Origin: Candidatus Melainabacteria bacterium
Lineage (GTDB): Bacteria; Cyanobacteriota; Vampirovibrionia; Obscuribacterales; Obscuribacteraceae
Direction: 5' to 3'
DNA: 64,000 bases
Assembly (NCBI GenBank): GCA_003963305.1
Contig: RXJR01000032.1
Location: forward strand, 248,532 to 312,531
In this document: positions 1 to 64,000 of the stretch, one piece after another
Position numbering within the stretch: the stretch's first letter is position 1
How the letters are laid out: every line of letters begins with the position of its first letter
Notes under the pieces: model-generated
The model's database searches: none
Told to the model about the DNA's origin: nothing
Seen by the model: only the letters and a program-made list of their open reading frames with translations
Made by a program: the position numbers and the translations under genes

Positions 1-2
1 CC

Positions 3-242
3 CGACGCGAAATCACACCAGGATCTGTCGACCCCAGTCAAAAACAGAAGAATGTCGTGTATACGCTCACCTACATTCCAGCCGGTGCAAAGATCGAACA
101 GAAGCAAGTGGCTATGCGTTCGATGAATGAATTAGATGCCTATGACGATGCGGAAGTTTCGCTTGCAAGCGTACTGGGAGCAACGCCCTCGAAACCGATA
201 CCAGCGCACGTTCAACTCAGAAAAAGCGACTTCGCTCCGTAA
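3..242 (+). CDS. C-terminal part of a SAF-domain protein (CpaB/RcpC-like?), 5' truncated by the window
   Basis: The frame is open from the left edge to the TAA at 240-242, so only the last 79 residues are seen. They contain segments of the SAF type: REITPGSV near the edge, YIPAGAKIEQKQV, and PIPAHVQLRKSDF at the end. The pattern 'xIPAGxxI...' is typical of SAF domains, found in Flp pilus assembly protein CpaB/RcpC and in some periplasmic chaperones. TadE/TadG-like genes occur about 21 kb downstream, which fits a Tad-type system but does not prove a link. A GTG at 57 could be mistaken for the start, but the reading frame clearly continues upstream. Confidence 0.55.
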   Translation, partial: RREITPGSVDPSQKQKNVVYTLTYIPAGAKIEQKQVAMRSMNELDAYDDAEVSLASVLGATPSKPIPAHVQLRKSDFAP

Positions 243-246
243 TCAA

Positions 247-1923
247 CTAAAGCCCCGCCTCGGGCTGCAGTCCGTCTCGAGCTTTATTTAGAACCGCCAT
301 CTGTTCTTGTAAAACACTTCGTAGCCGTTTATGTTTTGGAAGCTTATGCCATCTAACTTCCGAGATAACCTCCCGACGCAAGGTTTCTTCCGCCGCGATA
401 GTCATACCAACACCATATGCGATACCACCACCGCCGAAAGTTTCGAACCGCTTCTCGACTTTCTTAGGATACTGATAAGCGCCAACCAGAGTTTCAATTC
501 CGTTTGCACATTTAGTGATACCACCGGCAAAAGCGCCAAAATCACCGACAACGCGACCGACAGTACCTTTGGGAACCTGAGGACGCATGGAAAAGTGTTG
601 AGCCAGAACCTTTCCCTGAACTTCGTAGGTTGAAACGTGATGAGCGATTTCGAGATTTTTCTGACACGCAGGCAAATTGCAAAAGTTCTGCAGATCCGAA
701 TCAAACTTATTGACGATAGCATCTCTTGCATCAAAAGAAATTTCGGAAGTAAGTGGATGCCCCGCTTTCCGCGCGGCATGCAGACCAGCGCGGCGAATCA
801 ACTCAGGAGCGACCGCATTCATTGGTCCGGTTACGCTGTCACCCACACCGCCCGGCCAGAGGTATTTTGGAATTTTATCTTGTATAGTCACGATTGTGTT
901 CGATAGAGTACCAGCACCGCCGAGGATATTGCTGGCGCCCACGTACTCGTACTGAAAGAAGCGAGCTGCACGGACCGAACGAGCGCGAATGTAAGCTTCC
1001 TCCAGATCGTCAGCACAACAATTGCGAATCTGCTGCAAAATCTGCGTCTCTTTCATAAGAGCTTGCTTCACTTCCGGATCCGGCTCAGCCTCTACCAGTT
1101 TGGCTCGCTGTCGAATCAATTCATCAATCGCTGCCAGACTCTCCCGAGCATGACTCAAATATGACTTCACATCGAGTCCGATTTTCTTTTCGTGCCATTG
1201 AATGCGCAAGTCATTCGCGGCTTCCCCCGCACAACCCGCCAGGATAATTGCATAAGCGATAACCCGGAGCCACGATGAGTTAACGAAGAGATTTTTTGGA
1301 GCTTTGGCAGTGTTATTGCGGTACTGAAGACGTGTGCAACCATTGATATAAGATCCAATCGCGGTCAAAACTTGATTTGAAAAAGCATACGAAAACCAGC
1401 GCCGTTCCCGCCATTGGTTAAGAGGAGCAGTCTGCAGTTTGAGGTTGGTCGACATTTGCAGGAGTTCCAACTGTTTATCAACCGCTCGTGCAGTTATGCG
1501 ATTAATTTCGCTGGCTTGTGTGATTGGCGGTACAGCAGCGATAGCAACGACACTTTCAGTGGTGCCAGAGCCGGCAAAGGCACTTCTATCGGCACTGCTA
1601 CCGGCCCTTTCACCGGCAGCGCTATCAGCACTGACACCGAACTTTTCACCTGCACTGCTATCAGAACTGCCACCAGACTTTTCACCGACACTGCTACCAG
1701 TGCTGCCATCAGACTTTTCACCGACACTGCTACCAGTGCTGCCACCGGACTTTTCGCCGACACTACCAGCGCTGCTACCAGACTGTAACCGGGCGCCTGC
1801 ATAGAAATCCGTACTAACTGGTATTTCAGAATTCTCAGCCCACACGGGCACCTGCAGCAAAACCACCAGAATGGCAGTGATCGCGGCACAAGCGCGTTTA
1901 AGATTAGGGCGTGTCGAATCCAT
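247..1923 (-). CDS. Secreted protein of unknown function with Ser/Gly-rich repeats
   Basis: A 558-residue protein that I do not recognise. Residues 1-29 look like a signal peptide (hydrophobic ITAILVVLLQVPVWA). Residues 49-116 form a low-complexity tract built on a ~12-residue unit close to GSTGSSVGEKSG. The remainder is mostly helical, with two moderately hydrophobic segments (around LRVIAYAIILAGCAG and a Gly-rich FGGGGIAYGVGM near the C-terminus) and several Cys residues (NGCTRL, RNCCADDL, FCNLPAC). It is the last gene of a minus-strand run of three. Its ATG lies 20 bp inside the preceding gene, so translational coupling is likely. It has the look of a surface or periplasmic protein; no function is assigned. 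Confidence 0.75.
   Translation of the reverse strand: MDSTRPNLKRACAAITAILVVLLQVPVWAENSEIPVSTDFYAGARLQSGSSAGSVGEKSGGSTGSSVGEKSDGSTGSSVGEKSGGSSDSSAGEKFGVSADSAAGERAGSSADRSAFAGSGTTESVVAIAAVPPITQASEINRITARAVDKQLELLQMSTNLKLQTAPLNQWRERRWFSYAFSNQVLTAIGSYINGCTRLQYRNNTAKAPKNLFVNSSWLRVIAYAIILAGCAGEAANDLRIQWHEKKIGLDVKSYLSHARESLAAIDELIRQRAKLVEAEPDPEVKQALMKETQILQQIRNCCADDLEEAYIRARSVRAARFFQYEYVGASNILGGAGTLSNTIVTIQDKIPKYLWPGGVGDSVTGPMNAVAPELIRRAGLHAARKAGHPLTSEISFDARDAIVNKFDSDLQNFCNLPACQKNLEIAHHVSTYEVQGKVLAQHFSMRPQVPKGTVGRVVGDFGAFAGGITKCANGIETLVGAYQYPKKVEKRFETFGGGGIAYGVGMTIAAEETLRREVISEVRWHKLPKHKRLRSVLQEQMAVLNKARDGLQPEAGL
1576..1779 (-). repeat. In-frame Ser/Gly repeat (36-bp unit) inside the secreted unknown gene
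   Basis: Degenerate 36-bp units encode GSTGSSVGEKSG-like peptides, about five copies (residues 49-116). The repeat lies just after the signal peptide, where a flexible linker would sit. Confidence 0.8.
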
Positions 1924-2881
1924 TCTTTTTGACGAAATCCTGCAGGGCGGTCAGTTGCTTACTTTTGAGATTCACTGAATAAGTGTTGCTATGCATCCGA
2001 AAGGGAATTAAAAATGTTTTCTGCTTGCTTGACAGAACTTTTTCTCCATTATCTTGATCGTAAGTCTTGCAAATTACTTTGATTGACATTGATAGCGGTA
2101 TCAAGGCGCTGGAGCTGCTAGAGCGTTGCTTTCCTAAAACGAACTTTGCCTCTTCGACCATTGAAGCCCCAGCCGATTTAGCGTTGTACAGAGTCGGCAC
2201 ATCTTTGACCAACTCCACCAGCCGATTCTTAACGAGCGCGACAGGAGTAAGGGCGCAATAGTTTTCGCTGGAATTGAAATGACTGTTTTCAATAACGAGA
2301 GCGTCGTTGTCACTCTTATAACGCAAGACTGGATTATCGGTAAACCCGCAAAACCGGTCGGTTGCCACATCTACTGCATCCATTAAGATTGGCTTGCCGG
2401 AGACTGTACGAAAAAATGCCAGGACGACGACTTGCCCGCCAATGCGGGAACTCTCTTCCGTTGCATTGTATGTGGCGAGCAGGGCAATAGCTGGTTTACC
2501 GCCAACCAAAATTTGCCGGGCCTGGGCATCTACAAATTCTGCCTTTCCTGTATAACCCGGATCTGGCTCATCTGCTGACTGATCAAGCACTCTAAATGGC
2601 TTTGTCATCTCGACTACCTTGTTGGCTGTGATACCAGGGGTGATGCAGCTCACAAGTGGTTCAGTCGCTATTGCTGAATGATGCTTTTGACGTGCTGACG
2701 AAACAATTTTCGCTTTGGCATGCTTTCCAGCATTAGTGACAGCCGGAGAGCTACCGGAGTTTCCCGGGAGAGCACTCGCTCCATTAGGAACTTGCACCGA
2801 AGCCAATGTTGTTGCAAGCAGCAACAAAACAAACTTTTGAAAACCGTGGCGATTCTGCGGGATCTTGTAAGCGAAATTCAC
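1904..2881 (-). CDS. Secreted protein of unknown function
   Basis: A 325-residue protein beginning with GTG. The N-terminus has a basic stretch followed by FVLLLLATTLASVQVPNGASA, a convincing signal peptide. The mature part is not recognised; it holds a few Cys residues and a beta-rich pattern, with a Ser-rich patch (QRSSSSSALIP) near residue 255. It starts 14 bp after the stop of the acetyltransferase gene and overlaps the next gene by 20 bp, so the three probably form one transcript. No ribosome binding site is obvious before the GTG, so coupling to the upstream gene is possible. Confidence 0.75.
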   Translation of the reverse strand: MNFAYKIPQNRHGFQKFVLLLLATTLASVQVPNGASALPGNSGSSPAVTNAGKHAKAKIVSSARQKHHSAIATEPLVSCITPGITANKVVEMTKPFRVLDQSADEPDPGYTGKAEFVDAQARQILVGGKPAIALLATYNATEESSRIGGQVVVLAFFRTVSGKPILMDAVDVATDRFCGFTDNPVLRYKSDNDALVIENSHFNSSENYCALTPVALVKNRLVELVKDVPTLYNAKSAGASMVEEAKFVLGKQRSSSSSALIPLSMSIKVICKTYDQDNGEKVLSSKQKTFLIPFRMHSNTYSVNLKSKQLTALQDFVKKNGFDTP

Positions 2882-2895
2882 GGCGAATCAGTGAT

Positions 2896-3990
2896 CTAAA
2901 ATCTCTCGGTAGTAAACGCTTTTGGAAGTGCGCCGGCTTTTACAATCGGCCAGTCAGTTGGAAGCTCGTCCCAGAATCCTGTCACCAGTTGAACTAGCTG
3001 ACCCGGAGTCAGTCCTTCTTCGTTGTTCTGACACATCACTCCGAGCGGGTCGCGCATTCCCACGTCTTTCAACGACATGTTGATAGCTTTTTCGAATGCC
3101 TCAAGATTGACAACACGAGCCAATTGCCCCGTGTGCAAACGAATCGTATTGGTTTGATCTATCAATCCTAATTTCAACAACCGTTCAGGAGTTGAATCCA
3201 ACCACTCAACGGTCTTGTACTGCCGCCGCATATTTGCAAATACAGCCAGACCATCTTTGAATGCTTGATCGTCGAGGTAAACCCACTCAGCAACGACGAG
3301 CTTGTCTTTCTGCACCGAACGGCTCAAATCTAGAATCATGTAACCGTTTTGATGGACCAGTAACTTCCAGACAAAATCCGGACCATAAATACTTGCCAGC
3401 CGCTGCCAGCGCTTCTCCGACCGTCGAATGCCAAGATGTCCGCCTGTCAACCATTGCTCTCGCAAAGCGGCCGCCTTCTCATGACGGTTGGAAGGCGCGA
3501 TCGTATACGCGTCGGCGCTGCCCAAGCCAGCGAGACCGACAAAATGGTCCAAATTGAGCTCTATAGTGTAATGCCAGTCGGAAACGGCCCAGCCCATCGA
3601 CTCGTAAAAGGAGGGACGCGCCGCTCCCAGCATAGAGAGCGGAATTTTTCGGCGATGGGCGCTTTTCAAACACTCTGTCAAAAGTGCGTTGACCAGACCC
3701 TTGCCTCTCCGAGTGGGCGAGCTGGCTACACCGGCAACGCCCAGACAAGGTACCCATTTGCCGAAAAAGCGCACCTCGAAATCGTGCATGCCGACGACGG
3801 CGCCGAGCTCGTCACCGATATAGGCACCCAATACCGAATCCAGTTCGCTCTCTGCATAGTCTCGCCAGAACGCCCGCCGCAAATCACCAAATGACAAGAC
3901 CCAAATATCTACAGCCTCGTCCAATTTGGCACGTGGAATCGGCTTGATTGAAAAGGGAAGGTTTTGGCGTGCGTCCACCAGAGATGTCAT
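2896..3990 (-). CDS. Eis-like GNAT family N-acetyltransferase
   Basis: 364 residues. The N-terminal half carries the acetyl-CoA binding signature of GNAT enzymes: GVAGVASSPTRRGKGLVNALL (residues ~85-105), then SMLGAARPSFYESMGW, as in the Eis (enhanced intracellular survival) family. Eis proteins have two GNAT folds followed by a C-terminal SCP2-like domain and run to about 400 residues; the C-terminal part here fits such a layout. Family members acetylate amines, including aminoglycosides, but the substrate here is unknown. ATG start with AAGGAC about 10 bp upstream. It is the first gene of a minus-strand operon with two secreted unknowns. Confidence 0.85.
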   Translation of the reverse strand: MTSLVDARQNLPFSIKPIPRAKLDEAVDIWVLSFGDLRRAFWRDYAESELDSVLGAYIGDELGAVVGMHDFEVRFFGKWVPCLGVAGVASSPTRRGKGLVNALLTECLKSAHRRKIPLSMLGAARPSFYESMGWAVSDWHYTIELNLDHFVGLAGLGSADAYTIAPSNRHEKAAALREQWLTGGHLGIRRSEKRWQRLASIYGPDFVWKLLVHQNGYMILDLSRSVQKDKLVVAEWVYLDDQAFKDGLAVFANMRRQYKTVEWLDSTPERLLKLGLIDQTNTIRLHTGQLARVVNLEAFEKAINMSLKDVGMRDPLGVMCQNNEEGLTPGQLVQLVTGFWDELPTDWPIVKAGALPKAFTTERF

Positions 3991-4128
3991 ACAGTCGTTC
4001 GTCCTTAGCCTGCGGGCTCATCATAGCCCATACAGAACATCTTCAGACCTGGCTCAGCAAAAAAATTTGGCAAACCTGACGACGCCGCTCTCTGCAAAAA
4101 ATGGCACCAACCATTTCCACACAATGCC

Positions 4129-4222
4129 AACGCATCAATAAAGTCGACATCAGCAGAGTAATACAGGAGCCGAACCTGACACTTAAACTCAACAGAAACA
4201 AAACGCACCAATAAAGTCGACA
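4129..4222. repeat. Two direct repeats (21 bp, 20 identical) upstream of the MBOAT gene
   Basis: The 14-bp core CAATAAAGTCGACA occurs at 4136-4149 and 4209-4222. The match extends to 21 bp (4129-4149 and 4202-4222) with one mismatch. The copies start 73 bp apart, about seven helical turns, inside the 315-bp gap before the MBOAT gene. They could be paired binding sites for a regulator of the acylation operon; no protein is identified. The rest of the gap (3991-4305) shows no other feature. Confidence 0.6.
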
Positions 4223-4305
4223 AAGCGACGTCCTTAATTTGACAGCAATGCCGATCTCGATGTCTAATCCAAGTGTCTAAGCAACAGCAAAAAATAGTTC
4301 ATCCA

Positions 4306-5511
4306 ATGATCTTCTCGACCTATTGGTTCCTTACGGCGCTGTCAATTTTCTTAATTTGCTACGCGGTATCAGAGCCAAAGCTCCGCGTCATTTTGCTGCT
4401 TGCCTTTTGCATCATTTTTCATACTCACTTCGCCGGTTCAGCTGGAGTGATGCCAATAATCGGACTCGGCGCGGCTACTTACTTTCTAGCCAGGTCGCAG
4501 GACAAGCGCGCACAAACCCTCGGAATAGTCGTCTGCTGTCTGGCGCTGATATTCTACAAGTATTCTCACTTCATCTGTCGAGACTTACTTGGTGCAATTG
4601 GCACTGCTCAGGCAAAGCAACTAGATGCATGGCTCGACAATATCTTGCCTGCCACAGCCCCTCTGGCAATTAGCTTTTTTGTATTTGAGTTTGTGCACTA
4701 CTTGTGGGAACGACGACAAGGCAAGCCAATCATTGAAAAGCCGCTCGACTTCGTTCACTTTGCTCTCTTTTTCCCGTCTCTTGTTGCTGGACCAATCAAA
4801 AGATACGAACAGTTCCTGCCCTCGCTTACAGCCGGCACCAGAAACACAAGCGCTCTGGATTTTTCTCAAGGTCTGGCGCAAGTAGCAGCAGGATTTTTCA
4901 AAAAGATCGTTCTGGCAGACAACTTGACCCTGTCTATAAACGCCGTAACGCCGGAGTTTAGCGCCATATCGCAGCCAGAGCGCTGGATCTTTCTGCTTGC
5001 ACTGAGCTTGAGAATCTACTTCGATTTCAGCGGATACAGCGATATCGCAATTGGTATCGCCAGAATGATGGGCATCGATTTACCGATGAATTTCAACTGG
5101 CCCTACACAGCCCGCAACATCCAAGAATTCTGGCATCGGTGGCATATATCACTGAGCTCATGGGTGCGCGACTACATCTATATTCCACTGGGCGGATCGA
5201 GACGCGGAGCACTACGAACAATCTGGAATGGTATCTTCGCCTTTGCCCTGTGCGGCATGTGGCACGGCGCCGCATGGAACTTTCTCTGTTGGGGTCTGTA
5301 CCATGGATTCGGTTTGGCGGTGGCGACCAATTACCGAGATTCACTCGGCAAAATTGGAACTACCATCGGATGGATGTTCGACCGCATTCCGTTTGCCGCA
5401 CGCGCTACCACTTTCGGCTATGTAAGTTTCGGCTGGTTGCTCTTCTTTTATCCGCTTGCCCAGGCTTTTCAAATGTGCAAACTATTGTTTTCCGGAGCAA
5501 CGGTTCAATAA
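4306..5511 (+). CDS. MBOAT family O-acyltransferase (AlgI/DltB-like)
   Basis: A polytopic membrane protein of about 400 residues. It has the MBOAT signatures PSLVAGPIKRYEQF, the FDFSGYSDIAIGIARMMGI block, NIQEFWHRWHISLSSWVRDYIYIPLGGSR, and MWHGAAWNFLCWGLYHG with the proposed catalytic His. Family members pass acyl groups across the membrane for attachment to exported polymers such as alginate or teichoic acid. I chose ATG 4306 because MIFSTYWFL matches the usual family N-terminus; an in-frame GTG at 4273 would add 11 residues. Neither has a clear ribosome binding site. The next gene encodes an SGNH-type partner, the usual AlgI/AlgJ-type pairing. It ends slightly earlier than many AlgI proteins. 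Confidence 0.9.
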   Translation: MIFSTYWFLTALSIFLICYAVSEPKLRVILLLAFCIIFHTHFAGSAGVMPIIGLGAATYFLARSQDKRAQTLGIVVCCLALIFYKYSHFICRDLLGAIGTAQAKQLDAWLDNILPATAPLAISFFVFEFVHYLWERRQGKPIIEKPLDFVHFALFFPSLVAGPIKRYEQFLPSLTAGTRNTSALDFSQGLAQVAAGFFKKIVLADNLTLSINAVTPEFSAISQPERWIFLLALSLRIYFDFSGYSDIAIGIARMMGIDLPMNFNWPYTARNIQEFWHRWHISLSSWVRDYIYIPLGGSRRGALRTIWNGIFAFALCGMWHGAAWNFLCWGLYHGFGLAVATNYRDSLGKIGTTIGWMFDRIPFAARATTFGYVSFGWLLFFYPLAQAFQMCKLLFSGATVQ

Positions 5512-5535
5512 TATGTGGATTCAATAATATGTGGA
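5504..5535 (+). repeat. Perfect 16-bp tandem duplication across the MBOAT stop and the SGNH start
   Basis: The unit TTCAATAATATGTGGA is repeated exactly (5504-5519, 5520-5535). The first copy carries the MBOAT stop TAA (5509-5511). The second carries the SGNH start ATG (5529). The ATG of the first copy (5513) opens only a four-codon frame that ends at 5527, directly before the true start. Confidence 0.9.
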
Positions 5536-6722
5536 CGACGCTCCGCAAAATTTTGATGCCAAAAGTTTTCTTCGTTGGTATTTTTGCGGGCTTAGTAGCA
5601 TGCAGCGCGGCTGGCAGGTACTGCGCCGCCAGAAATCCATTCGAAAACTTTCGGCGCTTTCACCGTGCATTGAGTGCAGAAACCTGCTTTTACGCTACGG
5701 TATCACAAATGGTGGCAATGATAAAAGAAGGATTGGCTGAGGGCAAAACAGTGATCGTCATAGGTGGAAACTCGATTGCCGAAGGCCGAGGACAGGGTAA
5801 AGATCTCTGGACAGTAGATCTGCAAGGGAGATTAGGACCAACCTACAGAGTTCTGAATCTAGCTCAACCAGGAATGCCTGCTCTAACCGGACCTTACGTA
5901 GCTTTCCTGAGTTTGGCCCCAAAAAACAGAAATCTATATTATGTTGCCGTCACACAACCGTTGTACACGAATGGTCCCGAAACTCCATGGGCCGGATATT
6001 CCTACTGGTGGGACGCCTATTACAAAGGGCTGCTTCCCTATTTCCCTCACCTGAGCGAGGCAATCGACGAACGAATTAAGATTGAAACATCTAGTCAGAG
6101 AGCCGAAAGAGAAGAGTGTCAGCTGGAGGAATTTTTAGACTCAATTTTTTATTTCCAGGATCTATGGTCCACAATCGCCTACAAATCATTCTTCACTGTC
6201 TGGACAGAATTTACCGCTCCAACATTTCTAGCACCTAGAAAAGAATATCCAGATGAGGATCCACCCCCGATTCCCATTGAAACTCGTTTTAACGCTTTCA
6301 ACAGAGACGAAGAACTTCACGAGATAACCAGAAACTTCAAATTCATATTTGAATTCAACCAGACGACTAATAACTGGCAGTTTTCAAAACGCACTCTAGA
6401 TTGGTTCAAGCAATCCATAGCAAACAGCGTGCCTGATCAGCTTCGATCGCAGGTCCTAATGATCGACGTCAGAAGAAATCCTCTGATCATGTCGCGCACC
6501 GTAACCGAGGACGAATTGTCTCGGTCCGACAAGGTTTCGGAAAAGAGCAAAATAATTTGGGAGGCAGCCGGCGTTTCCGCCATTTACGCGGGCAAAGACT
6601 TTCAAGTGAATGACTACCTGGACGGGTGTCACTTATCGCCCTCGGGCGGTGCGAAACTCAGTGCTGCAGTGGCTTCCAAGCTTGCGGATATGCAGCGCAG
6701 CAACAGCCTGCGCAGATTTTAA
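5529..6722 (+). CDS. SGNH/GDSL-like protein, partner of the MBOAT acyltransferase
   Basis: 397 residues from ATG 5529; the frame is open further upstream but that part lies inside the MBOAT gene. The N-terminal segment (VFFVGIFAGLVACSAAG) is a signal peptide or membrane anchor. The motif VIVIGGNSIAEG matches block I of the SGNH family with Asn in place of the usual Asp (GGNS for GDS), and the C-terminal DGCHLSPSGG supplies the Asp-x-x-His of block V. AlgJ/AlgX-like SGNH proteins finish O-acetyl transfer onto exported polysaccharide. It lies 17 bp after the MBOAT stop, so this is a two-protein acylation unit. Confidence 0.8.
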   Translation: MWTTLRKILMPKVFFVGIFAGLVACSAAGRYCAARNPFENFRRFHRALSAETCFYATVSQMVAMIKEGLAEGKTVIVIGGNSIAEGRGQGKDLWTVDLQGRLGPTYRVLNLAQPGMPALTGPYVAFLSLAPKNRNLYYVAVTQPLYTNGPETPWAGYSYWWDAYYKGLLPYFPHLSEAIDERIKIETSSQRAEREECQLEEFLDSIFYFQDLWSTIAYKSFFTVWTEFTAPTFLAPRKEYPDEDPPPIPIETRFNAFNRDEELHEITRNFKFIFEFNQTTNNWQFSKRTLDWFKQSIANSVPDQLRSQVLMIDVRRNPLIMSRTVTEDELSRSDKVSEKSKIIWEAAGVSAIYAGKDFQVNDYLDGCHLSPSGGAKLSAAVASKLADMQRSNSLRRF

Positions 6723-6751
6723 ATGGACTCCCCTTCAATCGAACTCAGGTC

Positions 6752-6877
6752 ATGAAAAGCAGAATTTTGAATGGATGTATCTCGCTGCTACTGGGCATCG
6801 CTATCGGAATATTTTTCCACTACCTGCTGTATCGGCTCTCACTGCCGCGAGAACCGTTTATATACGCGAATTTCTGA
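6752..6877 (+). CDS. Small single-pass membrane protein (41 aa)
   Basis: A short frame 29 bp after the SGNH gene: a basic start (MKSRILNG), a hydrophobic helix (CISLLLGIAIGIFFHYLLYRL) and a short polar tail. Its position and topology suggest an accessory peptide of the acylation unit, but it may be only a chance frame. The ribosome binding site is weak (CAGG). Confidence 0.45.
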   Translation: MKSRILNGCISLLLGIAIGIFFHYLLYRLSLPREPFIYANF

Positions 6878-6918
6878 ATGCGCACGAAACCTGAGCGCAT
6901 CACACGTCCAAACAGCGA

Positions 6919-7317
6919 CTATGGTGCGACGAATCCGAAAACGGAAAGTATATTGCCGTCAGGATCTGCAAACTCAATGGACATGCCGACTTTGTCCGGT
7001 CCCGGCTCACAGACCTGCACGGGTCCCTTGAGCAGCTTGACTCCGGCAGCTTTGAGAGCGTCTACGGTGCCGTGGAAGTCTTCAACACTGAAAACAGGCA
7101 TGGGCTGTCCGTAACCGCTCTTGGCAGTAATAGGTTCACCGGCGCTGTGGAGACAAAATGTGGTGGCACCGGTCTCGAATTCGACCCAACCGCCATCATC
7201 CAGTTTAAGTGTCATGCCCAGTGTATCTCTATAAAATGGGATGGACGCTTGAGCGTCTTTGACGTAAACAATCACATAACCAAGAGTCGAGATTTTGACG
7301 TTAGTTTTCACAGGCAT
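6919..7317 (-). CDS. VOC (glyoxalase/bleomycin-resistance) superfamily protein
   Basis: 132 residues. The pattern LGYVIVYVKDAQASIPFYRDTLGM, the central WVEFETGATTFCLH, and the ending IEFADPDGNILSVFG are typical of single-domain VOC proteins, which bind a metal with residues from two beta-alpha-beta-beta-beta modules. The reaction cannot be told from sequence alone. The start at 7317 is preferred over an upstream ATG at 7362 because GTGGAGGGG stands seven bases before it. Confidence 0.88.
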   Translation of the reverse strand: MPVKTNVKISTLGYVIVYVKDAQASIPFYRDTLGMTLKLDDGGWVEFETGATTFCLHSAGEPITAKSGYGQPMPVFSVEDFHGTVDALKAAGVKLLKGPVQVCEPGPDKVGMSIEFADPDGNILSVFGFVAP

Positions 7318-7426
7318 GAACAGCCCCTCCACAGGTTCGAACTCTAAGGTTACTGCATTCACCCCATCGAAACATGAAACGCAAGCGTTGGAGCGATTTT
7401 GAACGATTTATCCAGACGGGCGATAA

Positions 7427-8176
7427 TCAGGTCGGGCGCTTACGCTTCACTTTGTCTTGAAATGTTTCGCTTATAAAAGCCGAGACAACTTCTCTGTCGT
7501 TTTCTTCCGGGCAGAGCGGTTGTTCGCACATAATGCGATTAATAGCCTGCTTGCACGAGGCAATAGAAAACGGCACGTTCGTAGTGATCCGCTTGGCTAA
7601 GCCATCTGCAGTCGACCGCAGATTCGACAGCGGCACAACATTGTTTATCAAGCCGATACGATGCGCTTCAGCACTGTTGATCGAATCACCAGTGAGTAAA
7701 AGCTTTTTGGCATTTGCCGGACCAACAAGCGTAACCAGGCGCATCATCGTCGTATCATCGAGAGTCAGACCCAACCAGGCGACGGGAACAGCAAACATCG
7801 ATTCTTCAGAGGCTACACGCAGATCACAGGCTGTCGCCAGCAAGCAGCCGCCGCCAAAACAGACCCCGTGAATCATCGCTATTGTGGGAACATCGAATTT
7901 CCATACAGCATGCAAACAATCGCGAATCGCATGCCAGAGGTCGCTGGCTTCTTCATAAGTCTTCAGCTGTGCGGCTTCTGCCGTGTTCGCTCCCGACGAA
8001 AAGTCATCTCCCTCGCCGTGGATAATAATGCAACGCGCACCCGCGTTCTGCAGTGCCGCCATCGCCTGCGGTATCGCCAGCCACATCTCTTTACTGATCG
8101 CATTATGCTGTTCCGGGCGGTTCAGCCTGATGTAACCAATGTGCTTATCGACGCTCGTTTCTAAACCTGATGACAA
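7427..8176 (-). CDS. Enoyl-CoA hydratase/isomerase family protein
   Basis: 249 residues with the crotonase fold signatures: HGEGDDFSSGANTAEA (oxyanion hole region), AMIHGVCFGGGCLLATACDLRVASEESMFAVP, and GLTLDDTTMMRLVTLVG. In classical hydratases two Glu residues act. At the first site the sequence has LGLTLDD where a Glu would be expected, so the exact reaction (hydratase, isomerase or other crotonase chemistry) is uncertain. The TTG start is fixed by AAGGAG five to six bases upstream. It follows the DUF192 gene by 9 bp and may belong to the lnt transcript. Confidence 0.9.
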   Translation of the reverse strand: MSSGLETSVDKHIGYIRLNRPEQHNAISKEMWLAIPQAMAALQNAGARCIIIHGEGDDFSSGANTAEAAQLKTYEEASDLWHAIRDCLHAVWKFDVPTIAMIHGVCFGGGCLLATACDLRVASEESMFAVPVAWLGLTLDDTTMMRLVTLVGPANAKKLLLTGDSINSAEAHRIGLINNVVPLSNLRSTADGLAKRITTNVPFSIASCKQAINRIMCEQPLCPEENDREVVSAFISETFQDKVKRKRPT

Positions 8177-8185
8177 AGAAACTCC

Positions 8186-8665
8186 TTATTTCGGCATGTC
8201 GAACGTTACAGGGTCGCCAACCTTGACGTTGTGTCGCTTGGAATATCCGGCCGCCAACTCGACCACTTCAGAAACCTCGATACCGGCACCGGCTGGGTAT
8301 GTCGGGCAGTCGCGTTCATTTTGCGCTCGGCACGGTGGCACATTTTCAAAAATCTTGATGATCTTGCCGTTCTTGATGAAAAGCATGTCAAGCGAGATAA
8401 AACAATGTGCCATCCAAAAATTGACAGGGCGCGGAGGGTTGAAAATAAAGACCATGCCCTGATCTTCAGGAAGAGATGTGCGATACATCAAGCCCCGTTC
8501 GATCTCCTGCTCGGTCTGCGCAACTTCTAGCTTGACTGTATTATTAGCGCCAATTTTTCCTGTCGGCATCTTTGCCTCAACTGCCTCAGATCCAGGTGAA
8601 AACAAAGCCGCAGCGACAATCGTCGCCGGAAGTGCAAGTCGATACCACAGATTGCTTCGTTTCAT
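8186..8665 (-). CDS. DUF192 family exported protein
   Basis: 159 residues with a signal peptide (residues ~1-30). The core TEQEIERGLMYRTSLPEDQGMVFIF, then NFWMAHCFISLDMLFIKNGKIIKI and the end TYPAGAGIEVSEVVELAAG are characteristic of DUF192, a small compact domain found in periplasmic proteins of many bacteria and archaea; its function is unknown. The ATG at 8665 overlaps the lnt stop as ATGA, so the two are translationally coupled. Confidence 0.9.
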   Translation of the reverse strand: MKRSNLWYRLALPATIVAAALFSPGSEAVEAKMPTGKIGANNTVKLEVAQTEQEIERGLMYRTSLPEDQGMVFIFNPPRPVNFWMAHCFISLDMLFIKNGKIIKIFENVPPCRAQNERDCPTYPAGAGIEVSEVVELAAGYSKRHNVKVGDPVTFDMPK

Positions 8666-10287
8666 AACCACCACATTTTACTGAAAGGAGTTTGTCCGTA
8701 GAGAAATTGTACCGTGTCTATAAGTGAGCCACGCTTGCCGGGATAGGAAACGCTGGTGACAACTCCAGTCGGGTCGATTACAGCAGATATTCCGGTGTTC
8801 GTTGCCAACACCACAAAGCGTCCGTTTTCAACAGCTCGCATGACAGCAGCGGCGAGTATCTGCCGGTTCAGAAAGGACTGATGGAACCAACCTAAATTGG
8901 AGACATTTACTAGCAGATTGGCGCCGTGGCGCACTTCGTTGGAAACAAGATGCGGATAAATCAATTCGACACAGATCGAAACTCCGATACCGCCCCAGAT
9001 GCTGCGCAAAGGACGAGCCGATTTGGACTTCAAAAACACTTCCGGACTCAGAGGCAACCGCTCGTTGATAGTCTGACCGAGTGGACCAAGAGGGGCGAAC
9101 TCTCCAAATGGAACTAATCGCTGCTTGACGTAGAGGTTATCTCTGTTGGTTGTGCCGATCAGCCGAGCACCGTTGACGAGCCCGTTGCGCATCGCTTCAA
9201 TCGAGCCGACTATTATCTCTTTCTTTTCATGCGCGGCAACTCCTTTCAAACGCCCGGCAAGATTGCCGGGTGTCATCTGATCTGAGTTGAGAAGACCCTC
9301 TGGCAGAGCGATAATCGGCACACCAAGATTAGTTGCCAGTTTGGAATATCGATTCGCCACCTCAACCGGTTTTGAAGTCTTCAACCTGTCTTCTTCGATG
9401 GTGACATTGCCCTGCAATATCGCAACTGGAATCACAGGCGTCTGTTTGTAGAAGTTAGATTCCGCTCCGGGTCTCGTCGATAAAGCACTCTCCTGAATTT
9501 GCTCCGTGCCCCAGTTGGTAGCAGCCAGCACCACCATCAGTACCACGAGCGCATCAACCCAACAGCCGGCTTTTGGTGAAATCTGATCGACGCGTTCCTG
9601 CAGTTTCTGCGCCGCGCCACTGAACTCGAGGAATATCTCGGCGAGAACACAGTTAGACAAAATCAACAGGAAATCAATCAATCCACTTCCACCCAGCTTG
9701 GCGATCTGGATCAGTGGCATCTGATGCGATTGAGAGTACGCAAGCTGATTTACAGGCATGCCGACAAAAAACTCAGACGTTCCGATTACCCATTGGAAGA
9801 ACACCCAGAGAATCGGAACACTCAAGAGATATGGGAAAAACGGACGTTTGAAATGAGGGAAATATCCGGCTCGCAGCGGCAGGCAATAGACCAGCAGAGA
9901 GAAGACACCAATCAACAAAGCTTCGTGAATCGATTCCAGTGCCCAGACGAGCCCTGCCGCTTGCACCCCCAGCCAGTCGTCAAGACCAAGCCACCGCAAC
10001 GGAAACAAACCGAGGTACCAGCTCAAAGAGACAAGGTAGAAACCGATGCCGAATGCTATTCCTGTCAAAAAAGCTTCCATGCGCGTCGCACAACCACGCA
10101 ACAGCACCAGAAGTGGTGCCACACCGATCCAGGCCAGCCACCACTGATCGAATCCCGGGCTGCTCAAACCGAGCAGGCAACCGAAGGCGAAAGCAAAGGG
10201 AATTTTTTCGAACGACGAAAAACGCTGTAGCCAGGCCACAGAAGTTGTAGGCCCGAGATTCTCGACTAAGATCTCACTACTTTGCAT
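8662..10287 (-). CDS. lnt: Apolipoprotein N-acyltransferase
   Basis: 541 residues. An N-terminal half of about seven membrane helices is followed by a nitrilase-type periplasmic domain. The catalytic triad can be placed: Glu in IALPEGLLN, the Lys region in the central part, and Cys in VSICVELIYP. The motifs ANLLVNVSNLGWF and RAVENGRFVVLATNTGISAVIDPTG are typical of Lnt. The enzyme adds the third acyl chain to lipoproteins at the outer face of the inner membrane, which supports a diderm cell. Coupled to DUF192 by a 4-bp overlap. Confidence 0.95.
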   Translation of the reverse strand: MQSSEILVENLGPTTSVAWLQRFSSFEKIPFAFAFGCLLGLSSPGFDQWWLAWIGVAPLLVLLRGCATRMEAFLTGIAFGIGFYLVSLSWYLGLFPLRWLGLDDWLGVQAAGLVWALESIHEALLIGVFSLLVYCLPLRAGYFPHFKRPFFPYLLSVPILWVFFQWVIGTSEFFVGMPVNQLAYSQSHQMPLIQIAKLGGSGLIDFLLILSNCVLAEIFLEFSGAAQKLQERVDQISPKAGCWVDALVVLMVVLAATNWGTEQIQESALSTRPGAESNFYKQTPVIPVAILQGNVTIEEDRLKTSKPVEVANRYSKLATNLGVPIIALPEGLLNSDQMTPGNLAGRLKGVAAHEKKEIIVGSIEAMRNGLVNGARLIGTTNRDNLYVKQRLVPFGEFAPLGPLGQTINERLPLSPEVFLKSKSARPLRSIWGGIGVSICVELIYPHLVSNEVRHGANLLVNVSNLGWFHQSFLNRQILAAAVMRAVENGRFVVLATNTGISAVIDPTGVVTSVSYPGKRGSLIDTVQFLYGQTPFSKMWWL

Positions 10288-10401
10288 TGAAGTCGCTCAT
10301 GATGCCAGAGACAATGTTACACTTTGTTTGCGTGACCGTGATTTATAGGCGTTTACCTTAGGCACAGAAAGGCGATTAGTCTGAACAGTGAATCACAAGG
10401 A

Positions 10402-10932
10402 TTGCGAATTCTCGGGATAGATCCTGGCACTGCCACTGTTGGATATGGTGTGGTGCAATCGACCGGTGGTGGCGGTAAGGCATCGCTCCGTTATATCGCA
10501 TCCGGAATAATCAAAACGACGAATAGAGACACCACTGGCGACAGGCTCTCTATTATACGAACAGATATGCTAAGTCTCATCAGCGAATATAAGCCTGATG
10601 TCGTTTCTGTTGAAGCGTTGTTCTTTTTCAAGAATGCAAAGACGTTGGTTCCTGTCGCTCAAGCGCGCGGAGTAATTCTCGAAGCGGCGGCGTGCATGGG
10701 GCTTCCGACCTATGAATACACCCCCATGCAGGTCAAATTACATCTCACCGGGCACGGTCGAGCTGAGAAATATACAGTGCAACTAATCATTGCGCAGCTG
10801 TTAAATTTGCCAGAAATAATCAAGCCAGACGACGCTTCAGACGCCCTGGCAATCGCAGTGTGCCATGCCAGAATGTCGCCGATAACTACGGTCAGCTCGC
10901 AGTTGCAGGCTGGTCAGCAACTCAGTACTTAA
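10402..10932 (+). CDS. ruvC: Crossover junction endodeoxyribonuclease RuvC
   Basis: 176 residues, the normal length. RuvC resolves Holliday junctions with RuvAB. The acidic catalytic residues are present: Asp in ILGIDPG, Glu in VVSVEALFF, and the Asp pair in KPDDASDALAIAVCH. The N-terminus fits a start at TTG 10402 (RILGIDPG), but AAGGA touches this codon with almost no spacing, so an upstream non-ATG start (for example CTG 10381, nine bases after AAAGG) is possible. Its 3' end overlaps the convergent cobalamin-binding gene by 11 bp. Confidence 0.95.
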   Translation: MRILGIDPGTATVGYGVVQSTGGGGKASLRYIASGIIKTTNRDTTGDRLSIIRTDMLSLISEYKPDVVSVEALFFFKNAKTLVPVAQARGVILEAAACMGLPTYEYTPMQVKLHLTGHGRAEKYTVQLIIAQLLNLPEIIKPDDASDALAIAVCHARMSPITTVSSQLQAGQQLST

Positions 10933-11842
10933 TCCAGCCTGTGCCCTGGTGACCGAAGTTGAAGAGGGTGGGATGCAATATCTCCGCCATGATTTCCAGT
11001 GATTCAACAGCCCGTGGCCCCGGTCGGTTGAAATATTGATTACCGTCAGCGACATACACATGCCCGCTCTTCACAGCCTTGAGGGTTTTGTAGCTGGGCT
11101 TGTCAGATAGCAAATGCATCTCTTCAAGAGTTCTTTTTATATCGAAACCGCAGGGCGTCACGACGATGAAATCCGGATCATCCTTCTCTACCTGCTCCCA
11201 GGTCATCCAGGGAGAATGCTTTCCGGCCTCGCCGTACAAGTTCACCCCACCTGCCATTTCTATCAATTCAGGCATCCAGTTTCCGGCTGCCATCAACGGC
11301 TCGATCCACTCGATGCAGGCGACAGTCGGTTTCTTCTCAGTCTTTCGGGCAGCCTCCTGCGAGATTTGGTCCATCCGCTCTTTGTAGGAACGAACCAGCT
11401 CGACCCCTGTCTGCCTGGCACCCAGCGACGTCGCGACACGATCGATATCCAACCAGATATCTTCCAGGCAATTCGGCTCAAGCGAAATAATCTTCGGCCG
11501 AGACCTGATCGTCTCGCACGCCGCCGCCTCGACATCTTTCAAACTGACCGCACAAACTTCACATTGCGCTTGAGTGATGATGTGCGAGGGCGCCAGCTGG
11601 TCAAGAAGATCTGCATCTACTCGATATACGCTCACAGCTTCCTGAAGGATTGCCTTGACGCGCTGATCGATTTCATAACTGGTGCCATCAGTTTTAAACT
11701 TAGGACTCGTACATTGCGGCAGATCTTTGACCTGCGGCGGATAATCACACTCATGAGATCGTCCAACCAGCTCAGAGCCGAAACCAAGCGCGTAAACGAT
11801 TTCGGTGGCACTGGCGATAAGGGATACGATTCTATTGGTCAT
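10922..11842 (-). CDS. Cobalamin-binding (BtuF-like) periplasmic-binding-protein family
   Basis: 306 residues. The start RIVSLIASATEIVYALGFGSELVGRSHECDYP, the TQAQCEVCAVS segment, and SLEPNCLEDIW are typical of the BtuF/FhuD-type class III substrate-binding family annotated as cobalamin-binding proteins. There is no clear signal peptide, as in many members of this subgroup; it may act in the cytoplasm or be exported atypically. No ABC permease is adjacent. It starts 23 bp after the hydroxyacid oxidase gene, so the two are probably co-transcribed. Confidence 0.85.
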   Translation of the reverse strand: MTNRIVSLIASATEIVYALGFGSELVGRSHECDYPPQVKDLPQCTSPKFKTDGTSYEIDQRVKAILQEAVSVYRVDADLLDQLAPSHIITQAQCEVCAVSLKDVEAAACETIRSRPKIISLEPNCLEDIWLDIDRVATSLGARQTGVELVRSYKERMDQISQEAARKTEKKPTVACIEWIEPLMAAGNWMPELIEMAGGVNLYGEAGKHSPWMTWEQVEKDDPDFIVVTPCGFDIKRTLEEMHLLSDKPSYKTLKAVKSGHVYVADGNQYFNRPGPRAVESLEIMAEILHPTLFNFGHQGTGWIKY

Positions 11843-11865
11843 TATCTTTACTCACGGCGCGACTT

Positions 11866-12957
11866 CTATCGGCGATATTTAGCATCGATCAGATCAGGTG
11901 TAATATCGGCGATGGTCGGACATCCACTCAACGCCATTGCCAGATCGAACTCTGATCTCAACATTTCCAAGACGGTTTGTACCCCGCTTTGACCGGCCAC
12001 AGCCAACCCCCAGAGCATCGGTCGGCCGATTAAGACAGCCCTCGCTCCAAGCGCGATCGCTTTCAAAACGTCAGTACCTCGACGGATGCCACCATCCATA
12101 AATATTTCAACACGCCCGCCTACGGCGTCCACCACTTCAGGAAGAGCGCGAATAGTAGGGATAGTGGTATCGAGCTGACGCCCGCCATGATTGGAAACAA
12201 TGATTCCATCGGCACCATATTCGATGGCACGCTCGGCATCATCACCGCGCAAAATTCCTTTTACGAGAACAGGCAGTTTCGTAATCGACTTGAACCAGGC
12301 AAGATCTTTCCAGGCCAGACTCGTGTCGTACAGGGATGAGATGTATGCAGCCAAGCCCGATTCAGCAGAGTCACCCGGAAGCTGTTCAAGATAATTTCCG
12401 ATAAAGTTTTTGCAGACCAGACCGGCCGGTAACTTGAACTTGTTGCGCACATCACGCTCGCGGCGCCCCAGCAAGGGCGAGTCGACGGTCAAGACGAGTG
12501 CCGTATATCCAGACGCTTCCGCCCTCTCTACCAGGCTTCTTGTTACGTCCTTATCTTTATATACGTAGAGTTGAAACCAGAGGTTCTCAGAAGTGGCGGC
12601 TCGCACTTCTTCAATCGAATGATTCGACAGAGTGCTTAGAATCATGGTGGTGCCAAACTTTTCTGCCGCGCGTGCCGTCGCAAGTTCACCGTCAGCATGA
12701 GCCAGTCCTTGAAATGCCGCAGGCGCGATCAGAATCGGAGCTGAAACATTGCGACCAAGTACTGTTGTTGCCATGCTGCGATTGCTTACATCAATGAGCA
12801 TCCGTGGTCTCAGCCAGATATCCTGAAATGCTGCCATATTGGCACGCAATGTATTCTCGTCACAGGCACCACTAGAATAATAATCGTAGGCGAGAGTAGT
12901 AAGTTTAGTTTTCGCCACCTCTTCCAGGTCGAAAATGTTGATCGACGTGTTGGGCAT
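11866..12957 (-). CDS. FMN-dependent alpha-hydroxy-acid oxidase/dehydrogenase
   Basis: 363 residues from the ATG at 12957 (MPNTSINIFDLEEVA); an upstream in-frame start at 13029 would add 24 residues unlike the family. The TIM-barrel FMN enzyme motifs are visible: APAAFQGLAHADGELATARAA, the STLSNHSIEEV strand, and ADGIIVSNHGGRQLD, which has the active-site His of the SNHGGRQ signature, followed by FMDGGIRRGTDVLKAIALGA for phosphate binding. Relatives oxidise lactate, glycolate or mandelate; the substrate is not determined. Confidence 0.92.
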   Translation of the reverse strand: MPNTSINIFDLEEVAKTKLTTLAYDYYSSGACDENTLRANMAAFQDIWLRPRMLIDVSNRSMATTVLGRNVSAPILIAPAAFQGLAHADGELATARAAEKFGTTMILSTLSNHSIEEVRAATSENLWFQLYVYKDKDVTRSLVERAEASGYTALVLTVDSPLLGRRERDVRNKFKLPAGLVCKNFIGNYLEQLPGDSAESGLAAYISSLYDTSLAWKDLAWFKSITKLPVLVKGILRGDDAERAIEYGADGIIVSNHGGRQLDTTIPTIRALPEVVDAVGGRVEIFMDGGIRRGTDVLKAIALGARAVLIGRPMLWGLAVAGQSGVQTVLEMLRSEFDLAMALSGCPTIADITPDLIDAKYRR

Positions 12958-13263
12958 TTCCAGATTCTTCACAGAAATCTTCCTGTCTGTTTGGGTTATT
13001 TTGAGCTGGAGCAAACTCCAGCTATGCACTGGCTATTGCTTGAAAGTAGGTCGTTTGACGACTCCTGCAGTGCAGCCTTGAAATGCATTGCTGTGCTAGT
13101 TTACCGCGATTAGCAAAAAAAGCAGACAAGCCAACGCCCAGTTGGCGATGGCTAATCTGTTGACGCGGGAGAAAACCCAAAACGCTTTACTCTTCAACCT
13201 TAGCAAGCGTTGTTGGCAAATTTATGACATTTTCCATCTCACCTGTCGAAAAATCTAAATCGC

Positions 13264-13440
13264 TCAGAAATTATCGTAGTTATCACGAACTCGCGCCATA
13301 ATCGCTTCCATTTCATCGAGCTGACGCTTAAATTCCTTTCTTTGATTGAGAGCAGCCTTACATTCCTGCTCAACAAAAATAAAACCGATTCCTGCAAGGG
13401 GAAACAAAACAACTGAGGTTAGTATTGCCAGTCCACACAT
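13264..13440 (-). CDS. Small membrane protein with cytoplasmic or periplasmic coiled coil (58 aa)
   Basis: From ATG 13440 the frame gives one hydrophobic helix (CGLAILTSVVLFPLAGIGFIFV) followed by a charged helical tail (KEFKRQLDEMEAIMARVRDNYDNF). An in-frame GTG at 13488 is an alternative. It is divergent from the Cpx-like response regulator, 180 bp away, so it may share its promoter region. No family recognised. Confidence 0.5.
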   Translation of the reverse strand: MCGLAILTSVVLFPLAGIGFIFVEQECKAALNQRKEFKRQLDEMEAIMARVRDNYDNF

Positions 13441-13620
13441 AATAATTCTCGCCGAAGGGATTGCCGTTTTGCACTTCGTTGGACACAAACTGGTGTCGCC
13501 GACTGTCTAATTAAGCAGCATCTCTGTAAAGGCATTATGTTGACAAACCCTCCTTCTTTTAAGATTTTGTAAAGACGCAAAAGCTTGATATGATGCGGAA
13601 GATGGAACACCGGACGTACT

Positions 13621-14346
13621 ATGCAAACACCGAACACAATCACGCGTTTACTGCTTGTCGATGACGACGAAAAATTTTGTCGCCTGATTTCGGATTATCT
13701 GTCGCGATTTGGATACGAAGTGCATGCGGTGCACAGTGGCACTGAAGGCGTGCAGGTAGCTAAAGATGACTCCTGGCATGCAATTATTCTGGATGTGATG
13801 CTTCCGGGAATGGATGGGTTCGAGGTACTGCAGAAGCTGCGTGAATCCATTGCAACGCCGGTACTGATGCTGACTTCACTGGGAGAAGAAACTGACCGTA
13901 TCGTTGGTCTGGAGCTAGGTGCCGACGATTACTTGCCCAAAACATCATCACCGCGTGAATTGCTGGCCAGATTGCGCGCCGTGTTGCGTCGTGCCACACG
14001 ACCACTGCCGGAAACAGCCGAGCAACCAGCGCAAGAAATTGTGATCGGACCGATTCGCATCAATCTCGGCGCACGAGTGGCTTTTCTTGACGAGGAAACG
14101 CTGCCACTAACTCCAGTGGAATTCGATATTCTCGTTGTTCTGGCAAATTCGCGAGGGCGCGTCAAATCTAGAGAAGAGTTGATCAACGAAATTCGAGATC
14201 GAAACTACGACGTATACGATCGTTCTATTGATGTCCACGTTTCTGCATTGAGAAAAAAGCTGCACGACGATCCTAAATCTCCAAAGTTTATTCGCACAGT
14301 TCGTGCGGCAGGATATATGCTGATCCACCCAAATGAGAAACTCTGA
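13621..14346 (+). CDS. OmpR/CpxR-family response regulator
   Basis: 241 residues. Receiver domain with the acidic pocket (LLVDDDEK), phospho-acceptor Asp58 (IILDVMLPGMDG), Thr/Ser switch (MLTSLGEETD) and Lys in DYLPKTSS. The C-terminal winged helix has LTPVEFDILVVLANSRGRVKSREELI and the RSIDVHVSALRKKL recognition region. The stop overlaps the kinase start (TGATG), so regulator and kinase are made together. The Lys motif is followed by TSSPRELLARLRAVLRRA, close to CpxR. Confidence 0.95.
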   Translation: MQTPNTITRLLLVDDDEKFCRLISDYLSRFGYEVHAVHSGTEGVQVAKDDSWHAIILDVMLPGMDGFEVLQKLRESIATPVLMLTSLGEETDRIVGLELGADDYLPKTSSPRELLARLRAVLRRATRPLPETAEQPAQEIVIGPIRINLGARVAFLDEETLPLTPVEFDILVVLANSRGRVKSREELINEIRDRNYDVYDRSIDVHVSALRKKLHDDPKSPKFIRTVRAAGYMLIHPNEKL

Positions 14347-16055
14347 TGAAAGTGCGGTTTCCACTCTATGCGCAAACGATCAGTTTTCTGCTGATTCACT
14401 TGATACTACTTTTGGTGCTCTTTCTAGCTCTCTTCAATACCAAGTTCGGTCCGGGCTGGGACGCAGTTTTATCAAGCCCGATGGGCGATCGCGTGGAAGC
14501 AATCGGCTGGGTGATTCAAAAGCAACTGGAAGTAAACAAGCAAGGCGAGTGGAATAATGTACTGGAAGAATTCGGAAAGTTCTACGGCGTCGATTTCTAT
14601 CTTTTTGATTTTTCGGGCAAACAACTGGCAGGTCAATCGATCACTCTGCCTGAATCAGTTGAGCACGAGGTAGTACGACGCCGTCGCATTGGACCTGGCG
14701 CACCGGGCGGGAACGATCGCGAGGGTCCGCCGCCGGGTGCACATCTACCCGGAGCGATACCAGATGATGGACCGTTGGGTGCTCATCCACCTGGTGCCGC
14801 TCCCGTAGATGGACCGGTGGGCGCACATCCACCCGGTCCCGCTCCCGCAGATGGACCGCCGGGTGCACATCCACCCGGTCCAGCTCCCGCAGATGGACCG
14901 TTGGGTGCTCATCCACCCGGTCCCGCTCCGGCAGATGCGTCACAGCCTGAAGGTCCGCCACCGGGCGCGGTGCGACATCGATTCCGCGGTCGCTTCATTT
15001 TGCACAGCACAGCTCCCGATAAGTTCTGGATCGGCATTCGAATTCCGATTTCGCGGAACAATCACATCGTGCCAGGTACGTTGCTTGCCTCTGCCGATAA
15101 CCTCTGGCAGACCGGCGTCTTCTTCGATTTCAAACCAGTGCTTATTCTCGTTGGCGGCGTTCTGCTTTTGTCAGTAACTTTCTGGTGGCCGTTCGCTTAC
15201 AGAATTACAAGGGCGCTTGCCGAAATGACAAAAGTGACAGAAAAAATTGCTGAAGGTCGTTTCGAGTCACGAGTCAAAGTAAACAAATGGGACGAAATAG
15301 GCTCGATGGGCGAGGCGGTAAATCAGTTAGCTTCGCGGCTTAACACTTTTGTGACGGGCGAAAAACGCTTTCTTGGCGATATTGCTCACGAACTTTCATC
15401 ACCACTGGCGCGCCTGCAAATCGGATTGGAGTTGCTCGAAACTACTGCCACCAGCGAACAAGAATCAATGCTCAACGACATTCGAGAAGAAGTGGAAGAG
15501 ATGACTCACCTGATAAACGAATTGCTCGCCTTCTCGAAGGCGGGACTGCAAGGCAAAGAAATTGAATTGAAGCCGATCAATCTTTCGGAACTTCTCAGCA
15601 GCGTGACACTTAAAACAGCATCCGAACAAATTGTGAAACTAGACATTGAAAAAGATCTTTGCGTGCTGGGAGATCAGATGTTGCTGGAGCGAGCTTTCGG
15701 CAATGTCTTCCGCAACGCAGTGCGTTACGCGTCGGCAGACGGAGACATAAAGGTAAAAGCGAACAGAGCGGGCAGAGACATAAGCATAATCACGTCAGAC
15801 AATGGTCCCGGCGTGCCACCGGCAGCGCTCGAACATCTCACCGAACCATTTTTCAGACCGGAACCTTCACGCAGTCGAAGCTCAGGAGGAACGGGGCTGG
15901 GGCTGGCAATAGTTCAAACTTGCATCGAATCTTGCAACGGCTCGCTCTCGATTCGCAACAAGCAACCAAGAGGTCTCGAAGTCGAAATTCGACTGCAAGC
16001 GGCAGAAAACACTGCGCCGGTCGCTTCGGCGCCTAAAAAATCCGACGCTTCTTAA
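14346..16055 (+). CDS. CpxA-like sensor histidine kinase with a Pro/Gly-rich repeat in its sensor region
   Basis: 569 residues. TM1 at ~11-31, an extracytoplasmic region of ~230 residues, TM2 at ~264-285, then HAMP, HisKA with phospho-acceptor His348 in FLGDIAHELSSPLARLQ, and an HATPase domain (N box around FGNVFRNAVRYA; DNGPGVPP; GGTGLGLAIVQTCIESC). The H-box has SSPL rather than RTPL, as in CpxA relatives. Within the sensor, residues 145-198 are four 14-residue GAHPPGPAPADGP-type units. The module with the regulator just upstream and a Spy-like protein 870 bp downstream mirrors CpxR-CpxA-CpxP. Confidence 0.93.
   Translation: MKVRFPLYAQTISFLLIHLILLLVLFLALFNTKFGPGWDAVLSSPMGDRVEAIGWVIQKQLEVNKQGEWNNVLEEFGKFYGVDFYLFDFSGKQLAGQSITLPESVEHEVVRRRRIGPGAPGGNDREGPPPGAHLPGAIPDDGPLGAHPPGAAPVDGPVGAHPPGPAPADGPPGAHPPGPAPADGPLGAHPPGPAPADASQPEGPPPGAVRHRFRGRFILHSTAPDKFWIGIRIPISRNNHIVPGTLLASADNLWQTGVFFDFKPVLILVGGVLLLSVTFWWPFAYRITRALAEMTKVTEKIAEGRFESRVKVNKWDEIGSMGEAVNQLASRLNTFVTGEKRFLGDIAHELSSPLARLQIGLELLETTATSEQESMLNDIREEVEEMTHLINELLAFSKAGLQGKEIELKPINLSELLSSVTLKTASEQIVKLDIEKDLCVLGDQMLLERAFGNVFRNAVRYASADGDIKVKANRAGRDISIITSDNGPGVPPAALEHLTEPFFRPEPSRSRSSGGTGLGLAIVQTCIESCNGSLSIRNKQPRGLEVEIRLQAAENTAPVASAPKKSDAS
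14778..14939 (+). repeat. 42-bp tandem repeat inside the kinase sensor domain
   Basis: Four units (14778-14819, 14820-14861, 14862-14903, 14904-14939) encode GAHPPGxAPxDGPx. The flanking sequence has further degenerate copies (GAHLPGAIPDDGPL before, EGPPPGA after). Each unit holds one His, so the repeat could bind metal or act as a flexible spacer. Confidence 0.85.
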
Positions 16056-16138
16056 TCAGGACCGCTTTCGCTCCCAAAATCGGACTTCTCGTAGATCAAG
16101 ATTGATTCGACTTAAAAAATCCGACGTCTCGTGATCAA
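16034..16138. repeat. Three short repeats at the convergent ends of the kinase and a small gene
   Basis: TAAAAAATCCGACG is found at 16034-16047 and 16113-16126, each followed by a related TC-rich stretch and ATCA. A degenerate third copy (AAAATCGGACTTCTCGT) lies at about 16076-16092. The first copy encodes the last residues of the kinase up to its TAA. The last copy spans the end of the small convergent gene. Confidence 0.6.
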
Positions 16139-16399
16139 ATTTCCAATTACGATGACCATAGATACGAGCCCGGCAGCCTGTCCAACACGCTGAGCTTGCC
16201 ATGCACCGGAGCCGACATTATGACGCTCTGGCTCTTTGACTAACTGAACCTTGGGAATCACAGCTTTATTGGCACAAGTGTTGACGATGTCTCGAACTCC
16301 GTCCACAGGACCCTGAATCAGAGTATGCGCAAATGATTCCGTGAAACCGCCGACTAAGTCGTTGTCGCGACTTTCATCTCTGCAACCGTCTTCGCTCAT
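16112..16399 (-). CDS. Small protein of unknown function with a C-terminal hydrophobic segment (95 aa)
   Basis: The ATG at 16399 is chosen because GAGGTG lies about 8 bases upstream; the frame is open further up. The protein is polar and acidic at first (SEDGCRDESRDNDLVGGF), with a middle VDGVRDIVNTCANKAVIPKVQLVKEPERH, and ends with a hydrophobic stretch (AGLVSMVIVIGNLI) and a basic tail (TRRRIF). Convergent to the kinase gene. Not recognised. Confidence 0.6.
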   Translation of the reverse strand: MSEDGCRDESRDNDLVGGFTESFAHTLIQGPVDGVRDIVNTCANKAVIPKVQLVKEPERHNVGSGAWQAQRVGQAAGLVSMVIVIGNLITRRRIF

Positions 16400-16701
16400 G
16401 TATGCACCTCGCACGCAATCTCTGATTTGAGTTTCTCTGCACTCGATTTTATCCGAACTGCGGTAGAGCAAGAGCGCCCGGAGGATAAAATTCACGACCG
16501 CGAGATTAAACCTGTGAAGTGTCGACTTTACTCTTCATCCCACGGCAAAACACTTGCGCTTCAGGGCTTTTCAGCCTTTACAATTCCTTTGCAAAAATCC
16601 CTCCAAAAAACATATCTGCTTTACGAGCTTGCGATTAGATAAGTAATGTCGGCAGTTGCACTGTTGATTCGCGAAACAAGCGACGTATCTAACGGAGCTG
16701 C

Positions 16702-16863
16702 ATGAAAAAAGAGGTAGACTCGAAACTGGACATCAACAAAAAATATCCCGTCGAGGAATTCAAAATTGCTGTCTTTGTTTTATTCTTAGTTCTGCTGATT
16801 TTAATTGCAGTATCGGTAGTAATGGTAACGTCGTCGAACCATCCCGGAGTTTCAATGATCTAG
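16702..16863 (+). CDS. Small single-pass membrane protein (53 aa)
   Basis: ATG 16702 is preceded by GGAG at a good distance (AACGGAGCTGC). The product is a charged N-terminus (MKKEVDSKLDINKKYPVEEF), one long hydrophobic helix (KIAVFVLFLVLLILIAVSVVMV) and a short polar end, closing at TAG 16861. It lies 65 bp before the Spy-like gene on the same strand, so it may be part of the Cpx-like module. The clean ribosome binding site and the amphiphilic design make it likely real. Confidence 0.6.
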   Translation: MKKEVDSKLDINKKYPVEEFKIAVFVLFLVLLILIAVSVVMVTSSNHPGVSMI

Positions 16864-16928
16864 GACAACGCCAAGAATTAAAGTGATTCAGTCACAATTA
16901 CAAATGACGCATGAAATGGAGTTCTACA

Positions 16929-17648
16929 ATGAAATTATCAAACGCACTTTTCGCCAACGTTTTACTGGCCGGCGGTCTACTTGCAGTTCCAGCAATGGCC
17001 GTAGAAAACAAGGATGCCACTTTATCTAGTGGCACAAGGGCAGATGTGATTGCAGAAGGTCCTGGTGGCGGCGGCGGTGACCACCATGATTGGAAGAAAC
17101 CGAGAATGACTGATGATCAGCTAATTCAGATGGCAGCATTAAAAGACAAATATCTGTCATCCACAGCTTCACAAAGAGATCAGCTGGAAGCATTGCATCG
17201 CCAACTTAGAACCGCACTGGCGAAACCCGAGATCAACCGGTCCGAAGTGCTTTCGATACAGTCTCAGATGAACTCAATCCGAGATGATCTGGACACCAAG
17301 AAGATGAACAACAAGTTGGACTTTATTGCACTTTTGACACCAGAGCAAAAAGACCACTTCAGACATCACATGCTCATCGCTAATGCTTTTGGCGGCGGCC
17401 ACGGGTCATGGGGCCACGGGGGAGGATGTGGCGGAGGCGGCTTCCATGGTCGGGGTGGTCACCATCACCACGGTCCGAGAATGGGCGCGGGCGGACCTGC
17501 CGGACCAGAGGGTCCTGGAGGTCCAGGCGGACCGGGCGCCCCAGGCGGGGCTCCCAGATTGGGCTTCGACGGCGACGGTCCGGGACCGCTGGCATTCGAT
17601 GCGCCGGACGCAGGATTCATGGGACCGGACGGTCCAGACGGCGAATAA
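16929..17648 (+). CDS. Spy/CpxP-like periplasmic protein with His/Gly/Pro-rich tail
   Basis: 239 residues from ATG 16929 (TGGAG upstream; an ATG at 16911 is in frame but lacks a site). Signal peptide ending near AVPAMA. The middle (MTDDQLIQMAALKDKYLSSTASQRDQLEALHRQLRTAL ... LLTPEQKDHFRHH) is the helical hairpin of the Spy/CpxP/heavy-metal-resistance family, with a fair LTxxQ motif. The last ~95 residues are Gly/His-rich (GHGSWGHGGGCGG, RGGHHHHGP) then collagen-like GPxG repeats. CpxP proteins bind misfolded envelope proteins or metals and restrain the CpxA sensor. The tail suggests metal binding. Confidence 0.8.
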   Translation: MKLSNALFANVLLAGGLLAVPAMAVENKDATLSSGTRADVIAEGPGGGGGDHHDWKKPRMTDDQLIQMAALKDKYLSSTASQRDQLEALHRQLRTALAKPEINRSEVLSIQSQMNSIRDDLDTKKMNNKLDFIALLTPEQKDHFRHHMLIANAFGGGHGSWGHGGGCGGGGFHGRGGHHHHGPRMGAGGPAGPEGPGGPGGPGAPGGAPRLGFDGDGPGPLAFDAPDAGFMGPDGPDGE

Positions 17649-17682
17649 ACCTGGCACAGACTACAAACCTGGCACAGACTAT
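17647..17682 (+). repeat. 18-bp tandem duplication at the stop codon of the Spy-like gene
   Basis: The unit AAACCTGGCACAGACTAC occurs at 17647-17664 and, with one change, at 17665-17682. It begins within the TAA stop (17646-17648). Confidence 0.9.
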
Positions 17683-17691
17683 ATCCACAGG

Positions 17692-17722
17692 AAGAGCCGG
17701 CCGCACAAAGCAGCCGGCTCTT
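17692..17722 (+). terminator. Terminator-like hairpin after the Spy-like gene
   Basis: Perfect 10-bp inverted repeat AAGAGCCGGC / GCCGGCTCTT with an 11-base loop, 44 bp after the stop. No strong T-run follows, so it could be an mRNA-stabilising hairpin rather than an intrinsic terminator. Confidence 0.6.
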
Positions 17723-17902
17723 GCCGTATGACCCGCGCTCTGACATCTGACACCGACGGGCCCAGGGACAAATATTCCTGTCCGTACAGTTTGGTAATGT
17801 CCTGGTAATGTTGGCAACCTATATTCATAGTGCCAACTAACCCAGCCCCTTACTAGATCATTTGCTCCGGCAGATAGCCCGCAGGCTGCCGAAGGATTTT
17901 AT

Positions 17903-20900
17903 ATGTCAGATAAAGTCGAAAAAGTCGAAAAAGCTGAAAGACAGCCAGCCCAGCGCCCAGTAGTCGACATGACCACGCGCGATCCAGGCACCGACACCAC
18001 TCGCTCTGCCGCCGACACCGCCGCGCTGGTCAAGCAAGGCGTAGTCGCTAATCTGACGCTGGTCGATGGCAAAGCCCAAACCCTGACGCCTGAAGCAGTC
18101 TCGAAAGATGCTGAATTGCTCCACGCCGCTCTCACAAAGACCAAACTTTTCGGTGCAATCAGCAGCCCTGACGCCGCCACCGTCGAAAACATTCTCGACC
18201 CAACCAACAAAAAAGACCGCGCCGCCCTCGAAGCCAAATACGAGCAACTCTACGGATCGAAGCTCCGCGACGATGTTAAAAAGTACCTGGGCGGAGATGG
18301 AGTTGCCTTCCGCACAGTCGAATCAATGCTCAATCGCACAGACAACCGCACCAATTTCGGCGGCAACCTCGAAGTAGCAATGGAAACAACAAAAGTCGAC
18401 CCTGAGAAAGGAAATCGCCTTCTCCGCGCCGCCGTCGGTAGCTTGAATTCAGACCAGATTTCCCAGATGGCTGTCGACCTGCAGAAGGTCGATGGCGCGA
18501 AGCCTCTTACCGATCTTGTGCCTGCCAATGCCACAGAACAGCAACGTCGTGAGCTGACACTGGGCTTGGACATCGCTAAGAGCGGACGTCAACCAGCCAA
18601 CGAAACAGAAAGAGCCGCTTACAACGCTTATCAGAAAGCATACGTCGATCGCACCATCAGCGAAACTCCTGGATTGAGCGACGCTAACCGCCAGGTACTG
18701 GGCATCATGACTCAGGGCGTCGATCACAGATCAGCCGAAGACGTAAAAAAGATGGCTAACATCGCACTGGGCTCCGGCGACTTGAAAATGTTCGCCGACG
18801 CAGTCAACGGCGATACACCAGCCGCGATCGAAGCTCGCAAACAGCTTTCCGGTGATCCCGCTTTCGTTAAACAGTACAACGAAAAATTCATCAACAACGC
18901 CAATCAGACCCAGGCAGATGTCGCCAACGATTTGCTCAAAGATGGAAAGGTTTCCATCCCAACAATCATCAAAGGCGACTCCAACATCCTCTTCGGTTTA
19001 CTCGACAATCCAAAAAACATCGACCTCGCCGCATCAAGCTCTACACCGAAAGAACAGAAAGATTTCAGTGCCGGTAAAGAACTCGCTTTGAGCGGACGCA
19101 AACCAGCCAACGAACAAGAATCCGCCGCCCTTGATTATTACAACAAAGTTCAACAGGCGATGAAAGAAGCCGGTATGGACCCGAAGCAACGCGCCATCAC
19201 TGAAGATGAAATCGCACACGGCGGCAAGACCCTCATCTCCAGACTCGCCGAGCTCGACAAACCAAGCACATTGGGCTTCGGTGGCGGTCACACTACTCAG
19301 GACTTGATGCGCGCTATCGAGAACATGTCACCAGCTGACTATCAGCTCCTGAAAGATCCTGCTTACAAACGCGATTTGCTCGCATCGACATGGACTTATG
19401 AAAAGAACGAAGACGTAAACCGCCGCATTCAGAACATGATTGAAGCCAAAGCCAGCGCTCCGAACTTCGAAGCCTCGCAGGGCATCAAGCGCACCGTCTG
19501 GGAAGTCTACAAAGATACTCAGACCGGCGGCGCTTCCGACAAAGACCTCGCCAGCGCCATCGCCAGCATGTCACCGAAAGATGCAGCGATGTATAAATCA
19601 GATGCCGACTACCGCAAGAGAATCGACGACATCGTCAACAACAGCATGTATAACGGTGCTCAGGATCTCGCCAAGTCGGTTCTCGCTCAGGTTGCTCAAA
19701 CTGGCAAGCCAGCCGAATTGTCAACGCTGCAGCAAATTCAGAAGAACACTATGGACGGTGCCACACCGCGCCAGCAAATTGACCTGGTCGAAAAACTGTT
19801 AGCAGACCCCAAAGTCAGAGAAGGACTGGCAAAGCCATGGACTGAGCAGACCGACGAAGAAAAGAAAATGAAAGCGGCGATCATCGACGCCATTCCGACA
19901 GCCATGAGACCCAACCACCCGCTCTTCCAGGAAGGGCGCGTTCCACTGGGTGACAAGGTTGCATTCGGCGTTCCAGTAAACCAACTCTACCCGGACATTG
20001 CCCGCCTTCCAGAAGCGCAAAGAGCACAATTCTCCAACCTTCTTAATGATTCTGAGAAGCAGATTCTCAACAACGTCATCGCTCAGAGTGGACAGGAAAG
20101 ACTGGAAGACAGAATGCGCGCCATCGTCGTGAGCGGCGGCTCTTACAAAGACATTCAAGGCGAACTGGCCAAACTTACTACAGACGAACAAAAGAAAGCT
20201 CTCCTGAACGCTTACGAAAACAAGTACCACAGCAATCTCTCGAACGATTACATGCCGTTGGTCGATGCTGCCGACAAAGTTCAATTTCAGAACTACTTGA
20301 GACCGGTCGGTGACGGAAACCAAACAGCTTTCGAACATGCGAAAACCACTGACGGACTGACACGTTTCGCATTCGATGCCAGTGCCCAGACCGTAGAGCG
20401 TGCACTGCAGATCGAAAAAGGAATGCTCTCACAGTTCCAGGCACTCAACAAACAACTGCCGCAGGAAATGCAAGAGAAGATCAACACCCTGATCACAGAA
20501 GCCGTCGATCAAAACCGCGCTGCCCCTATTGAAGAAATCAAGGCACTGGGCAAGGCTGCAGTTGATGTGGCAGCGGTCGTCGCTACCATCTACACCCTGG
20601 GCGGAAGCGCAGCACTCGCAGCCAGCATTCGCGCTGGTGAAGCTGCTGCCACAGTTGTGAGCAGAGCAGTCGCGGAGCGTACAGCCGCAGCAATTTTGGA
20701 AAGACAAGCCGCTGCGCCAGTTGTTGAGAGCCTGGTTGCTGCAGACAGAGTCGCAGCGGTTGCAGAACCAATCGTCGCTGCTGACAGAACCGTCGCCGCT
20801 GTCGAACCGGTCGTTCAAGCAGTCAAGCCGGTTGTTCAGGCGGTCGAACCAGTCGTCGCTGCTGATAGATCTGTAGCCGCAGTCGAGCCCGTTGTTCAAG

Positions 20901-21685
20901 CAGTTGAACCGGTTGTTCAAGCAGTCAAGCCGGTTGTTCAGGCAGTCGAACCAGTCGTCGCTGCTGATAGAACTGTCGCCGCAGTCGAGCCCGTTGTTCA
21001 GGCAGCCAAGCCTGTTGTTCAGGCGGTCGAACCAGTCGTCGCTGCTGACAGAACCGTTGCCGCAGTCGAACCAGTCGTCGCTGCTGACAGAACCGTCGCC
21101 GCAGTGGAACCAGTCGTCGCTGCTGACAGAACCATCGCCGCAGTCGAACCAGTCGTCGCTGCCGACAGAACCGTCGCCGCAGTGGAACCAGTCGTCGCCG
21201 CTGACAGAACCGTCGCCGCAGTCGAACCAGTCGTCGCTGCTGACAGAACCGTCGCCGCACTGGGAGCCGCCGACAAAGTCGCCCGCGCAATCGAGCCAGC
21301 AGTGGTAGCTGGAGCGGCTCTCACCGCAGCAGCTGTAACTGAAATCGCGACAAAACCTGAGCCAGTCAAGCAAGAAATCACACCACCAACGGTACCAACC
21401 GATAAGCTGATGGCACTCGCCACGGTTCGCAGAGGCGAAGGACCTTTCCAATCGGCAGAGCGCATCCTCAGCGCCGATGGAAAGCGTCACAGCATCGATG
21501 AAGTGATGGCTCTGACCCGCGCACTGCAACGCAATTTCTCACCCGAGCGCAATGGCAACCACGACATGAAAGGCTTGAAAGTAAACTATCAATTCATCAC
21601 CAAAGATAACTTCGCCGCTATCATTGCCGACGTTAAGAACCCACAGGTCAAAGCCCAGCTTATGAAGATGGCATTGGCTTCCTAA
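17903..21685 (+). CDS. Large protein with annexin-like repeats, tandem 13-residue repeats and a LysM-like end
   Basis: 1260 residues, GAAGGA before the ATG, no signal peptide. Residues ~70-140 resemble an annexin repeat: DAELLHAAL, then ATVENIL, RAALEAKYEQLYGSKLRDDVKKYLGGD and a closing helix. The Ca-binding GxGT loop is missing (AISSPD). A second such segment is near residues 750-800 (ELAKLTTDEQKKALLNAYENKYHSNL). Other internal repeats are DLxxAIxxMSPxD (twice) and SGRxPANExE (twice). A hydrophobic patch (VVATIYTLGGSAALAA) precedes about 165 residues of VEPVVAADRTVAA and VEPVVQAVKPVVQA units. The end (RRGEGPFQSAERIL) looks LysM-like. It could be a large scaffold or surface-associated protein; the function is unknown. 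Confidence 0.8.
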   Translation: MSDKVEKVEKAERQPAQRPVVDMTTRDPGTDTTRSAADTAALVKQGVVANLTLVDGKAQTLTPEAVSKDAELLHAALTKTKLFGAISSPDAATVENILDPTNKKDRAALEAKYEQLYGSKLRDDVKKYLGGDGVAFRTVESMLNRTDNRTNFGGNLEVAMETTKVDPEKGNRLLRAAVGSLNSDQISQMAVDLQKVDGAKPLTDLVPANATEQQRRELTLGLDIAKSGRQPANETERAAYNAYQKAYVDRTISETPGLSDANRQVLGIMTQGVDHRSAEDVKKMANIALGSGDLKMFADAVNGDTPAAIEARKQLSGDPAFVKQYNEKFINNANQTQADVANDLLKDGKVSIPTIIKGDSNILFGLLDNPKNIDLAASSSTPKEQKDFSAGKELALSGRKPANEQESAALDYYNKVQQAMKEAGMDPKQRAITEDEIAHGGKTLISRLAELDKPSTLGFGGGHTTQDLMRAIENMSPADYQLLKDPAYKRDLLASTWTYEKNEDVNRRIQNMIEAKASAPNFEASQGIKRTVWEVYKDTQTGGASDKDLASAIASMSPKDAAMYKSDADYRKRIDDIVNNSMYNGAQDLAKSVLAQVAQTGKPAELSTLQQIQKNTMDGATPRQQIDLVEKLLADPKVREGLAKPWTEQTDEEKKMKAAIIDAIPTAMRPNHPLFQEGRVPLGDKVAFGVPVNQLYPDIARLPEAQRAQFSNLLNDSEKQILNNVIAQSGQERLEDRMRAIVVSGGSYKDIQGELAKLTTDEQKKALLNAYENKYHSNLSNDYMPLVDAADKVQFQNYLRPVGDGNQTAFEHAKTTDGLTRFAFDASAQTVERALQIEKGMLSQFQALNKQLPQEMQEKINTLITEAVDQNRAAPIEEIKALGKAAVDVAAVVATIYTLGGSAALAASIRAGEAAATVVSRAVAERTAAAILERQAAAPVVESLVAADRVAAVAEPIVAADRTVAAVEPVVQAVKPVVQAVEPVVAADRSVAAVEPVVQAVEPVVQAVKPVVQAVEPVVAADRTVAAVEPVVQAAKPVVQAVEPVVAADRTVAAVEPVVAADRTVAAVEPVVAADRTIAAVEPVVAADRTVAAVEPVVAADRTVAAVEPVVAADRTVAALGAADKVARAIEPAVVAGAALTAAAVTEIATKPEPVKQEITPPTVPTDKLMALATVRRGEGPFQSAERILSADGKRHSIDEVMALTRALQRNFSPERNGNHDMKGLKVNYQFITKDNFAAIIADVKNPQVKAQLMKMALAS
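20759..21258 (+). repeat. 39-bp tandem repeat encoding VEPVVAADRTVAA
   Basis: About ten near-identical 39-bp units encoding VEPVVAADRTVAA are mixed with shorter VEPVVQAVKPVVQA units. The last copies (21060-21258) are almost identical at DNA level, which points to recent expansion and likely copy-number change between strains. Confidence 0.9.
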
Positions 21686-21702
21686 TCTGCTGAATCGAAA
21701 GT

Positions 21703-23355
21703 TCAAATCGGCGGAATAGAACGCTTGCGAAATTTAATCTCAACGCCGACTGATGGATTGGAATAGCTGGGTCGCACAGCACCGCCGATGGGTCCCGCAT
21801 CGAATTGAACTGCATTTGCCAGGTCTTCGGAGATTGAGTTGCGATCGGTATCAGCAGGAGAAGCCATATCGGCAGTAATCCGCAAGGGCTCGCCAGCATG
21901 TTTACCACCGTTGATCCGCCCAGGTTGGTAGACAAAGTCACGGATGGAGCAATCATATGCAGTTCCAAGGGACTCATCGATAGCAAGGAGACCAGATACT
22001 GCATACCATTGTTTGTGGCTCACCGGAAGAGTAAGAGATTTCGAGATCCTCATCGACTCCAAAATCACATTTCCGTCTGAGTTAAAGCGAAGCATGTCTG
22101 CGTGAGCTTCTCCATCAACACTTAACGGCAAATCGAATGCAGCAAAGAGTGATTCCAGATTTATCGAGCATCCGCCGCGCCTGATCCAGTCATACACTGC
22201 TATGCGTTGCAGCTGCCCCATCGGTGGCCGCGCGAAATTTATCAACGGAAGCGAGACTTTGATAAGTTGATCCGGAGGACTATCATCAAGAATGGACTGC
22301 TGAGTGCGATCTGCGGGACCTTTTGCCAGTCGTGGGTTAGTGAGCAGAGAAGCGAGCGTTGTCAGTCCGTGAATTGATCCATTTGGAAAGGTCAGCATCA
22401 AGGCACCAGGGAACAATGGGCGATCAGACACAACTCCAGGCTCTGCGCTAGCTGTGGCCCTCAGCCGGGTTTGATCCACGGCGCCTCTAAGTCCCGAATA
22501 CTCGACCTCTTGCACAGCATCACAACGGACTATTGATGGAATGAAATAGGGAAGATCTGACAAATTCTCTTTGAAGTCTTTTGACTCTACGAGACAAGTC
22601 GCGTTCGACATGGCTGCAAAGACAAAATCCTTATCTTTATATCGGCAATTGACATACGCTTTGTAGCATCCACCTTCTTGCTTATCTGGCGAATCAAGAT
22701 TCGCATAGCGCGTAGGTTTCGGAATAGGAGTCGAGGTAGTCAAATCTTCTATGCAACCCAGCGTCAACACCATCGACCCAGGCACCAAGATCGACTTGCC
22801 ACCATTCATCCGAATCTGATTGGAATTGTATGCCTCTATAGCATCCTTGAGAGGTTCGACCAGGGCACCATCGATATCTTTACCTCTGCCACCGGGTCTG
22901 ATAGACATTCGTAACTCGTCTACAAGTTTGTCTTTCACTACGTTGACTTGAGCATAATCTCGTTCAGCACACTTTTGCATGATCGGATCTTGAAGAAGAT
23001 CGGCAATAATCAAGTCAAGCCGCGCTGTCGCAAGCAGCGTGTTAATGCCTCTTACAGGTAAGAAGTATCCATCTTGCGCCAAAGTACCTTTGCCAGTGGG
23101 AGGGTAATCCGACAAACAAACAAAACCAATTGCATCATCTTCGATTACGATTCGACTCAAGTCATTAGCCGCCGCCAGTGCTGCTGCCTGTATCGAAGTC
23201 ACCTGTTCATGATGACTGCCCAATAACCTCACGTAACTGAGACCAAACATCGCAAAAACAAGGACTATACCCAAGAAAACTGCCACCACTAGTGCAAGCA
23301 TGCTGCCAGACTGCGAACGCGAACGCTTACTATGGAAACTCAAAACCTCGGTCAT
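21703..23355 (-). CDS. TadG-like Flp pilus-associated protein
   Basis: About 550 residues. The N-terminus (SQSGSMLALVVAVFLGIVLVFAMFGLSYVRLL) followed by HHEQVTSIQAAALAAANDLSRIV is the pattern of TadG/TadE-type pseudopilin-like proteins: one membrane helix, then a helical arm rich in Ala and a large extracytoplasmic domain. Cys residues in the long domain (about 9) suggest disulfides. I chose ATG 23355 because GAGGATTG is well placed before it; a TTG at 23364 is possible. Last gene of a minus-strand set of three or four envelope genes. Confidence 0.75.
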   Translation of the reverse strand: MTEVLSFHSKRSRSQSGSMLALVVAVFLGIVLVFAMFGLSYVRLLGSHHEQVTSIQAAALAAANDLSRIVIEDDAIGFVCLSDYPPTGKGTLAQDGYFLPVRGINTLLATARLDLIIADLLQDPIMQKCAERDYAQVNVVKDKLVDELRMSIRPGGRGKDIDGALVEPLKDAIEAYNSNQIRMNGGKSILVPGSMVLTLGCIEDLTTSTPIPKPTRYANLDSPDKQEGGCYKAYVNCRYKDKDFVFAAMSNATCLVESKDFKENLSDLPYFIPSIVRCDAVQEVEYSGLRGAVDQTRLRATASAEPGVVSDRPLFPGALMLTFPNGSIHGLTTLASLLTNPRLAKGPADRTQQSILDDSPPDQLIKVSLPLINFARPPMGQLQRIAVYDWIRRGGCSINLESLFAAFDLPLSVDGEAHADMLRFNSDGNVILESMRISKSLTLPVSHKQWYAVSGLLAIDESLGTAYDCSIRDFVYQPGRINGGKHAGEPLRITADMASPADTDRNSISEDLANAVQFDAGPIGGAVRPSYSNPSVGVEIKFRKRSIPPI

Positions 23356-23392
23356 CGGCGTCAATCCTCTTCAAGCATTCCATCGGTCTGCA

Positions 23393-23905
23393 TCATTGAA
23401 GTCTCCAGGGCAAGGCATTCTTCGGCTGGATAACATTTATGCAGTTTCGCTCGATGAAGCTAGTGGGAAATGCTGTATGCGGCAAAAGCAGGAATTCAAA
23501 ATCGCTTGACGACCAAAAGAGTTCGTCTGACACTCCCAGACAATTGAGAAACTCCATCTCAGCGATTGTGCCGGCGTTTTTGAACCTATATTCGCCATAG
23601 AGGCTTGCGGAGTGGCTGTGAATGAACCAGCAACCTGCTCTTCTACTGACGAAGACCCTACCCATGCACAATTTCTCCTGAATCTCGCGTCTGTGCAATT
23701 CGAATAAAGCTTCGAGTTGAGGTTTTCGAATCTCCTTGTAGCGGCGATATGCGGATGCTCGGATCGATGCATCCCAACACTGCAAGGCTAGAAGTGTGAG
23801 CTTTCCAATTGACTGCATGTGCATGCATGCCGCTAGTAAATCAGACTCCAAACTATACGAGCCTGAGCCGATGTTTCCACCGATTGTACACTCGAGACCA
23901 ATCAT
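23393..23905 (-). CDS. Unknown protein between pseudopilin genes (170 aa)
   Basis: TAGGAG stands about seven bases before the ATG at 23905, so the gene is well supported. The protein has no signal peptide. A helical first half (SDLLAACMHMQSIGKLTLLALQCWDASIRASAYRRYKEIRKPQLEALFELHRREIQ) is followed by a beta-rich part with a possible Cys pair (RRAGCWFIHSHS, LNCLGVSD). Family not recognised. Its position between the TadG-like and TadE-like genes suggests a role in the same apparatus. Confidence 0.6.
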   Translation of the reverse strand: MIGLECTIGGNIGSGSYSLESDLLAACMHMQSIGKLTLLALQCWDASIRASAYRRYKEIRKPQLEALFELHRREIQEKLCMGRVFVSRRAGCWFIHSHSASLYGEYRFKNAGTIAEMEFLNCLGVSDELFWSSSDFEFLLLPHTAFPTSFIERNCINVIQPKNALPWRLQ

Positions 23906-24005
23906 GATGAACTCCTATGTTTACCACCACCATTGGTATTATTGTCGCTGCATAAAGTTGGAAATTCCGGTGATACGCCTTAGAAGAAATCGACCTGGGC
24001 TGAAT

Positions 24006-25130
24006 CTATTTCAGTGCTGTCACGACTACTCTGACAGTGATACTACCGAGATTGTTATCAAACCAGTCGGGCGACGATCCAGGTCCGTCAGGGCCGTCAT
24101 TTGTTCCCAGATACAGCCGACCCGATGTGGGCGGTATAAAATTGATGCTTCCACGCCCCAGGAAAAACGGAGGATTACCGTCGCCTGCTTTGCCCAGTAA
24201 TGAACCAGGCGGAAAACCTGTATTGTTGAACGGATGTCCATAAAAGTCCTCAAACTTTTTGTTGCCATCAGCATCCCAGGTTGGACGAAATCCGGTATCA
24301 GGATCTTGCCAGACGCTCCACTCACCGACAGCTCTGTAATCAATCCAGACACGATTTTTGCTGCCGACATTCATCTTGGTATCGAACCACTTCCAATTTT
24401 TCGCGTTGATCAGGAACACCTCTTCGTCAACAACCGTTTGCCCGGCTTTCTCAATGTCATGATAGATAGTCGGGTAATCCCAGCCGCTATCTATCAGGTC
24501 GGTTAACTCCCCGGGAATGTCCAGACCACTGACCCTGAGGTTAACTGGTGAAGTTCCACCCGAGAGAGAGAGAATCTTATCGAATTCGGCAAGACCAAGT
24601 GGATACTCAGCGAGATCTTGAGCACACATCGAGATCCGACACGGCACTCCAAGACCTGGTATCTTCCCAATAATAGGAATAAACGTGATCGGCAGGAGTG
24701 GTTCGACATCGTAAGTAGACTCGGCCTTGTACTCATAGAGCCAGTTCGTGGTATCAATTGGAACGTTTACCGGTGAGTTTGGTCCGTATTGAACAGACCG
24801 ACCGCTAACGCTGCAACTGGTTGCTTGAACAAATAGATTCGTTCCTGTGTCCGCATGTCCACTGACCGGGCGCAGGTGAAGAAAACGGTGTAATCCGTCA
24901 GCATTAAGCCGCTTCAACTCACTCGACATTGAAGACAGCGCTTTTTTGTAAGACTGTTGCGCAGCGGCTCTTTCTGCAGCCACTTTGGCAGTTAGAAAAA
25001 TAGTTGAGCAGGCTATTCCAAGTGAAACCATGTTAACGAGCGGAAACACCGCCATCATAAAGAGGACAAACAGACTAAGTGGAATCTCTGCAGCGGACCC
25101 GCGCTGTCTATTGGAAATACGAGTGGTCAT
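24006..25130 (-). CDS. TadE/TadG-like membrane-anchored protein
   Basis: 374 residues. RQRGSAAEIPLSLFVLFMMAVFPLVNMVSLGIACSTIFLTAKVAAERAAAQQSYKKAL is a TadE-like N-terminus: short basic lead, one membrane helix, then an Ala-rich helix. The rest is an extracytoplasmic domain ending in a jelly-roll-like stretch (GRLYLGTNDGPDG... VRVVVTALK), a pattern seen in lectin-like or LecA-type carbohydrate-binding folds. I regard that as a guess. The gene lies 134 bp downstream of TadE-like paralogue A. Confidence 0.7.
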   Translation of the reverse strand: MTTRISNRQRGSAAEIPLSLFVLFMMAVFPLVNMVSLGIACSTIFLTAKVAAERAAAQQSYKKALSSMSSELKRLNADGLHRFLHLRPVSGHADTGTNLFVQATSCSVSGRSVQYGPNSPVNVPIDTTNWLYEYKAESTYDVEPLLPITFIPIIGKIPGLGVPCRISMCAQDLAEYPLGLAEFDKILSLSGGTSPVNLRVSGLDIPGELTDLIDSGWDYPTIYHDIEKAGQTVVDEEVFLINAKNWKWFDTKMNVGSKNRVWIDYRAVGEWSVWQDPDTGFRPTWDADGNKKFEDFYGHPFNNTGFPPGSLLGKAGDGNPPFFLGRGSINFIPPTSGRLYLGTNDGPDGPGSSPDWFDNNLGSITVRVVVTALK

Positions 25131-25264
25131 AGTTCTTGTACCCGATTACATTTCTAGAACAGACGCTAAACATAGAAACGCAGTAAACTCAGCAATTGAC
25201 ATCTCCAGCATACCCCGAGATTCGAGTATCGAACAGCGCCGTGTCCGAGCTGTGACTGCTCCAC

Positions 25265-25927
25265 CTAATACACAGACGGCAAGTCATTGAACCAGACGTT
25301 ATGCGGTGCTGGCGGTGTGAGACTGGGTGGAATTCCTTGTTTTATATGCAAATTGTTTATCGCGACATCGTAAGGAAACTGCCAAATCGGCATCGTATGT
25401 TTGGGCTGTACGATCGGAATGTACAGCGAAGGTCCGGTCTGGGAATCTTCGTAAGAATAGGGATAAGGACTGATAGCAACTGCAGCTGTCACCCGGTTCG
25501 CTGGCAGAACCGCCACGGCTTTGTCTTCCATGCCAATAGATACGGGCAAGGACATGCCTTCGATAAGTGGAAGATCGATTGTGGCGTTGAGAATTACAGC
25601 GTCATTGTCATCAACCTGAACAGTTTTTGTAGTGACCTTCAGATTCTGTCCCTTCAGACCAGAGCGGGCGCACAGTTTTTTTAACATCAATTCCGCCTGT
25701 TTTTGATCATCATCGTGCTCCGGCCGATTAACGATGTATTCGGCGGTTTGATTCATTACAAACGACAACTTTTGCTTGTAGATGCAACCTAATCCGGTGT
25801 CAACAAGACATACAACGATAAGTATAGTTACCGGAATGATCATCAAGAGGTCTGCAGTGGCGAATGTCATTCCGCTGCAGCGTCGGCCTCGAATCCTAGC
25901 GAGTTCGTTCTTCAATTTTTTTGACAT
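25265..25927 (-). CDS. TadE-like pseudopilin, paralogue A
   Basis: 220 residues. N-terminus basic, then FATADLLMIIPVTILIVVCLVDTGLGCIYKQKLSFVMNQTAEYIVN: a single helix followed by the TadE-type amphipathic arm. The mature domain has a Pro-rich end (PPSLTPPAPHNVWFNDLPSVY). It is a close paralogue of the gene at 27713-28375, of identical length and with near-identical long stretches (SPYPYSYEDSQTGPSLYIPIV, HTMPIWQFPYD). Its upstream region carries the conserved leader and the 19-bp element shared with paralogue B, and the element is also upstream of three secreted TIM-barrel genes. Confidence 0.8.
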   Translation of the reverse strand: MSKKLKNELARIRGRRCSGMTFATADLLMIIPVTILIVVCLVDTGLGCIYKQKLSFVMNQTAEYIVNRPEHDDDQKQAELMLKKLCARSGLKGQNLKVTTKTVQVDDNDAVILNATIDLPLIEGMSLPVSIGMEDKAVAVLPANRVTAAVAISPYPYSYEDSQTGPSLYIPIVQPKHTMPIWQFPYDVAINNLHIKQGIPPSLTPPAPHNVWFNDLPSVY

Positions 25928-25935
25928 GGCACTTT

Positions 25936-25987
25936 CCCATCAAACCGGAGAATTTGTTGCCTCGGGTGCAGCCGTGGGCTAACATTC
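25936..25987 (-). promoter_or_regulatory. Conserved 5' leader of TadE-like paralogue A
   Basis: The leader repeats almost base for base at 28385-28437 upstream of paralogue B: CCCATCAAACC, TTGTTGCC, CGGGTGCAGCCG and GGCTAACAT in the same order. Read on the minus strand it would form a G/C-rich hairpin (CGGCTGCACCCG). It could be an mRNA leader control element; the sequence conservation exceeds that of the flanks. Confidence 0.5.
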
Positions 25988-26003
25988 CTATCTTGACCCT
26001 AAG

Positions 26004-27590
26004 ATGTGGAGAAGACCGGTGATCTCGATTAAAACTGAGGACCGAAAAAAGAGATCCTCCTTTTTCGTGAAATGGATGAACAGCAGTCTGCGTAATCGTT
26101 TAATCGTCTACTCGATCATTCCGGCGGGATTGCAGCTGCTTTTATCAGTCTATCTGTTCTTCGAGTTCAACAGATTCGAAAAGCTGGCCGAACACGAGAC
26201 ACTTACAAAAGAACTAATAGGAAGGACCAACTGGGTGCAAACCCTTCTTTTATCAACATCTTTGTCCTGGGTCGAATATTTGGTTTCAAATGACACAAAG
26301 TATGCCGAGTCGATGCAGAACCTTCGAAAATCCGCATCCGAACAGCTCGTCGCCCTGCAAGAGGTTGTTGAACTATACAGCCGACACAATATTGGCGACG
26401 TTACTAATTTGACACAGTCTATTCGCAACTACACCGCCGTCATACTCCCCCCAACCAAAGTTGAAAACGACGAGGCTGCAAATCTATCAGACGAAGAAAA
26501 AATAGCGCTCATGAAAGAACGCTTGCTCAGTCCGTCCTTACAAACTGCAGCCCGTCAATTTCATATTGCTCGACAAAAACTTCTATCGAGTCAACGCAAC
26601 TCGTTCAAACTGAACCACATCGATGCAACTCCAGAAAATCGCACGGTTCTCAAGTATATTGTAATCGCCCTTATGGCCACGGGCATCGGCACCTCAGGAA
26701 TCTTTATACTGGCATACAGTCTCTATGTGCAAAGACGTCTGAATATCCTGAAAGAAAATACGATCCGCATAGCCCAAGGTGAGGAACTACCTGAATGCAC
26801 ATCAGGTAGCGATGAATTGGCAGCAGTTGACCGTGCTATGCACCGAATGGATTCTGAACTCAAAGAGGCGGCGAAAAGAGAGCAAGAGATAATGCAGTTG
26901 AAGCAGCATCTCATGGATATGGTAGCTCATGACCTCAGGACCCCTCTGACTAACCTGTCGGCGGTCCTTGAAATTTTGCTGGATGATGATGAAAATCCTG
27001 CATCAGAATTTCAGACTCAGATGTACCGCCGCGGGCAAAACTCCATCAAGAGAATGATGACACTTACTAATGACCTGCTTTTGCTCGACAAGGCGGATGC
27101 TGGAATGCTCCAAATTCAGCCAGAACAAACCAATCTTATGGAGATCATTCAATCTTGCATTGGTCTAGTTGAACAAATTGCGGGAGCAAGAAAGGTGAAA
27201 ATCGAGAGACAAGGCACGTGCGGACAATTAGTTGCCGACGAGAACAGACTGGAACAAGTGCTGGTAAATCTGCTCACAAACGCGATCAAGTTTTCACCAT
27301 CAGATTCCACAGTGAGCATTGCTACCGACGATCTAGGAGATCGTTACGAAATCAAAGTTTCTGACGAAGGGCGAGGCATTCCGCCTGAACAAGTTCCGTA
27401 CGTATTTGACAGGTTTCGCCAGGTGACGGCGGCAGACTCCGCCGAGGGGCGCGGAGCGGGACTGGGACTGGCAATCTGCAAGGCAATCGTCGAACTTCAT
27501 AATGGTCAGATTTCTTGTCACAGCGAAGTCGGCAAAGGCACCGTATTTAATATCATACTACCAAAGGAACCAGCTAACATTGTGTCCTGA
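26004..27590 (+). CDS. Orphan sensor histidine kinase
   Basis: 528 residues from ATG 26004. Two membrane helices (VYSIIPAGLQLLLSVYLFFEF and VIALMATGIGTSGIFILAYSLYV) enclose a ~175-residue extracytoplasmic, helix-rich domain. HAMP-type linker, HisKA with phospho-acceptor His309 (DMVAHDLRTPL), HATPase (NLLTNAIKFSP, DEGRGIPPE, GAGLGLAICKAIVELH). No regulator gene is adjacent; the nearest is at 31629. The start is uncertain: ATG 26076 (MNSSLRNRL) would free the 19-bp element at 26015-26033, which otherwise lies inside this gene. The kinase is transcribed divergently from TadE-like paralogue A. Confidence 0.9.
   Translation: MWRRPVISIKTEDRKKRSSFFVKWMNSSLRNRLIVYSIIPAGLQLLLSVYLFFEFNRFEKLAEHETLTKELIGRTNWVQTLLLSTSLSWVEYLVSNDTKYAESMQNLRKSASEQLVALQEVVELYSRHNIGDVTNLTQSIRNYTAVILPPTKVENDEAANLSDEEKIALMKERLLSPSLQTAARQFHIARQKLLSSQRNSFKLNHIDATPENRTVLKYIVIALMATGIGTSGIFILAYSLYVQRRLNILKENTIRIAQGEELPECTSGSDELAAVDRAMHRMDSELKEAAKREQEIMQLKQHLMDMVAHDLRTPLTNLSAVLEILLDDDENPASEFQTQMYRRGQNSIKRMMTLTNDLLLLDKADAGMLQIQPEQTNLMEIIQSCIGLVEQIAGARKVKIERQGTCGQLVADENRLEQVLVNLLTNAIKFSPSDSTVSIATDDLGDRYEIKVSDEGRGIPPEQVPYVFDRFRQVTAADSAEGRGAGLGLAICKAIVELHNGQISCHSEVGKGTVFNIILPKEPANIVS
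26015..26033 (-). promoter_or_regulatory. 19-bp element, copy 1 (upstream of TadE-like A)
   Basis: Plus-strand ACCGGTGATCTCGATTAAA, 87 bp before the start of the gene at 25927. Read towards the gene it is TTTAATC-N4-TCACCGGT. The same element precedes four more genes (28465, 29978, 31385, 33548). Confidence 0.7.
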
Positions 27591-27600
27591 TGTATTGAAT

Positions 27601-27634
27601 GAGGAAGCGGTATCCTTGCACGAACCGCTTCCTC
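27601..27634. terminator. Bidirectional terminator-like hairpin
   Basis: Perfect 11-bp stem GAGGAAGCGGT / ACCGCTTCCTC with a 12-base loop, between the convergent kinase (27590) and TadE-like B (27713). No long T-run. The right side (GACTTCACCTCCTGA, then TTGTGGTTTGATG) resembles the 3' flanks of two secreted TIM-barrel genes. Confidence 0.65.
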
Positions 27635-27712
27635 TAATGACTTCACCTCCTGAATTTAGTTGGTTGTGGTTTGATGGGTGGTTGGAAAAACTCTCTGCGC
27701 TGCTTTGCCGCA

Positions 27713-28375
27713 CTAATAAAGCGATGGGAAATCATTGAACCAGGGATTTTGCGGTGGTGGTGGTGTGAGAGCAGGAGCAGCTCCTTGCTTAACATGCAAG
27801 TTGTTAATTGCAGCATCGTACGGAAACTGCCAGATTGGCATCGTGTACTTAGGCTTGATAATGGGAATGTAGAGGGCTGGTCCCGTGTTCGACTCTTCAG
27901 TTGAATAAGGATAAGGACTGATGGCAATCGCAGCGCAGACGCGATTCGCTGGTAAAACAGCTGTCACCGTATCTTGCATTGTAAGAGACACCGGTAAAGC
28001 CGTACCCTCAAGCAACGGGAGCTCGATTTGCGCAGTGAGACTGACTGCATCGTTGTCATCGACTTGCACCATTTTGGTGCAAACCCTCAGATTCCGCCCC
28101 TTTAAACCCGACAAAGCACAGAGCTGCTTGAGCATTGATTCTGCTTGCTTTTGATCGGCATTATTCTCCGGCAAGTTTACTATATAGTTGGCAGTCTGAT
28201 TCATCACAAAGGACATCTTCTGCTTGTAGACACAGCCCAGTCCAGCATCGACCAGACATACAACTATAAGTATCGATACCGGAATGAGCATCATCAAATC
28301 CGCAGTGGCAAACAACACCCCCCTTGCATTTCTTCGTCGAATTCCTGCGCCTTGATTATCCTGTCTATTTTTCAT
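27713..28375 (-). CDS. TadE-like pseudopilin, paralogue B
   Basis: 220 residues, paralogue of the gene at 25265-25927 and very close to it in the helix (FATADLMMLIPVSILIVVCLVDAGLGCVYKQK) and in the C-terminal half (PANRVCAAIAISPYPYSTEESNTGP, MPIWQFPYDAAINNLHVKQG). Both keep the NQTAxYIVN arm. The Pro-rich tail (ALTPPPPQNPWFNDFPSLY) is also shared. The pair flanks the kinase gene, so one duplication event or an insertion between copies is likely. The N-terminal ~15 residues differ. Confidence 0.8.
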   Translation of the reverse strand: MKNRQDNQGAGIRRRNARGVLFATADLMMLIPVSILIVVCLVDAGLGCVYKQKMSFVMNQTANYIVNLPENNADQKQAESMLKQLCALSGLKGRNLRVCTKMVQVDDNDAVSLTAQIELPLLEGTALPVSLTMQDTVTAVLPANRVCAAIAISPYPYSTEESNTGPALYIPIIKPKYTMPIWQFPYDAAINNLHVKQGAAPALTPPPPQNPWFNDFPSLY

Positions 28376-28384
28376 ATCACTTTA

Positions 28385-28437
28385 TCCCATCAAACCAGAG
28401 TATTGTTGCCGCGGGTGCAGCCGCTTGGCTAACATGT
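28385..28437 (-). promoter_or_regulatory. Conserved 5' leader of TadE-like paralogue B
   Basis: Counterpart of the leader at 25936-25987, with the same ordered blocks and the hairpin GCGGCTGCACCCGC on the minus strand. Confidence 0.5.
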
Positions 28438-28464
28438 TTATCTTGACTTTGATTTATAAGAAAT

Positions 28465-28483
28465 ACCGGTGATTATGATTAGT
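28465..28483 (-). promoter_or_regulatory. 19-bp element, copy 2 (upstream of TadE-like B)
   Basis: Plus-strand ACCGGTGATTATGATTAGT, 89 bp before the start codon at 28375. The block TATCTTGAC lies the same distance from the element as in copy 1, so the whole upstream region was duplicated. Confidence 0.65.
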
Positions 28484-28594
28484 AATGAGCGTGAAACAAG
28501 TAGTTATTGGTGGTAGCTAAATCAAGTTCCTCAAATAATTCAGGTCCGTTGATTTATCTTCTCAATTTGGAATGCTTTCGAGAAAAAGCGCAAT

Positions 28595-28627
28595 CGGCAA
28601 GGCAATACAACCGGTACTGCCTTGCCG
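28595..28627. terminator. Strong orphan hairpin in an apparently gene-free stretch
   Basis: Perfect 10-bp inverted repeat CGGCAAGGCA / TGCCTTGCCG with a 13-base loop. Read on the minus strand it is followed by GATTGCGCTTTTTC. No protein gene that I can support ends here (28484-28769 holds none). It could end an unannotated small RNA or be a remnant of a deleted gene. Confidence 0.5.
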
Positions 28628-28769
28628 AAAATAATCACCATTATGTTTGTTTGTTATGGATGAAGAAGCGATGCAGCGTCGCTTACGCACCGCCTCTTTT
28701 TTGAATCACCTCCTGATGCCACAGTCTTGTGGTTTGATGTAGATGAATTTTCCAACTCGAACCAAGACT

Positions 28770-29909
28770 TTACTCGAGATAGGGAGTAATGGAATTTGGA
28801 TATGTCTTCACCAGACCTCCGGCTGGGTCTGTTCCGCTCACAACTTCCTTGACCATCGCCAGGTAGCCATCAGTACCATACCACCAGACATAATTTAGCT
28901 TCAGGTCTTTGGCTAAGTCATAAGTGGCTCTTACATTTGCGATCGTGTCATTGGCGAAACCACCACCACCAACTGGATGCTTCGTGTCCATATACTGCAC
29001 AGCGTAACCGATTGGGATCTTTCCAGCTGCCATCGGAGTATTAGAATATGAATGACGCTCGAGAGCCTCATCCCAAGGTCTCAAGTCAGGTCCTCCCATT
29101 CCGACCCCTTCAGCAATCGCCTTCTGAATCATTGATCGTTCCCTATCTGGAAATGAAGGACTCTGATTGATGAAATTAATAAACTGAAGCACTTGGGTGT
29201 GAGGCAAACTTGCATTGAGCGCCTTGAATCTGTCGACGATATTACTGTTATACACATCATTGTTTTTCGGCATTATATTGTTCGGAGTACCGGCAAGATC
29301 CTCAAGTGACGGAGATGCTGTCTCTGGAAGATTTACGCCTTCAAGTGCCGATACATTCGGATCCGAATTAAGTGCTGTGCCCAGTGCCGTGTACAAGCTA
29401 ACCAACCGAGCTTGTACAACTGGATCCCAGGTGACTGGCTGTCTGATGATGCGACCCTTTCTTTGTACTGCAGAGAAAGCACTGTAGAAACCTCCACCCG
29501 GCTTCGGCGACCCATTCACTAAGTAGCTTGGGCATGTCTCATAGGGATCGGGTCCAAAACCTTTGAATTGCACCTGAACGAAAAGATGTTTGTTGGCAAG
29601 CTTAGCCAGGCGCAGGTGCCTTTTGATTTTGGAGAAGTTGTAATTGTTCTTAGTTGGCTCGCAGGATCGCCACGTGTACATCACTTGAACGCCACGTAAT
29701 TTCGGCGATGCATGGAGCAGTCCATCCACCTCGGCATCGCTCGGATCCATACCGGGGCAGAAGATGTAGTTACCTGGATGCCAGCGTGCCGATTTGGATT
29801 TTCCAGCCGCCTCTGCCGAATCGAACAACGCTCCTCCGGCAAGGGAAACAAGCGAAAAAAGCACGAGCAACGGATTACGAAACTTTCGCGACGCAAAAAT
29901 TGTTTTCAT
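28770..29909 (-). CDS. Secreted TIM-barrel (glycoside-hydrolase-like) protein, paralogue 1
   Basis: 379 residues from ATG 29909, preceded by AGGAAGGA. Signal peptide to about residue 32. The mature protein starts with ARWHPGNYIFCPG and has strand/helix alternation of a clan GH-A-like barrel: RGVQVMYTWRSCEP, NYNFSKIKRHLRLAKLANKHLFVQVQFKGF, LEGVNLPETAS (the position of the acid/base Glu in such barrels), LPHTQVLQFINF, VGMGGPDLRPWD, and YVWWYGTDGYL. A second catalytic Glu is not evident, so it may bind rather than cleave sugars. Three paralogues occur at 28.8, 30.2 and 32.4 kb, all preceded by the 19-bp element. Confidence 0.75.
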   Translation of the reverse strand: MKTIFASRKFRNPLLVLFSLVSLAGGALFDSAEAAGKSKSARWHPGNYIFCPGMDPSDAEVDGLLHASPKLRGVQVMYTWRSCEPTKNNYNFSKIKRHLRLAKLANKHLFVQVQFKGFGPDPYETCPSYLVNGSPKPGGGFYSAFSAVQRKGRIIRQPVTWDPVVQARLVSLYTALGTALNSDPNVSALEGVNLPETASPSLEDLAGTPNNIMPKNNDVYNSNIVDRFKALNASLPHTQVLQFINFINQSPSFPDRERSMIQKAIAEGVGMGGPDLRPWDEALERHSYSNTPMAAGKIPIGYAVQYMDTKHPVGGGGFANDTIANVRATYDLAKDLKLNYVWWYGTDGYLAMVKEVVSGTDPAGGLVKTYPNSITPYLE

Positions 29910-29977
29910 CTCAATCCTTCCTGAGTAATAACAGTCAATCACCACACAATCCAGAGTAGATTCAAATTGTGAACTAG

Positions 29978-29996
29978 TACGGTGACTCCGATTAAT
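29978..29996 (-). promoter_or_regulatory. 19-bp element, copy 3 (upstream of TIM-barrel paralogue 1)
   Basis: Plus-strand TACGGTGACTCCGATTAAT, 68 bp before the start codon at 29909. It differs from the consensus in the second and a few central positions but keeps CGGTGA and GATTAA. Confidence 0.6.
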
Positions 29997-30091
29997 CTGA
30001 GCGCCGCACCACCAGCAATGGCTTCAACCGAAAAGCAAATGCTGCTCAGATCGACACTCAAGCTCAAATGAGTTCCTGTCTCGAGTTTTTA

Positions 30092-30138
30092 TCAAAAAAA
30101 ACTGAAGAAGCGGTGCTCCTCAGACACACCGCCTCTTC
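30092..30138 (-). terminator. Rho-independent terminator of TIM-barrel paralogue 2
   Basis: On the minus strand a 12-bp imperfect stem (GAAGAGGCGGTG / CACCGCTTCTTC) is followed by AGTTTTTTTTGA. It stands about 70 bp after the stop of the 30206-31330 gene. A degenerate version with the same flanks follows paralogue 1 at 28660-28705. Confidence 0.85.
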
Positions 30139-30205
30139 TTTGATTTCACCCCTGATATTAATCTTGTGGTTTGAATGGATGAATCTTTCCAACCAAGACC
30201 TCAGC

Positions 30206-31330
30206 TCAATTGAGATAAGGAGTAATCGAAGTTGGATATGCCTTTACCAAACCTCCAGCTGGGTCTGTTCTAACCGCAGGAGCGTCAAGGACTTCCTTAA
30301 CCATATTGAGGTAGTTGTTAGTCCCAAACCAGAAGACGTAATTAAGTCGCAGGTCCTTGGCGAGCTTATAAGTGCTCTTTACGTTCTCAATGGTGTCGTC
30401 AGCAAATGAACCGCCTCCAATGGGGTGGTGCGTATCTGGATACTGCACAGCATATCCCACCGGAACTTTCCCAACAGCCATCGGAATGTTAGCGTATGAA
30501 TGTGCTGCAAGCGAGGCATCCCATGGTCTCAAGTCTGGGCCACCAATGCCGACACCATCAGCAATTGCCTTTTGAACCATTGATGCTTCCCTGTTTGCGA
30601 AAGACGGACTCGCAGTAACCCAATTTATGAACTGCATAACTTGAGTATGAGGCAATGCTGCATTGAGTGCCTTGAATCTCTCTACAAGATTATTGTTATA
30701 GACCTCCACGCTCTTTGGCATCGCCTTGCTTACTGACTCAGTAACAGTACCACTGGCAGTTTCAGGAAGATTAACGGCCTCCAGGGCTGAGACATTAGGA
30801 TCCGACTTAAGTGCGTTGGCCATGGCGTTGAGAAAACTCAAGAGTCGAGCTTGCACCACTGGATCCCACGAGGCTGGTTGCCTGATCAGTTTCCCGTTGA
30901 ATTCGAACGCATAGAAAGCGCTATAATAGCCCCCGCCAGGTTTCGGCGATCCGTTGACTAAATAATTTGGACACACTTCATACGGGTTTGATCCAAAACC
31001 TTTAAACTGCACTTGCACGAAAAGATGTTTATTTGCAAGCTTTGCCATTCGCAGATGTCTTTTGATTTTAGAGAAGTCGTAACCGTTTTTGGTCGGCTCG
31101 CAGGATCGCCACGTGTACAACACCTGAACACCACGGAAGCGCGGCGAGGCATCAAGCATTTGCTGGACCTTTTCGTCAGTCGGATCCAATCCGGTACAAT
31201 AGATGTAGTTACCTGGGTGCCACTGAGCCGCTTTAGATTTCGCCTCTGCTGACTGAAACAGCCCTGCGCTCGCGAAAGAGAGAATTGAGAGAAGAACCAA
31301 TAGCGGAAAACAAGAATTTCTTTTGCTCAT
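30206..31330 (-). CDS. Secreted TIM-barrel (glycoside-hydrolase-like) protein, paralogue 2
   Basis: 374 residues, signal peptide (FPLLVLLSILSFASAGLFQSAEA). It is closest to paralogue 1 over its whole length: AAQWHPGNYIYCTGLDPTD, FRGVQVLYTWRSCEPTKNGYDFSKIKRHLRMAKLANKHLFVQVQFKGF, ALEAVNLPETASG, QVMQFINW, VGIGGPDLRPWD and TDPAGGLVKAYPTSITPYL. The conserved Cys pairs near the start (YIYC, RSC) are kept. It has an extra stretch (VLDAPAVR) before the last block compared with paralogue 1. ACAGGAAA is the ribosome binding site. Confidence 0.75.
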   Translation of the reverse strand: MSKRNSCFPLLVLLSILSFASAGLFQSAEAKSKAAQWHPGNYIYCTGLDPTDEKVQQMLDASPRFRGVQVLYTWRSCEPTKNGYDFSKIKRHLRMAKLANKHLFVQVQFKGFGSNPYEVCPNYLVNGSPKPGGGYYSAFYAFEFNGKLIRQPASWDPVVQARLLSFLNAMANALKSDPNVSALEAVNLPETASGTVTESVSKAMPKSVEVYNNNLVERFKALNAALPHTQVMQFINWVTASPSFANREASMVQKAIADGVGIGGPDLRPWDASLAAHSYANIPMAVGKVPVGYAVQYPDTHHPIGGGSFADDTIENVKSTYKLAKDLRLNYVFWFGTNNYLNMVKEVLDAPAVRTDPAGGLVKAYPTSITPYLN

Positions 31331-31384
31331 AATAGTATTTCCTGTCAGAATACGTCTTTATGATAGGCAGCCGGTGTGGGAAAT

Positions 31385-31403
31385 ATTGGTGAAGCTGATT
31401 AAA
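31385..31403 (-). promoter_or_regulatory. 19-bp element, copy 4 (upstream of TIM-barrel paralogue 2)
   Basis: Plus-strand ATTGGTGAAGCTGATTAAA, 54 bp before the start codon at 31330. It matches copy 5 at all but three positions. Confidence 0.65.
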
Positions 31404-31469
31404 TAGCAGTTCAGTTTTGCGTTTCACCAATCACAACTTTCGCTATAAAGATGGCTCTGTCCCATTCCT

Positions 31470-31515
31470 TTGAATTTCATTTCGCTACCACATACGGTGG
31501 CACAACGAAATTCAA
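31470..31515. repeat. Nested inverted repeat in the gap before the response regulator
   Basis: Outer arms TTGAATTTCA (31470-31479) and CGAAATTCAA (31506-31515) match at nine of ten bases. An inner arm pair CCAC / GTGG lies between them. A cruciform or RNA stem could form. It lies 114 bp before the TTG start of the regulator and may serve its promoter or the divergent TIM-barrel gene. Confidence 0.5.
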
Positions 31516-31628
31516 GGCAAGAGAAAAAAACATTCTACTGACAAGCAAATGCAGATTACCTTTTTTCAGCTACAGAAGTGCGAACTGATTAGCGTATAAT
31601 TAGTCTTCAATGCTGCGAGGAAGACCTG

Positions 31629-32312
31629 TTGCCAAAAGTATTGCTGGTCGAAGACGATCTAGACATGGCGGACAATATTGCCATCTGGTTTAAACGTCAA
31701 AATTATTTGATCGAACACGTAGCCGACGGTGGCTCCGCCATTGAAAGGTTGTTGCAGGACTCTTACGACCTTGTGATTCTTGATTTGGACTTACCTGTCA
31801 AAGACGGACTAACTGTATGCAAAGAATATCGCGACAGCGGAGGATCGACACCGATTTTGATGCTGACAGGACGCGCTGCTTCCGCACAAAAGGTCGCCGG
31901 GTTAGACACTGGAGCCGATGATTATCTGGCGAAACCATTTAGTCTTAACGAACTGCTTGCCAGAGCCAGAGCCCTAATTAGAAGAGCTAGCGGTATAGTT
32001 TCCAATCAAATTGCTCTTGGTAATTTAAAGATCGATGCACAAACCAGACAAGTATTTTTATCTGGAAAAGAAGTCAAACTTCGTCCTCGCGAATATGCTC
32101 TGCTCGAATTTTTTGCCAGACATCCCGGGGAGGTTTTTTCCAACGACACGTTACTGCAACGAGTATGGAGTATAGACTCAGACAGTTCTAACGAAGCCGT
32201 AAGGAGCTGTCTTCGCACTGTCAGACAGCATCTCGAATCAGAACCGTCGGTGGTGATTGAAACGGTGCACGGGGTTGGTTACAGACTCCGAGTTATACAA
32301 CAGGAAACTTAA
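31629..32312 (+). CDS. Orphan OmpR-family response regulator
   Basis: 227 residues, TTG start with GAGGAAG upstream. Receiver with the LLVEDDLDMADN pocket, phospho-acceptor Asp52 (LVILDLDLPVKDG), Thr in MLTG, and Lys in DYLAKPFS. Winged-helix DNA-binding domain (LRPREYALLEFFARHPGEVFSNDTLLQRVW, NEAVRSCLRTVRQHLE, VHGVGYRL). No kinase gene is adjacent; the orphan kinase at 26004 is the obvious partner candidate. The regulator sits between TIM-barrel paralogues 2 and 3, and the shared 19-bp element is a natural candidate target. Confidence 0.93.
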   Translation: MPKVLLVEDDLDMADNIAIWFKRQNYLIEHVADGGSAIERLLQDSYDLVILDLDLPVKDGLTVCKEYRDSGGSTPILMLTGRAASAQKVAGLDTGADDYLAKPFSLNELLARARALIRRASGIVSNQIALGNLKIDAQTRQVFLSGKEVKLRPREYALLEFFARHPGEVFSNDTLLQRVWSIDSDSSNEAVRSCLRTVRQHLESEPSVVIETVHGVGYRLRVIQQET

Positions 32313-32344
32313 CGGAGGAGGGAAGTTTGGCTCCCCTCCTCCGT
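32312..32344. terminator. Terminator-like hairpin between the response regulator and TIM-barrel paralogue 3
   Basis: Perfect 11-bp stem ACGGAGGAGGG / CCCTCCTCCGT with an 11-base loop, lying between the two convergent stop codons. There is no clear T-run on either strand, but the position suits a shared terminator. Confidence 0.7.
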
Positions 32345-32359
32345 CCTCCACTGCCACGA

Positions 32360-33484
32360 TCATCTGTCGAGCAACGGTCTAATCGCACTCGGGTAGGTCT
32401 TTACCAGACCACCAGCGGGATCCGTTCTGAGTGCAGGCTGGTCCAACACTTGTTTAACAAGGGGAATGTACCGATCCAGGTTGGTCCAGAACACATAGTT
32501 CAATTTGCGACCTTTAGCCAAATCAAGGGTATTCCGAACATCATTTACATCATCGGCGGCGCCACCTGGACTCATGGTGTCAGCATATTGAACGGCAAAA
32601 CCAATAGGAATCTTTCCTGCGGCAAGGGCACATTGCGAGTACACGTTTTCAACAAGATTTGACCGACGAGGATCCAAATCAGGTCCACCAAATCCAACCC
32701 CTTCGGCTATCTCCTTAGCCACCATTGCCGCATTATTTGGAAGCGCCGCCGTCGGGTGGATAGCATTGGTATATTGCATAACCTGTGTGTGCGGCAACGC
32801 AGCATTCAGAGTCTGGAAACGCTGAATTACAAAATTGTTCGCCTGATCCTTGTCCAACGGCAGCACATTGGGTTGAGCAGCGATGTCATCGGGACGAGCG
32901 CCACTAGCAGATTCAGGCATGTTAACACCTTCGAGGGCAGATGCATTGGAATCTGATCTCAATGCGTAACCCATGGCTGTTAGTAGATTTTTCAATCTGT
33001 GATTCACAGCCGGATCCCAACTCGCAGGCTGTCTGATGATTCTTCCGTTACGCACATATGCATAGAATGCACTATAGTTGCCACCACCCGGCTTAGGCGA
33101 CCCTTTGAGGTCCCTGGGACAAACTTCAAAGGGATCGGCGCTGAAGCCTTTGAACTGAATCTGGGCCCAGATGTGCTTGTTTGCAGCCTTCGCAAGCGCC
33201 ATGTGTCGCTTGATTGCACTGAAATTATAGTTTCCGAGAGATGGCTCGAGTTCATTCCAACGATAGACGATCTGCACACCACGGAAGCGTGGCGAATAGG
33301 AAAGCCAGTCGCTAACCTTGCTGTCACTTGCAGGACCAATCAAAATGTAGTGCCCTGGGTGCCATTGAGCTGTCTTAGACTTCCCCTCTGCCAATGCCGG
33401 GAACGGGACAATGGCTAGAGAAAGCAGCGCTGCCGATGAGAATGCCATCAAGCCGTTTCGAAGAGCACTAGTAAGTTTCAACAT
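32360..33484 (-). CDS. Secreted TIM-barrel (glycoside-hydrolase-like) protein, paralogue 3
   Basis: 374 residues from ATG 33484, with AGGATC just before; the frame is open up to 33598 but those residues do not resemble a signal peptide start. Signal peptide to about residue 33 (LLSLAIVPFPALA). It shares the block order of the other two: KTAQWHPGHYILIG, RGVQIVYRWNELEPSLGNYNFSAIKRHMALAKAANKHIWAQIQFKGF, ALEGVNMPESASG, HTQVMQYTNAI, VGFGGPDLDPRR, TDPAGGLVKTYPSAIRPLL. It is the most divergent; the two Cys of the N-terminal blocks are replaced (YILIG, RWNELEP). Confidence 0.75.
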   Translation of the reverse strand: MLKLTSALRNGLMAFSSAALLSLAIVPFPALAEGKSKTAQWHPGHYILIGPASDSKVSDWLSYSPRFRGVQIVYRWNELEPSLGNYNFSAIKRHMALAKAANKHIWAQIQFKGFSADPFEVCPRDLKGSPKPGGGNYSAFYAYVRNGRIIRQPASWDPAVNHRLKNLLTAMGYALRSDSNASALEGVNMPESASGARPDDIAAQPNVLPLDKDQANNFVIQRFQTLNAALPHTQVMQYTNAIHPTAALPNNAAMVAKEIAEGVGFGGPDLDPRRSNLVENVYSQCALAAGKIPIGFAVQYADTMSPGGAADDVNDVRNTLDLAKGRKLNYVFWTNLDRYIPLVKQVLDQPALRTDPAGGLVKTYPSAIRPLLDR

Positions 33485-33547
33485 TGATCCTGACCTCACA
33501 CAGTAGCCGGTTACACAAACCGATTTTGATTTACGTAACTGTGAAAC

Positions 33548-33566
33548 ACCGGTGAAGTTGATTAAA
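33548..33566 (-). promoter_or_regulatory. 19-bp element, copy 5 (upstream of TIM-barrel paralogue 3)
   Basis: Plus-strand ACCGGTGAAGTTGATTAAA, 63 bp before the start codon at 33484. GTGAA occurs twice with an 11-bp period (33541 and 33552), as in direct-repeat sites of OmpR-type regulators. Confidence 0.7.
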
Positions 33567-33730
33567 CAAGCGACCGCTCGACACATGCCCTCATTCATGT
33601 AAAACTACAATTTTGAGTGTATTGCGAGATTTTATCAATCTGGAAATGCTTGTTGAGCCGAACTCTAGAGCATTCCAGCCTCAGCAGGGCTAAAAAACGA
33701 TGCCATAATGTACTGAGAGGTCCCCTTTCG

Positions 33731-34360
33731 ATGCACGACGAAGATCACTATCGCAGCTTGAAGACACATATGAACGGTTTGCGGGTGCACGATCACGTGT
33801 GCATGGCATACGAGGATCGTGAGCAGCAAGTAACAGCGATCGCCCAGTTCGTTAAGGCCGGAATCGAACTCGGCGAGAAGTGCATTTATGTCTGCGACAA
33901 ATTAAATGCCGAATTCGTTTTGAAAGTCCTGAAAGAGACCGGTCTCGATGTTGAGACCCTTCTGGAGAACGGTGCGCTTGAAGTCCTGACGCCGGAAGAG
34001 TTCTACCTTCGCAACGGCAAGTTTGATGCAGAGGACGTAATTACTCAAGGTCGGCTAATTATCGCAGATACTTTGAGGAAGGGCTTCAAAGCTCTCCGAT
34101 GCGCATGTGACATGAGTTGGGCAAAGACTTACAAGATCCCCCCCAAAGCGTTAATCGATTACGAAGCCAAAGTCAGTTGCCTATTCGAAGACAAACTAGT
34201 AAGCATTTGCCAGTACAACACACACCTGTTTGACGATCAAACATTAAACACGCTGCTCCAGAACCATCCAGTGACGATTCACGGCGGTGACATCGTATAC
34301 CGCCCACAACTCGCGCCGGCAACAACCCATGTGCCAATGGGACACGAGCAATCAGCCTAA
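33731..34360 (+). CDS. MEDS-domain sensory protein
   Basis: 209 residues from ATG 33731 with GAGAGG upstream; earlier in-frame codons lack a site. HDHVCMAYEDREQQVTAIAQFVKAGIELGEKCIYVCDK at the start and KALIDYEAKVSCLFEDKLVSICQYNTHLFDDQTLNTLLQNHPVTIHGGDIVYRP at the end are typical of the MEDS (methanogen/methylotroph DcmR sensory) domain, a RecA/KaiC-like fold found alone or before output domains. Here it stands alone. In other bacteria such proteins accompany kinases or anti-sigma systems. It is divergent from TIM-barrel paralogue 3 and convergent with a small gene (4-bp overlap). Confidence 0.8.
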   Translation: MHDEDHYRSLKTHMNGLRVHDHVCMAYEDREQQVTAIAQFVKAGIELGEKCIYVCDKLNAEFVLKVLKETGLDVETLLENGALEVLTPEEFYLRNGKFDAEDVITQGRLIIADTLRKGFKALRCACDMSWAKTYKIPPKALIDYEAKVSCLFEDKLVSICQYNTHLFDDQTLNTLLQNHPVTIHGGDIVYRPQLAPATTHVPMGHEQSA

Positions 34361-34599
34361 TTTTTTTGTTGCTGCCTGAACCAATCTTCAAGCTCGGCCG
34401 CATCACAGTCAACCGAATAAATCGTCATGCCTTCAGTTTGAACACTGCAGGCGGGCGAAAACTTTTCCAAAAAAGCACGGATAGTCTCGCGATTTCGAAT
34501 CATATGCCAGGGCAGCTCATATGTAGTCGGCTCGTGTAAGACAAACTTAGCTGATGTATCTTTTTGGCTCACCACAAGTGAGCCTATTATTCGCGGCAT
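34357..34599 (-). CDS. Small protein of unknown function (80 aa)
   Basis: AAGGGA is about six bases before the ATG, so the gene is plausible. A compact polar protein (MPRIIGSLVVSQKDTSAKFVLHE ... DAAELEDWFRQQQKN) with no signal or membrane segment. Its stop overlaps the end of the MEDS gene by 4 bp. Confidence 0.6.
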   Translation of the reverse strand: MPRIIGSLVVSQKDTSAKFVLHEPTTYELPWHMIRNRETIRAFLEKFSPACSVQTEGMTIYSVDCDAAELEDWFRQQQKN

Positions 34600-35007
34600 A
34601 GGTTTCCCTTAGTAAATACACAGCTGTTGATCTTCTAGTTTCCTATTTCTAATCAGTTTTCGCTATGTTGCTAGACAACCAAAAGCGAAACTTATTGACT
34701 ACACGCATCACATATGGTGCATAAATTAACGCACCAAAACCACATAGGAAGGGCTTTGGCGCGATTATGAAATTGAAAGTTCGTCCAATCTAGCAGCCAG
34801 ATAAAATCTCGCTGCATCGTCAATAAAGCATTTGGCTACACTGGAAACGCCTTGAATAAAAGGCGCTCCCCTGCTCTCCCATCACTTCCGTCAAGAATCC
34901 TGACGGCATAACTTTCACACTATGCAGTCGACTTTTTACGACTTTTTAGAAGTGGCAGCAAAACGCACAGGCAGATGAGTTCCCACCCTACACTCAATCG
35001 GAGCAAG
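34600..35007. other. Non-coding stretch (408 bp) with two hairpins
   Basis: No supported gene. It contains an inverted repeat TGGTGC / GCACCA (34715-34736, 10-base loop) and another CCGTCA / TGACGG (34888-34906, 7-base loop). The second stands 100 bp after the stop of the 35008-35355 gene on the minus strand and could end it, but no T-run follows. Confidence 0.5.
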
Positions 35008-35355
35008 TCAGCGCGCAACCGTATTGATCTCTAACCTCGCAGAATATCCCTTTTCGTCCACAAAAAGTCGAGCCGAGCGTTCAGGCTTGATCAGGCTTAA
35101 ATCTTGATTTTGCGGACACAAACAAAGGTACTCCCCGCTGTTGTATAGCTCTCCGGCAGAGATCTCTTTATCGTCGCAAAAGAAAGTCATCGGAATGCGA
35201 TCTTCAACCTGCCGGGTGTCAGTTTTAAAATCAAGCAATTCGAAGTCTTTATCATTCGGACAGAACGCTAGATTGGAACCGTTCGGAAGCAACTCACCGG
35301 AGCCAACCTCGTAATCCCCTCTAAAGACCTGCACAGGCATCTTAATCTCGTTCAT
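35008..35355 (-). CDS. Small protein with an internal duplication (115 aa)
   Basis: AAGGAG is placed well before the ATG. The sequence is two similar halves plus a tail: VQVFRGDYEVGSGELLPNGSNLAFCPNDKDFELL and MTFFCDDKEISAGELYNSGEYLCLCPQNQDLSLI. Each half has a GEL turn and a Cys-Pro. No signal peptide. It could be a PilZ-like or other small beta fold, but no family is recognised with confidence. Confidence 0.65.
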   Translation of the reverse strand: MNEIKMPVQVFRGDYEVGSGELLPNGSNLAFCPNDKDFELLDFKTDTRQVEDRIPMTFFCDDKEISAGELYNSGEYLCLCPQNQDLSLIKPERSARLFVDEKGYSARLEINTVAR

Positions 35356-35676
35356 TTGTCGACTCCTTAGTTGGCACGAATCATCATTGAAGCTCGGAGA
35401 TCGATTGATTGTGCCGTTTCTAAATAACGATTGGTATCTGTAGCCGCGTTACACGCTTGCCATTGGACGGAGAGCCATGTCGTGTAGTTCCCCGAGTTCA
35501 TTGAAAAACGATTTACGAAACCGTCTTCGAGCTTGACAAGGAAATACCGTTACCACTACTATCAACAACTCCCCCAACACCGCCCGAGAGTAATAGGATG
35601 ATTGCCTTTTTCAACGTAAAACCAAGACTGAACCAGTCTTTCACAGCTTCGTTGAGTTTTAAGGCGAGTTTTAATC

Positions 35677-37500
35677 ATGTTCAAACGCAATCCAATTATC
35701 TATCTCACCATGACGGGCTGGCATTATGCACGCACGCTGCGGCCGCTGATGCTGTTCTACACGATCCTGTTCGCGCTCTCGCAGGCAGTTTCGCTCTCTG
35801 AACCGTACATAATCGGTCAACTTCTTAATTCAGTTCAGACCAACATTGCTGCCGGCACAGCCGCCAGAGAAAAACTTGTTCACGACATTTACCTGTACCT
35901 GTCGCTTTTTTTCGCCATACAGTTTTTCGCTTGGGTCTTCCATGGGCCAGGCAGATTGATCGAGCGGTTTGTCGCATTCCATATCAAAGTCAATTACAAA
36001 TCGACTCTGTTCAAAATGCTCACAGACCTGCCGCTGCAATGGCACCGGGAGCATCACTCAGGCGATAGCATCGACAAGATAAATCGAGCAACAAACTCTC
36101 TGGCGACATATTTCGACATGACGTTCGAAGTTCTGTACATGCTTTTCAGGCTGGTTGGAACGCAGGTAATCCTGTTTGCGTTCATGCCTGTGGCCGGCTG
36201 GGTGGCGACTCTAACAAGCATTGTCGCGTTCACGATGATCTACTTATTCGATAAAGTTTTATCGAAGCAATATATGGAATTGAACACGATGGAAAATCGT
36301 GTCGCCTCCGCGGTTCACGACTACGTAACCAACATCATCAGCGTCATCACGCTGAGGCTGGAGACACCTGTCATTCAGGAAGTATCTAAGCGAATGACAC
36401 GCCCGCTGGCGCTATTCAGAACCAATTCCAACATCATCGAACTGAAGTGGTTTTTGACGTCAATGCTGATTGCCACCATGGTGGTATCGGTCATGGTCTG
36501 GTACACCCACACCGCTCTTAGTGCGGGAAAAATGATCATGGCTGGAACCTTCTTCACTTTATTCGAATACCTGAGACGAATTGGTGATTCGTTCTACAAC
36601 TTTGCCTACATCTATGGCTCAGTTATGAAACAGGCGGCGGATGTGCAAAGCGCTGATTCGTTGATAGAAGCGCACGACAAAATCAATCTGGACACTGAGA
36701 AGTACAACATGCCGCCCAACTGGAAACAGTTGTCTATCAACAATTTGCACTTCACTTATGAAGATGAAAAACACAGAACGCATCACCTTGAGAATGTATC
36801 TGTCGAACTAACTCGCGGTGAAAAAGTGGCATTCGTCGGTCAGAGTGGAAGTGGCAAAAGCACGTTTCTTAGCTTACTGAGAGGAGTGCAAACGGCCAAT
36901 GACGTGGAAGTCATTTGCGATGGAGCGGTGTTGCCTGGCAAGCTAGCACATCTCAGCCACAGTACGACACTGATGCCGCAGGATCCCGAAATTTTTGCCG
37001 ATACAATCAAATTCAATATAACTTTCGGCTTTGAAGCCGCCGAGGATGACATCATGAATGCGGTTCGGATTGCCAGATTCGAAGATGTATTGTCGCGGCT
37101 TCCGAACGGACTCGAGACAAGCATTGCTGAAAAAGGTGTCAACCTCAGCGGTGGAGAAAAGCAAAGGTTGGCCCTTGCTCGTGGCGTGTACTTTGCAAGA
37201 TCGAGCGACATAGTCTTACTTGACGAGCCCACAAGCAGCGTCGATACATATAATGAACGCCAGATCTACGGGGCTGTAATGGAAACGTTCGCAGACAAGT
37301 GCATCGTGTCATCGATTCACAAGTTGCACTTGTTGGAAATGTTCGACATGATCTATGTCTTCGATAATGGACAAATCGTCGAAAGCGGTACATTTGCCGA
37401 GCTAGCAGCAAGCGGCGGCCGCCTGGCAGAGATGTGGAAGAATTATCAGGTGGCAGATACGATCGTCGTATCTGGTGACTTTGAGATCCTGGAAGCATAA
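35677..37500 (+). CDS. ABC transporter, fused permease and ATPase (exporter type)
   Basis: 607 residues. The N-terminal ~330 residues form an ABC exporter transmembrane domain (about six helices). The nucleotide-binding domain has Walker A GQSGSGKST, Q-loop MPQDPEIF, signature LSGGEKQRLALARG, Walker B DIVLLDEPTSSVD and the H-loop His in SSIHKLHLL. A single fused half-transporter would act as a homodimer. The substrate is unknown. The closest general group is the MsbA/lipid- or peptide-exporter type. The following DUF4256 gene lies 31 bp downstream. Confidence 0.93.
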   Translation: MFKRNPIIYLTMTGWHYARTLRPLMLFYTILFALSQAVSLSEPYIIGQLLNSVQTNIAAGTAAREKLVHDIYLYLSLFFAIQFFAWVFHGPGRLIERFVAFHIKVNYKSTLFKMLTDLPLQWHREHHSGDSIDKINRATNSLATYFDMTFEVLYMLFRLVGTQVILFAFMPVAGWVATLTSIVAFTMIYLFDKVLSKQYMELNTMENRVASAVHDYVTNIISVITLRLETPVIQEVSKRMTRPLALFRTNSNIIELKWFLTSMLIATMVVSVMVWYTHTALSAGKMIMAGTFFTLFEYLRRIGDSFYNFAYIYGSVMKQAADVQSADSLIEAHDKINLDTEKYNMPPNWKQLSINNLHFTYEDEKHRTHHLENVSVELTRGEKVAFVGQSGSGKSTFLSLLRGVQTANDVEVICDGAVLPGKLAHLSHSTTLMPQDPEIFADTIKFNITFGFEAAEDDIMNAVRIARFEDVLSRLPNGLETSIAEKGVNLSGGEKQRLALARGVYFARSSDIVLLDEPTSSVDTYNERQIYGAVMETFADKCIVSSIHKLHLLEMFDMIYVFDNGQIVESGTFAELAASGGRLAEMWKNYQVADTIVVSGDFEILEA

Positions 37501-37531
37501 TATTTGCGCATATGGTATCGGGAAATTAACG

Positions 37532-38101
37532 ATGAACAAAACCAGTCAAAGAGAGCTCGCCGCGTCCGAGCGTGATTCGCTGCTTAAGACTATAAAATCA
37601 CGGTTTGAAAAGCACCTGAAACGTCATAAGGACATTGAGTGGTCGAGAGTACAAGAACGACTCGAAGCCAACTCAGAAAAACTCCGAGCTCTAAATGAAA
37701 TGGAAAAGACAGGTGGTGAACCTGATGTCGTAGGTCATGACAAAAGTTCGGATGAGTTCATATTCGTAGATTGCTCAATCGAAAGCCCCAAAGGACGCAG
37801 AAGTCTATGCTACGACCGTGAGGGATTGGATTCACGGAAAGAATTCAAACCCGCTGACACAGCTATGGATATGGCAGCAGCAATGGGCTGCGACCTGTTG
37901 ACTGAGGAACAATACCGAAGCTTGCAAGAACTAGGCGAGTTTGACACCAAAACATCAAGCTGGCTTTTGACGCCTCCTGCAATCCGTAAGAAGGGCGGTG
38001 CTATTTTTGGCGATCGGCGCTACAACCACGTTTTTGTTTATCACAACGGCGCATCCTCTTATTATGCCGTCAGAGGTTTTCGCTGCTGCTTGAAAGTTTA
38101 A
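37532..38101 (+). CDS. DUF4256 family protein
   Basis: 189 residues from ATG 37532. KDIEWSRVQERLEANSEKLRALNEMEKTGGEPDVVGHDKSSDEFIFVDCSIESPKGRRSLCYDREGL and the ending IFGDRRYNHVFVYHNGASSYYAVRGFRCCLKV are the family hallmark. DUF4256 is a widespread cytoplasmic protein of unknown function. Co-directional with the ABC exporter, so possibly one transcript. Its stop is followed by a near-tandem repeat (TCGCTGCTGCTTG at 38080 and 38111). Confidence 0.88.
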   Translation: MNKTSQRELAASERDSLLKTIKSRFEKHLKRHKDIEWSRVQERLEANSEKLRALNEMEKTGGEPDVVGHDKSSDEFIFVDCSIESPKGRRSLCYDREGLDSRKEFKPADTAMDMAAAMGCDLLTEEQYRSLQELGEFDTKTSSWLLTPPAIRKKGGAIFGDRRYNHVFVYHNGASSYYAVRGFRCCLKV

Positions 38102-38135
38102 TTTGAGCCATCGCTGCTGCTTGCGAGTTTTAAGT

Positions 38136-38936
38136 TCAAATCTGCGCTGGTCGCTGCACAGCTTGAATTGCCTGCGCATAAATAGCAGGATCTTTCACCC
38201 CATGCTGCCAATTGATTTCCAACAGCTGGGCTTCGAAGTTCAAGCTTTGCAGAGTGCGCACCAATCGGCGTTGTTGAAACGGTGGAACCACCTGATCCTG
38301 GGTCGCTGAAACGACGCAAACTTTCATAGGTCTTCTGGTCTGGACACTCGACAGCAATGACTGCAAACTGTGACTCTGATATTCAGAAAATTTGGACCTG
38401 GGATCTCCTTCGAAAGCAGAGCGGAGCACTTCCCGGACGCGGTCAGAACGAGTCAGACCATACAGTTCGTACAGATCGTCGGCAGGTTCAACACTGATGA
38501 CGCCAGTTATTTTATCGAGAACATCTTTTGGGGCGTAGTGAAGATAAGCAAGAGCTTCGTAGCCGCCCATCGAACTTCCGCAGAGGACAACCTCTTTGAT
38601 GGTCGGATGCGCTTGAATAGTTTGGCGAATTATCCCAGTGACATTGTCATAATTGTCCCTGCCTGTAAAAACGTCAGTGGCATTGCTGTTTGAACTGCGA
38701 ATCGCGACGTCGGCTTCCGCCCCGAGAATTCTTCCCGAAACGCTGTCTTTCACTGTAGGCACAACGAAAGGCTCACTGCAGTTCGAATCAAGTGCGTGGA
38801 AGTACATGACCAACACTTTCGGCACTTTGCTATTGGTGGCGTATCTGGTGTCGGCATGCTCTACAGAGAACGCCAGTAGTGGAACAGCTGAGACACCAAT
38901 CAATATTGCTAGAGATAGCGCCAGCCTAAATATCAT
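38136..38936 (-). CDS. Secreted alpha/beta hydrolase
   Basis: 266 residues with a signal peptide (FRLALSLAILIGVSAVPLLAFS). The serine nucleophile elbow GSSMGG, an acid in SATQDQVVPP and a His in INWQHGV give a plausible catalytic triad in the right order. An esterase or similar function is likely; the substrate is unknown. Convergent with the DUF4256 gene. ATG with AAAGGTATC before it. Confidence 0.8.
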   Translation of the reverse strand: MIFRLALSLAILIGVSAVPLLAFSVEHADTRYATNSKVPKVLVMYFHALDSNCSEPFVVPTVKDSVSGRILGAEADVAIRSSNSNATDVFTGRDNYDNVTGIIRQTIQAHPTIKEVVLCGSSMGGYEALAYLHYAPKDVLDKITGVISVEPADDLYELYGLTRSDRVREVLRSAFEGDPRSKFSEYQSHSLQSLLSSVQTRRPMKVCVVSATQDQVVPPFQQRRLVRTLQSLNFEAQLLEINWQHGVKDPAIYAQAIQAVQRPAQI

Positions 38937-39113
38937 GAGGGATACCTTTGTTCATGGCAATTGATGAGACCATCACAGCTTAGGGATTGATTGTTAGGGT
39001 CAAATTGCCGATTGTTCGCTCTATAAAGGAATGCAATCGCGGCTTCAAAGATAAAACTTCAGATGAAACCAATACCTGATCTATACCCAGAACGCTTGGC
39101 ATGCTATTATTAG

Positions 39114-39127
39114 GTTGGTCAACCAAC
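39114..39127. promoter_or_regulatory. Palindromic operator upstream of the TetR gene
   Basis: GTTGGT-CA-ACCAAC is a perfect 6-bp palindrome with a 2-bp centre, 18 bp before the start codon. This is the usual place and form for autoregulation by a TetR-type repressor. Confidence 0.7.
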
Positions 39128-39145
39128 TAATATTCGGAAAAGACC

Positions 39146-39751
39146 ATGCCACGACCATCCAACACAAAAGAGCGCAAGATTCAAATCGTAGAGGCGTTGA
39201 TGAAAGTAATGTCCAGCGAGGGCTACGCTGGAGCGACGATTCCACTCATAGCCAAACAAGCCGCCCTAACAACCGGACTGGTGCATTACCACTTCGACAG
39301 CAAACAAGCGATCTTACTCGAACTCGTTCACCATTTGCTCGACCGGGCTAATATTGAACCGCCTGAGAATCTCGACGCCGAGTCAAAACTCTCGCATTAT
39401 ATCGATGCCCATCTCGCTCTTGGTCCTAAAGCGAACAGAGAGGCAGTTTCATGTTGGATCAACATTGGCGCTGAAGCCACACATCAAAAGGAAGTGCAAC
39501 TGGCTTATCAGCAGGCAACCGAATATCAGCTTTCCGTGCTCGAAGGCATCGTTGACGAGGCGCTGCGTGCCAAAGGGTGCAGTACCAAAAACAAAAGAAA
39601 AATCGCGCTGGGAATTTTAGCAGCCATCGAAGGATGCTACAGGCTTTTAATTTCAGCACCAGATATGATACCGCCAGGTTTCGCCGCTCCGACCGTGCAA
39701 ACGATGGCAAAGGGTCTGCTGTCAGCCGAAGAAGCCGAACCAGATTCATAA
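39146..39751 (+). CDS. TetR family transcriptional regulator
   Basis: 201 residues. The N-terminal helix-turn-helix is clear (KIQIVEALMKVMSSEGYAGATIPLIAKQAALTTGLVHYHFDSKQAILLELV), with the typical LVHYHF. The C-terminal ligand-binding part resembles the BetI/TetR_C_6 type. A palindrome stands directly upstream. The next gene starts 16 bp after its stop, so the two share a transcript and the regulator may respond to something handled by the neighbour. Confidence 0.92.
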   Translation: MPRPSNTKERKIQIVEALMKVMSSEGYAGATIPLIAKQAALTTGLVHYHFDSKQAILLELVHHLLDRANIEPPENLDAESKLSHYIDAHLALGPKANREAVSCWINIGAEATHQKEVQLAYQQATEYQLSVLEGIVDEALRAKGCSTKNKRKIALGILAAIEGCYRLLISAPDMIPPGFAAPTVQTMAKGLLSAEEAEPDS

Positions 39752-39767
39752 CTGAGAGGTCAAATAT

Positions 39768-40169
39768 ATGTGGATAACAATGAAAGTACTTTACGATCTT
39801 TATCTGAAGAAAGCACTGGACGCCGCAAGGACTCAGCCCAAAAGCAAGCAACCCGAATACACCGTCGACGCCGAAGGCTTCACTCAAATCAACGGAGACG
39901 ATGCCGGCCAAAAGTTCCCCTGGAGCGATGTTCGGCACGTCGGGATTATCACAACATCAGACGGACCATTCTTTGACGACGTATTTTTCATCATTCAGTT
40001 CGCCAACAAAAACATCTGCCTCACAAGCTTTCAAGCAGAAGATATGAAGCTCATGAGTTACTTCAACATCTTGCCAGGCTTCAGGTACGAGAGCGCAATT
40101 GAAGCAATGGGGTCGGTCGATGATGCCTCATTCCACTGCTGGGACGTGAGCTGGGCGCAGCCAATTTAG
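39768..40169 (+). CDS. Unknown small protein co-transcribed with the TetR gene
   Basis: 133 residues, GAGAGG before the ATG. The pattern YTVDAEGFTQINGDDAGQKFPWSDVRHVGIITTSDGPFFDDVFFIIQFANKNICL is beta-rich with Trp and aromatic residues and could be a PH-like or other small barrel fold; no catalytic motif is seen. No signal peptide. Co-directional with the TetR regulator, 16 bp downstream. Confidence 0.7.
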   Translation: MWITMKVLYDLYLKKALDAARTQPKSKQPEYTVDAEGFTQINGDDAGQKFPWSDVRHVGIITTSDGPFFDDVFFIIQFANKNICLTSFQAEDMKLMSYFNILPGFRYESAIEAMGSVDDASFHCWDVSWAQPI

Positions 40170-40217
40170 ACCGATATTGAGCGATAGACTTGATTACACG
40201 TAATGATTTCGCGCAGG

Positions 40218-41468
40218 TCACTTCTTAAGCGTGACGCGAATTATTCGGGGATAGTACAAATCGGGACGAGCAAGATAATGCTTCATCTCGCCAGGATTCG
40301 GACAATAGCTGACTACGATTTCGTCTTTATGATGCGAAAATTCAGGATGCGCCTTGGCGCTGTAGACCGCGGTCCGTCGACCTAAAACAACTTCCAGGTG
40401 CTCGGGGCATTGATAAACCTTGATGGGGTCGCTCCATGGCCCCTCTGGCTTTCTGGCAAAACGCATGCAAATGTCGGACGACATTGGTGCCATGTACGTT
40501 GTCACCAAATACGGTTCACCAGCAACTTCGGTAACAGTCATTTCGGAAGCGCCATCTTCAAAAATAATGCTTGCTTGATCAATGTCTGGCACCCATTTTT
40601 GCCCGTTCCAAAACTCGAACTTACTCATGTCCATAGCCAGAAGTGCTCGCTGCGGAATTCGAGCTACACCAGTCGGATGAACCGCCGGACCTCGCGCAAA
40701 TTTTTGCAAACTCGAATAAAAATAAGCAAAGTCGTCTTTCAACAAAAGGGCGGTTCCCATTAAAGCGGTTCGCTTATGCTCTGGCAGCGCGATGCCCTTC
40801 CATTGCCATTTCGTAGGCGTCTCTCCGGCATTTGTAATTTGAAGTATGTCGTCAGACTTCCATTCAAAACCAAAATCACCAGGGAATTTAACCGGGCGCG
40901 GCACTATCACTTTACTTGCAACAAACAGCTTTTCATCGAGAACGAATCCATCGCCAGGCCAGTAGTAGGATTTGTTTCCAACAGTCTTAGGAATGAGGAC
41001 CGGCCAGCGTTGGCCGTTGATATTGCGCCAGAAGAAATCCACCTTCTGACTCTTCAGCTTCTGAACGGCGACGGTATTATTTATGAAATCGAAGGAAGAC
41101 GCTGTATCTGCGTCCGAGTTATTCGATTTAGACTTAGGCTCAGACCCAGACTTCGATTCAGACCCAGATTTCGATTTAGATTTCGAAATCGATTTCGATT
41201 TTGATGTCGCCCCTCTGTTATCCTTTTTGATAAAAGTGTCGCCAAAAAACCAAACAGTTGTGTCCTCGTCTATCGGCACAGTGCAGGCCCCGTCCGCGCC
41301 ACACCATCTCGAGCTCGACCGGAACATCTTGGTCAATGATTGATCGGGCACCGCAGACTTTACTGTGAACGGTTTATAAGGGTCCGCCACCGCCGACACC
41401 ATATTCAGTGAGTTGCTAACGATCAGACTTCCAAGAACAAAATTTAGCTTCTGTAGTTTACTCTTCAT
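40218..41468 (-). CDS. Secreted five-bladed beta-propeller (DUF4185-like) protein
   Basis: 416 residues from ATG 41468, which overlaps the upstream gene's stop by 11 bp (coupled). Signal peptide ending near VSAVA. DGACTVPIDEDTTVWFFGDTFI and the end TAVYSAKAHPEFSHHKDEIVVSYCPNP fit five-bladed propellers of the DUF4185/GH43-like group, which act on or bind polysaccharides. Between blades there is a ~45-residue Ser/Lys/Glu repeat insertion (SKSKSISKSKSKSGSESKSGSE, residues ~85-115). Confidence 0.75.
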   Translation of the reverse strand: MKSKLQKLNFVLGSLIVSNSLNMVSAVADPYKPFTVKSAVPDQSLTKMFRSSSRWCGADGACTVPIDEDTTVWFFGDTFIKKDNRGATSKSKSISKSKSKSGSESKSGSEPKSKSNNSDADTASSFDFINNTVAVQKLKSQKVDFFWRNINGQRWPVLIPKTVGNKSYYWPGDGFVLDEKLFVASKVIVPRPVKFPGDFGFEWKSDDILQITNAGETPTKWQWKGIALPEHKRTALMGTALLLKDDFAYFYSSLQKFARGPAVHPTGVARIPQRALLAMDMSKFEFWNGQKWVPDIDQASIIFEDGASEMTVTEVAGEPYLVTTYMAPMSSDICMRFARKPEGPWSDPIKVYQCPEHLEVVLGRRTAVYSAKAHPEFSHHKDEIVVSYCPNPGEMKHYLARPDLYYPRIIRVTLKK

Positions 41469-42084
41469 TGTCAAATAATAAGCCATAGTGCCCGACAATC
41501 AGCCTTACCCTGCCTGTATCGGGATCTCTTATAGGAAGACCATCTCGACCGGCGCCCCAGACGACGTAAGTTGTTGTTTGATTACTTATCGCCGTAATTG
41601 TTCCAGGAGGAGCGTTCCACTCCTGTGGAGGCTGAGTAAGGTATTGCTGAATATCGTTATTGGTCAAACTCAAATCTGCAGATTGAATTTGAATGCGATC
41701 CATGTTTGCGGCAACTGGCACCGGTTGTGGTGACTCAACTGGAGCCTCGACTGGGTTAGCATAATCAGATTGTGCATCTAATCCCTGCGCCAGCTGAAGT
41801 TCGCCAGAGTCGTAAGGAATATTCGGCACGAGTTGATTCAGCTGTTGCTTAGCAAACGCTATTTGCTCTCCGCCCTCAGGAAATCGATGGTTCCAGGTGC
41901 AATATTGCGCGAACCAATCAGAAACTTTCGTCATCTGATTGAAGAGACGATTATCTTGTTGCGCTCTCGCCATTTGCCTTGCCGTCATCTGCGCGTCACA
42001 CTTGATCGATTGCATTAGCAATAGAACAAATGAGAGAACGGCAGCGATAGCAACTGTATTTGGTTTAGGAAACCGCATCTTCAA
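41458..42084 (-). CDS. Secreted protein of unknown function (208 aa)
   Basis: Signal peptide (VAIAAVLSFVLLLMQSIKCDA). A middle stretch (NQMTKVSDWFAQYCTWNHRFPEGGEQIAFAKQQLNQLVPN) and a C-terminal beta part (TYVVWGAGRDGLPIRDPDTGRVRLIVGHYG) that would suit a small extracellular domain; a Pro-rich linker (VEAPVESPQPVPVA) separates them. Family not recognised. It overlaps and precedes the beta-propeller gene, so both are probably made and exported together. Confidence 0.7.
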   Translation of the reverse strand: MKMRFPKPNTVAIAAVLSFVLLLMQSIKCDAQMTARQMARAQQDNRLFNQMTKVSDWFAQYCTWNHRFPEGGEQIAFAKQQLNQLVPNIPYDSGELQLAQGLDAQSDYANPVEAPVESPQPVPVAANMDRIQIQSADLSLTNNDIQQYLTQPPQEWNAPPGTITAISNQTTTYVVWGAGRDGLPIRDPDTGRVRLIVGHYGLLFDNEE

Positions 42085-42480
42085 ATGGGAATTTCAGGAA
42101 ACTATTTAGGTACAACGTAGAGCAAACACTCAGATCATACCAAGGTTGGGTTTCGCACACCGTGACCAGACTTTGTTCACGCAACGGATAAAGGTGGCTA
42201 GGCACTCTTAGCCCATTCAATTCAAGCAAGAAATAGACACTTTTCGCCGAAGCCGATTCTGCCTGCCTCAACGAGATCGCTAGCCGCCTTAAAAGAATCC
42301 AGACGCCCCAGAAGTCTCAGAGCGTGGGGCTTTCCGGGAACACTAAGGACTAAATCCCTTACTTGAATGTAATTAAATAGATGCGGCGCAAAGTCCCAAA
42401 AGCCTCACTGGGTCATGTTGTCAATGAAATGAATTAATTACATCGAAGTAAGGAGCGCTATGGAACCACCCCATCGAGCC

Positions 42481-42571
42481 CATCTATCAAAACCCAAAAT
42501 GTACTGCAGCATCATGCATCTATCAAAACCCAAAACCCAAAATGTACTACTGCATCATGCATCCATCAAAG
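42481..42571. repeat. Direct repeats (36 and 43 bp) in the groEL downstream gap
   Basis: CATCTATCAAAACCCAAAA... is present at 42481-42516 and, with a 7-bp inner duplication, at 42517-42559, with a partial third copy (CATCCATCAAAG) at 42560. The gap 42085-42670 otherwise holds only a promising but unsupported frame (see rejected list) and the groEL terminator. Confidence 0.75.
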
Positions 42572-42611
42572 CAAATATGAACTCAATTCCACACAACACC
42601 CACACGATGCG

Positions 42612-42641
42612 AAAAACGGGGGATCTTTCGATCCCCCGTTT
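42612..42641 (-). terminator. Intrinsic terminator of groESL
   Basis: Perfect 12-bp stem AAACGGGGGATC / GATCCCCCGTTT with a 4-base loop. On the minus strand it is followed by TTTTTC, 30 bp after the groEL stop. Confidence 0.92.
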
Positions 42642-42670
42642 CCAATTGAGTTCTTTATCGCGAGGCGATT

Positions 42671-44317
<1,647 letters not shown>

Positions 44318-44361
44318 TTAGACGAAAACAGCAACGCTTCGGCGCTGCTGTGAGTGTAGAT

Positions 44362-44673
44362 TTAGCCAACGATGGCGAGAATGTCGCGCTCAGCGAGAAT
44401 CAAATAATCAACGCCTTCAATTTTTACTTCGGTGCCAGAGTATTTAGCGAACAGAACTTTGTCGCCTACTTTGACTTCCATAGGCTCACGTGTTCCTTTG
44501 TCGTTCAGCTTGCCAGGACCAGCGGCAAGTACTTCGCCTTGCTGTGGTTTTTCTTTGGCGGTGTCAGGAAGAACAATTCCGCCAGCAGTTTTTTCTTCTG
44601 CCTCAAGCTTCTTGACCACGACACGGTCAGCCAATGGTTTCAACTGGAGTTTCATCGCAGATGCAGTAGCCAA
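44362..44673 (-). CDS. groS: Co-chaperonin GroES (Hsp10)
   Basis: 103 residues. The mobile loop region ([23 protein letters not shown]), LADRVVVKK at the start and [25 protein letters not shown] are typical. AGGAGG stands just before the TTG at 44673, so the TTG start is likely; the ATG at 44655 ([11 protein letters not shown]) has no ribosome binding site. It caps GroEL. First gene of the groESL operon. Confidence 0.97.
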
Positions 44674-44788
44674 TGGTTCATCCTCCTAAAGAATAAACAA
44701 GAGATTTGATACAAAGAGGTATCTCTCGGACGCCTAATGCTGTTTTACACAGCAGTTCGGGACGTTCGGGACATCTCTTACAAATGAA

Positions 44789-44815
44789 AGTTTATATAGG
44801 GAATGTCGCCGTCAA
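44789..44815 (-). promoter_or_regulatory. Putative groESL promoter
   Basis: On the minus strand TTGACG is followed, 13-15 bases on, by TATAAACT, a near-consensus vegetative -35/-10 pair about 115 bp upstream of groES. A palindrome TGCTGT-TTTAC-ACAGCA lies between (44738-44754) and could be an operator. I see no CIRCE element. Confidence 0.5.
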
Positions 44816-44926
44816 CCCGTTTTGCGCATTTTCTTAATTATCTAGGGTTACGGTCAGAGGCATGGCAGCGTAGTCTAACCGAGCTCAAATCGGGCAACCA
44901 CTGGCACAGAGCGCCGAACGACTGGA

Positions 44927-46612
44927 TTACGTTGATGAACTGCGGTCTTCTTTCTTCTTCACCAGACCAGGTGTCTTGGTCATCCATGAAGCGTATTCGG
45001 GGGCCACTGTTAGTCGACTATTCAAACTTGCCTGACGCTCGTTGATGACGGCGAGTTTGGCTTGTTTAGCCAGGTCCTGCCAGGAAATTGGTCCGCTCAT
45101 AGCCTGAGTGCCGGATTGAGCAGTGACTACCCTGTCTCGACCTTCGTACTTGGCGATATCGAGCGCTTGCTCAGCAGCACGAAGCAGAGCTTCCGCATCT
45201 TCAGCATTGCTCGGGTAGTTCGCTACGCCGATGGACACAGTCACCGTACCTACACCAGGCGAAGCTTCGGAACGAATTTTTTGACGTAGACGTTCGGCCA
45301 CATCAGCAGCGCTCCGAGGAGAGGTTTCAGGCAAAATGATGGCGAACTCCTCACCGCCGAAACGGCATGGAATATCGATATCACGCAGGGCACTCTTTAA
45401 CAGGCGAGCAGAATATTTAATGGCATCGTCGCCTTTATCCTGCCCCAGGTGCTCATTGATTTGACCGAGATGGTCAAGGTCGATCAGCAAAAGTGCCATT
45501 TCATGCTTGTGGCGACCAGATCTTTCAATTTCCTTGACCAGAGAATCTTCAAAATGGAGTCGATTGTAGAGCCCAGTGTGCGCGTCTTGAATAGATTGCG
45601 CTGCCGCTGTCTCATGGGTAAAGGCAACGTTCAAGGCTGTTGTCACCTGACCAGTGAGTGATTCGAGCAGTTCAATCTGTTCACGATGGAAGGCACGACT
45701 TTCAGTCGAAAAGACTTCAATCACTCCCAGTGGCGCTCCGTTGTGAATCATAGGCAACGAAACGACTGAGGCAAAAGGCGCTCCGCCCGTAGCACGAGGT
45801 AAACCGTACGGTTCACGGTTACCATCACCAATGTACTCAGTGCGTCCAGAGCGCATACAGCTGCCCGCGATAGTGTCGCGTACGCTCATGTCGAAATCTC
45901 TCAAACTAGAGCCTTCCAGCCCCTTGAAAGCAGCCAAAATGAAGATGCCGCTGCCCTGGTCGAAGAGCAAAATAGCGCAGTGTGGAGTATTACCCAAGAT
46001 CAAAGCCGTGTCCGCAGCAATCTGCAGCACTTCGGTAGCCTGCAGGACACTCGAACTAAGTGCGCATGAGGTCTTGTACAAAGTGCTCAAACGCTCACGT
46101 TCGTACTCACTGCGTCCAAACAAAATCGAGTTAGCGATTGTAAGGGCGGTGACGTCAGCGACTTCCTTAAGGAAGTCGGCGTAATTCAAATAGGCGACGT
46201 TGTTGACCTCCAACAAAACCGCACCGACAAGAAGATTCGATGAGATCAAAGGCAGTGCCATCTGACCACTGCTGTTTTCGCGTTTCATAATTGAAGCGCT
46301 GAGATCAGGCGCGGTCTGCGGATTATTGGCGCTGACCGCGGTGCGCTTCTGCACGACATACTTGAGCAGACTCTCTGCTGAAAATGGCAATACTTTTATT
46401 TGCTCCAGAGTGGCGTCTGAATAGCCCTTCGCGGCCATCAGCTTGAGCGCCAGGCTCTCGTTGTCAGAAAGGAAAATCGCAACCTTGGCTCCGCCGGCCA
46501 GATCCGCGAATTGAAGAACGGCAGCATCCAGAACATCCTTCAGACGCAAAGACGAAAGGAGCGCCTTCTGCATCATGATGTAGCGTGGCAAAAGGTTGCC
46601 ATCATTTGTCAT
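44927..46612 (-). CDS. Diguanylate cyclase with two GAF domains
   Basis: 561 residues. Two GAF sensor domains (about residues 20-165 and 180-330) are followed by a GGDEF domain: active-site loop RFGGEEFAIILPE, metal-binding LLLIDLDHLGQINEHLG, and the ending SIGVANYPSNAEDAEALLRAAEQALDIAKYEGRDRV. The inhibitory I-site RDID lies the usual five residues before GGEEF, so product feedback is expected. It makes cyclic di-GMP in response to an unknown small ligand. AAAGGAGA precedes the ATG. Not adjacent to a phosphodiesterase. Confidence 0.93.
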   Translation of the reverse strand: MTNDGNLLPRYIMMQKALLSSLRLKDVLDAAVLQFADLAGGAKVAIFLSDNESLALKLMAAKGYSDATLEQIKVLPFSAESLLKYVVQKRTAVSANNPQTAPDLSASIMKRENSSGQMALPLISSNLLVGAVLLEVNNVAYLNYADFLKEVADVTALTIANSILFGRSEYERERLSTLYKTSCALSSSVLQATEVLQIAADTALILGNTPHCAILLFDQGSGIFILAAFKGLEGSSLRDFDMSVRDTIAGSCMRSGRTEYIGDGNREPYGLPRATGGAPFASVVSLPMIHNGAPLGVIEVFSTESRAFHREQIELLESLTGQVTTALNVAFTHETAAAQSIQDAHTGLYNRLHFEDSLVKEIERSGRHKHEMALLLIDLDHLGQINEHLGQDKGDDAIKYSARLLKSALRDIDIPCRFGGEEFAIILPETSPRSAADVAERLRQKIRSEASPGVGTVTVSIGVANYPSNAEDAEALLRAAEQALDIAKYEGRDRVVTAQSGTQAMSGPISWQDLAKQAKLAVINERQASLNSRLTVAPEYASWMTKTPGLVKKKEDRSSST

Positions 46613-46722
46613 CGATTGTCTCCTTTAAGATCATCATCAATTTTGGTTCGGACATCCGACAGAGGTACTCTTCATACCATAAACTTCTAAGGATAGAAGT
46701 TTTTTGCTCACAAAGGTGAAAT

Positions 46723-47079
46723 ATGGAGCCATCAAAAACTGCGTCGCACGATTGTATTTTTTGCAAAATCATCGAGCGTCACATCCCATCAAACGTTGTC
46801 CTCGAAGATGAGACGAGCATCGCGATCAGAGATGTTAATCCACAAGGCCCTACACATATACTGATTCTGCCCAAAATTCATGTTGCCAATATAACTGAAG
46901 TAAAAGATGCCCAAGTTCTTGGAAGCTTATTTATGAAAGTGGGCGAAGTGGCGAAAGCTGAAAAGTTGGACCATGGCTTCCGTACTGTTGTGAATACAGG
47001 TGAGCATGGCGGACAAACTGTCGACCATCTGCACATTCACGTTATCGGTGGCAGACAGTTAGATTGGCCTCCAGGTTAA
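46723..47079 (+). CDS. HIT family nucleotide-binding hydrolase (HinT-like)
   Basis: 118 residues, as usual for HIT proteins. CIFCKIIERHIPSNVVLEDE at the start, THILILPKIHVANITEV, and the catalytic histidine triad HLHIHVIGG at the end. HinT hydrolyses purine phosphoramidates such as AMP-lysine. Monocistronic; divergent from the GGDEF gene. Confidence 0.93.
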   Translation: MEPSKTASHDCIFCKIIERHIPSNVVLEDETSIAIRDVNPQGPTHILILPKIHVANITEVKDAQVLGSLFMKVGEVAKAEKLDHGFRTVVNTGEHGGQTVDHLHIHVIGGRQLDWPPG

Positions 47080-47307
47080 ATCCAACGCATATACCATTCA
47101 GGCGAAAGCGAGTTTTGAACAGGCATTTAACAATACTTTTGTATTGTTTCAACCAAATCAATTCCGTTTCGATCCTCTTTGAATTGGGTATTACAGTAGT
47201 ACGGGAAGATTGCCGGAACGATAAACTATTTCCTGCGTCTCTCCAGATAATGAATCCGCTCAACTGCGAATTCTGGCACCGTCAAACGGTTCTATGGGGA
47301 CACTGCT

Positions 47308-47514
47308 ATGGGTACTCAACAAACAACTGAACAAGTTCTCTGGATGGCGGATTGCTACAGTTTGGCAAAGCGCTTCCCGAATCCCCACACCTGGCTGTCT
47401 CTTCTTGAGCCCGTCGAACCTGAAAACGCGGCTGACATCAACCCGTTTCACTATTGGCTGTGGATGGAAATCTGGAAGGCGGCGCAAGCTGAAGAACCAG
47501 TCGGCGTTAAGTAG
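47308..47514 (+). CDS. Small conserved-looking protein of unknown function (68 aa)
   Basis: ATG 47308 preceded by GGGGA. A compact acidic/aromatic peptide (TEQVLWMADCYSLAKRFPNPHTWLSLLEPVEPENAADINPFHYWLWMEIWKAAQAEE). A strong hairpin follows at 47557, which supports a real transcript. No family recognised. Confidence 0.55.
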   Translation: MGTQQTTEQVLWMADCYSLAKRFPNPHTWLSLLEPVEPENAADINPFHYWLWMEIWKAAQAEEPVGVK

Positions 47515-47556
47515 AGTTTGAAAGCACTGTAGACTAAGACACTACATTAGCTTAAG

Positions 47557-47583
47557 ACGAGCCCGCAATCTTTGCGGGCTCGT
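47557..47583 (+). terminator. Terminator-like hairpin
   Basis: Perfect 12-bp stem ACGAGCCCGCAA / TTGCGGGCTCGT with a 3-base loop, 42 bp after the small gene ending at 47514. The following TAACGTTTG is only weakly T-rich. Confidence 0.8.
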
Positions 47584-47702
47584 TAACGTTTGATAGCATT
47601 CGGAAGCAGTCATCAACACAGCTTCTGCACAATTCAAGAGTAGCTGCGTTACCGTGTCACCGAGGAGAACCACTGCGATGCACCTGCAGGCAAGGTCTGC
47701 TG

Positions 47703-48773
47703 TTATCGTGTGGCAGCGGCCGCAGTCTCTTCCGAGGCGCCATTTACTGTCGCCACTTCGCTATACTTTGCGCCACCACTGACAGTGCAACCATAACCGA
47801 TAACGCTGTTTCTTATCTCGGAATTAGCACCGACGACGCTGTCCGACCAGACAATCGAATCGACAACATGGGCACCGGCTTCGACAGTAACGTTATCACC
47901 GAGCACTACGGTGCCACCGAATGTGGCGCCAGGTTGAACCTTGCAATTACGCCCCAACAGAACCAGACCCTCAAACTTTGCGGTGTCGTCAATTTGGCTG
48001 CCGTCGCCAACCCAAACGGTGGCGTTACCTCGCTCTACCTTTTTCCCAGGCAAATCGACTTTTACTTTTCCACTCAAAGCATCAAAGTTAGCTTCGCGAT
48101 ATTGAGCAACACAGCCAACATCAGACCAGTAGCCCCCGATCTTCACACCCAAAACCGGCAGCTTCTTAGCCACCAATGTCGGAAATAATTGTCTTCCGAA
48201 TCCGTACTCACCAGTGGCAGGAATGTGGTCAAAAATTTCCGGCTCTAGAACATAAATACCGGTCGAAATGAATTTCGACAATGCTTCTTCGTTAGAAGGC
48301 TTTTCCTGAAACCCTGTGATAAAGCCGTTCTCGTCTGTAACAACAACGCCAAATCGACTGACGTCATCCATCTCTTTAATAGCTATGCTTGCCAGCGCCT
48401 TTTTCTTCTTGTGCTCTTGGATCACGCTGGTCAAATCTGTGTCGGCGATCAAATCGCCCATAATGACAATGAACGTATCGCCTTGCAGAAATTCGCGGCA
48501 AGCACGCACTCCGCCTGCATCTCCGCTCAATCGCTCTTCCGTTTTGAAGGTCAGATTTACGCCGAATTTTTTTCCTTCGTTAAAATACTCAATCAATTTT
48601 TCCGGCATGTAGTGCAGGTTTGCACAGATATCGGTGAAATCATGCTTAGCGAGAAGTTTAAGCAAATGCTCCATCACCGGAATATTCGCAACAGGCACAA
48701 TCGGCTTTGGCACTTGTGTCGTCAACGGTTCAAGTCTAGAACCAACACCAGCCGCGAGCACCATTGCCTTCAT
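47703..48773 (-). CDS. Sugar nucleotidyltransferase with left-handed beta-helix (GMPP/RmlA type)
   Basis: 356 residues from ATG 48773 (AAGGAATT upstream). MVLAAGVGSRLEPLTTQVPKPIVPVAN is the nucleotide-binding start; FIVIMGDLIAD holds the metal-binding Asp; FGVVVTDENGFITGFQEKP and GGYWSDVG follow. The C-terminus is a hexapeptide-repeat helix (GLVLLGRNCKVQPGATFGGTVVLGDNVTVEAGAHVVDSIVW). Such enzymes make GDP-mannose or dTDP-/UDP-sugars for polysaccharides. The exact sugar is not decided. Stand-alone on the minus strand. Confidence 0.88.
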   Translation of the reverse strand: MKAMVLAAGVGSRLEPLTTQVPKPIVPVANIPVMEHLLKLLAKHDFTDICANLHYMPEKLIEYFNEGKKFGVNLTFKTEERLSGDAGGVRACREFLQGDTFIVIMGDLIADTDLTSVIQEHKKKKALASIAIKEMDDVSRFGVVVTDENGFITGFQEKPSNEEALSKFISTGIYVLEPEIFDHIPATGEYGFGRQLFPTLVAKKLPVLGVKIGGYWSDVGCVAQYREANFDALSGKVKVDLPGKKVERGNATVWVGDGSQIDDTAKFEGLVLLGRNCKVQPGATFGGTVVLGDNVTVEAGAHVVDSIVWSDSVVGANSEIRNSVIGYGCTVSGGAKYSEVATVNGASEETAAAATR

Positions 48774-48977
48774 CGATAATTCCTTTTGTTTCGTAAGTAG
48801 ATTGGTTGAGTCGAGTCGTTGCAAAGAATTTCAGTTCGAAGTGACGCACCGAACTGTTATATATAAACGAAGTGTAGACAGTGTAACCTTTCAAACGCCA
48901 TTCTGTTTATAAAAAGGCGCTTCTGTTGAGGAACTGAGACCATTAGCGCGACTTTGTAGGACGCCCTGAAGAACAGA

Positions 48978-50453
48978 TCAGCTGCAAGTTTTTTCGCCCT
49001 GGCAACAGAGTCGTTTCACGCTCAGAGCGTCAATATAGGCTTTATCAGCATGCAGCCGCTCGACGGCCCGTGTGAGCGATTCCTGCACCTGCAGCCCGCC
49101 TGTTCCACCATACGAAATGCGCGAGTCAACAGCATTTTCAAGCGACACATAGTTGTAAATATCTTCATTGAAGGCTGGCGAAAACTGGATCCACTCATTC
49201 AATGTCAAATCAGGCAGGGCTTTGCTGCGCTCGCGGCAGTAGTCCAAAATCTGGTCCACTAACTTCATGGCTTTGTCAGGTGGCACATCACGCTCAATCA
49301 GATAATCGATAGCGTGGCCTGAGTTGGTCATATCTGCGTTAGCCAGCTTCTGCATGCGAACAGTGTCGAACTTGAACGCTGGAAGCAGAACATCAGTCAG
49401 CTCCAGGATAAATTTGACGTTCTCGACAACGTCTAACAGTCCAGGTAAACACTCCTGCAAATCTTGCGAATATGAAACGGAAAGCCCTTTCAGCTCATTG
49501 AGAAATTGCGAGAGTCTGCCATTCAGAACGCTCGGGCGAGAACGAAGAATTTCCAGAAGCTCCGGATTGCGCTTTTGCGGCATGCTCTGACTGCGAAATA
49601 CAAACGAACGCGGCAGTCGTACGAAAGAGAACTCCTGTGTCGACCACAAAAGAAGCTCGGAGCTCATCTGGGAAAGGTGAACACCGATGATCGACGCGGC
49701 AGAGGCGAATTCGATCAGATAGTCGCGGTCTGAAACAGCATCGAGACTGTTCTCCATCACCGCATCGAAGTGCAGGTAAGTGGCGACCAGCTGGCGATCG
49801 ATTGGCTGGGTAGTGCCAGCGAGCTGGCAAGCTCCGAGCGGCAGCACATTCATACGTTTGTAGAAGTCTGAAAGGCGAGAGAAATCGCGAGCCATTCTGG
49901 TTTCGTTAGCCAGCCACCAGTGGGCCAGCAATATAGGCACAGCAGGTTGCATGTGCGTATAACCGGGCATGACCACATCGATGTCGCGCTCGGCAAGCTG
50001 CAAGAGCTTAAAGCGGACTTCCAAAAGCAAGTTGTAGACATCGATTGTGACATCGCGCAGCCACAGCCTTATGTCGGTCGCGATCTGGTCATTGTGTGAC
50101 TTAGCCATACGCACAACATCAGCCATTCCGCCTACAATGTCGCCGAGTCGACGGTGAATAGCCGAATGAATGTCGACGTCGCCGTCTTGCAAAACGGGCA
50201 CCCCCTGCGCCATTTCCTTGCGAATCTGTTCGAGCCCAGCCACAACATCGGCTGAGACTTGCTTCGCGATTATGCCTGTCTCGCCCAGCATTTTGACGTG
50301 AGCGACATTTGATTCAATGTCTGCACACAAGAGCATCCGCTCGACTTCCGGACTCTGCCAGAAACGGCGAAACTGGTCGAAACTTGGTTTCAGTATTCCG
50401 GGTGGATCGACTGATGATGCCTCTGAAGGAAATTGTTTGCCTTTCGTGCTCAT
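48978..50453 (-). CDS. argH: Argininosuccinate lyase
   Basis: 491 residues. The superfamily signature is QSMPQKRNPELLEILRSR, a slight variant of GSSxMPQKKNP. GYTHMQPAVPILLAHWWLANETRMARDFSRLSDFYKRMNVLPLGACQLAGTTQPIDR has the characteristic ArgH His and PLGACALAGT-type blocks; LKGLSVSYSQDLQE is the lid region. The enzyme splits argininosuccinate to arginine and fumarate in the cytoplasm. The length is about 20-30 residues above the common 460-470, mostly at the N-terminus. A small gene ends 11 bp upstream of its start. Confidence 0.9.
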   Translation of the reverse strand: MSTKGKQFPSEASSVDPPGILKPSFDQFRRFWQSPEVERMLLCADIESNVAHVKMLGETGIIAKQVSADVVAGLEQIRKEMAQGVPVLQDGDVDIHSAIHRRLGDIVGGMADVVRMAKSHNDQIATDIRLWLRDVTIDVYNLLLEVRFKLLQLAERDIDVVMPGYTHMQPAVPILLAHWWLANETRMARDFSRLSDFYKRMNVLPLGACQLAGTTQPIDRQLVATYLHFDAVMENSLDAVSDRDYLIEFASAASIIGVHLSQMSSELLLWSTQEFSFVRLPRSFVFRSQSMPQKRNPELLEILRSRPSVLNGRLSQFLNELKGLSVSYSQDLQECLPGLLDVVENVKFILELTDVLLPAFKFDTVRMQKLANADMTNSGHAIDYLIERDVPPDKAMKLVDQILDYCRERSKALPDLTLNEWIQFSPAFNEDIYNYVSLENAVDSRISYGGTGGLQVQESLTRAVERLHADKAYIDALSVKRLCCQGEKTCS

Positions 50454-50464
50454 CAGCCTCGTCT

Positions 50465-50590
50465 TTACTCTGCCTTACCGCGTCTGAGAACTTTGTTCCG
50501 TTTTTCGATCTGCTTTTGATATCTGGTCAATTCTAATTGATAACGCTTCTGTACCTGCTTTTGGGCGGTTTCTTTTTGATGTTCTGTCAT
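50465..50590 (-). CDS. Very small basic, helical protein (41 aa) before argH
   Basis: ATG 50590 to TAA 50465, 11 bp before the argH start. The peptide is strongly basic and helical (MTEHQKETAQKQVQKRYQLELTRYQKQIEKRN KVLRRGKAE). A purine-rich AAGAAG stands a few bases before it. It may be a genuine small protein or a leader that couples translation to argH. Confidence 0.4.
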   Translation of the reverse strand: MTEHQKETAQKQVQKRYQLELTRYQKQIEKRNKVLRRGKAE

Positions 50591-50891
50591 CTTCTTTCTA
50601 CTTCCTGAATAAAATCAACTGAGGTTTGAGCTACCAACCTCCACAGTTCCGCGCACGCATGGCTCAGAGTCTGGCTCATGTAGCAAGAATTCCCTCATTC
50701 TGTGATCGCAATTCAGAAGGCTTGACTTCAACCTGGAGGTGACGTTGAAAGTAGCGGGAAATTCTCGGATGTCGTCGGCTGTTGTTGCGTTGCTCTCAAC
50801 AACTGCCAAAACCAATATACCACCTTTTAATGCGAATTAATATATCGAATTTATGGCGAACAAGCACTAACGACGTGGATTCGTACAACAC
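50591..50891. other. Non-coding stretch (301 bp)
   Basis: I see no supported gene. A hairpin GAGGTT / AACCTC (50621-50641) lies at its left end. A frame on the minus strand (50615-50815) ends in a tail like those read through tRNA ends, but no tRNA fold could be found. Confidence 0.4.
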
Positions 50892-52055
50892 TCAGTCCCG
50901 CCTCAGCTGCAAATCTGGCAACCGGCAACTCATCGCCAGTGCCACCGCCATTGCTACCGTTCCAATCCAGTAAGGAGCGCTGTAACCCAGGTGCTGGTAG
51001 GCGGCTGCGCCCACTATCGGTCCGACGATGCGACCCAAAGTAGAAAGTGATTGCCCGACCCCGAGTACACCGCCGACCCGGTCTGCAGGCGACAACTTGG
51101 ACAACATGCTCTGGTTGGAAGGGTTATTGATGCCCGAACCAATGGCGAGGAAAGCCAGAGCCAGACCGAGCACCATTATGTTTGTCGTGGCAGGCGTAAG
51201 CACAAGTCCCACGGCAGAAAGCGCCAGACCGACGGCAATCAGCCTCTTTTCACCAAATTTCCGGGTGAGCCGATGAATTAGCCCACCCTGAACCAATACG
51301 ATCAAGACACCAATATAAGTGAACATCCAACTGTTCATATTGGTGGTGAACTTGAACTGGTCGTGCGTGAGCAGCACAAGCGTTGTCTCCATGTTGGCAA
51401 AGGCGAACGTGGCTATGAAAAATATCGCCAGTGAAACCTTCAATTTCGGCTCTTTGATGGTTTCCCAGTAAAATCCGGGCCCGTTGCCAAATCGCTCAGA
51501 GGCAGCCTTACTCCGATTTGGCGGCTCAGGCAGGAACAAGAAAGTGAGAACGAAATCGACGAAACTGAATGCTGCCGCCACAAAGCCAACCATGGCGAGA
51601 CCGAACCCGGCACAAATTCCCCCGATAGCTGGACCTAAAACGAAGCCCAAACCGAAAGCGGCGCCAACCATTCCCATGCCGCGAGCGCGGTCTTCGACAG
51701 CTGTCACGTCGCTCACATAGGCTTGCGCTACGGCTATGTTGGCGTTACCGGCGCCGGCAACCATTCTGGCGACAAAGAGCATGATCAGTGAGCTGGAAAA
51801 TCCCCAGACCATATATCCAATACATGAGGCGAAGAGGCTGACCAACAATATCGGACGCCTGCCCACACGGTCTGATAAACGTCCCCAGAATGGCGTCAAA
51901 AGGAACTGCATCATCGAATATGACGCCATCAAAAACCCAACAGTGGTGTCGCTGGCTTGCAACTCGCGTGCATAAGTCGGCAAAACCGGAATGATTAATC
52001 CAAATCCGAGGAGATCGATAAAAACGGTCAGGAAGACAAGAAGAAGCGGCTTCAT
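50892..52055 (-). CDS. MFS transporter (TetA-like drug exporter type)
   Basis: About 387 residues from ATG 52055; the frame is open to 52214, and the extra residues there (TSPEAESKQEKLGEDHSKKFG) may be a cytoplasmic extension from a non-ATG start. MKPLLLVFLTVFIDLLGFGLIIPVLPTYA and the A-loop GRLSDRVGRRPILL are typical of the TetA/DHA1 antiporters with 12 membrane helices. The proton motive force would drive drug or metabolite export. Its substrate is unknown. Confidence 0.9.
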   Translation of the reverse strand: MKPLLLVFLTVFIDLLGFGLIIPVLPTYARELQASDTTVGFLMASYSMMQFLLTPFWGRLSDRVGRRPILLVSLFASCIGYMVWGFSSSLIMLFVARMVAGAGNANIAVAQAYVSDVTAVEDRARGMGMVGAAFGLGFVLGPAIGGICAGFGLAMVGFVAAAFSFVDFVLTFLFLPEPPNRSKAASERFGNGPGFYWETIKEPKLKVSLAIFFIATFAFANMETTLVLLTHDQFKFTTNMNSWMFTYIGVLIVLVQGGLIHRLTRKFGEKRLIAVGLALSAVGLVLTPATTNIMVLGLALAFLAIGSGINNPSNQSMLSKLSPADRVGGVLGVGQSLSTLGRIVGPIVGAAAYQHLGYSAPYWIGTVAMAVALAMSCRLPDLQLRRD

Positions 52056-52384
52056 TCCAAATTTTTTTGAGTGATCTTCACCCAATTTTTCTTGCTTGGA
52101 TTCAGCTTCGGGCGATGTCAAATCAAGCCACCCAGAGTTTGAGCAAAAACCTGTTAGCGCCCGCGGGGTCGGCAATACGCGCTCGCCAAGAGCTTTAGTG
52201 GAAGTCCTGAACAAGCAGCCGAAATGGCGGAATTTGCCGAGGGATTGATATTAAGGCGTAAACTTCTTTTCGGTTTGTTAGTGCCCGACTGTGGTAATTA
52301 AAAGTAATATAAGGGCAGGTGATCTCGACCTGCACTTCTGGCGTTACCCCCTCTCATTTACCAGTTCAATCAACTCTTTTTCGT

Positions 52385-54085
52385 ATGAAGCTATGTCTGA
52401 TCTGCAATTTTCAGACCACTGGAGAGCAAGATATATGCCCCAGAGACGGTTCCTCAATGGTTACCGTCGGGGACGATCCGTTACTCGGCGTTGTTGTTGA
52501 AGGCCGTTACAAGATCGAATCTGTTATCGGACAGGGGTCAGCAGGTACCGTCTACAAAGCGGTGCAAGAGCTGATTGGGCGAGAAGTCGCCATCAAAGTG
52601 CTTCACGACTACCTGGTTTCAGACCAGGAGTTCATCAAGAGATTCACGCAGGAAGCAAAAGCCTCCAGCCGACTCAGCCATCCTAATATCATCACGATTT
52701 ACGACTTCGGTACAATTCCGCAAGGAAACCGCCCTTACATCGCTATGGACTTGCTCAAGGGCACGCCGCTGTCTGATTTGCTCAACGAGCGCAATCACCT
52801 CACCGTCGAAGAAACGATTCCGCTTTTCAAACAAGTCTGCGGAGCTCTGGCTGAAGCTCATCGCCAGGGTGTCGTTCACAGAGACGTCAAACCCGAGAAT
52901 ATCTGCCTGGTAGAACGCAGCGGGCAGAAGCTCTTCCCGATCGTAGTGGATTTCGGCATCGCTCGACTGGTTCAAGAAGAATCGGATGTAGCCAGAATCA
53001 CACGGACAGGAACGGTTTGCGGCAGCCCGACATATATGAGCCCTGAGCAATGTACCTCCAGTAAAGTCGACCATCGAAGCGACATTTACTCGCTGGGCGT
53101 CGTCATTTATGAGACGCTCACTGGGGAAGTGCCATTTCTTTCTGACGAATTAGTCAAAGTCATGGCCATGCACCTGTCCGATCCGCCAAAACCGCTTAAT
53201 TCGGTACGGGACGACCTGCACTTCTCTCAAGCACTGGAAGAAGTCGTCTATAAGTCCCTGCAAAAGAATCCAGACCAGCGATATCAGACAATGGAGGAAT
53301 TCTCCGAGGCGCTCGAGGCAGCCGGCAAAGCGCCGGCGATGGCACCAGAATTGGTGGCACCGGCACCGAAGCGACCAGATATCAGTCCCGGACCACTGGC
53401 AAGTGACGACAGCTTGCAAACACGCTCTTCGGCCAGCAAAGAGATGGCTGTGCCGCGAACAAAACCAATTGACCTGGCTTCACGCGCTCTTGACGAACTG
53501 CGCACATCCGGGGCCTACGACGAAATAGACGGCGGCGGCGCCATGGCTCGCGTGCAAGCGGCACGTGCTGCAGCAGCCGCAGCAGTGAATGATTATCAGA
53601 GCGCCTCGACGGCATCGAGCACAAGCTTAAGTCACACAAGCTTCCAGCGCGGTCGCGTCAAACGCACCTGGGTTGACGCCATCAAAGACCACGCCGGCAA
53701 AGTAGTGCTCGGGCTGGTTGCAGTTGGTATCGCCGGCGGCATTGTTGTGGCCGCAACTGATCAGCGCATCCAGTCAATGATTCCCGGGCTAAAAGCGGCG
53801 TCGATTGAAGAGGCAGACGCTCTATACAAGAAAGGCAAATACCTGGAAGTGATCAAAGTAGTGAAAGACTACCGCGCTCAAAATCAGAATAAGATGCCGA
53901 AAGAAAAGTTTGAAGTATATGGAAAAGCGCTTGTGCAGGAAGCAAAGCTGCTGGCCCGAGATCAAGAATACAAGCAAGCCTGCGCTTATCTAGACCAGGT
54001 GCCGCCTAAGTCGAGCCAGTACGACCCCTCCAGGGTTCTGCTCAAACGCTACCAGCAGTTGATGAAAGATTCAGCCAACAAGTAA
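52385..54085 (+). CDS. Membrane-anchored Ser/Thr protein kinase with N-terminal zinc ribbon
   Basis: 566 residues from ATG 52385. Residues 1-25 form a short zinc-ribbon-like motif (CLICN ... QDICPRDGS). The kinase domain (about 40-300) has the P-loop GQGSAGTVYKA, catalytic Lys in EVAIKVL, HRDVKPENICL, the DFG motif VVDFGIAR, and GSPTYMSPEQ. Then a low-complexity Ala-rich region, a membrane helix (VVLGLVAVGIAGGIVVAAT) and a ~90-residue TPR-like extracytoplasmic end (EEADALYKKGKYLEVIKVVKDYRAQ). This is a PknB-type layout with an atypical N-terminus. Confidence 0.93.
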   Translation: MKLCLICNFQTTGEQDICPRDGSSMVTVGDDPLLGVVVEGRYKIESVIGQGSAGTVYKAVQELIGREVAIKVLHDYLVSDQEFIKRFTQEAKASSRLSHPNIITIYDFGTIPQGNRPYIAMDLLKGTPLSDLLNERNHLTVEETIPLFKQVCGALAEAHRQGVVHRDVKPENICLVERSGQKLFPIVVDFGIARLVQEESDVARITRTGTVCGSPTYMSPEQCTSSKVDHRSDIYSLGVVIYETLTGEVPFLSDELVKVMAMHLSDPPKPLNSVRDDLHFSQALEEVVYKSLQKNPDQRYQTMEEFSEALEAAGKAPAMAPELVAPAPKRPDISPGPLASDDSLQTRSSASKEMAVPRTKPIDLASRALDELRTSGAYDEIDGGGAMARVQAARAAAAAAVNDYQSASTASSTSLSHTSFQRGRVKRTWVDAIKDHAGKVVLGLVAVGIAGGIVVAATDQRIQSMIPGLKAASIEEADALYKKGKYLEVIKVVKDYRAQNQNKMPKEKFEVYGKALVQEAKLLARDQEYKQACAYLDQVPPKSSQYDPSRVLLKRYQQLMKDSANK

Positions 54086-54103
54086 CGAGTACAAGTAACG
54101 ATT
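54078..54103 (+). repeat. 13-bp tandem duplication over the kinase stop codon
   Basis: ACAAGTAACGAGT (54078-54090) and ACAAGTAACGATT (54091-54103). The first carries the stop TAA (54083-54085). Confidence 0.85.
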
Positions 54104-54105
54104 AC

Positions 54106-55065
54106 TCAGGCTTCTACAAAGGCGCCTATGTTGCGGAACTTCCGCTGGCGGTCTTCGCGAATCTCTTCGCGACTCAACTTCGTCAGTTCATCGAGATGCT
54201 TGCAAATCGCATCTTTGGTCTTCATAGCAGCGAAATCGAAATCATGATGAGCACCACGCAGTGGCTCCTCGATTACGTCATCAATGACGCCCAGCTCCAA
54301 AATTTCCCGCGCCGTCATTTTCATGGCCTCGCAAGCCTCTGACACCTTGTCAGCGGACCGCCAGAGAATCGAGGCACAACCTTCAGGCGAAATAACTGAA
54401 TAAACTGAATGCTCGAGCATAAGGATGCGATTGGCTAAACCGATCGCCAGAGCACCACCTGAGCCACCTTCACCAGTGACAACTGCCACCACAGGCACCG
54501 TCAGACCGGCCAGCTCGAACAAATTGACCGCAATAGCTTCCGCCTGATTATGCTCTTCAGCATGCATGCCGGGATACGCTCCAGGAGTATCTATAAGGGT
54601 CACGACAGGCAGATTGAACTTCTCAGCGTGATGAAAGAGCCGCAACGCTTTTCTGTAGCCTTCCGGCTGCGGCATGCCGAAGTTGCACTGCTGCTTTTCG
54701 CGAAGCGAGCGCCCCTTCTGCGTGCCGATACCTATTACATGATAGTCGCCCAGCTTGACCATGCCACAGACCATAGCCGGGTCGTCCGCGCCCTGCCTGT
54801 CTCCATGCAACTCAATCCATTCAGAGTCCCAGCGGTCGAAGTAGTCACGCGCGTAAGGACGCTGCTGATGTCTGGCGATCTCGCGATGATCGATAGGTCT
54901 CAAATTGGCGTAGAGAGACTTCTCCAGATTGTTGTACTGCTCCTGCAGCCGCAAAACGTCTTTGTCTAACTCAGGGTTGGTCGCCAGCTGCTTTTTAATC
55001 GCTTCTATCTGTTGAGCCAGCACTGCCAGCGGTTGCTCGAACTCGAGTGGAATCTGTTTAGTCAT
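54106..55065 (-). CDS. accA: Acetyl-CoA carboxylase carboxyltransferase subunit alpha
   Basis: 319 residues, the usual AccA length. RPYARDYFDRWDSEWIELHGDRQGADDPAMVCGMVKLG, VVTLIDTPGAYPGMHAEEHNQAEAIAVN and VVTGEGGSGGALAIGLANRILMLEHSVYSVISPEGCASILWR are the family blocks. With AccD it transfers the carboxyl group from biotin to acetyl-CoA to make malonyl-CoA. It starts 3 bp after the accD stop, with its ribosome binding site AAGGTGAG inside the accD end, so the subunits are made together. Confidence 0.97.
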   Translation of the reverse strand: MTKQIPLEFEQPLAVLAQQIEAIKKQLATNPELDKDVLRLQEQYNNLEKSLYANLRPIDHREIARHQQRPYARDYFDRWDSEWIELHGDRQGADDPAMVCGMVKLGDYHVIGIGTQKGRSLREKQQCNFGMPQPEGYRKALRLFHHAEKFNLPVVTLIDTPGAYPGMHAEEHNQAEAIAVNLFELAGLTVPVVAVVTGEGGSGGALAIGLANRILMLEHSVYSVISPEGCASILWRSADKVSEACEAMKMTAREILELGVIDDVIEEPLRGAHHDFDFAAMKTKDAICKHLDELTKLSREEIREDRQRKFRNIGAFVEA

Positions 55066-55068
55066 CGC

Positions 55069-56019
55069 TTAGCTCACCTTGGTGGGTTCTTTGTGACGTG
55101 GACGAGGCGGCAGCTCATTTGGCTTTCCCGCTGGCGTTTTTTTTTGCCGCGGGGCATGGAAGGCAATCATCTTCGCAAGTTGATCCGCTAGTTTGGCTCG
55201 TTCCACAACCATGTCTACCTGCCCATGCTTGAGCAAATACTCAGCGGTCTGGAAGTCTGTGGGCAGTTTCTGCCTGATCGTCTGCTCAATGACGCGACGC
55301 CCGGCGAAGCCGATACGTGCACCAGGTTCGGCGATGATGATGTCGCCCAGCATGGCGAAACTGGCAGTTACCCCACCAAATGTCGGCTCAGCAAGGATGG
55401 AGATGTACAATCCCCCGTCATCTTGAAACGACTTGAGGGCAGAACTCGTTTTCGCTAATTGCATCAAGCTGAAGATGCCTTCCTGCATTCTGGCGCCGCC
55501 AGAGCTGGAAACAATGATCAAGGGCAGCTTGTCGCGGTGCGCGCGCTCGGTAATGCGGGTCACCTTTTCGCCGACCACAGAGCCCATAGAACCGCCAAAA
55601 TGGCCAAAGTCCATGATGCCAAGAGCCGCGTCGTAAGTTTTGATTTTGCAAGTGCCTGTGACGACGGCTTCCGTCAGACCAGACTTGCGACTGGCTTCCT
55701 GCTGCCGGCTCGGATAATTGTCAGTATCGACAAACTTGAGCGGATCAGAGGAGGTTAGATTGGCATCAGTTTCGATGAAGGTGCCAGGGTCAGCCAGTTG
55801 CTCGATACGCTCGACAGCGCCAATGCGGAAGTGGTACTGGCACTTAGGGCAGACATAGAGGTTCTGACGCAAATCCCTCGTATAGAGAAGTTCTCGACAC
55901 TGGAAACAATTTGTCCAGAGTGCGCAGATGTCATCAGACGTTGCCGTTGGCTCAGGGGCTTTGCCTTTCTCGTCATCACGCCGTTTCCGCCGTTTGTCAA
56001 ACCAGTCTTTAAGATCCAT
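55069..56019 (-). CDS. accD: Acetyl-CoA carboxylase carboxyltransferase subunit beta
   Basis: 316 residues from ATG 56019; a TTG at 56025 is in frame but less likely. An N-terminal zinc ribbon has four Cys (TNCFQCRELL ... YVCPKCQYHF). The carboxyltransferase blocks GIMDFGHFGGSMGSVVGEKVTR, SSSGGARMQEGIFSLMQLAKTS, PTFGGVTASFAMLGDIIIAEPGARIGFAGRRVIEQT are present. It pairs with AccA, which follows at once. A Lys/Pro-rich tail follows the domain. Confidence 0.97.
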   Translation of the reverse strand: MDLKDWFDKRRKRRDDEKGKAPEPTATSDDICALWTNCFQCRELLYTRDLRQNLYVCPKCQYHFRIGAVERIEQLADPGTFIETDANLTSSDPLKFVDTDNYPSRQQEASRKSGLTEAVVTGTCKIKTYDAALGIMDFGHFGGSMGSVVGEKVTRITERAHRDKLPLIIVSSSGGARMQEGIFSLMQLAKTSSALKSFQDDGGLYISILAEPTFGGVTASFAMLGDIIIAEPGARIGFAGRRVIEQTIRQKLPTDFQTAEYLLKHGQVDMVVERAKLADQLAKMIAFHAPRQKKTPAGKPNELPPRPRHKEPTKVS

Positions 56020-56195
56020 TGGCAATGTCCCAAATCCCGCCAGGGGTAAGCAAACGACCTATATCCATGTTTTAAAGGGTGACCGCGAACTTCGCAATCT
56101 CTAGCTCAAGTATGTATGGATTTGCATGGATAAGTAGTGCAAGATTATATCACCGGGGGGCACGTGCCCAGCGCCCGGACTGCGGAAGATTTACT

Positions 56196-56978
56196 ATGCG
56201 TCGCTCCCGTTTCTTTGTCGAACCATCTTGTATTGACCAGGAAAACAAGACAATTCGCATCGAAGATGCCAATCAGATCAGGCAAATCGTCACAGTTTTG
56301 CGATTGAGACCCGGCGATGCTCTGGATGTTCTCGATGGCAAAGGAAATATCTATCCCTGCACGCTTCAGTCGAGTTCCGCATCGAAAGGAAAGATTCGCG
56401 CCGGAGACCAGATCATCTGTCAGTTCGAATCCGCTTCACCGGCCGGCGGGGAGGCGAGCGTGCGATTTTCAGTCGCGCTTCCAGTGCTGCGCAGCGCGCG
56501 CTTCGAATGGGCTCTGGAAAAGCTGACCGAACTGGGTGCGGCAGAAATCATACCCATCATCCTGGACCGCAGTGTCATCACATATGATGCCGAGGAAAAG
56601 TTATCTGCCACCAAATTTCAACGGTGGCATTCCATCGTTCGCGAAGCGAGCGAGCAAAGTGAACGGGCCCTGATACCAGATGTGGTTTCTCCGGAAAAAT
56701 TCTCAGATTTTGTCAAGAGGCAAGAGCTTGTTGCAGCGACCAAATTTATTGGCGCTGAGAGGGCTGATGCACAGCCGATAAACGATGCAATAAGCAGCAC
56801 AAGTGGCACCAAAAATATATGCATCGCCATTGGTGCCGAAGGCGGATTCACCGACGAAGAATTTGCATTATCTTTCACTCATGGTTTCACGCCGATTTCT
56901 CTAGGCAAACGCATACTCAGGGCTGAGACGGCCGCCGTCTATGCCGCATCAGTGCTGGTTTCCCGACTCGACAAGTGA
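56196..56978 (+). CDS. rsmE: 16S rRNA (uracil-1498-N3)-methyltransferase
   Basis: 260 residues from ATG 56196 (CGGAAG upstream); earlier in-frame codons do not belong. MRRSRFFVEP at the start, VLRLRPGDALDVLDGKGN of the PUA-like domain, EWALEKLTELGAAEIIPI, RWHSIVREASEQSERALIP and the SAM-binding knot IGAEGGFTDEE ... SLGKRILRAETAAVYA are the RsmE signatures. It modifies helix 44 of the small ribosomal subunit. A terminator follows at 57103. Confidence 0.96.
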   Translation: MRRSRFFVEPSCIDQENKTIRIEDANQIRQIVTVLRLRPGDALDVLDGKGNIYPCTLQSSSASKGKIRAGDQIICQFESASPAGGEASVRFSVALPVLRSARFEWALEKLTELGAAEIIPIILDRSVITYDAEEKLSATKFQRWHSIVREASEQSERALIPDVVSPEKFSDFVKRQELVAATKFIGAERADAQPINDAISSTSGTKNICIAIGAEGGFTDEEFALSFTHGFTPISLGKRILRAETAAVYAASVLVSRLDK

Positions 56979-57102
56979 AAGAGATCTCTTAGCACCACTA
57001 GAGATATCACTTAGGCAACACACTATCAGACGGAACGCTATGAAAGCGTGTATTCATCACATCTTTCAGCTGATAATATTTGGCGGTACAATGGCAAGGT
57101 CG

Positions 57103-57126
57103 AGGTCAATAAATTGACCTTTTTTT
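57103..57126 (+). terminator. Intrinsic terminator of rsmE
   Basis: 8-bp stem AGGTCAAT / ATTGACCT with a 2-base loop, followed by six T. An imperfect ~22-bp tandem repeat (AGAGATCTC.../AGAGATATC...) lies between the rsmE stop and this hairpin. Confidence 0.85.
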
Positions 57127-57232
57127 GAGCCTGTAAACGCGGTATCGACTTGACAAATTCCCCGTTTCCAGGTCTTATAGTAGGTGTTGCTGGAGGCATC
57201 ATATGTGATGCCAGTTTGCCCGAACGGAAGGC

Positions 57233-57892
57233 ATGAGTGTGGCTGACAACTTAGCTCGCATCAAAGAGACAATCGGCAATCGTCCGGTCAAGCTCATTGC
57301 TGTGACTAAATCCGCAAAGCCCGCTCAAATAGAGGAGGCTTACTCCTCTGGTGTCACCGAATTTGGTGAAAGCCGAGTTCAAGATGTCCTTGCCAAAATG
57401 AAAGTGCTGCCACCACCAGTGGTCAACAATTCAAAATGGCATTTTATCGGTCACCTTCAGACCAACAAAGTGAAGCAAGCGATCGGGAAATTCGCTTTGA
57501 TTCATTCGGTCGACTCACTCCGCCTTGCTCAAGAGATTTCCAAAGTTGCCACCAGTCGCGAGCTGATTCAACCGGTGCTCTTGCAAGTAAAAGTGATGGA
57601 AGATGCTGATAAAACAGGCTTTACTCCAGACGAGTTGCGCGCCCAGTTCGCTCAGATCAAAAATCTGCCGGGCTTGACAATTGAAGGTCTAATGACCATC
57701 ACGCCACTCACTGAAGACAAACAAGTCTGGCAAAAATGTTTTGATGGTCTTCGTGACCTGAGAGACGAGTTGGAGAAAACGTTCGATGTAAATCTGCGTG
57801 AATTATCGATGGGGATGAGCACTGACTGGCAAGATGCAATCAAATGTGGTGCCACAATGGTGCGGATAGGTTCGGCAATATTCAAAGAGTGA
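57233..57892 (+). CDS. YggS/PLPBP family pyridoxal-phosphate homeostasis protein
   Basis: 219 residues, the usual length. PVKLIAVTKSAKPAQIEEAY with the PLP-binding Lys, FGESRVQDVLAK, WHFIGHLQTNKVKQAI, LQVKVMEDADKTGF, and LRELSMGMSTDWQDAIKCGATMVRIGSAIF are typical. It holds PLP and keeps B6 pools balanced. sepF begins 82 bp downstream, a pairing common in cyanobacteria and Gram-positive bacteria. Confidence 0.95.
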   Translation: MSVADNLARIKETIGNRPVKLIAVTKSAKPAQIEEAYSSGVTEFGESRVQDVLAKMKVLPPPVVNNSKWHFIGHLQTNKVKQAIGKFALIHSVDSLRLAQEISKVATSRELIQPVLLQVKVMEDADKTGFTPDELRAQFAQIKNLPGLTIEGLMTITPLTEDKQVWQKCFDGLRDLRDELEKTFDVNLRELSMGMSTDWQDAIKCGATMVRIGSAIFKE

Positions 57893-57974
57893 TGTGATTT
57901 TTTTCCTGGTAAGGAACGGTGGGGAATCTGGTAAGGCGTAACTTGATTTATTCGAGTTAGAGGAGGAAATGTAA

Positions 57975-58484
57975 GTGAGCATCGTTACAAAGTTCAAAAG
58001 TTTCTGGTTTGGTCCTGCGGACAACTATGAAAGAGAAGATTTCGAAGATTTGTTCGAGACGTCAGACGAAGTTTATGCGACAAACGGTCAGTTGGCGCTC
58101 GAACCACAACCTGTAGATCCGGTAAGAGCTACACGGTCAACCATTACACCGAACTACAGCAGCAAAGTCGTAGACCATCCAAGCGCCCAAGCCTCAAGCG
58201 AAGTTCTGGTTATCGAACCAAGACAGTTTGAAGAGTCAATCGAAATTGTCGAGCACCTCCGCGCTCGCAAATCGGTTCTGCTCAACTTGCACATGCTGGA
58301 CAACGAACAATCACAGCGCGTAGTCGACTTCTTGTCGGGTGCTTGCCATGCGATTGACGGTCACCAGCAGCGCATCGGCGACGGCGTCTTCTTGTTCGCT
58401 CCGTCGACAGTGGTAATCAGCTCGGAAACCAATTCTTCCAAAGCAATCAAAGACGCTTTCTGGAATAAGACTCAGGTTCTCTAA
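57975..58484 (+). CDS. sepF: Cell division protein SepF
   Basis: 169 residues from GTG 57975, with AGGAGG ahead. N-terminal amphipathic helix (SIVTKFKSFWFG) for membrane binding, an acidic/variable linker, then the SepF domain: EVLVIEPRQFEESIEIVEHLRARKSVLLNLHMLDNEQSQRVVDFLSGACHAIDGHQQRIGDGVFLFAPSTVVISS. SepF tethers FtsZ to the membrane. Its presence with YggS supports a cyanobacterial-type division cluster. Confidence 0.95.
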   Translation: MSIVTKFKSFWFGPADNYEREDFEDLFETSDEVYATNGQLALEPQPVDPVRATRSTITPNYSSKVVDHPSAQASSEVLVIEPRQFEESIEIVEHLRARKSVLLNLHMLDNEQSQRVVDFLSGACHAIDGHQQRIGDGVFLFAPSTVVISSETNSSKAIKDAFWNKTQVL

Positions 58485-58519
58485 GAAGATTCCGAATCAA
58501 TAGTTGTGTGGATATACAG

Positions 58520-58548
58520 ATGCGCTGGAGCAATCCAGCGCATTTTTG
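58520..58548 (+). terminator. Intrinsic terminator of sepF
   Basis: 10-bp stem ATGCGCTGGA / TCCAGCGCAT, loop GCAA, then TTTTGTTTC, 35 bp after the stop. Confidence 0.92.
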
Positions 58549-58561
58549 TTTCATCGGCGAG

Positions 58562-58591
58562 GCGGCTCTGTCACTTGCGGCTCTGTCACTT
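58562..58591 (-). repeat. Perfect 15-bp tandem duplication spanning the stop of a secreted-protein gene
   Basis: GCGGCTCTGTCACTT occurs at 58562-58576 and 58577-58591. The second copy carries the stop codon of the minus-strand gene (58586-58588). Confidence 0.9.
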
Positions 58592-59359
58592 GCCCAGGGG
58601 CACACCGATACCCATATCACGAGCCAGATCATCAAATTGCTTTTTATATCCTGGTCCCTGAGCAACATCGGGCTGCGAATGGACAGTCTTAAAACCTGCA
58701 ATCGGCGCATCAAAAACGCCTGCTGGAAAAGCCACATTACGCTCAACGCGTTCAACTTTGAAATCAGTGGAAGTTGTTCGATCCGACCTATCATGAGTGA
58801 TTGCCAGTGGAACGCCACCTGACGCTGGAACGTGCAGAAAGGTGTTCAGGAACTTAGTCAGCACAGGATTCCTGACAACATCCCTGAGGACGTAGAAATT
58901 GGTGTGCAGAACGCTGGAGGTACTTCTCGTCGAAAATTCCGGAAGTGCAGACTTGTCAACATTATTGGACAGCTTCAGCGTAATACAAACGGCGGGCACA
59001 CCAGCAAATTCGACAACCTTTTGAGGCATATGCGACATGTCAGCCTCGATTGCCGGCTGTCCGGTTCGTTCACGAAACCCAGCGATAGACTCTTTCATTA
59101 CCGTCTTAGCTTGCGGATTGAACCAGACAATTTCATAAGTTGGCTTCTTGCAAATCAAATTCAGTCCAGCAACTGGATATTCGATGCGGCAACCATTTTC
59201 GTTTATATAAGTATTCTCCAGACCGAAGTTATTGCGAGCGTGCAAAATCGTGCCCCGCTCAACTGACTTTGTCTTCTTATCTGCACCAACGGCGGCCACC
59301 GGATGCAACAGCACTGAAAGCGAAAAGCAGAGCGTGGATAATTTTCGCAGAGGAGTCAT
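58586..59359 (-). CDS. Secreted protein of unknown function (257 aa)
   Basis: Signal peptide (STLCFSLSVLLHPVAAVGA). The mature part is beta-rich: ENTYINENGCRIEYPVAGLNLICKKPTYEIVWFNPQAKTVMKESIAGF, KVVEFAGVPAVCITLKL, FYVLRDVVRNPVLTKFLNTFLHV. This is like envelope proteins of the DUF4412/LolA-like superfamily, but I cannot assign it. Its ATG directly abuts the stop of the thioesterase gene, so the two are coupled. Confidence 0.7.
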   Translation of the reverse strand: MTPLRKLSTLCFSLSVLLHPVAAVGADKKTKSVERGTILHARNNFGLENTYINENGCRIEYPVAGLNLICKKPTYEIVWFNPQAKTVMKESIAGFRERTGQPAIEADMSHMPQKVVEFAGVPAVCITLKLSNNVDKSALPEFSTRSTSSVLHTNFYVLRDVVRNPVLTKFLNTFLHVPASGGVPLAITHDRSDRTTSTDFKVERVERNVAFPAGVFDAPIAGFKTVHSQPDVAQGPGYKKQFDDLARDMGIGVPLGK

Positions 59360-59800
59360 CTAACTAACCGCAGCAGGTAATGTGCGCGCCTCTATTTTAT
59401 TGCGAGTCTCAACCGAAATTGGCACCGGTTTTCTCGTCGTCAAATCTATAAGCACCATGACCTCTTCCGATACAGCGCAACATTTTCCATTCAGAAAAAT
59501 TGCCTGACCTACCTTAACGGAGGACTTCCCGAACGAATTGATTTTGGTTCCGACCTGAACTGTGCCCGGGAAATTCATTTCCGCCAAAAAATCCAGCTTG
59601 ACGCTAGCAATGACAAAAGTCGTCCCTGGCTCACTCAACGCATCCATGCCGTTAAAAAGCGCTGAAACGCGCCCCTGCTCGAGCAAAGTTGAAAACACGG
59701 CATTATTGACGTGCCCCAGGGCATCAGTATCGCCGTAACGCAATGACACCGGCGTCCAACAGTGATACAGGCTTGCATCGGTAAGTAAATCAGTAGGCAT
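59360..59800 (-). CDS. 4HBT-type acyl-CoA thioesterase (hotdog fold)
   Basis: 146 residues. RYGDTDALGHVNNAVFSTLLEQGR is the YbgC/FadM-type active site block (Asp of DTD and the following HVNN). The rest (KLDFLAEMNFPGTVQVGTKINSFGKSSVKVGQAIF) fits a single hotdog domain. It hydrolyses acyl-CoA thioesters; chain preference unknown. Followed without a gap by a secreted protein gene. Confidence 0.9.
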   Translation of the reverse strand: MPTDLLTDASLYHCWTPVSLRYGDTDALGHVNNAVFSTLLEQGRVSALFNGMDALSEPGTTFVIASVKLDFLAEMNFPGTVQVGTKINSFGKSSVKVGQAIFLNGKCCAVSEEVMVLIDLTTRKPVPISVETRNKIEARTLPAAVS

Positions 59801-59923
59801 AATGACTCCGGTTTCAGACTAAACTTTGGAAATAATTACAACACACAACAGCAGACTTAGTAACCTTTCGGAGTGAGAAATCAATAGCCAAACGCCACGC
59901 GATGAAATTACGCTCTCCTAAAA

Positions 59924-61108
59924 TCAGGTGATTTTTCCTCGGCGTGCCAGGCGGAGCAGGGTATGCGACAGAAGAATCGGAATAACCGCAACGTTCCTTG
60001 CGAAGGCAACCGGCCAGAAGTACCCCGGAGTTGCCGCGCTCTTACCTTTTTTGGTTTCAACTAAAGCTTTCGCCAAACTGCGCAAATGTTCAGGTCCGAA
60101 CGGTCCATCATTGATTTGCGAAATCAACTTCATGGGCAAGCCACTTTCGCCATGAAGAGCGCCGCACAACGCACCGACAATTGCAGCGTTGCTGTCGGTG
60201 TCGCCACCAGCCATGATGACAGACTGAATAGCTGTTAATGGGTCATCACCAAAACGCAAAAAACCAAACACAGCAAGAGACACGCTATGATTAACAAAAC
60301 CACTGCAGCCAAGCCGCTTTCGAGCATCATCAACAGATGCCTTCTCTAGCGCCAATTCTCTAGCATTACTCAAGGCTTCTTTCAAAGATTTGTCTTGAAC
60401 GACTTCAACAGATTGATCGTACAATCTCAACAGCCACTCATCACCATATACGACACCATTAGTCTTGCCATTATTCTCGGTGTCAAGTTTCGCACCGGCG
60501 GCCGCACTCTGCCCCACCCCCGTATCAGAAATCACTTGCGCCTGCCTGTCTAAACCCGCTCTGACACAAGCAGCGGTCATCTCAGCTACAAACAACGCCC
60601 CTTCAACGCCCCGAGCGTCTGTGTGCGTGATATTAGCCAGTCCGATACCGAATTGATTTCGCAGCTCGCTATCGTCGTAGAAAAACGCTCCCAGTATTGC
60701 AGCACGCATCGCGGCGCCGTTTCCCGCAGAAGGAATTCCGGTGTTCTTCGAGCCCATCAGAATTTTCATACAAGAGTAGCTCGTCGCCTGACCAACCCCA
60801 AAAGGCATACGACAAAACCATCCCAACATCGCAGTACGAAATCTGTTCACCGAATAGTCAAGGTCGGGCGGAAACTTTATAAGGGACTGCGCGATCAGGG
60901 CGGACTGCTCTGTGTCATCACTGACGAATCCGATATTCCCAAGCAAATAGTAACGATCAACTGCAGAACCAAATTGAGATTGAATCGAATCTGCTTCGAG
61001 TCCCTCCAGATACAAACCGAGTGCGTCGCCTACTGCCGTCCCAAGCAATACACCAGCGAATCTGTCATAGAGTAAATCGGCTTGGCTCAAGTTAGTTGTG
61101 GTGGACAT
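59924..61108 (-). CDS. ADP-ribosylglycohydrolase family protein
   Basis: 394 residues from ATG 61108 (TGGAGC upstream); the frame is open to 61192. The metal-binding family motifs are all present: GVLLGTAVGDALG, SDDTEQSALIAQSL, PSAGNGAAMRAAILGAFF, ITHTDARGVEGALFVAEMT, and GGDTDSNAAIVGALCGALHG. Such enzymes (DraG, ARH) remove ADP-ribose from proteins or nucleotides using two Mg ions. No ADP-ribosyltransferase is adjacent. Divergent from the secreted protein gene at 61154, sharing a short promoter region. Confidence 0.93.
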   Translation of the reverse strand: MSTTTNLSQADLLYDRFAGVLLGTAVGDALGLYLEGLEADSIQSQFGSAVDRYYLLGNIGFVSDDTEQSALIAQSLIKFPPDLDYSVNRFRTAMLGWFCRMPFGVGQATSYSCMKILMGSKNTGIPSAGNGAAMRAAILGAFFYDDSELRNQFGIGLANITHTDARGVEGALFVAEMTAACVRAGLDRQAQVISDTGVGQSAAAGAKLDTENNGKTNGVVYGDEWLLRLYDQSVEVVQDKSLKEALSNARELALEKASVDDARKRLGCSGFVNHSVSLAVFGFLRFGDDPLTAIQSVIMAGGDTDSNAAIVGALCGALHGESGLPMKLISQINDGPFGPEHLRSLAKALVETKKGKSAATPGYFWPVAFARNVAVIPILLSHTLLRLARRGKIT

Positions 61109-61153
61109 CGCTTGTGCTCCATAGACCACAGATATAATTGCTTCAATACCCAG

Positions 61154-62053
61154 ATGAGGCAAATCAATCTCATGTCCAGCCAGCCGCTCCACTCGACTAC
61201 CATAGGCAGGCTAATGATCGCTGCACTCGGGTCGACATGTTTGCTAATCGACCCAGCGTATGCTGAAACTTCATCTAACTGGCAGGTTTTGCGTCCGATC
61301 GGTGGATACTTTTCAGTTCGGGTTCCCAAATTAGTAAATCAATCGGACCTACCATCCAACAACGGCGTGAAAATGCGCTCGTGGACAATAGCTTCCGGCG
61401 GCAATATTTACACAGTGGTGGCCATGTATTCGGCAAAATCAGATTTCAAATTTCTGATTGCAGACCCGGCCAATTTTCAAAATCGGGTTATTAACGGCTT
61501 CACATTTCAAGAGAGAACCGCGCCAAGAACAAAAGACAGTTTACCTACGCGCACTCTCTTTCACTATTCAAAAAATCATGCCGTCATGATTTCTGAGTCA
61601 GCACCGCAACTTCCCAGCGTCAATGACCGATTTTTCAAGTCAATTGAAATCGAAGACAATCGCGTTGTGCCTATGAAAAAAATCATTGATGCAAAAAGCG
61701 GATTGTCATTTCTTTTTCCTGCGGAATTCAAATCAGAAGATGGCTATTGGACAGGGCAAGACAATGACAATAACTATGCCGTCGAAATCGCACCGATAAG
61801 TAAAATGTCAGAGAGCGAACAACTGAGATACATGCAAGACTTTGCTGACAGGATAGGGACAAAACGAAGCAGCGACAAAGTCACCAGAGTGCAAGGCTAT
61901 AGAGCACGCGAATTTTGCCACGGCAACGGCAAGTTTTTGATTGTCGTTTCTCCGTCGTGGGGCTATACCTTTGCCTGCATAGGCGCAGACGACTCCGCAT
62001 CGACAGTCAAAGCTCGAAACAACTTCTTTAACAGCATCAAAATTGTACGGTAA
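61154..62053 (+). CDS. Secreted protein of unknown function (~299 aa)
   Basis: Start uncertain: ATG 61154 or ATG 61172 (GAGG lies before the latter). Signal peptide (TIGRLMIAALGSTCLLIDPAYA). Two similar halves are visible: GGYFSVRVPKLV ... FKFLIADPANF and SGLSFLFPAEFKSEDGYWTGQDNDNNYAVEIAP ... YMQDFADRIG, each beta-rich as in DUF1795-type/PsbP-like folds. I cannot name it. Convergent with the coiled-coil gene. Confidence 0.7.
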   Translation: MRQINLMSSQPLHSTTIGRLMIAALGSTCLLIDPAYAETSSNWQVLRPIGGYFSVRVPKLVNQSDLPSNNGVKMRSWTIASGGNIYTVVAMYSAKSDFKFLIADPANFQNRVINGFTFQERTAPRTKDSLPTRTLFHYSKNHAVMISESAPQLPSVNDRFFKSIEIEDNRVVPMKKIIDAKSGLSFLFPAEFKSEDGYWTGQDNDNNYAVEIAPISKMSESEQLRYMQDFADRIGTKRSSDKVTRVQGYRAREFCHGNGKFLIVVSPSWGYTFACIGADDSASTVKARNNFFNSIKIVR

Positions 62054-62063
62054 TGACGAGCAG

Positions 62064-63713
62064 TTAGCTCGCCTTGCTATTAGACAAGCGAGCTTGCGTC
62101 ATCTTCACTGTAAGATTGAGCACTTCTTGTGTCTGTTCAGTGATTTTGATAATTTCGGAGCATCTCGCCTTTCGGTTTTCAGCCACCGCCAGTAGTAGCT
62201 TGTCATTTTCCGGCTCGGCAGCTGCGCTTATACCTGACCATTTCTCAAATTCCGAGGCGGCATCAGTTCTTTCCAAATCAAGTGCTGCTGTGATGTTTGA
62301 AATATCTCGCTTGAGTCGATCTAAAGACTTTGGAGATAGAGCCTCAGCTTCGCCCTTGGCGATCTTTATGTACGACATCAAACTGTTTTGCTCAAGCTCG
62401 TGAAGTCTAAAAATGAGGTCCGCTGGAACCGCCGAATCCTCAGATTTCTCGCAATCGCTGAAGCTCTTCAAGAATGAACAAACAGAATTACTTATTTGCA
62501 CGATCTGACTATTCATGGTTCTGGAAGAAGACGGCAGAGCGTCTATCAACATTTTCAAAATTGCAAGACGTCTTGTAATCGCATCAACATAAGAGAGTAT
62601 CCGCTGAATAGAAAGATTTCTTCTCTTAATTGAGTCAAGAGACAAGCTAAGACTTTGAATCGAAATTTCCATGCTTGCTGCGAGAGATATGGCGTTCACT
62701 CCTCCTTCCACGTCAACCCCGACATTGTTTTTCAACTGTTCAAGTCGATCCTGTTCTGATGCGATAGAAACTTCGAGGCGATGCTCCAGGTCTTTTGAAG
62801 AAGCTGCGATTTCGCGCGCTTGCGATAGGCGGCTCTGCAATCTAGAAAGCGCGTTAGTAACGCTGCTATCCGCAGCGGCCACTGCATCTAGAAGAGATGA
62901 CTTCAAGTTATTGAAACGGCTATAAGCATGTTGCCCAAGTAGTATTGCCTTTTCCAAAATCGCATCTTCTCTGCTTGGTTGGGCGGGTTGAGCTAAACCC
63001 GATTCGAGCAACTGCACTTTAGATTCGAATTCTGCTACCGATTTCTCATACTTATCCCAAAGTTTAGATCCCAATTGCTTAGCAGCTTGATCTTGAAATT
63101 CTTTCATTGCCGACGCCTCTCGCGCCTGAACAATATCAATAGCACGGGTCAGTCGGTCTTCAAGGTGCGCTGAAGATACTTTCTTTAAAATCTTCTCTGT
63201 TTGATTTAACGTCTTCTCTGTACTTACCTTTGACAGATGAATCTGTTTGACTGTGTAGAGCTTGCTGAGCGAGTGGTCCAGATCGGACTTTTTCTCTCTC
63301 AGAAGTTTGGTTCGTTGTTGTTGCTGAGCCATCTGCTCTTCCAGCTCCTTCAGACGACCGTCGCGTAAACGCCTCTGCTCCGAGTTCAATTTTTCTTGGT
63401 AATGCTGGCTGCGTCGATGCCGACGTGAATGTCGAATTTCCTTCTGTAAAGATTTTTCGCTAGAAACAGAGGCTGCAAGCTCCTCGCCGCATGTTTCAAT
63501 TTCGACGCAAAGTCGAAAATATTTTCGATCGATTCTGCGCGCCAATCGCTCATCAACACTCAGTAGGAAATATGGGCGTCGGAAACTCGGCAAACTCCAC
63601 GGGATCATCAGAGGATGCGATTTTCGTTCTGAGAGAAAAACGCAAGCCACAATTACCGGTGCCACCAGCACCACTATGACTGTCCATATCAAAGTCGCTA
63701 CTACTGGGTCCAT
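62064..63713 (-). CDS. Membrane-anchored coiled-coil protein of unknown function (549 aa)
   Basis: One N-terminal membrane helix (VVATLIWTVIVVLVAPVIVACVFL) is followed by a long helical region with heptad-like charge patterns (KSLQKEIRHSRRHRRSQHYQEKLNSEQRRLRDGRLKELEEQMAQQQQRTKLLREKKSDLDHSL, KKVSSAHLEDRLTRAIDIVQ, SRLSQAREIAASSKDLEHRLEVSIASEQDRLEQLKNN). It may be a scaffold or PspA/ESCRT-like filament protein; no family recognised. It lies before the M23 peptidase gene end on the same strand. Confidence 0.75.
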   Translation of the reverse strand: MDPVVATLIWTVIVVLVAPVIVACVFLSERKSHPLMIPWSLPSFRRPYFLLSVDERLARRIDRKYFRLCVEIETCGEELAASVSSEKSLQKEIRHSRRHRRSQHYQEKLNSEQRRLRDGRLKELEEQMAQQQQRTKLLREKKSDLDHSLSKLYTVKQIHLSKVSTEKTLNQTEKILKKVSSAHLEDRLTRAIDIVQAREASAMKEFQDQAAKQLGSKLWDKYEKSVAEFESKVQLLESGLAQPAQPSREDAILEKAILLGQHAYSRFNNLKSSLLDAVAAADSSVTNALSRLQSRLSQAREIAASSKDLEHRLEVSIASEQDRLEQLKNNVGVDVEGGVNAISLAASMEISIQSLSLSLDSIKRRNLSIQRILSYVDAITRRLAILKMLIDALPSSSRTMNSQIVQISNSVCSFLKSFSDCEKSEDSAVPADLIFRLHELEQNSLMSYIKIAKGEAEALSPKSLDRLKRDISNITAALDLERTDAASEFEKWSGISAAAEPENDKLLLAVAENRKARCSEIIKITEQTQEVLNLTVKMTQARLSNSKAS

Positions 63714-63843
63714 GAAGGCACCTGCGCTTCGTATACTGGCATTATACTCGCGCGGAGTGAGTGACTGGAAATATAGACGTGACGTGGCTTAGTTTGGGGC
63801 ATCCGGGACGGATGCGCTCCATGAAGTATAGGAAGCTCAGCTG

Positions 63844-64000
63844 TTACTGAGCTTTTGCGACGAGCCAGACTTTTGAGTTCGGAACGGCGATCCACGGCTG
63901 CGGATTGGTGGCGACGTTGTTTACGTACAGACTCCAGTGCAGATGCGGTCCTGACGCGCGTCCTGTCGCTCCGACTGTGCCCAGCTTCTGACCGGCTTCA
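63844..64000 (-). CDS. M23 (LytM-type) peptidase, C-terminal end only
   Basis: The frame ends at TAA 63844-63846 and runs off the right edge. The visible 52 residues include GQKLGTVGATGRASGPHLHWSLYVNNVATNPQPWI, where HLHWSLYVN is the HxH zinc motif of M23 peptidoglycan endopeptidases. It probably trims the cell wall. The gene's start and its signal lie outside the window. Confidence 0.93.
   Translation of the reverse strand, partial: EAGQKLGTVGATGRASGPHLHWSLYVNNVATNPQPWIAVPNSKVWLVAKAQ

Follow-up and report, generated by a model that had tools for sequence, protein, structure and literature searches.

A candidate Tad pilus-tip cassette comprising a two-component system and GH-A-like barrel genes in a Candidatus Melainabacteria bacterium

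Tad and type II secretion systems are related, and in type IV pili PilS monitors the pilin PilA. For the Kil Tad pilus of Myxococcus xanthus, the main text of the report describes four paralogous TadE/F/G-like clusters as exchangeable tips (KilLMN) of one Tad pilus, and exchangeable Tad tips are shown there in a predatory Myxococcus (PMC12075869). In Pseudomonas aeruginosa, the flp-tad-rcp locus, the CupE fimbriae and the BapA adhesin are controlled by PprA-PprB (PMC3510237). PilS-PilR controls the type IV pilin PilA (PMC6058289). The locus described here is like Kil in that several paralogous TadE/F/G-like clusters occur in one genome and the large TadG-like member has an extra domain; it differs in that the term 'two-component' is missing from the main text of the Kil report (PMC12075869), that secreted GH-A-like barrels are not known from the Kil system, and that tip assembly by the present proteins is a prediction. 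As with PprA-PprB, a two-component system would turn on Tad pilus genes along with other surface factors. There, however, the Tad locus itself is controlled, whereas here the core Tad genes are free of the shared upstream element, whose sites are confined to genes for minor pilins, for barrels and for a small protein. The likeness to PilS-PilR is a membrane kinase apparently devoted to pilin genes, but the pilus is of another class, the regulator is of OmpR type and several such kinases are present per genome.

The locus is carried by contig RXJR01000032.1 (C32) of a Candidatus Melainabacteria bacterium, within a window of 64,000 nucleotides, the whole stretch of DNA that was analysed. The initial annotation had placed five minus-strand genes, a kinase and a regulator at 25265–33566. 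All seven were found at the coordinates and on the strands given; the contents of the interval stand but its limits do not, as the locus reaches left to 21703 with TadF-like and TadG-like genes. On the minus strand lie the genes for a TadG-like large minor pilin of 553 aa (21703–23364; TTG start, or ATG at 23355), a 170-aa protein without known family (ORF170, 23393–23905), a TadF-like minor pilin of 374 aa (24006–25130) and the TadE-like protein pilA of 220 aa (25265–25927). A membrane sensor histidine kinase follows on the plus strand (26073–27590). Its open reading frame was listed from 26004, and the start is probably GTG 26067 or ATG 26073 instead. The second TadE-like gene, pilB (220 aa; 27713–28375), is again on the minus strand, as are the three genes for secreted TIM-barrel proteins at 28770–29909 (TIM 1), 30206–31330 (TIM 2) and 32360–33484 (TIM 3). 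The reading frame of TIM 3 was listed to 33598; the start at ATG 33484 lies downstream of the shared element. An OmpR-type response regulator is encoded on the plus strand at 31629–32312.

The two TadE-like genes are paralogous, as had been claimed, but 'near-identical' was wrong at 71% identity. Like canonical TadE and TadG (PF07811, PF13400), these proteins have a prepilin-like N-terminal helix, and the low-confidence model of pilB consists of a long N-terminal helix and three strands. Profile similarity of the TadE-like family to the genome's own canonical TadE was detected, though remote (hhalign E 4.6e-6). Unlike that canonical TadE, which scored 59 bits to PF07811, pilA and pilB gave no match to this Pfam family; they have their own C-terminal region and lie outside any Tad locus. 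The TadE-type assignment is therefore supported as a remote, pseudopilin-like similarity. The TadG-like protein scored 19.2 bits to Pfam Tad (PF13400), under the cut-off of 22.3, and the canonical TadG of the complete Tad locus likewise stayed under it at 19.7 bits. TadG-like homologues (35–44% identity) lie beside related kinases on C44, C22 and C6 of the source genome (G000) and at G009:C492 and G012:C121. TadF-like homologues (26–39% identity; the name TadF was given by leader, size and place alone) lie beside related kinases on the same three source contigs, with two copies on C6, and at G009:C492, G002:C119 and G012:C121. The cassette thus recurs, with paralogous TadF/TadG homologues on C44, C22 and C6 within the source genome itself. 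TadE-, TadF- and TadG-like genes are found together at 21.7–28.4 kb of the window, with homology to TadE/F/G that is remote or below cut-off. Downstream of pilA, at a distance of 134 bp and in the same orientation, lies the TadF-like gene. The TadG-like gene follows ORF 23393–23905 after 28–37 bp and is, from this gap, probably its operon partner.

Complete Tad machinery sits elsewhere in the source genome. In a genome search for TadB/TadC (PF00482), matches were obtained on C6, C4, C2 and C1 and none on C32; a Tad locus encodes TadB/TadC, and this locus does not. C4 carries Flp, TadE, CpaB, TadG, TadZ, TadA, TadB and TadC, and a second Tad set, with a prepilin peptidase, is present on C2.

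The barrels were compared with glycoside hydrolases. With TIM 2, the middle one of the three, the two remaining barrels share 68% and 54% identity. No Pfam family and no GH family was assigned to the barrels in family searches, no match was found in phages, and the N-terminal part of the barrel gave a weak sequence match to GH35 (E 0.013). The medium-confidence model of TIM 2 (pLDDT 62, pTM 0.64) has the (beta/alpha)8 barrel of clan GH-A, and superposed on GH14, GH35, GH42 and GH5 barrels with VIA-align Z of 11.7–14.0 and rmsd of 4.3–5.2 Å over 244–283 residues. Glu190, invariant in nine sequences, occupies the place expected for the acid/base after beta-4. The position after beta-7 is Tyr, Trp or Pro in all six sequences of the bacterial family, with an invariant Asp two residues further on, and Glu (AVQE) in three plasmid relatives. 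Thus, with strands assigned from the model and alignment, one of the two catalytic glutamates of clan GH-A is present. The likeness to the clan (GH35, GH42, GH5_18) lies in the fold, which GH14 shares, the weak GH35 match and Glu190; the difference lies in the missing family match and the missing glutamate after beta-7. The GH-A-like assignment proposed earlier is borne out as a remote one, by fold comparison of the model.

A 19-bp element had been reported upstream of the five minus-strand genes. The element is real, but it is about 30 bp long and precedes eight genes. Its core pattern, TTAATCN4TCACCGGT, was found in five window copies with 0–2 mismatches each, all on the minus strand. Perfect matches number two in the entire 7.48-Mb genome, both at the locus; five sites have at most one mismatch, 3/5 at the locus and the remaining two within coding genes. 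Up to three mismatches, the plain pattern count is weak (9 against 4.6 expected). The full element reads YTAATC N4 TCACCG GTAT TTCNCA, with a period of about 10 bp. This repeat spacing is compatible with the OmpR/PhoB-type class.

The element lies 59–97 bp upstream of eight genes, which encode the two TadE-like pilins, four TIM barrels and both copies of the 170-aa protein and belong to three unrelated families. Within the window, all on the minus strand, sites precede ORF 23393–23905 (23951–23985; 23.8 bits with E 2.6e-6 in a search of the window; the ATG is 68 bp from the core), pilA (26001–26034, over the listed kinase start; 25.3 bits, E 8.4e-7; core pattern 26015–26032), pilB (28451–28485; 24.7 bits; core 28465–28482), TIM 1 (29963–29996; 19.9 bits, the lowest of the set; core 29978–29995), TIM 2 (31373–31404; 23.4 bits; core 31385–31402) and TIM 3 (33534–33568; 24.4 bits; core 33548–33565). 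The two sites outside the window precede a fourth barrel on C12 and the paralogue of ORF 23393–23905, 9 kb left of the window. This paralogue (46% identity) is the only one in the source genome, and its site was found via the genome search alone. No homologue of ORF 23393–23905 was found among 49 relatives; the ORF has no NCBIfam family, and the paralogue no Pfam family. In genome-wide profile scores the eight sites reached 19.9–26 bits and the next best 12.8, so that the element is limited to these eight.

The strong evidence for the element came from a leave-one-family-out test rather than from the pattern count. With profiles searched over 406 kb of the genome, the left-out TadE-like sites ranked 1–2, the left-out ORF170 sites ranked 1–2, and three of the four left-out TIM sites ranked 1, 3 and 4. 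Since the sites were recovered by profiles built without them, the element reflects shared regulation and not copied duplicates. One co-regulated set in the source genome, as first proposed, is supported by the presence of the element across three unrelated families; its full membership is defined by profile searches. Neither of the core Tad gene sets, on C4 and on C2, has a copy. Scans for consensus promoters and terminators stayed at shuffle level and yielded nothing usable. For the C6 cassette, a shared element of its own was considered and rejected: agreement was 20/24 between the two TadF duplicates but 16/24 with TadG, the latter being at chance level.

The kinase contains HisKA (2.5e-13) and HATPase_c (1.2e-31) domains in Pfam, and the regulator has the receiver (Response_reg, 1.2e-25) and winged-helix Trans_reg_C (6.6e-22) domains of the OmpR/PhoB type. 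Both had been described as orphans. The window kinase and six relatives, however, were recovered as a single clade (88/94; in 90% of bootstraps; 0/500 shuffles as low) whose members all adjoin TadF-like and/or TadG-like genes, in the window outside the interval first drawn. The orphan label is thus not supported for the pair, and for the kinase it is rejected on neighbourhood and tree. The five top-scoring kinases after the window's own are every one beside TadF/TadG homologues. Such homologues lie beside 7/30 top kinases, the window included, against 1/160 control windows (p 9e-6), and TadE-like clusters of the bacterial family lie within 1.5 kb of two-component genes in 20/45 cases against 8/200 control windows (p 3.5e-11); both counts take kindred loci as independent.

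The neighbourhood was then compared in relatives. A TadE-like gene and a barrel gene are same-strand neighbours in both barrel-bearing relatives, G009 and G012, where pilB homologues of 46–52% identity adjoin the barrel genes; they probably form one operon. A two-component pair is present beside these genes in G009 (G009:C7) and none in G012. The G009 kinase and regulator were rejected as orthologues of the window's, because G009 contains many better matches. The element, looked for upstream of the orthologues, gave no convincing site: one weak site before a 48-aa membrane ORF in G009, and weak sites, partly within coding genes, in G012. With the element absent, the pilin and barrel in one probable operon and the pair non-orthologous, the element seems to reflect regulatory wiring particular to this lineage and not an ancient regulon. 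No barrels were found in the other cassettes examined.

These results are best explained, with a probability of about 0.5, by a Tad pilus-tip cassette under the control of a two-component system of its own, joined here to secreted GH-A-like barrels without the beta-7 glutamate. Two modules that occur apart in relatives, a kinase beside TadF/TadG-like genes and a TadE-like gene beside a barrel gene, would be brought together in the window. Kinase and regulator would be partners, and the phosphorylated regulator would bind the element before the eight start codons, switching on together the TadE/TadF/TadG-like minor pilins, the barrels and the two small proteins of no known family. TadF and TadG would be expressed by read-through from pilA and ORF 23393–23905, respectively. 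The Tad machine encoded elsewhere may process the minor pilins and use them as an alternative tip, and the barrels may bind or cut extracellular polysaccharide met by it. The set may serve surface attachment or polymer use.

It is less likely that the element is a true shared operator read by another OmpR-type paralogue, the local kinase sensing minor pilins in the manner of PilS. About 70 OmpR-type regulators are encoded in the source genome, any of which could bind the element; kinases recur beside minor pilin genes even without an adjacent regulator; the regulator's closest relatives, unlike the kinase's, are mostly outside tip cassettes (1/30 within); and no copy of the element precedes the regulator gene (31629). 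The position of that gene within the run of element-bearing genes argues for the local regulator, as does the joint presence of kinase and regulator in the C44, C22, C6, G002:C119 and G012:C121 cassettes.

It is unlikely that the TadE-like proteins are pseudopilins of an export device releasing the barrels, and not a tip. The ordinary N-terminal signal-like segments of the barrels, the lack of a barrel in most TadE-like clusters of the bacterial family and the absence of an inner-membrane TadB/TadC homologue from the window's contig speak against it, even though Tad systems are akin to type II secretion and the TadE-like and barrel genes are side by side in all three genomes found with a barrel. 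That the element is a mere by-product of tandem duplication, with promoters copied and no common control, is very improbable. pilA/pilB and the barrels are indeed duplicates, and the similarity of the pilA and pilB upstream regions extends past the element. Sites common to three unrelated families are, however, recovered across families, and two further ones, in front of a pair of paralogues unrelated to the rest, came to light by genome search alone. Hitch-hiking on duplication as the element's origin was rejected on the leave-one-family-out test.

If the tip-cassette reading is true, with tip-type pilins repeatedly travelling with their own sensor pairs, the choice of pilus tips by signal in bacteria becomes directly testable. 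It would also open a first way into the function of the two-component systems, very numerous in these uncultured cyanobacterial relatives, and a barrel family still without classification is put forward for enzymology. More tentatively, each genome of the bacterial family may carry several plug-in tip cassettes, all equipped with a kinase and a regulator of their own, through which different signals would fit different tips onto shared Tad machines; here, one such cassette may have taken over secreted GH-A-like barrels without the usual nucleophile as co-regulated binders of surface or prey glycans.

The window spans positions 248532-312531 of contig C32 in a 7.48-Mb genome, whose family is probably Obscuribacteraceae, to judge from genome size and gene content. 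All seven genes of the initial annotation were found at their stated positions: two TadE-like genes (25265..25927 and 27713..28375, minus strand), three secreted TIM-barrel genes on the same strand, a kinase (26073..27590, plus) and an OmpR-type regulator (31629..32312, plus). The TadE-like pair, described as near-identical, measured 71% identity, and the middle barrel shares 68% and 54% identity with the other two. The shared upstream sequence reported for the five minus-strand genes was found before each as TTAATCN4TCACCGGT with 0–2 mismatches. The observation is confirmed, and the interpretation placed on it is partly supported. A relative, a groundwater 'Candidatus Melainabacteria' genome, carries the same type of locus. 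Divergent from the third barrel gene, at 33617-34360, lies a gene whose product has a MEDS domain (the DcmR sensory domain; E 6e-40).

Only two perfect matches to TTAATCN4TCACCGGT occur genome-wide, both at this locus; the remaining one-mismatch matches elsewhere in the genome lie within coding genes. A profile built from six sites (five in the window and one before a fourth barrel on contig C12) was searched genome-wide. It recovered its own sites at 21.8–25.3 bits, and two new sites in the source genome were among the next three matches: one scoring 16.3 bits at C32:239409, which is 9 kb to the left of the window, the other scoring 14.2 bits at 23955-23985, before the ORF 23393-23905. The genes downstream of the new sites are paralogues with 46% identity, and homologues of the pair were found in none of the 49 other genomes. 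The eight-site set scores 19.9–26 bits against 12.8 for the next genome match among the first 150 candidates scored. Since circularity had to be avoided, the profile was rebuilt without each gene family in turn and searched against 406 kb of the source genome, both strands. The TadE-like sites when left out ranked 1 and 2, as did those of ORF 23393-23905 and its paralogue, and three of the four TIM-barrel sites ranked 1, 3 and 4. At all eight sites the core lies 59–97 bp from the start codon. The element is real, and its gene set is larger than the five originally listed. An element-like site (15.3 bits) was also seen in the relative G009 (contig C84, locus L120, 1500-1700), ahead of a membrane ORF of 48 aa and a stomatin-like gene, and adjoining an OmpR-type regulator.

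The two-component pair had been considered orphan. This does not hold: a TadF-like gene (374 aa, 24006-25130) and a TadG-like gene (553 aa, 21703-23364) lie left of the interval first annotated, and homologues of both lie alongside the closest relatives of the window kinase. A 1260-aa ORF (17903-21685) with no Pfam family above cut-off is convergent with the TadG-like gene. Cassettes of a kinase with a TadF-like gene, a TadG-like gene or both were read on C44, C22 and C6 of the source genome and in relatives at G009:C492, G002:C119 and G012:C121, most of them also with a regulator. TadF-like or TadG-like genes lie within 1.5 kb of 7 of the 30 best kinase matches (window included) versus 1 of 160 control windows, and the seven cassette kinases form one clade (support 88/94; none of 500 label shuffles as low). 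An independent line of evidence comes from TadE-like clusters in the family: 20 of 45 lie no more than 1.5 kb from a kinase or regulator, versus 8 of 200 control windows. Kinship among the loci makes the p-values of both counts too small, yet the effect is a large one. The recurring cassette, like the element, is solid.

The element's conserved blocks (YTAATC, TCACCG and TTCNCA) are spaced by about 10 bp, a pattern compatible with binding by an OmpR-type protein. A regulator other than that of the window may read the element, since just 1 of the 30 best relatives of the window regulator lies near TadF-like or TadG-like genes. The source genome (7.48 Mb) holds at least 71 OmpR-type regulator and 99 kinase matches, and numbers in G001, G002 and G009 are similar.

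Several further arrangements were seen. At loci L337, L339 and L335, other kinases of the top 30 adjoin minor-pilin-like operons missed by the TadF/TadG profiles; the counts may understate the association. In the C6 cassette (L331, 7350-13731), a common GTTGACAC...GACACAAG stretch upstream of both TadF duplicates is possibly an operator specific to this cassette. Three tandem TadE-like genes stand beside proteins of about 1000 aa with two complete kinase cores each (L056, 7489-12464; L246; L060, 7355-12426), an arrangement kept in G000:C24 (source genome), G001:C41 and G002:C66. A lone TadC-like gene (T2SSF) is faced by a kinase-regulator pair (L282, 8233-11416; L336; L338), a layout conserved in G000:C1, G002:C103 and G001:C1.

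The close barrel family is present in 3 of 50 family genomes. In both relatives, G009 and G012, the barrel gene comes after a same-strand TadE-like gene, the order in G009 being regulator, kinase, TadE-like, barrel. Homology searches ruled out this regulator and kinase as orthologues of the window pair; the window therefore joins two modules, TadE-like gene with barrel and kinase with TadF/TadG-like genes, that are separate in G012 (C77, C121) and G009 (C7, C492). Distant relatives (24–32% identity) are on plasmids of Xenorhabdus, Enterobacter, Serratia, Ewingella and Rhizobium, with no pilin genes nearby at the three loci read. The Xenorhabdus bovienii megaplasmid copy (L327, 7929-8888) follows type VI secretion genes at a distance of a few genes; none neighbour the Serratia and Rhizobium copies. 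A second GH-A-like family, of 550–690 aa, is represented by L061 (4378-6141) and by homologues across many of the family's genomes, most often as a single copy in each; it has weak similarity to the barrel N-terminal half. L063 (JAJPJO010000130.1), titled 'Proteobacteria bacterium', groups in the source genome's family and is apparently mislabelled.

The predicted barrel structure (medium confidence) matches GH35, GH14, GH42 and GH5 barrels (Z 11.7–14.0). Glu190 is invariant at the expected clan GH-A acid/base position. The glutamate that the plasmid relatives have after beta-7 is replaced in the barrels of this bacterial family by Tyr, Trp or Pro, and an Asp is invariant two residues beyond. 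The barrels may be sugar binders that lack the usual retaining chemistry, or may use this Asp instead.

Tad machinery is encoded elsewhere in the genome, on C4 (Flp, TadE, CpaB, TadG, TadZ, TadA, TadB, TadC) and again on C2, where the set includes a prepilin peptidase; TadE, TadA, TadB/C and the peptidase were assigned by Pfam, and the others from gene order and sequence. A genome search found no TadB/TadC homologue on C32. In the Kil system, one Tad pilus receives different tips from four paralogous TadE/F/G-like clusters (PMC12075869), a precedent for reading the window locus as a tip cassette. Two-component control of Tad genes is already known from PprAB (PMC3510237); in the part of the literature covered, no report was found that links dedicated sensor pairs with tip-type minor pilins in this lineage. 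The locus is best read as a putative pilus tip cassette that would be controlled by its own two-component system, with secreted barrels, putatively acting on glycans, that would be co-regulated with it through regulator binding.
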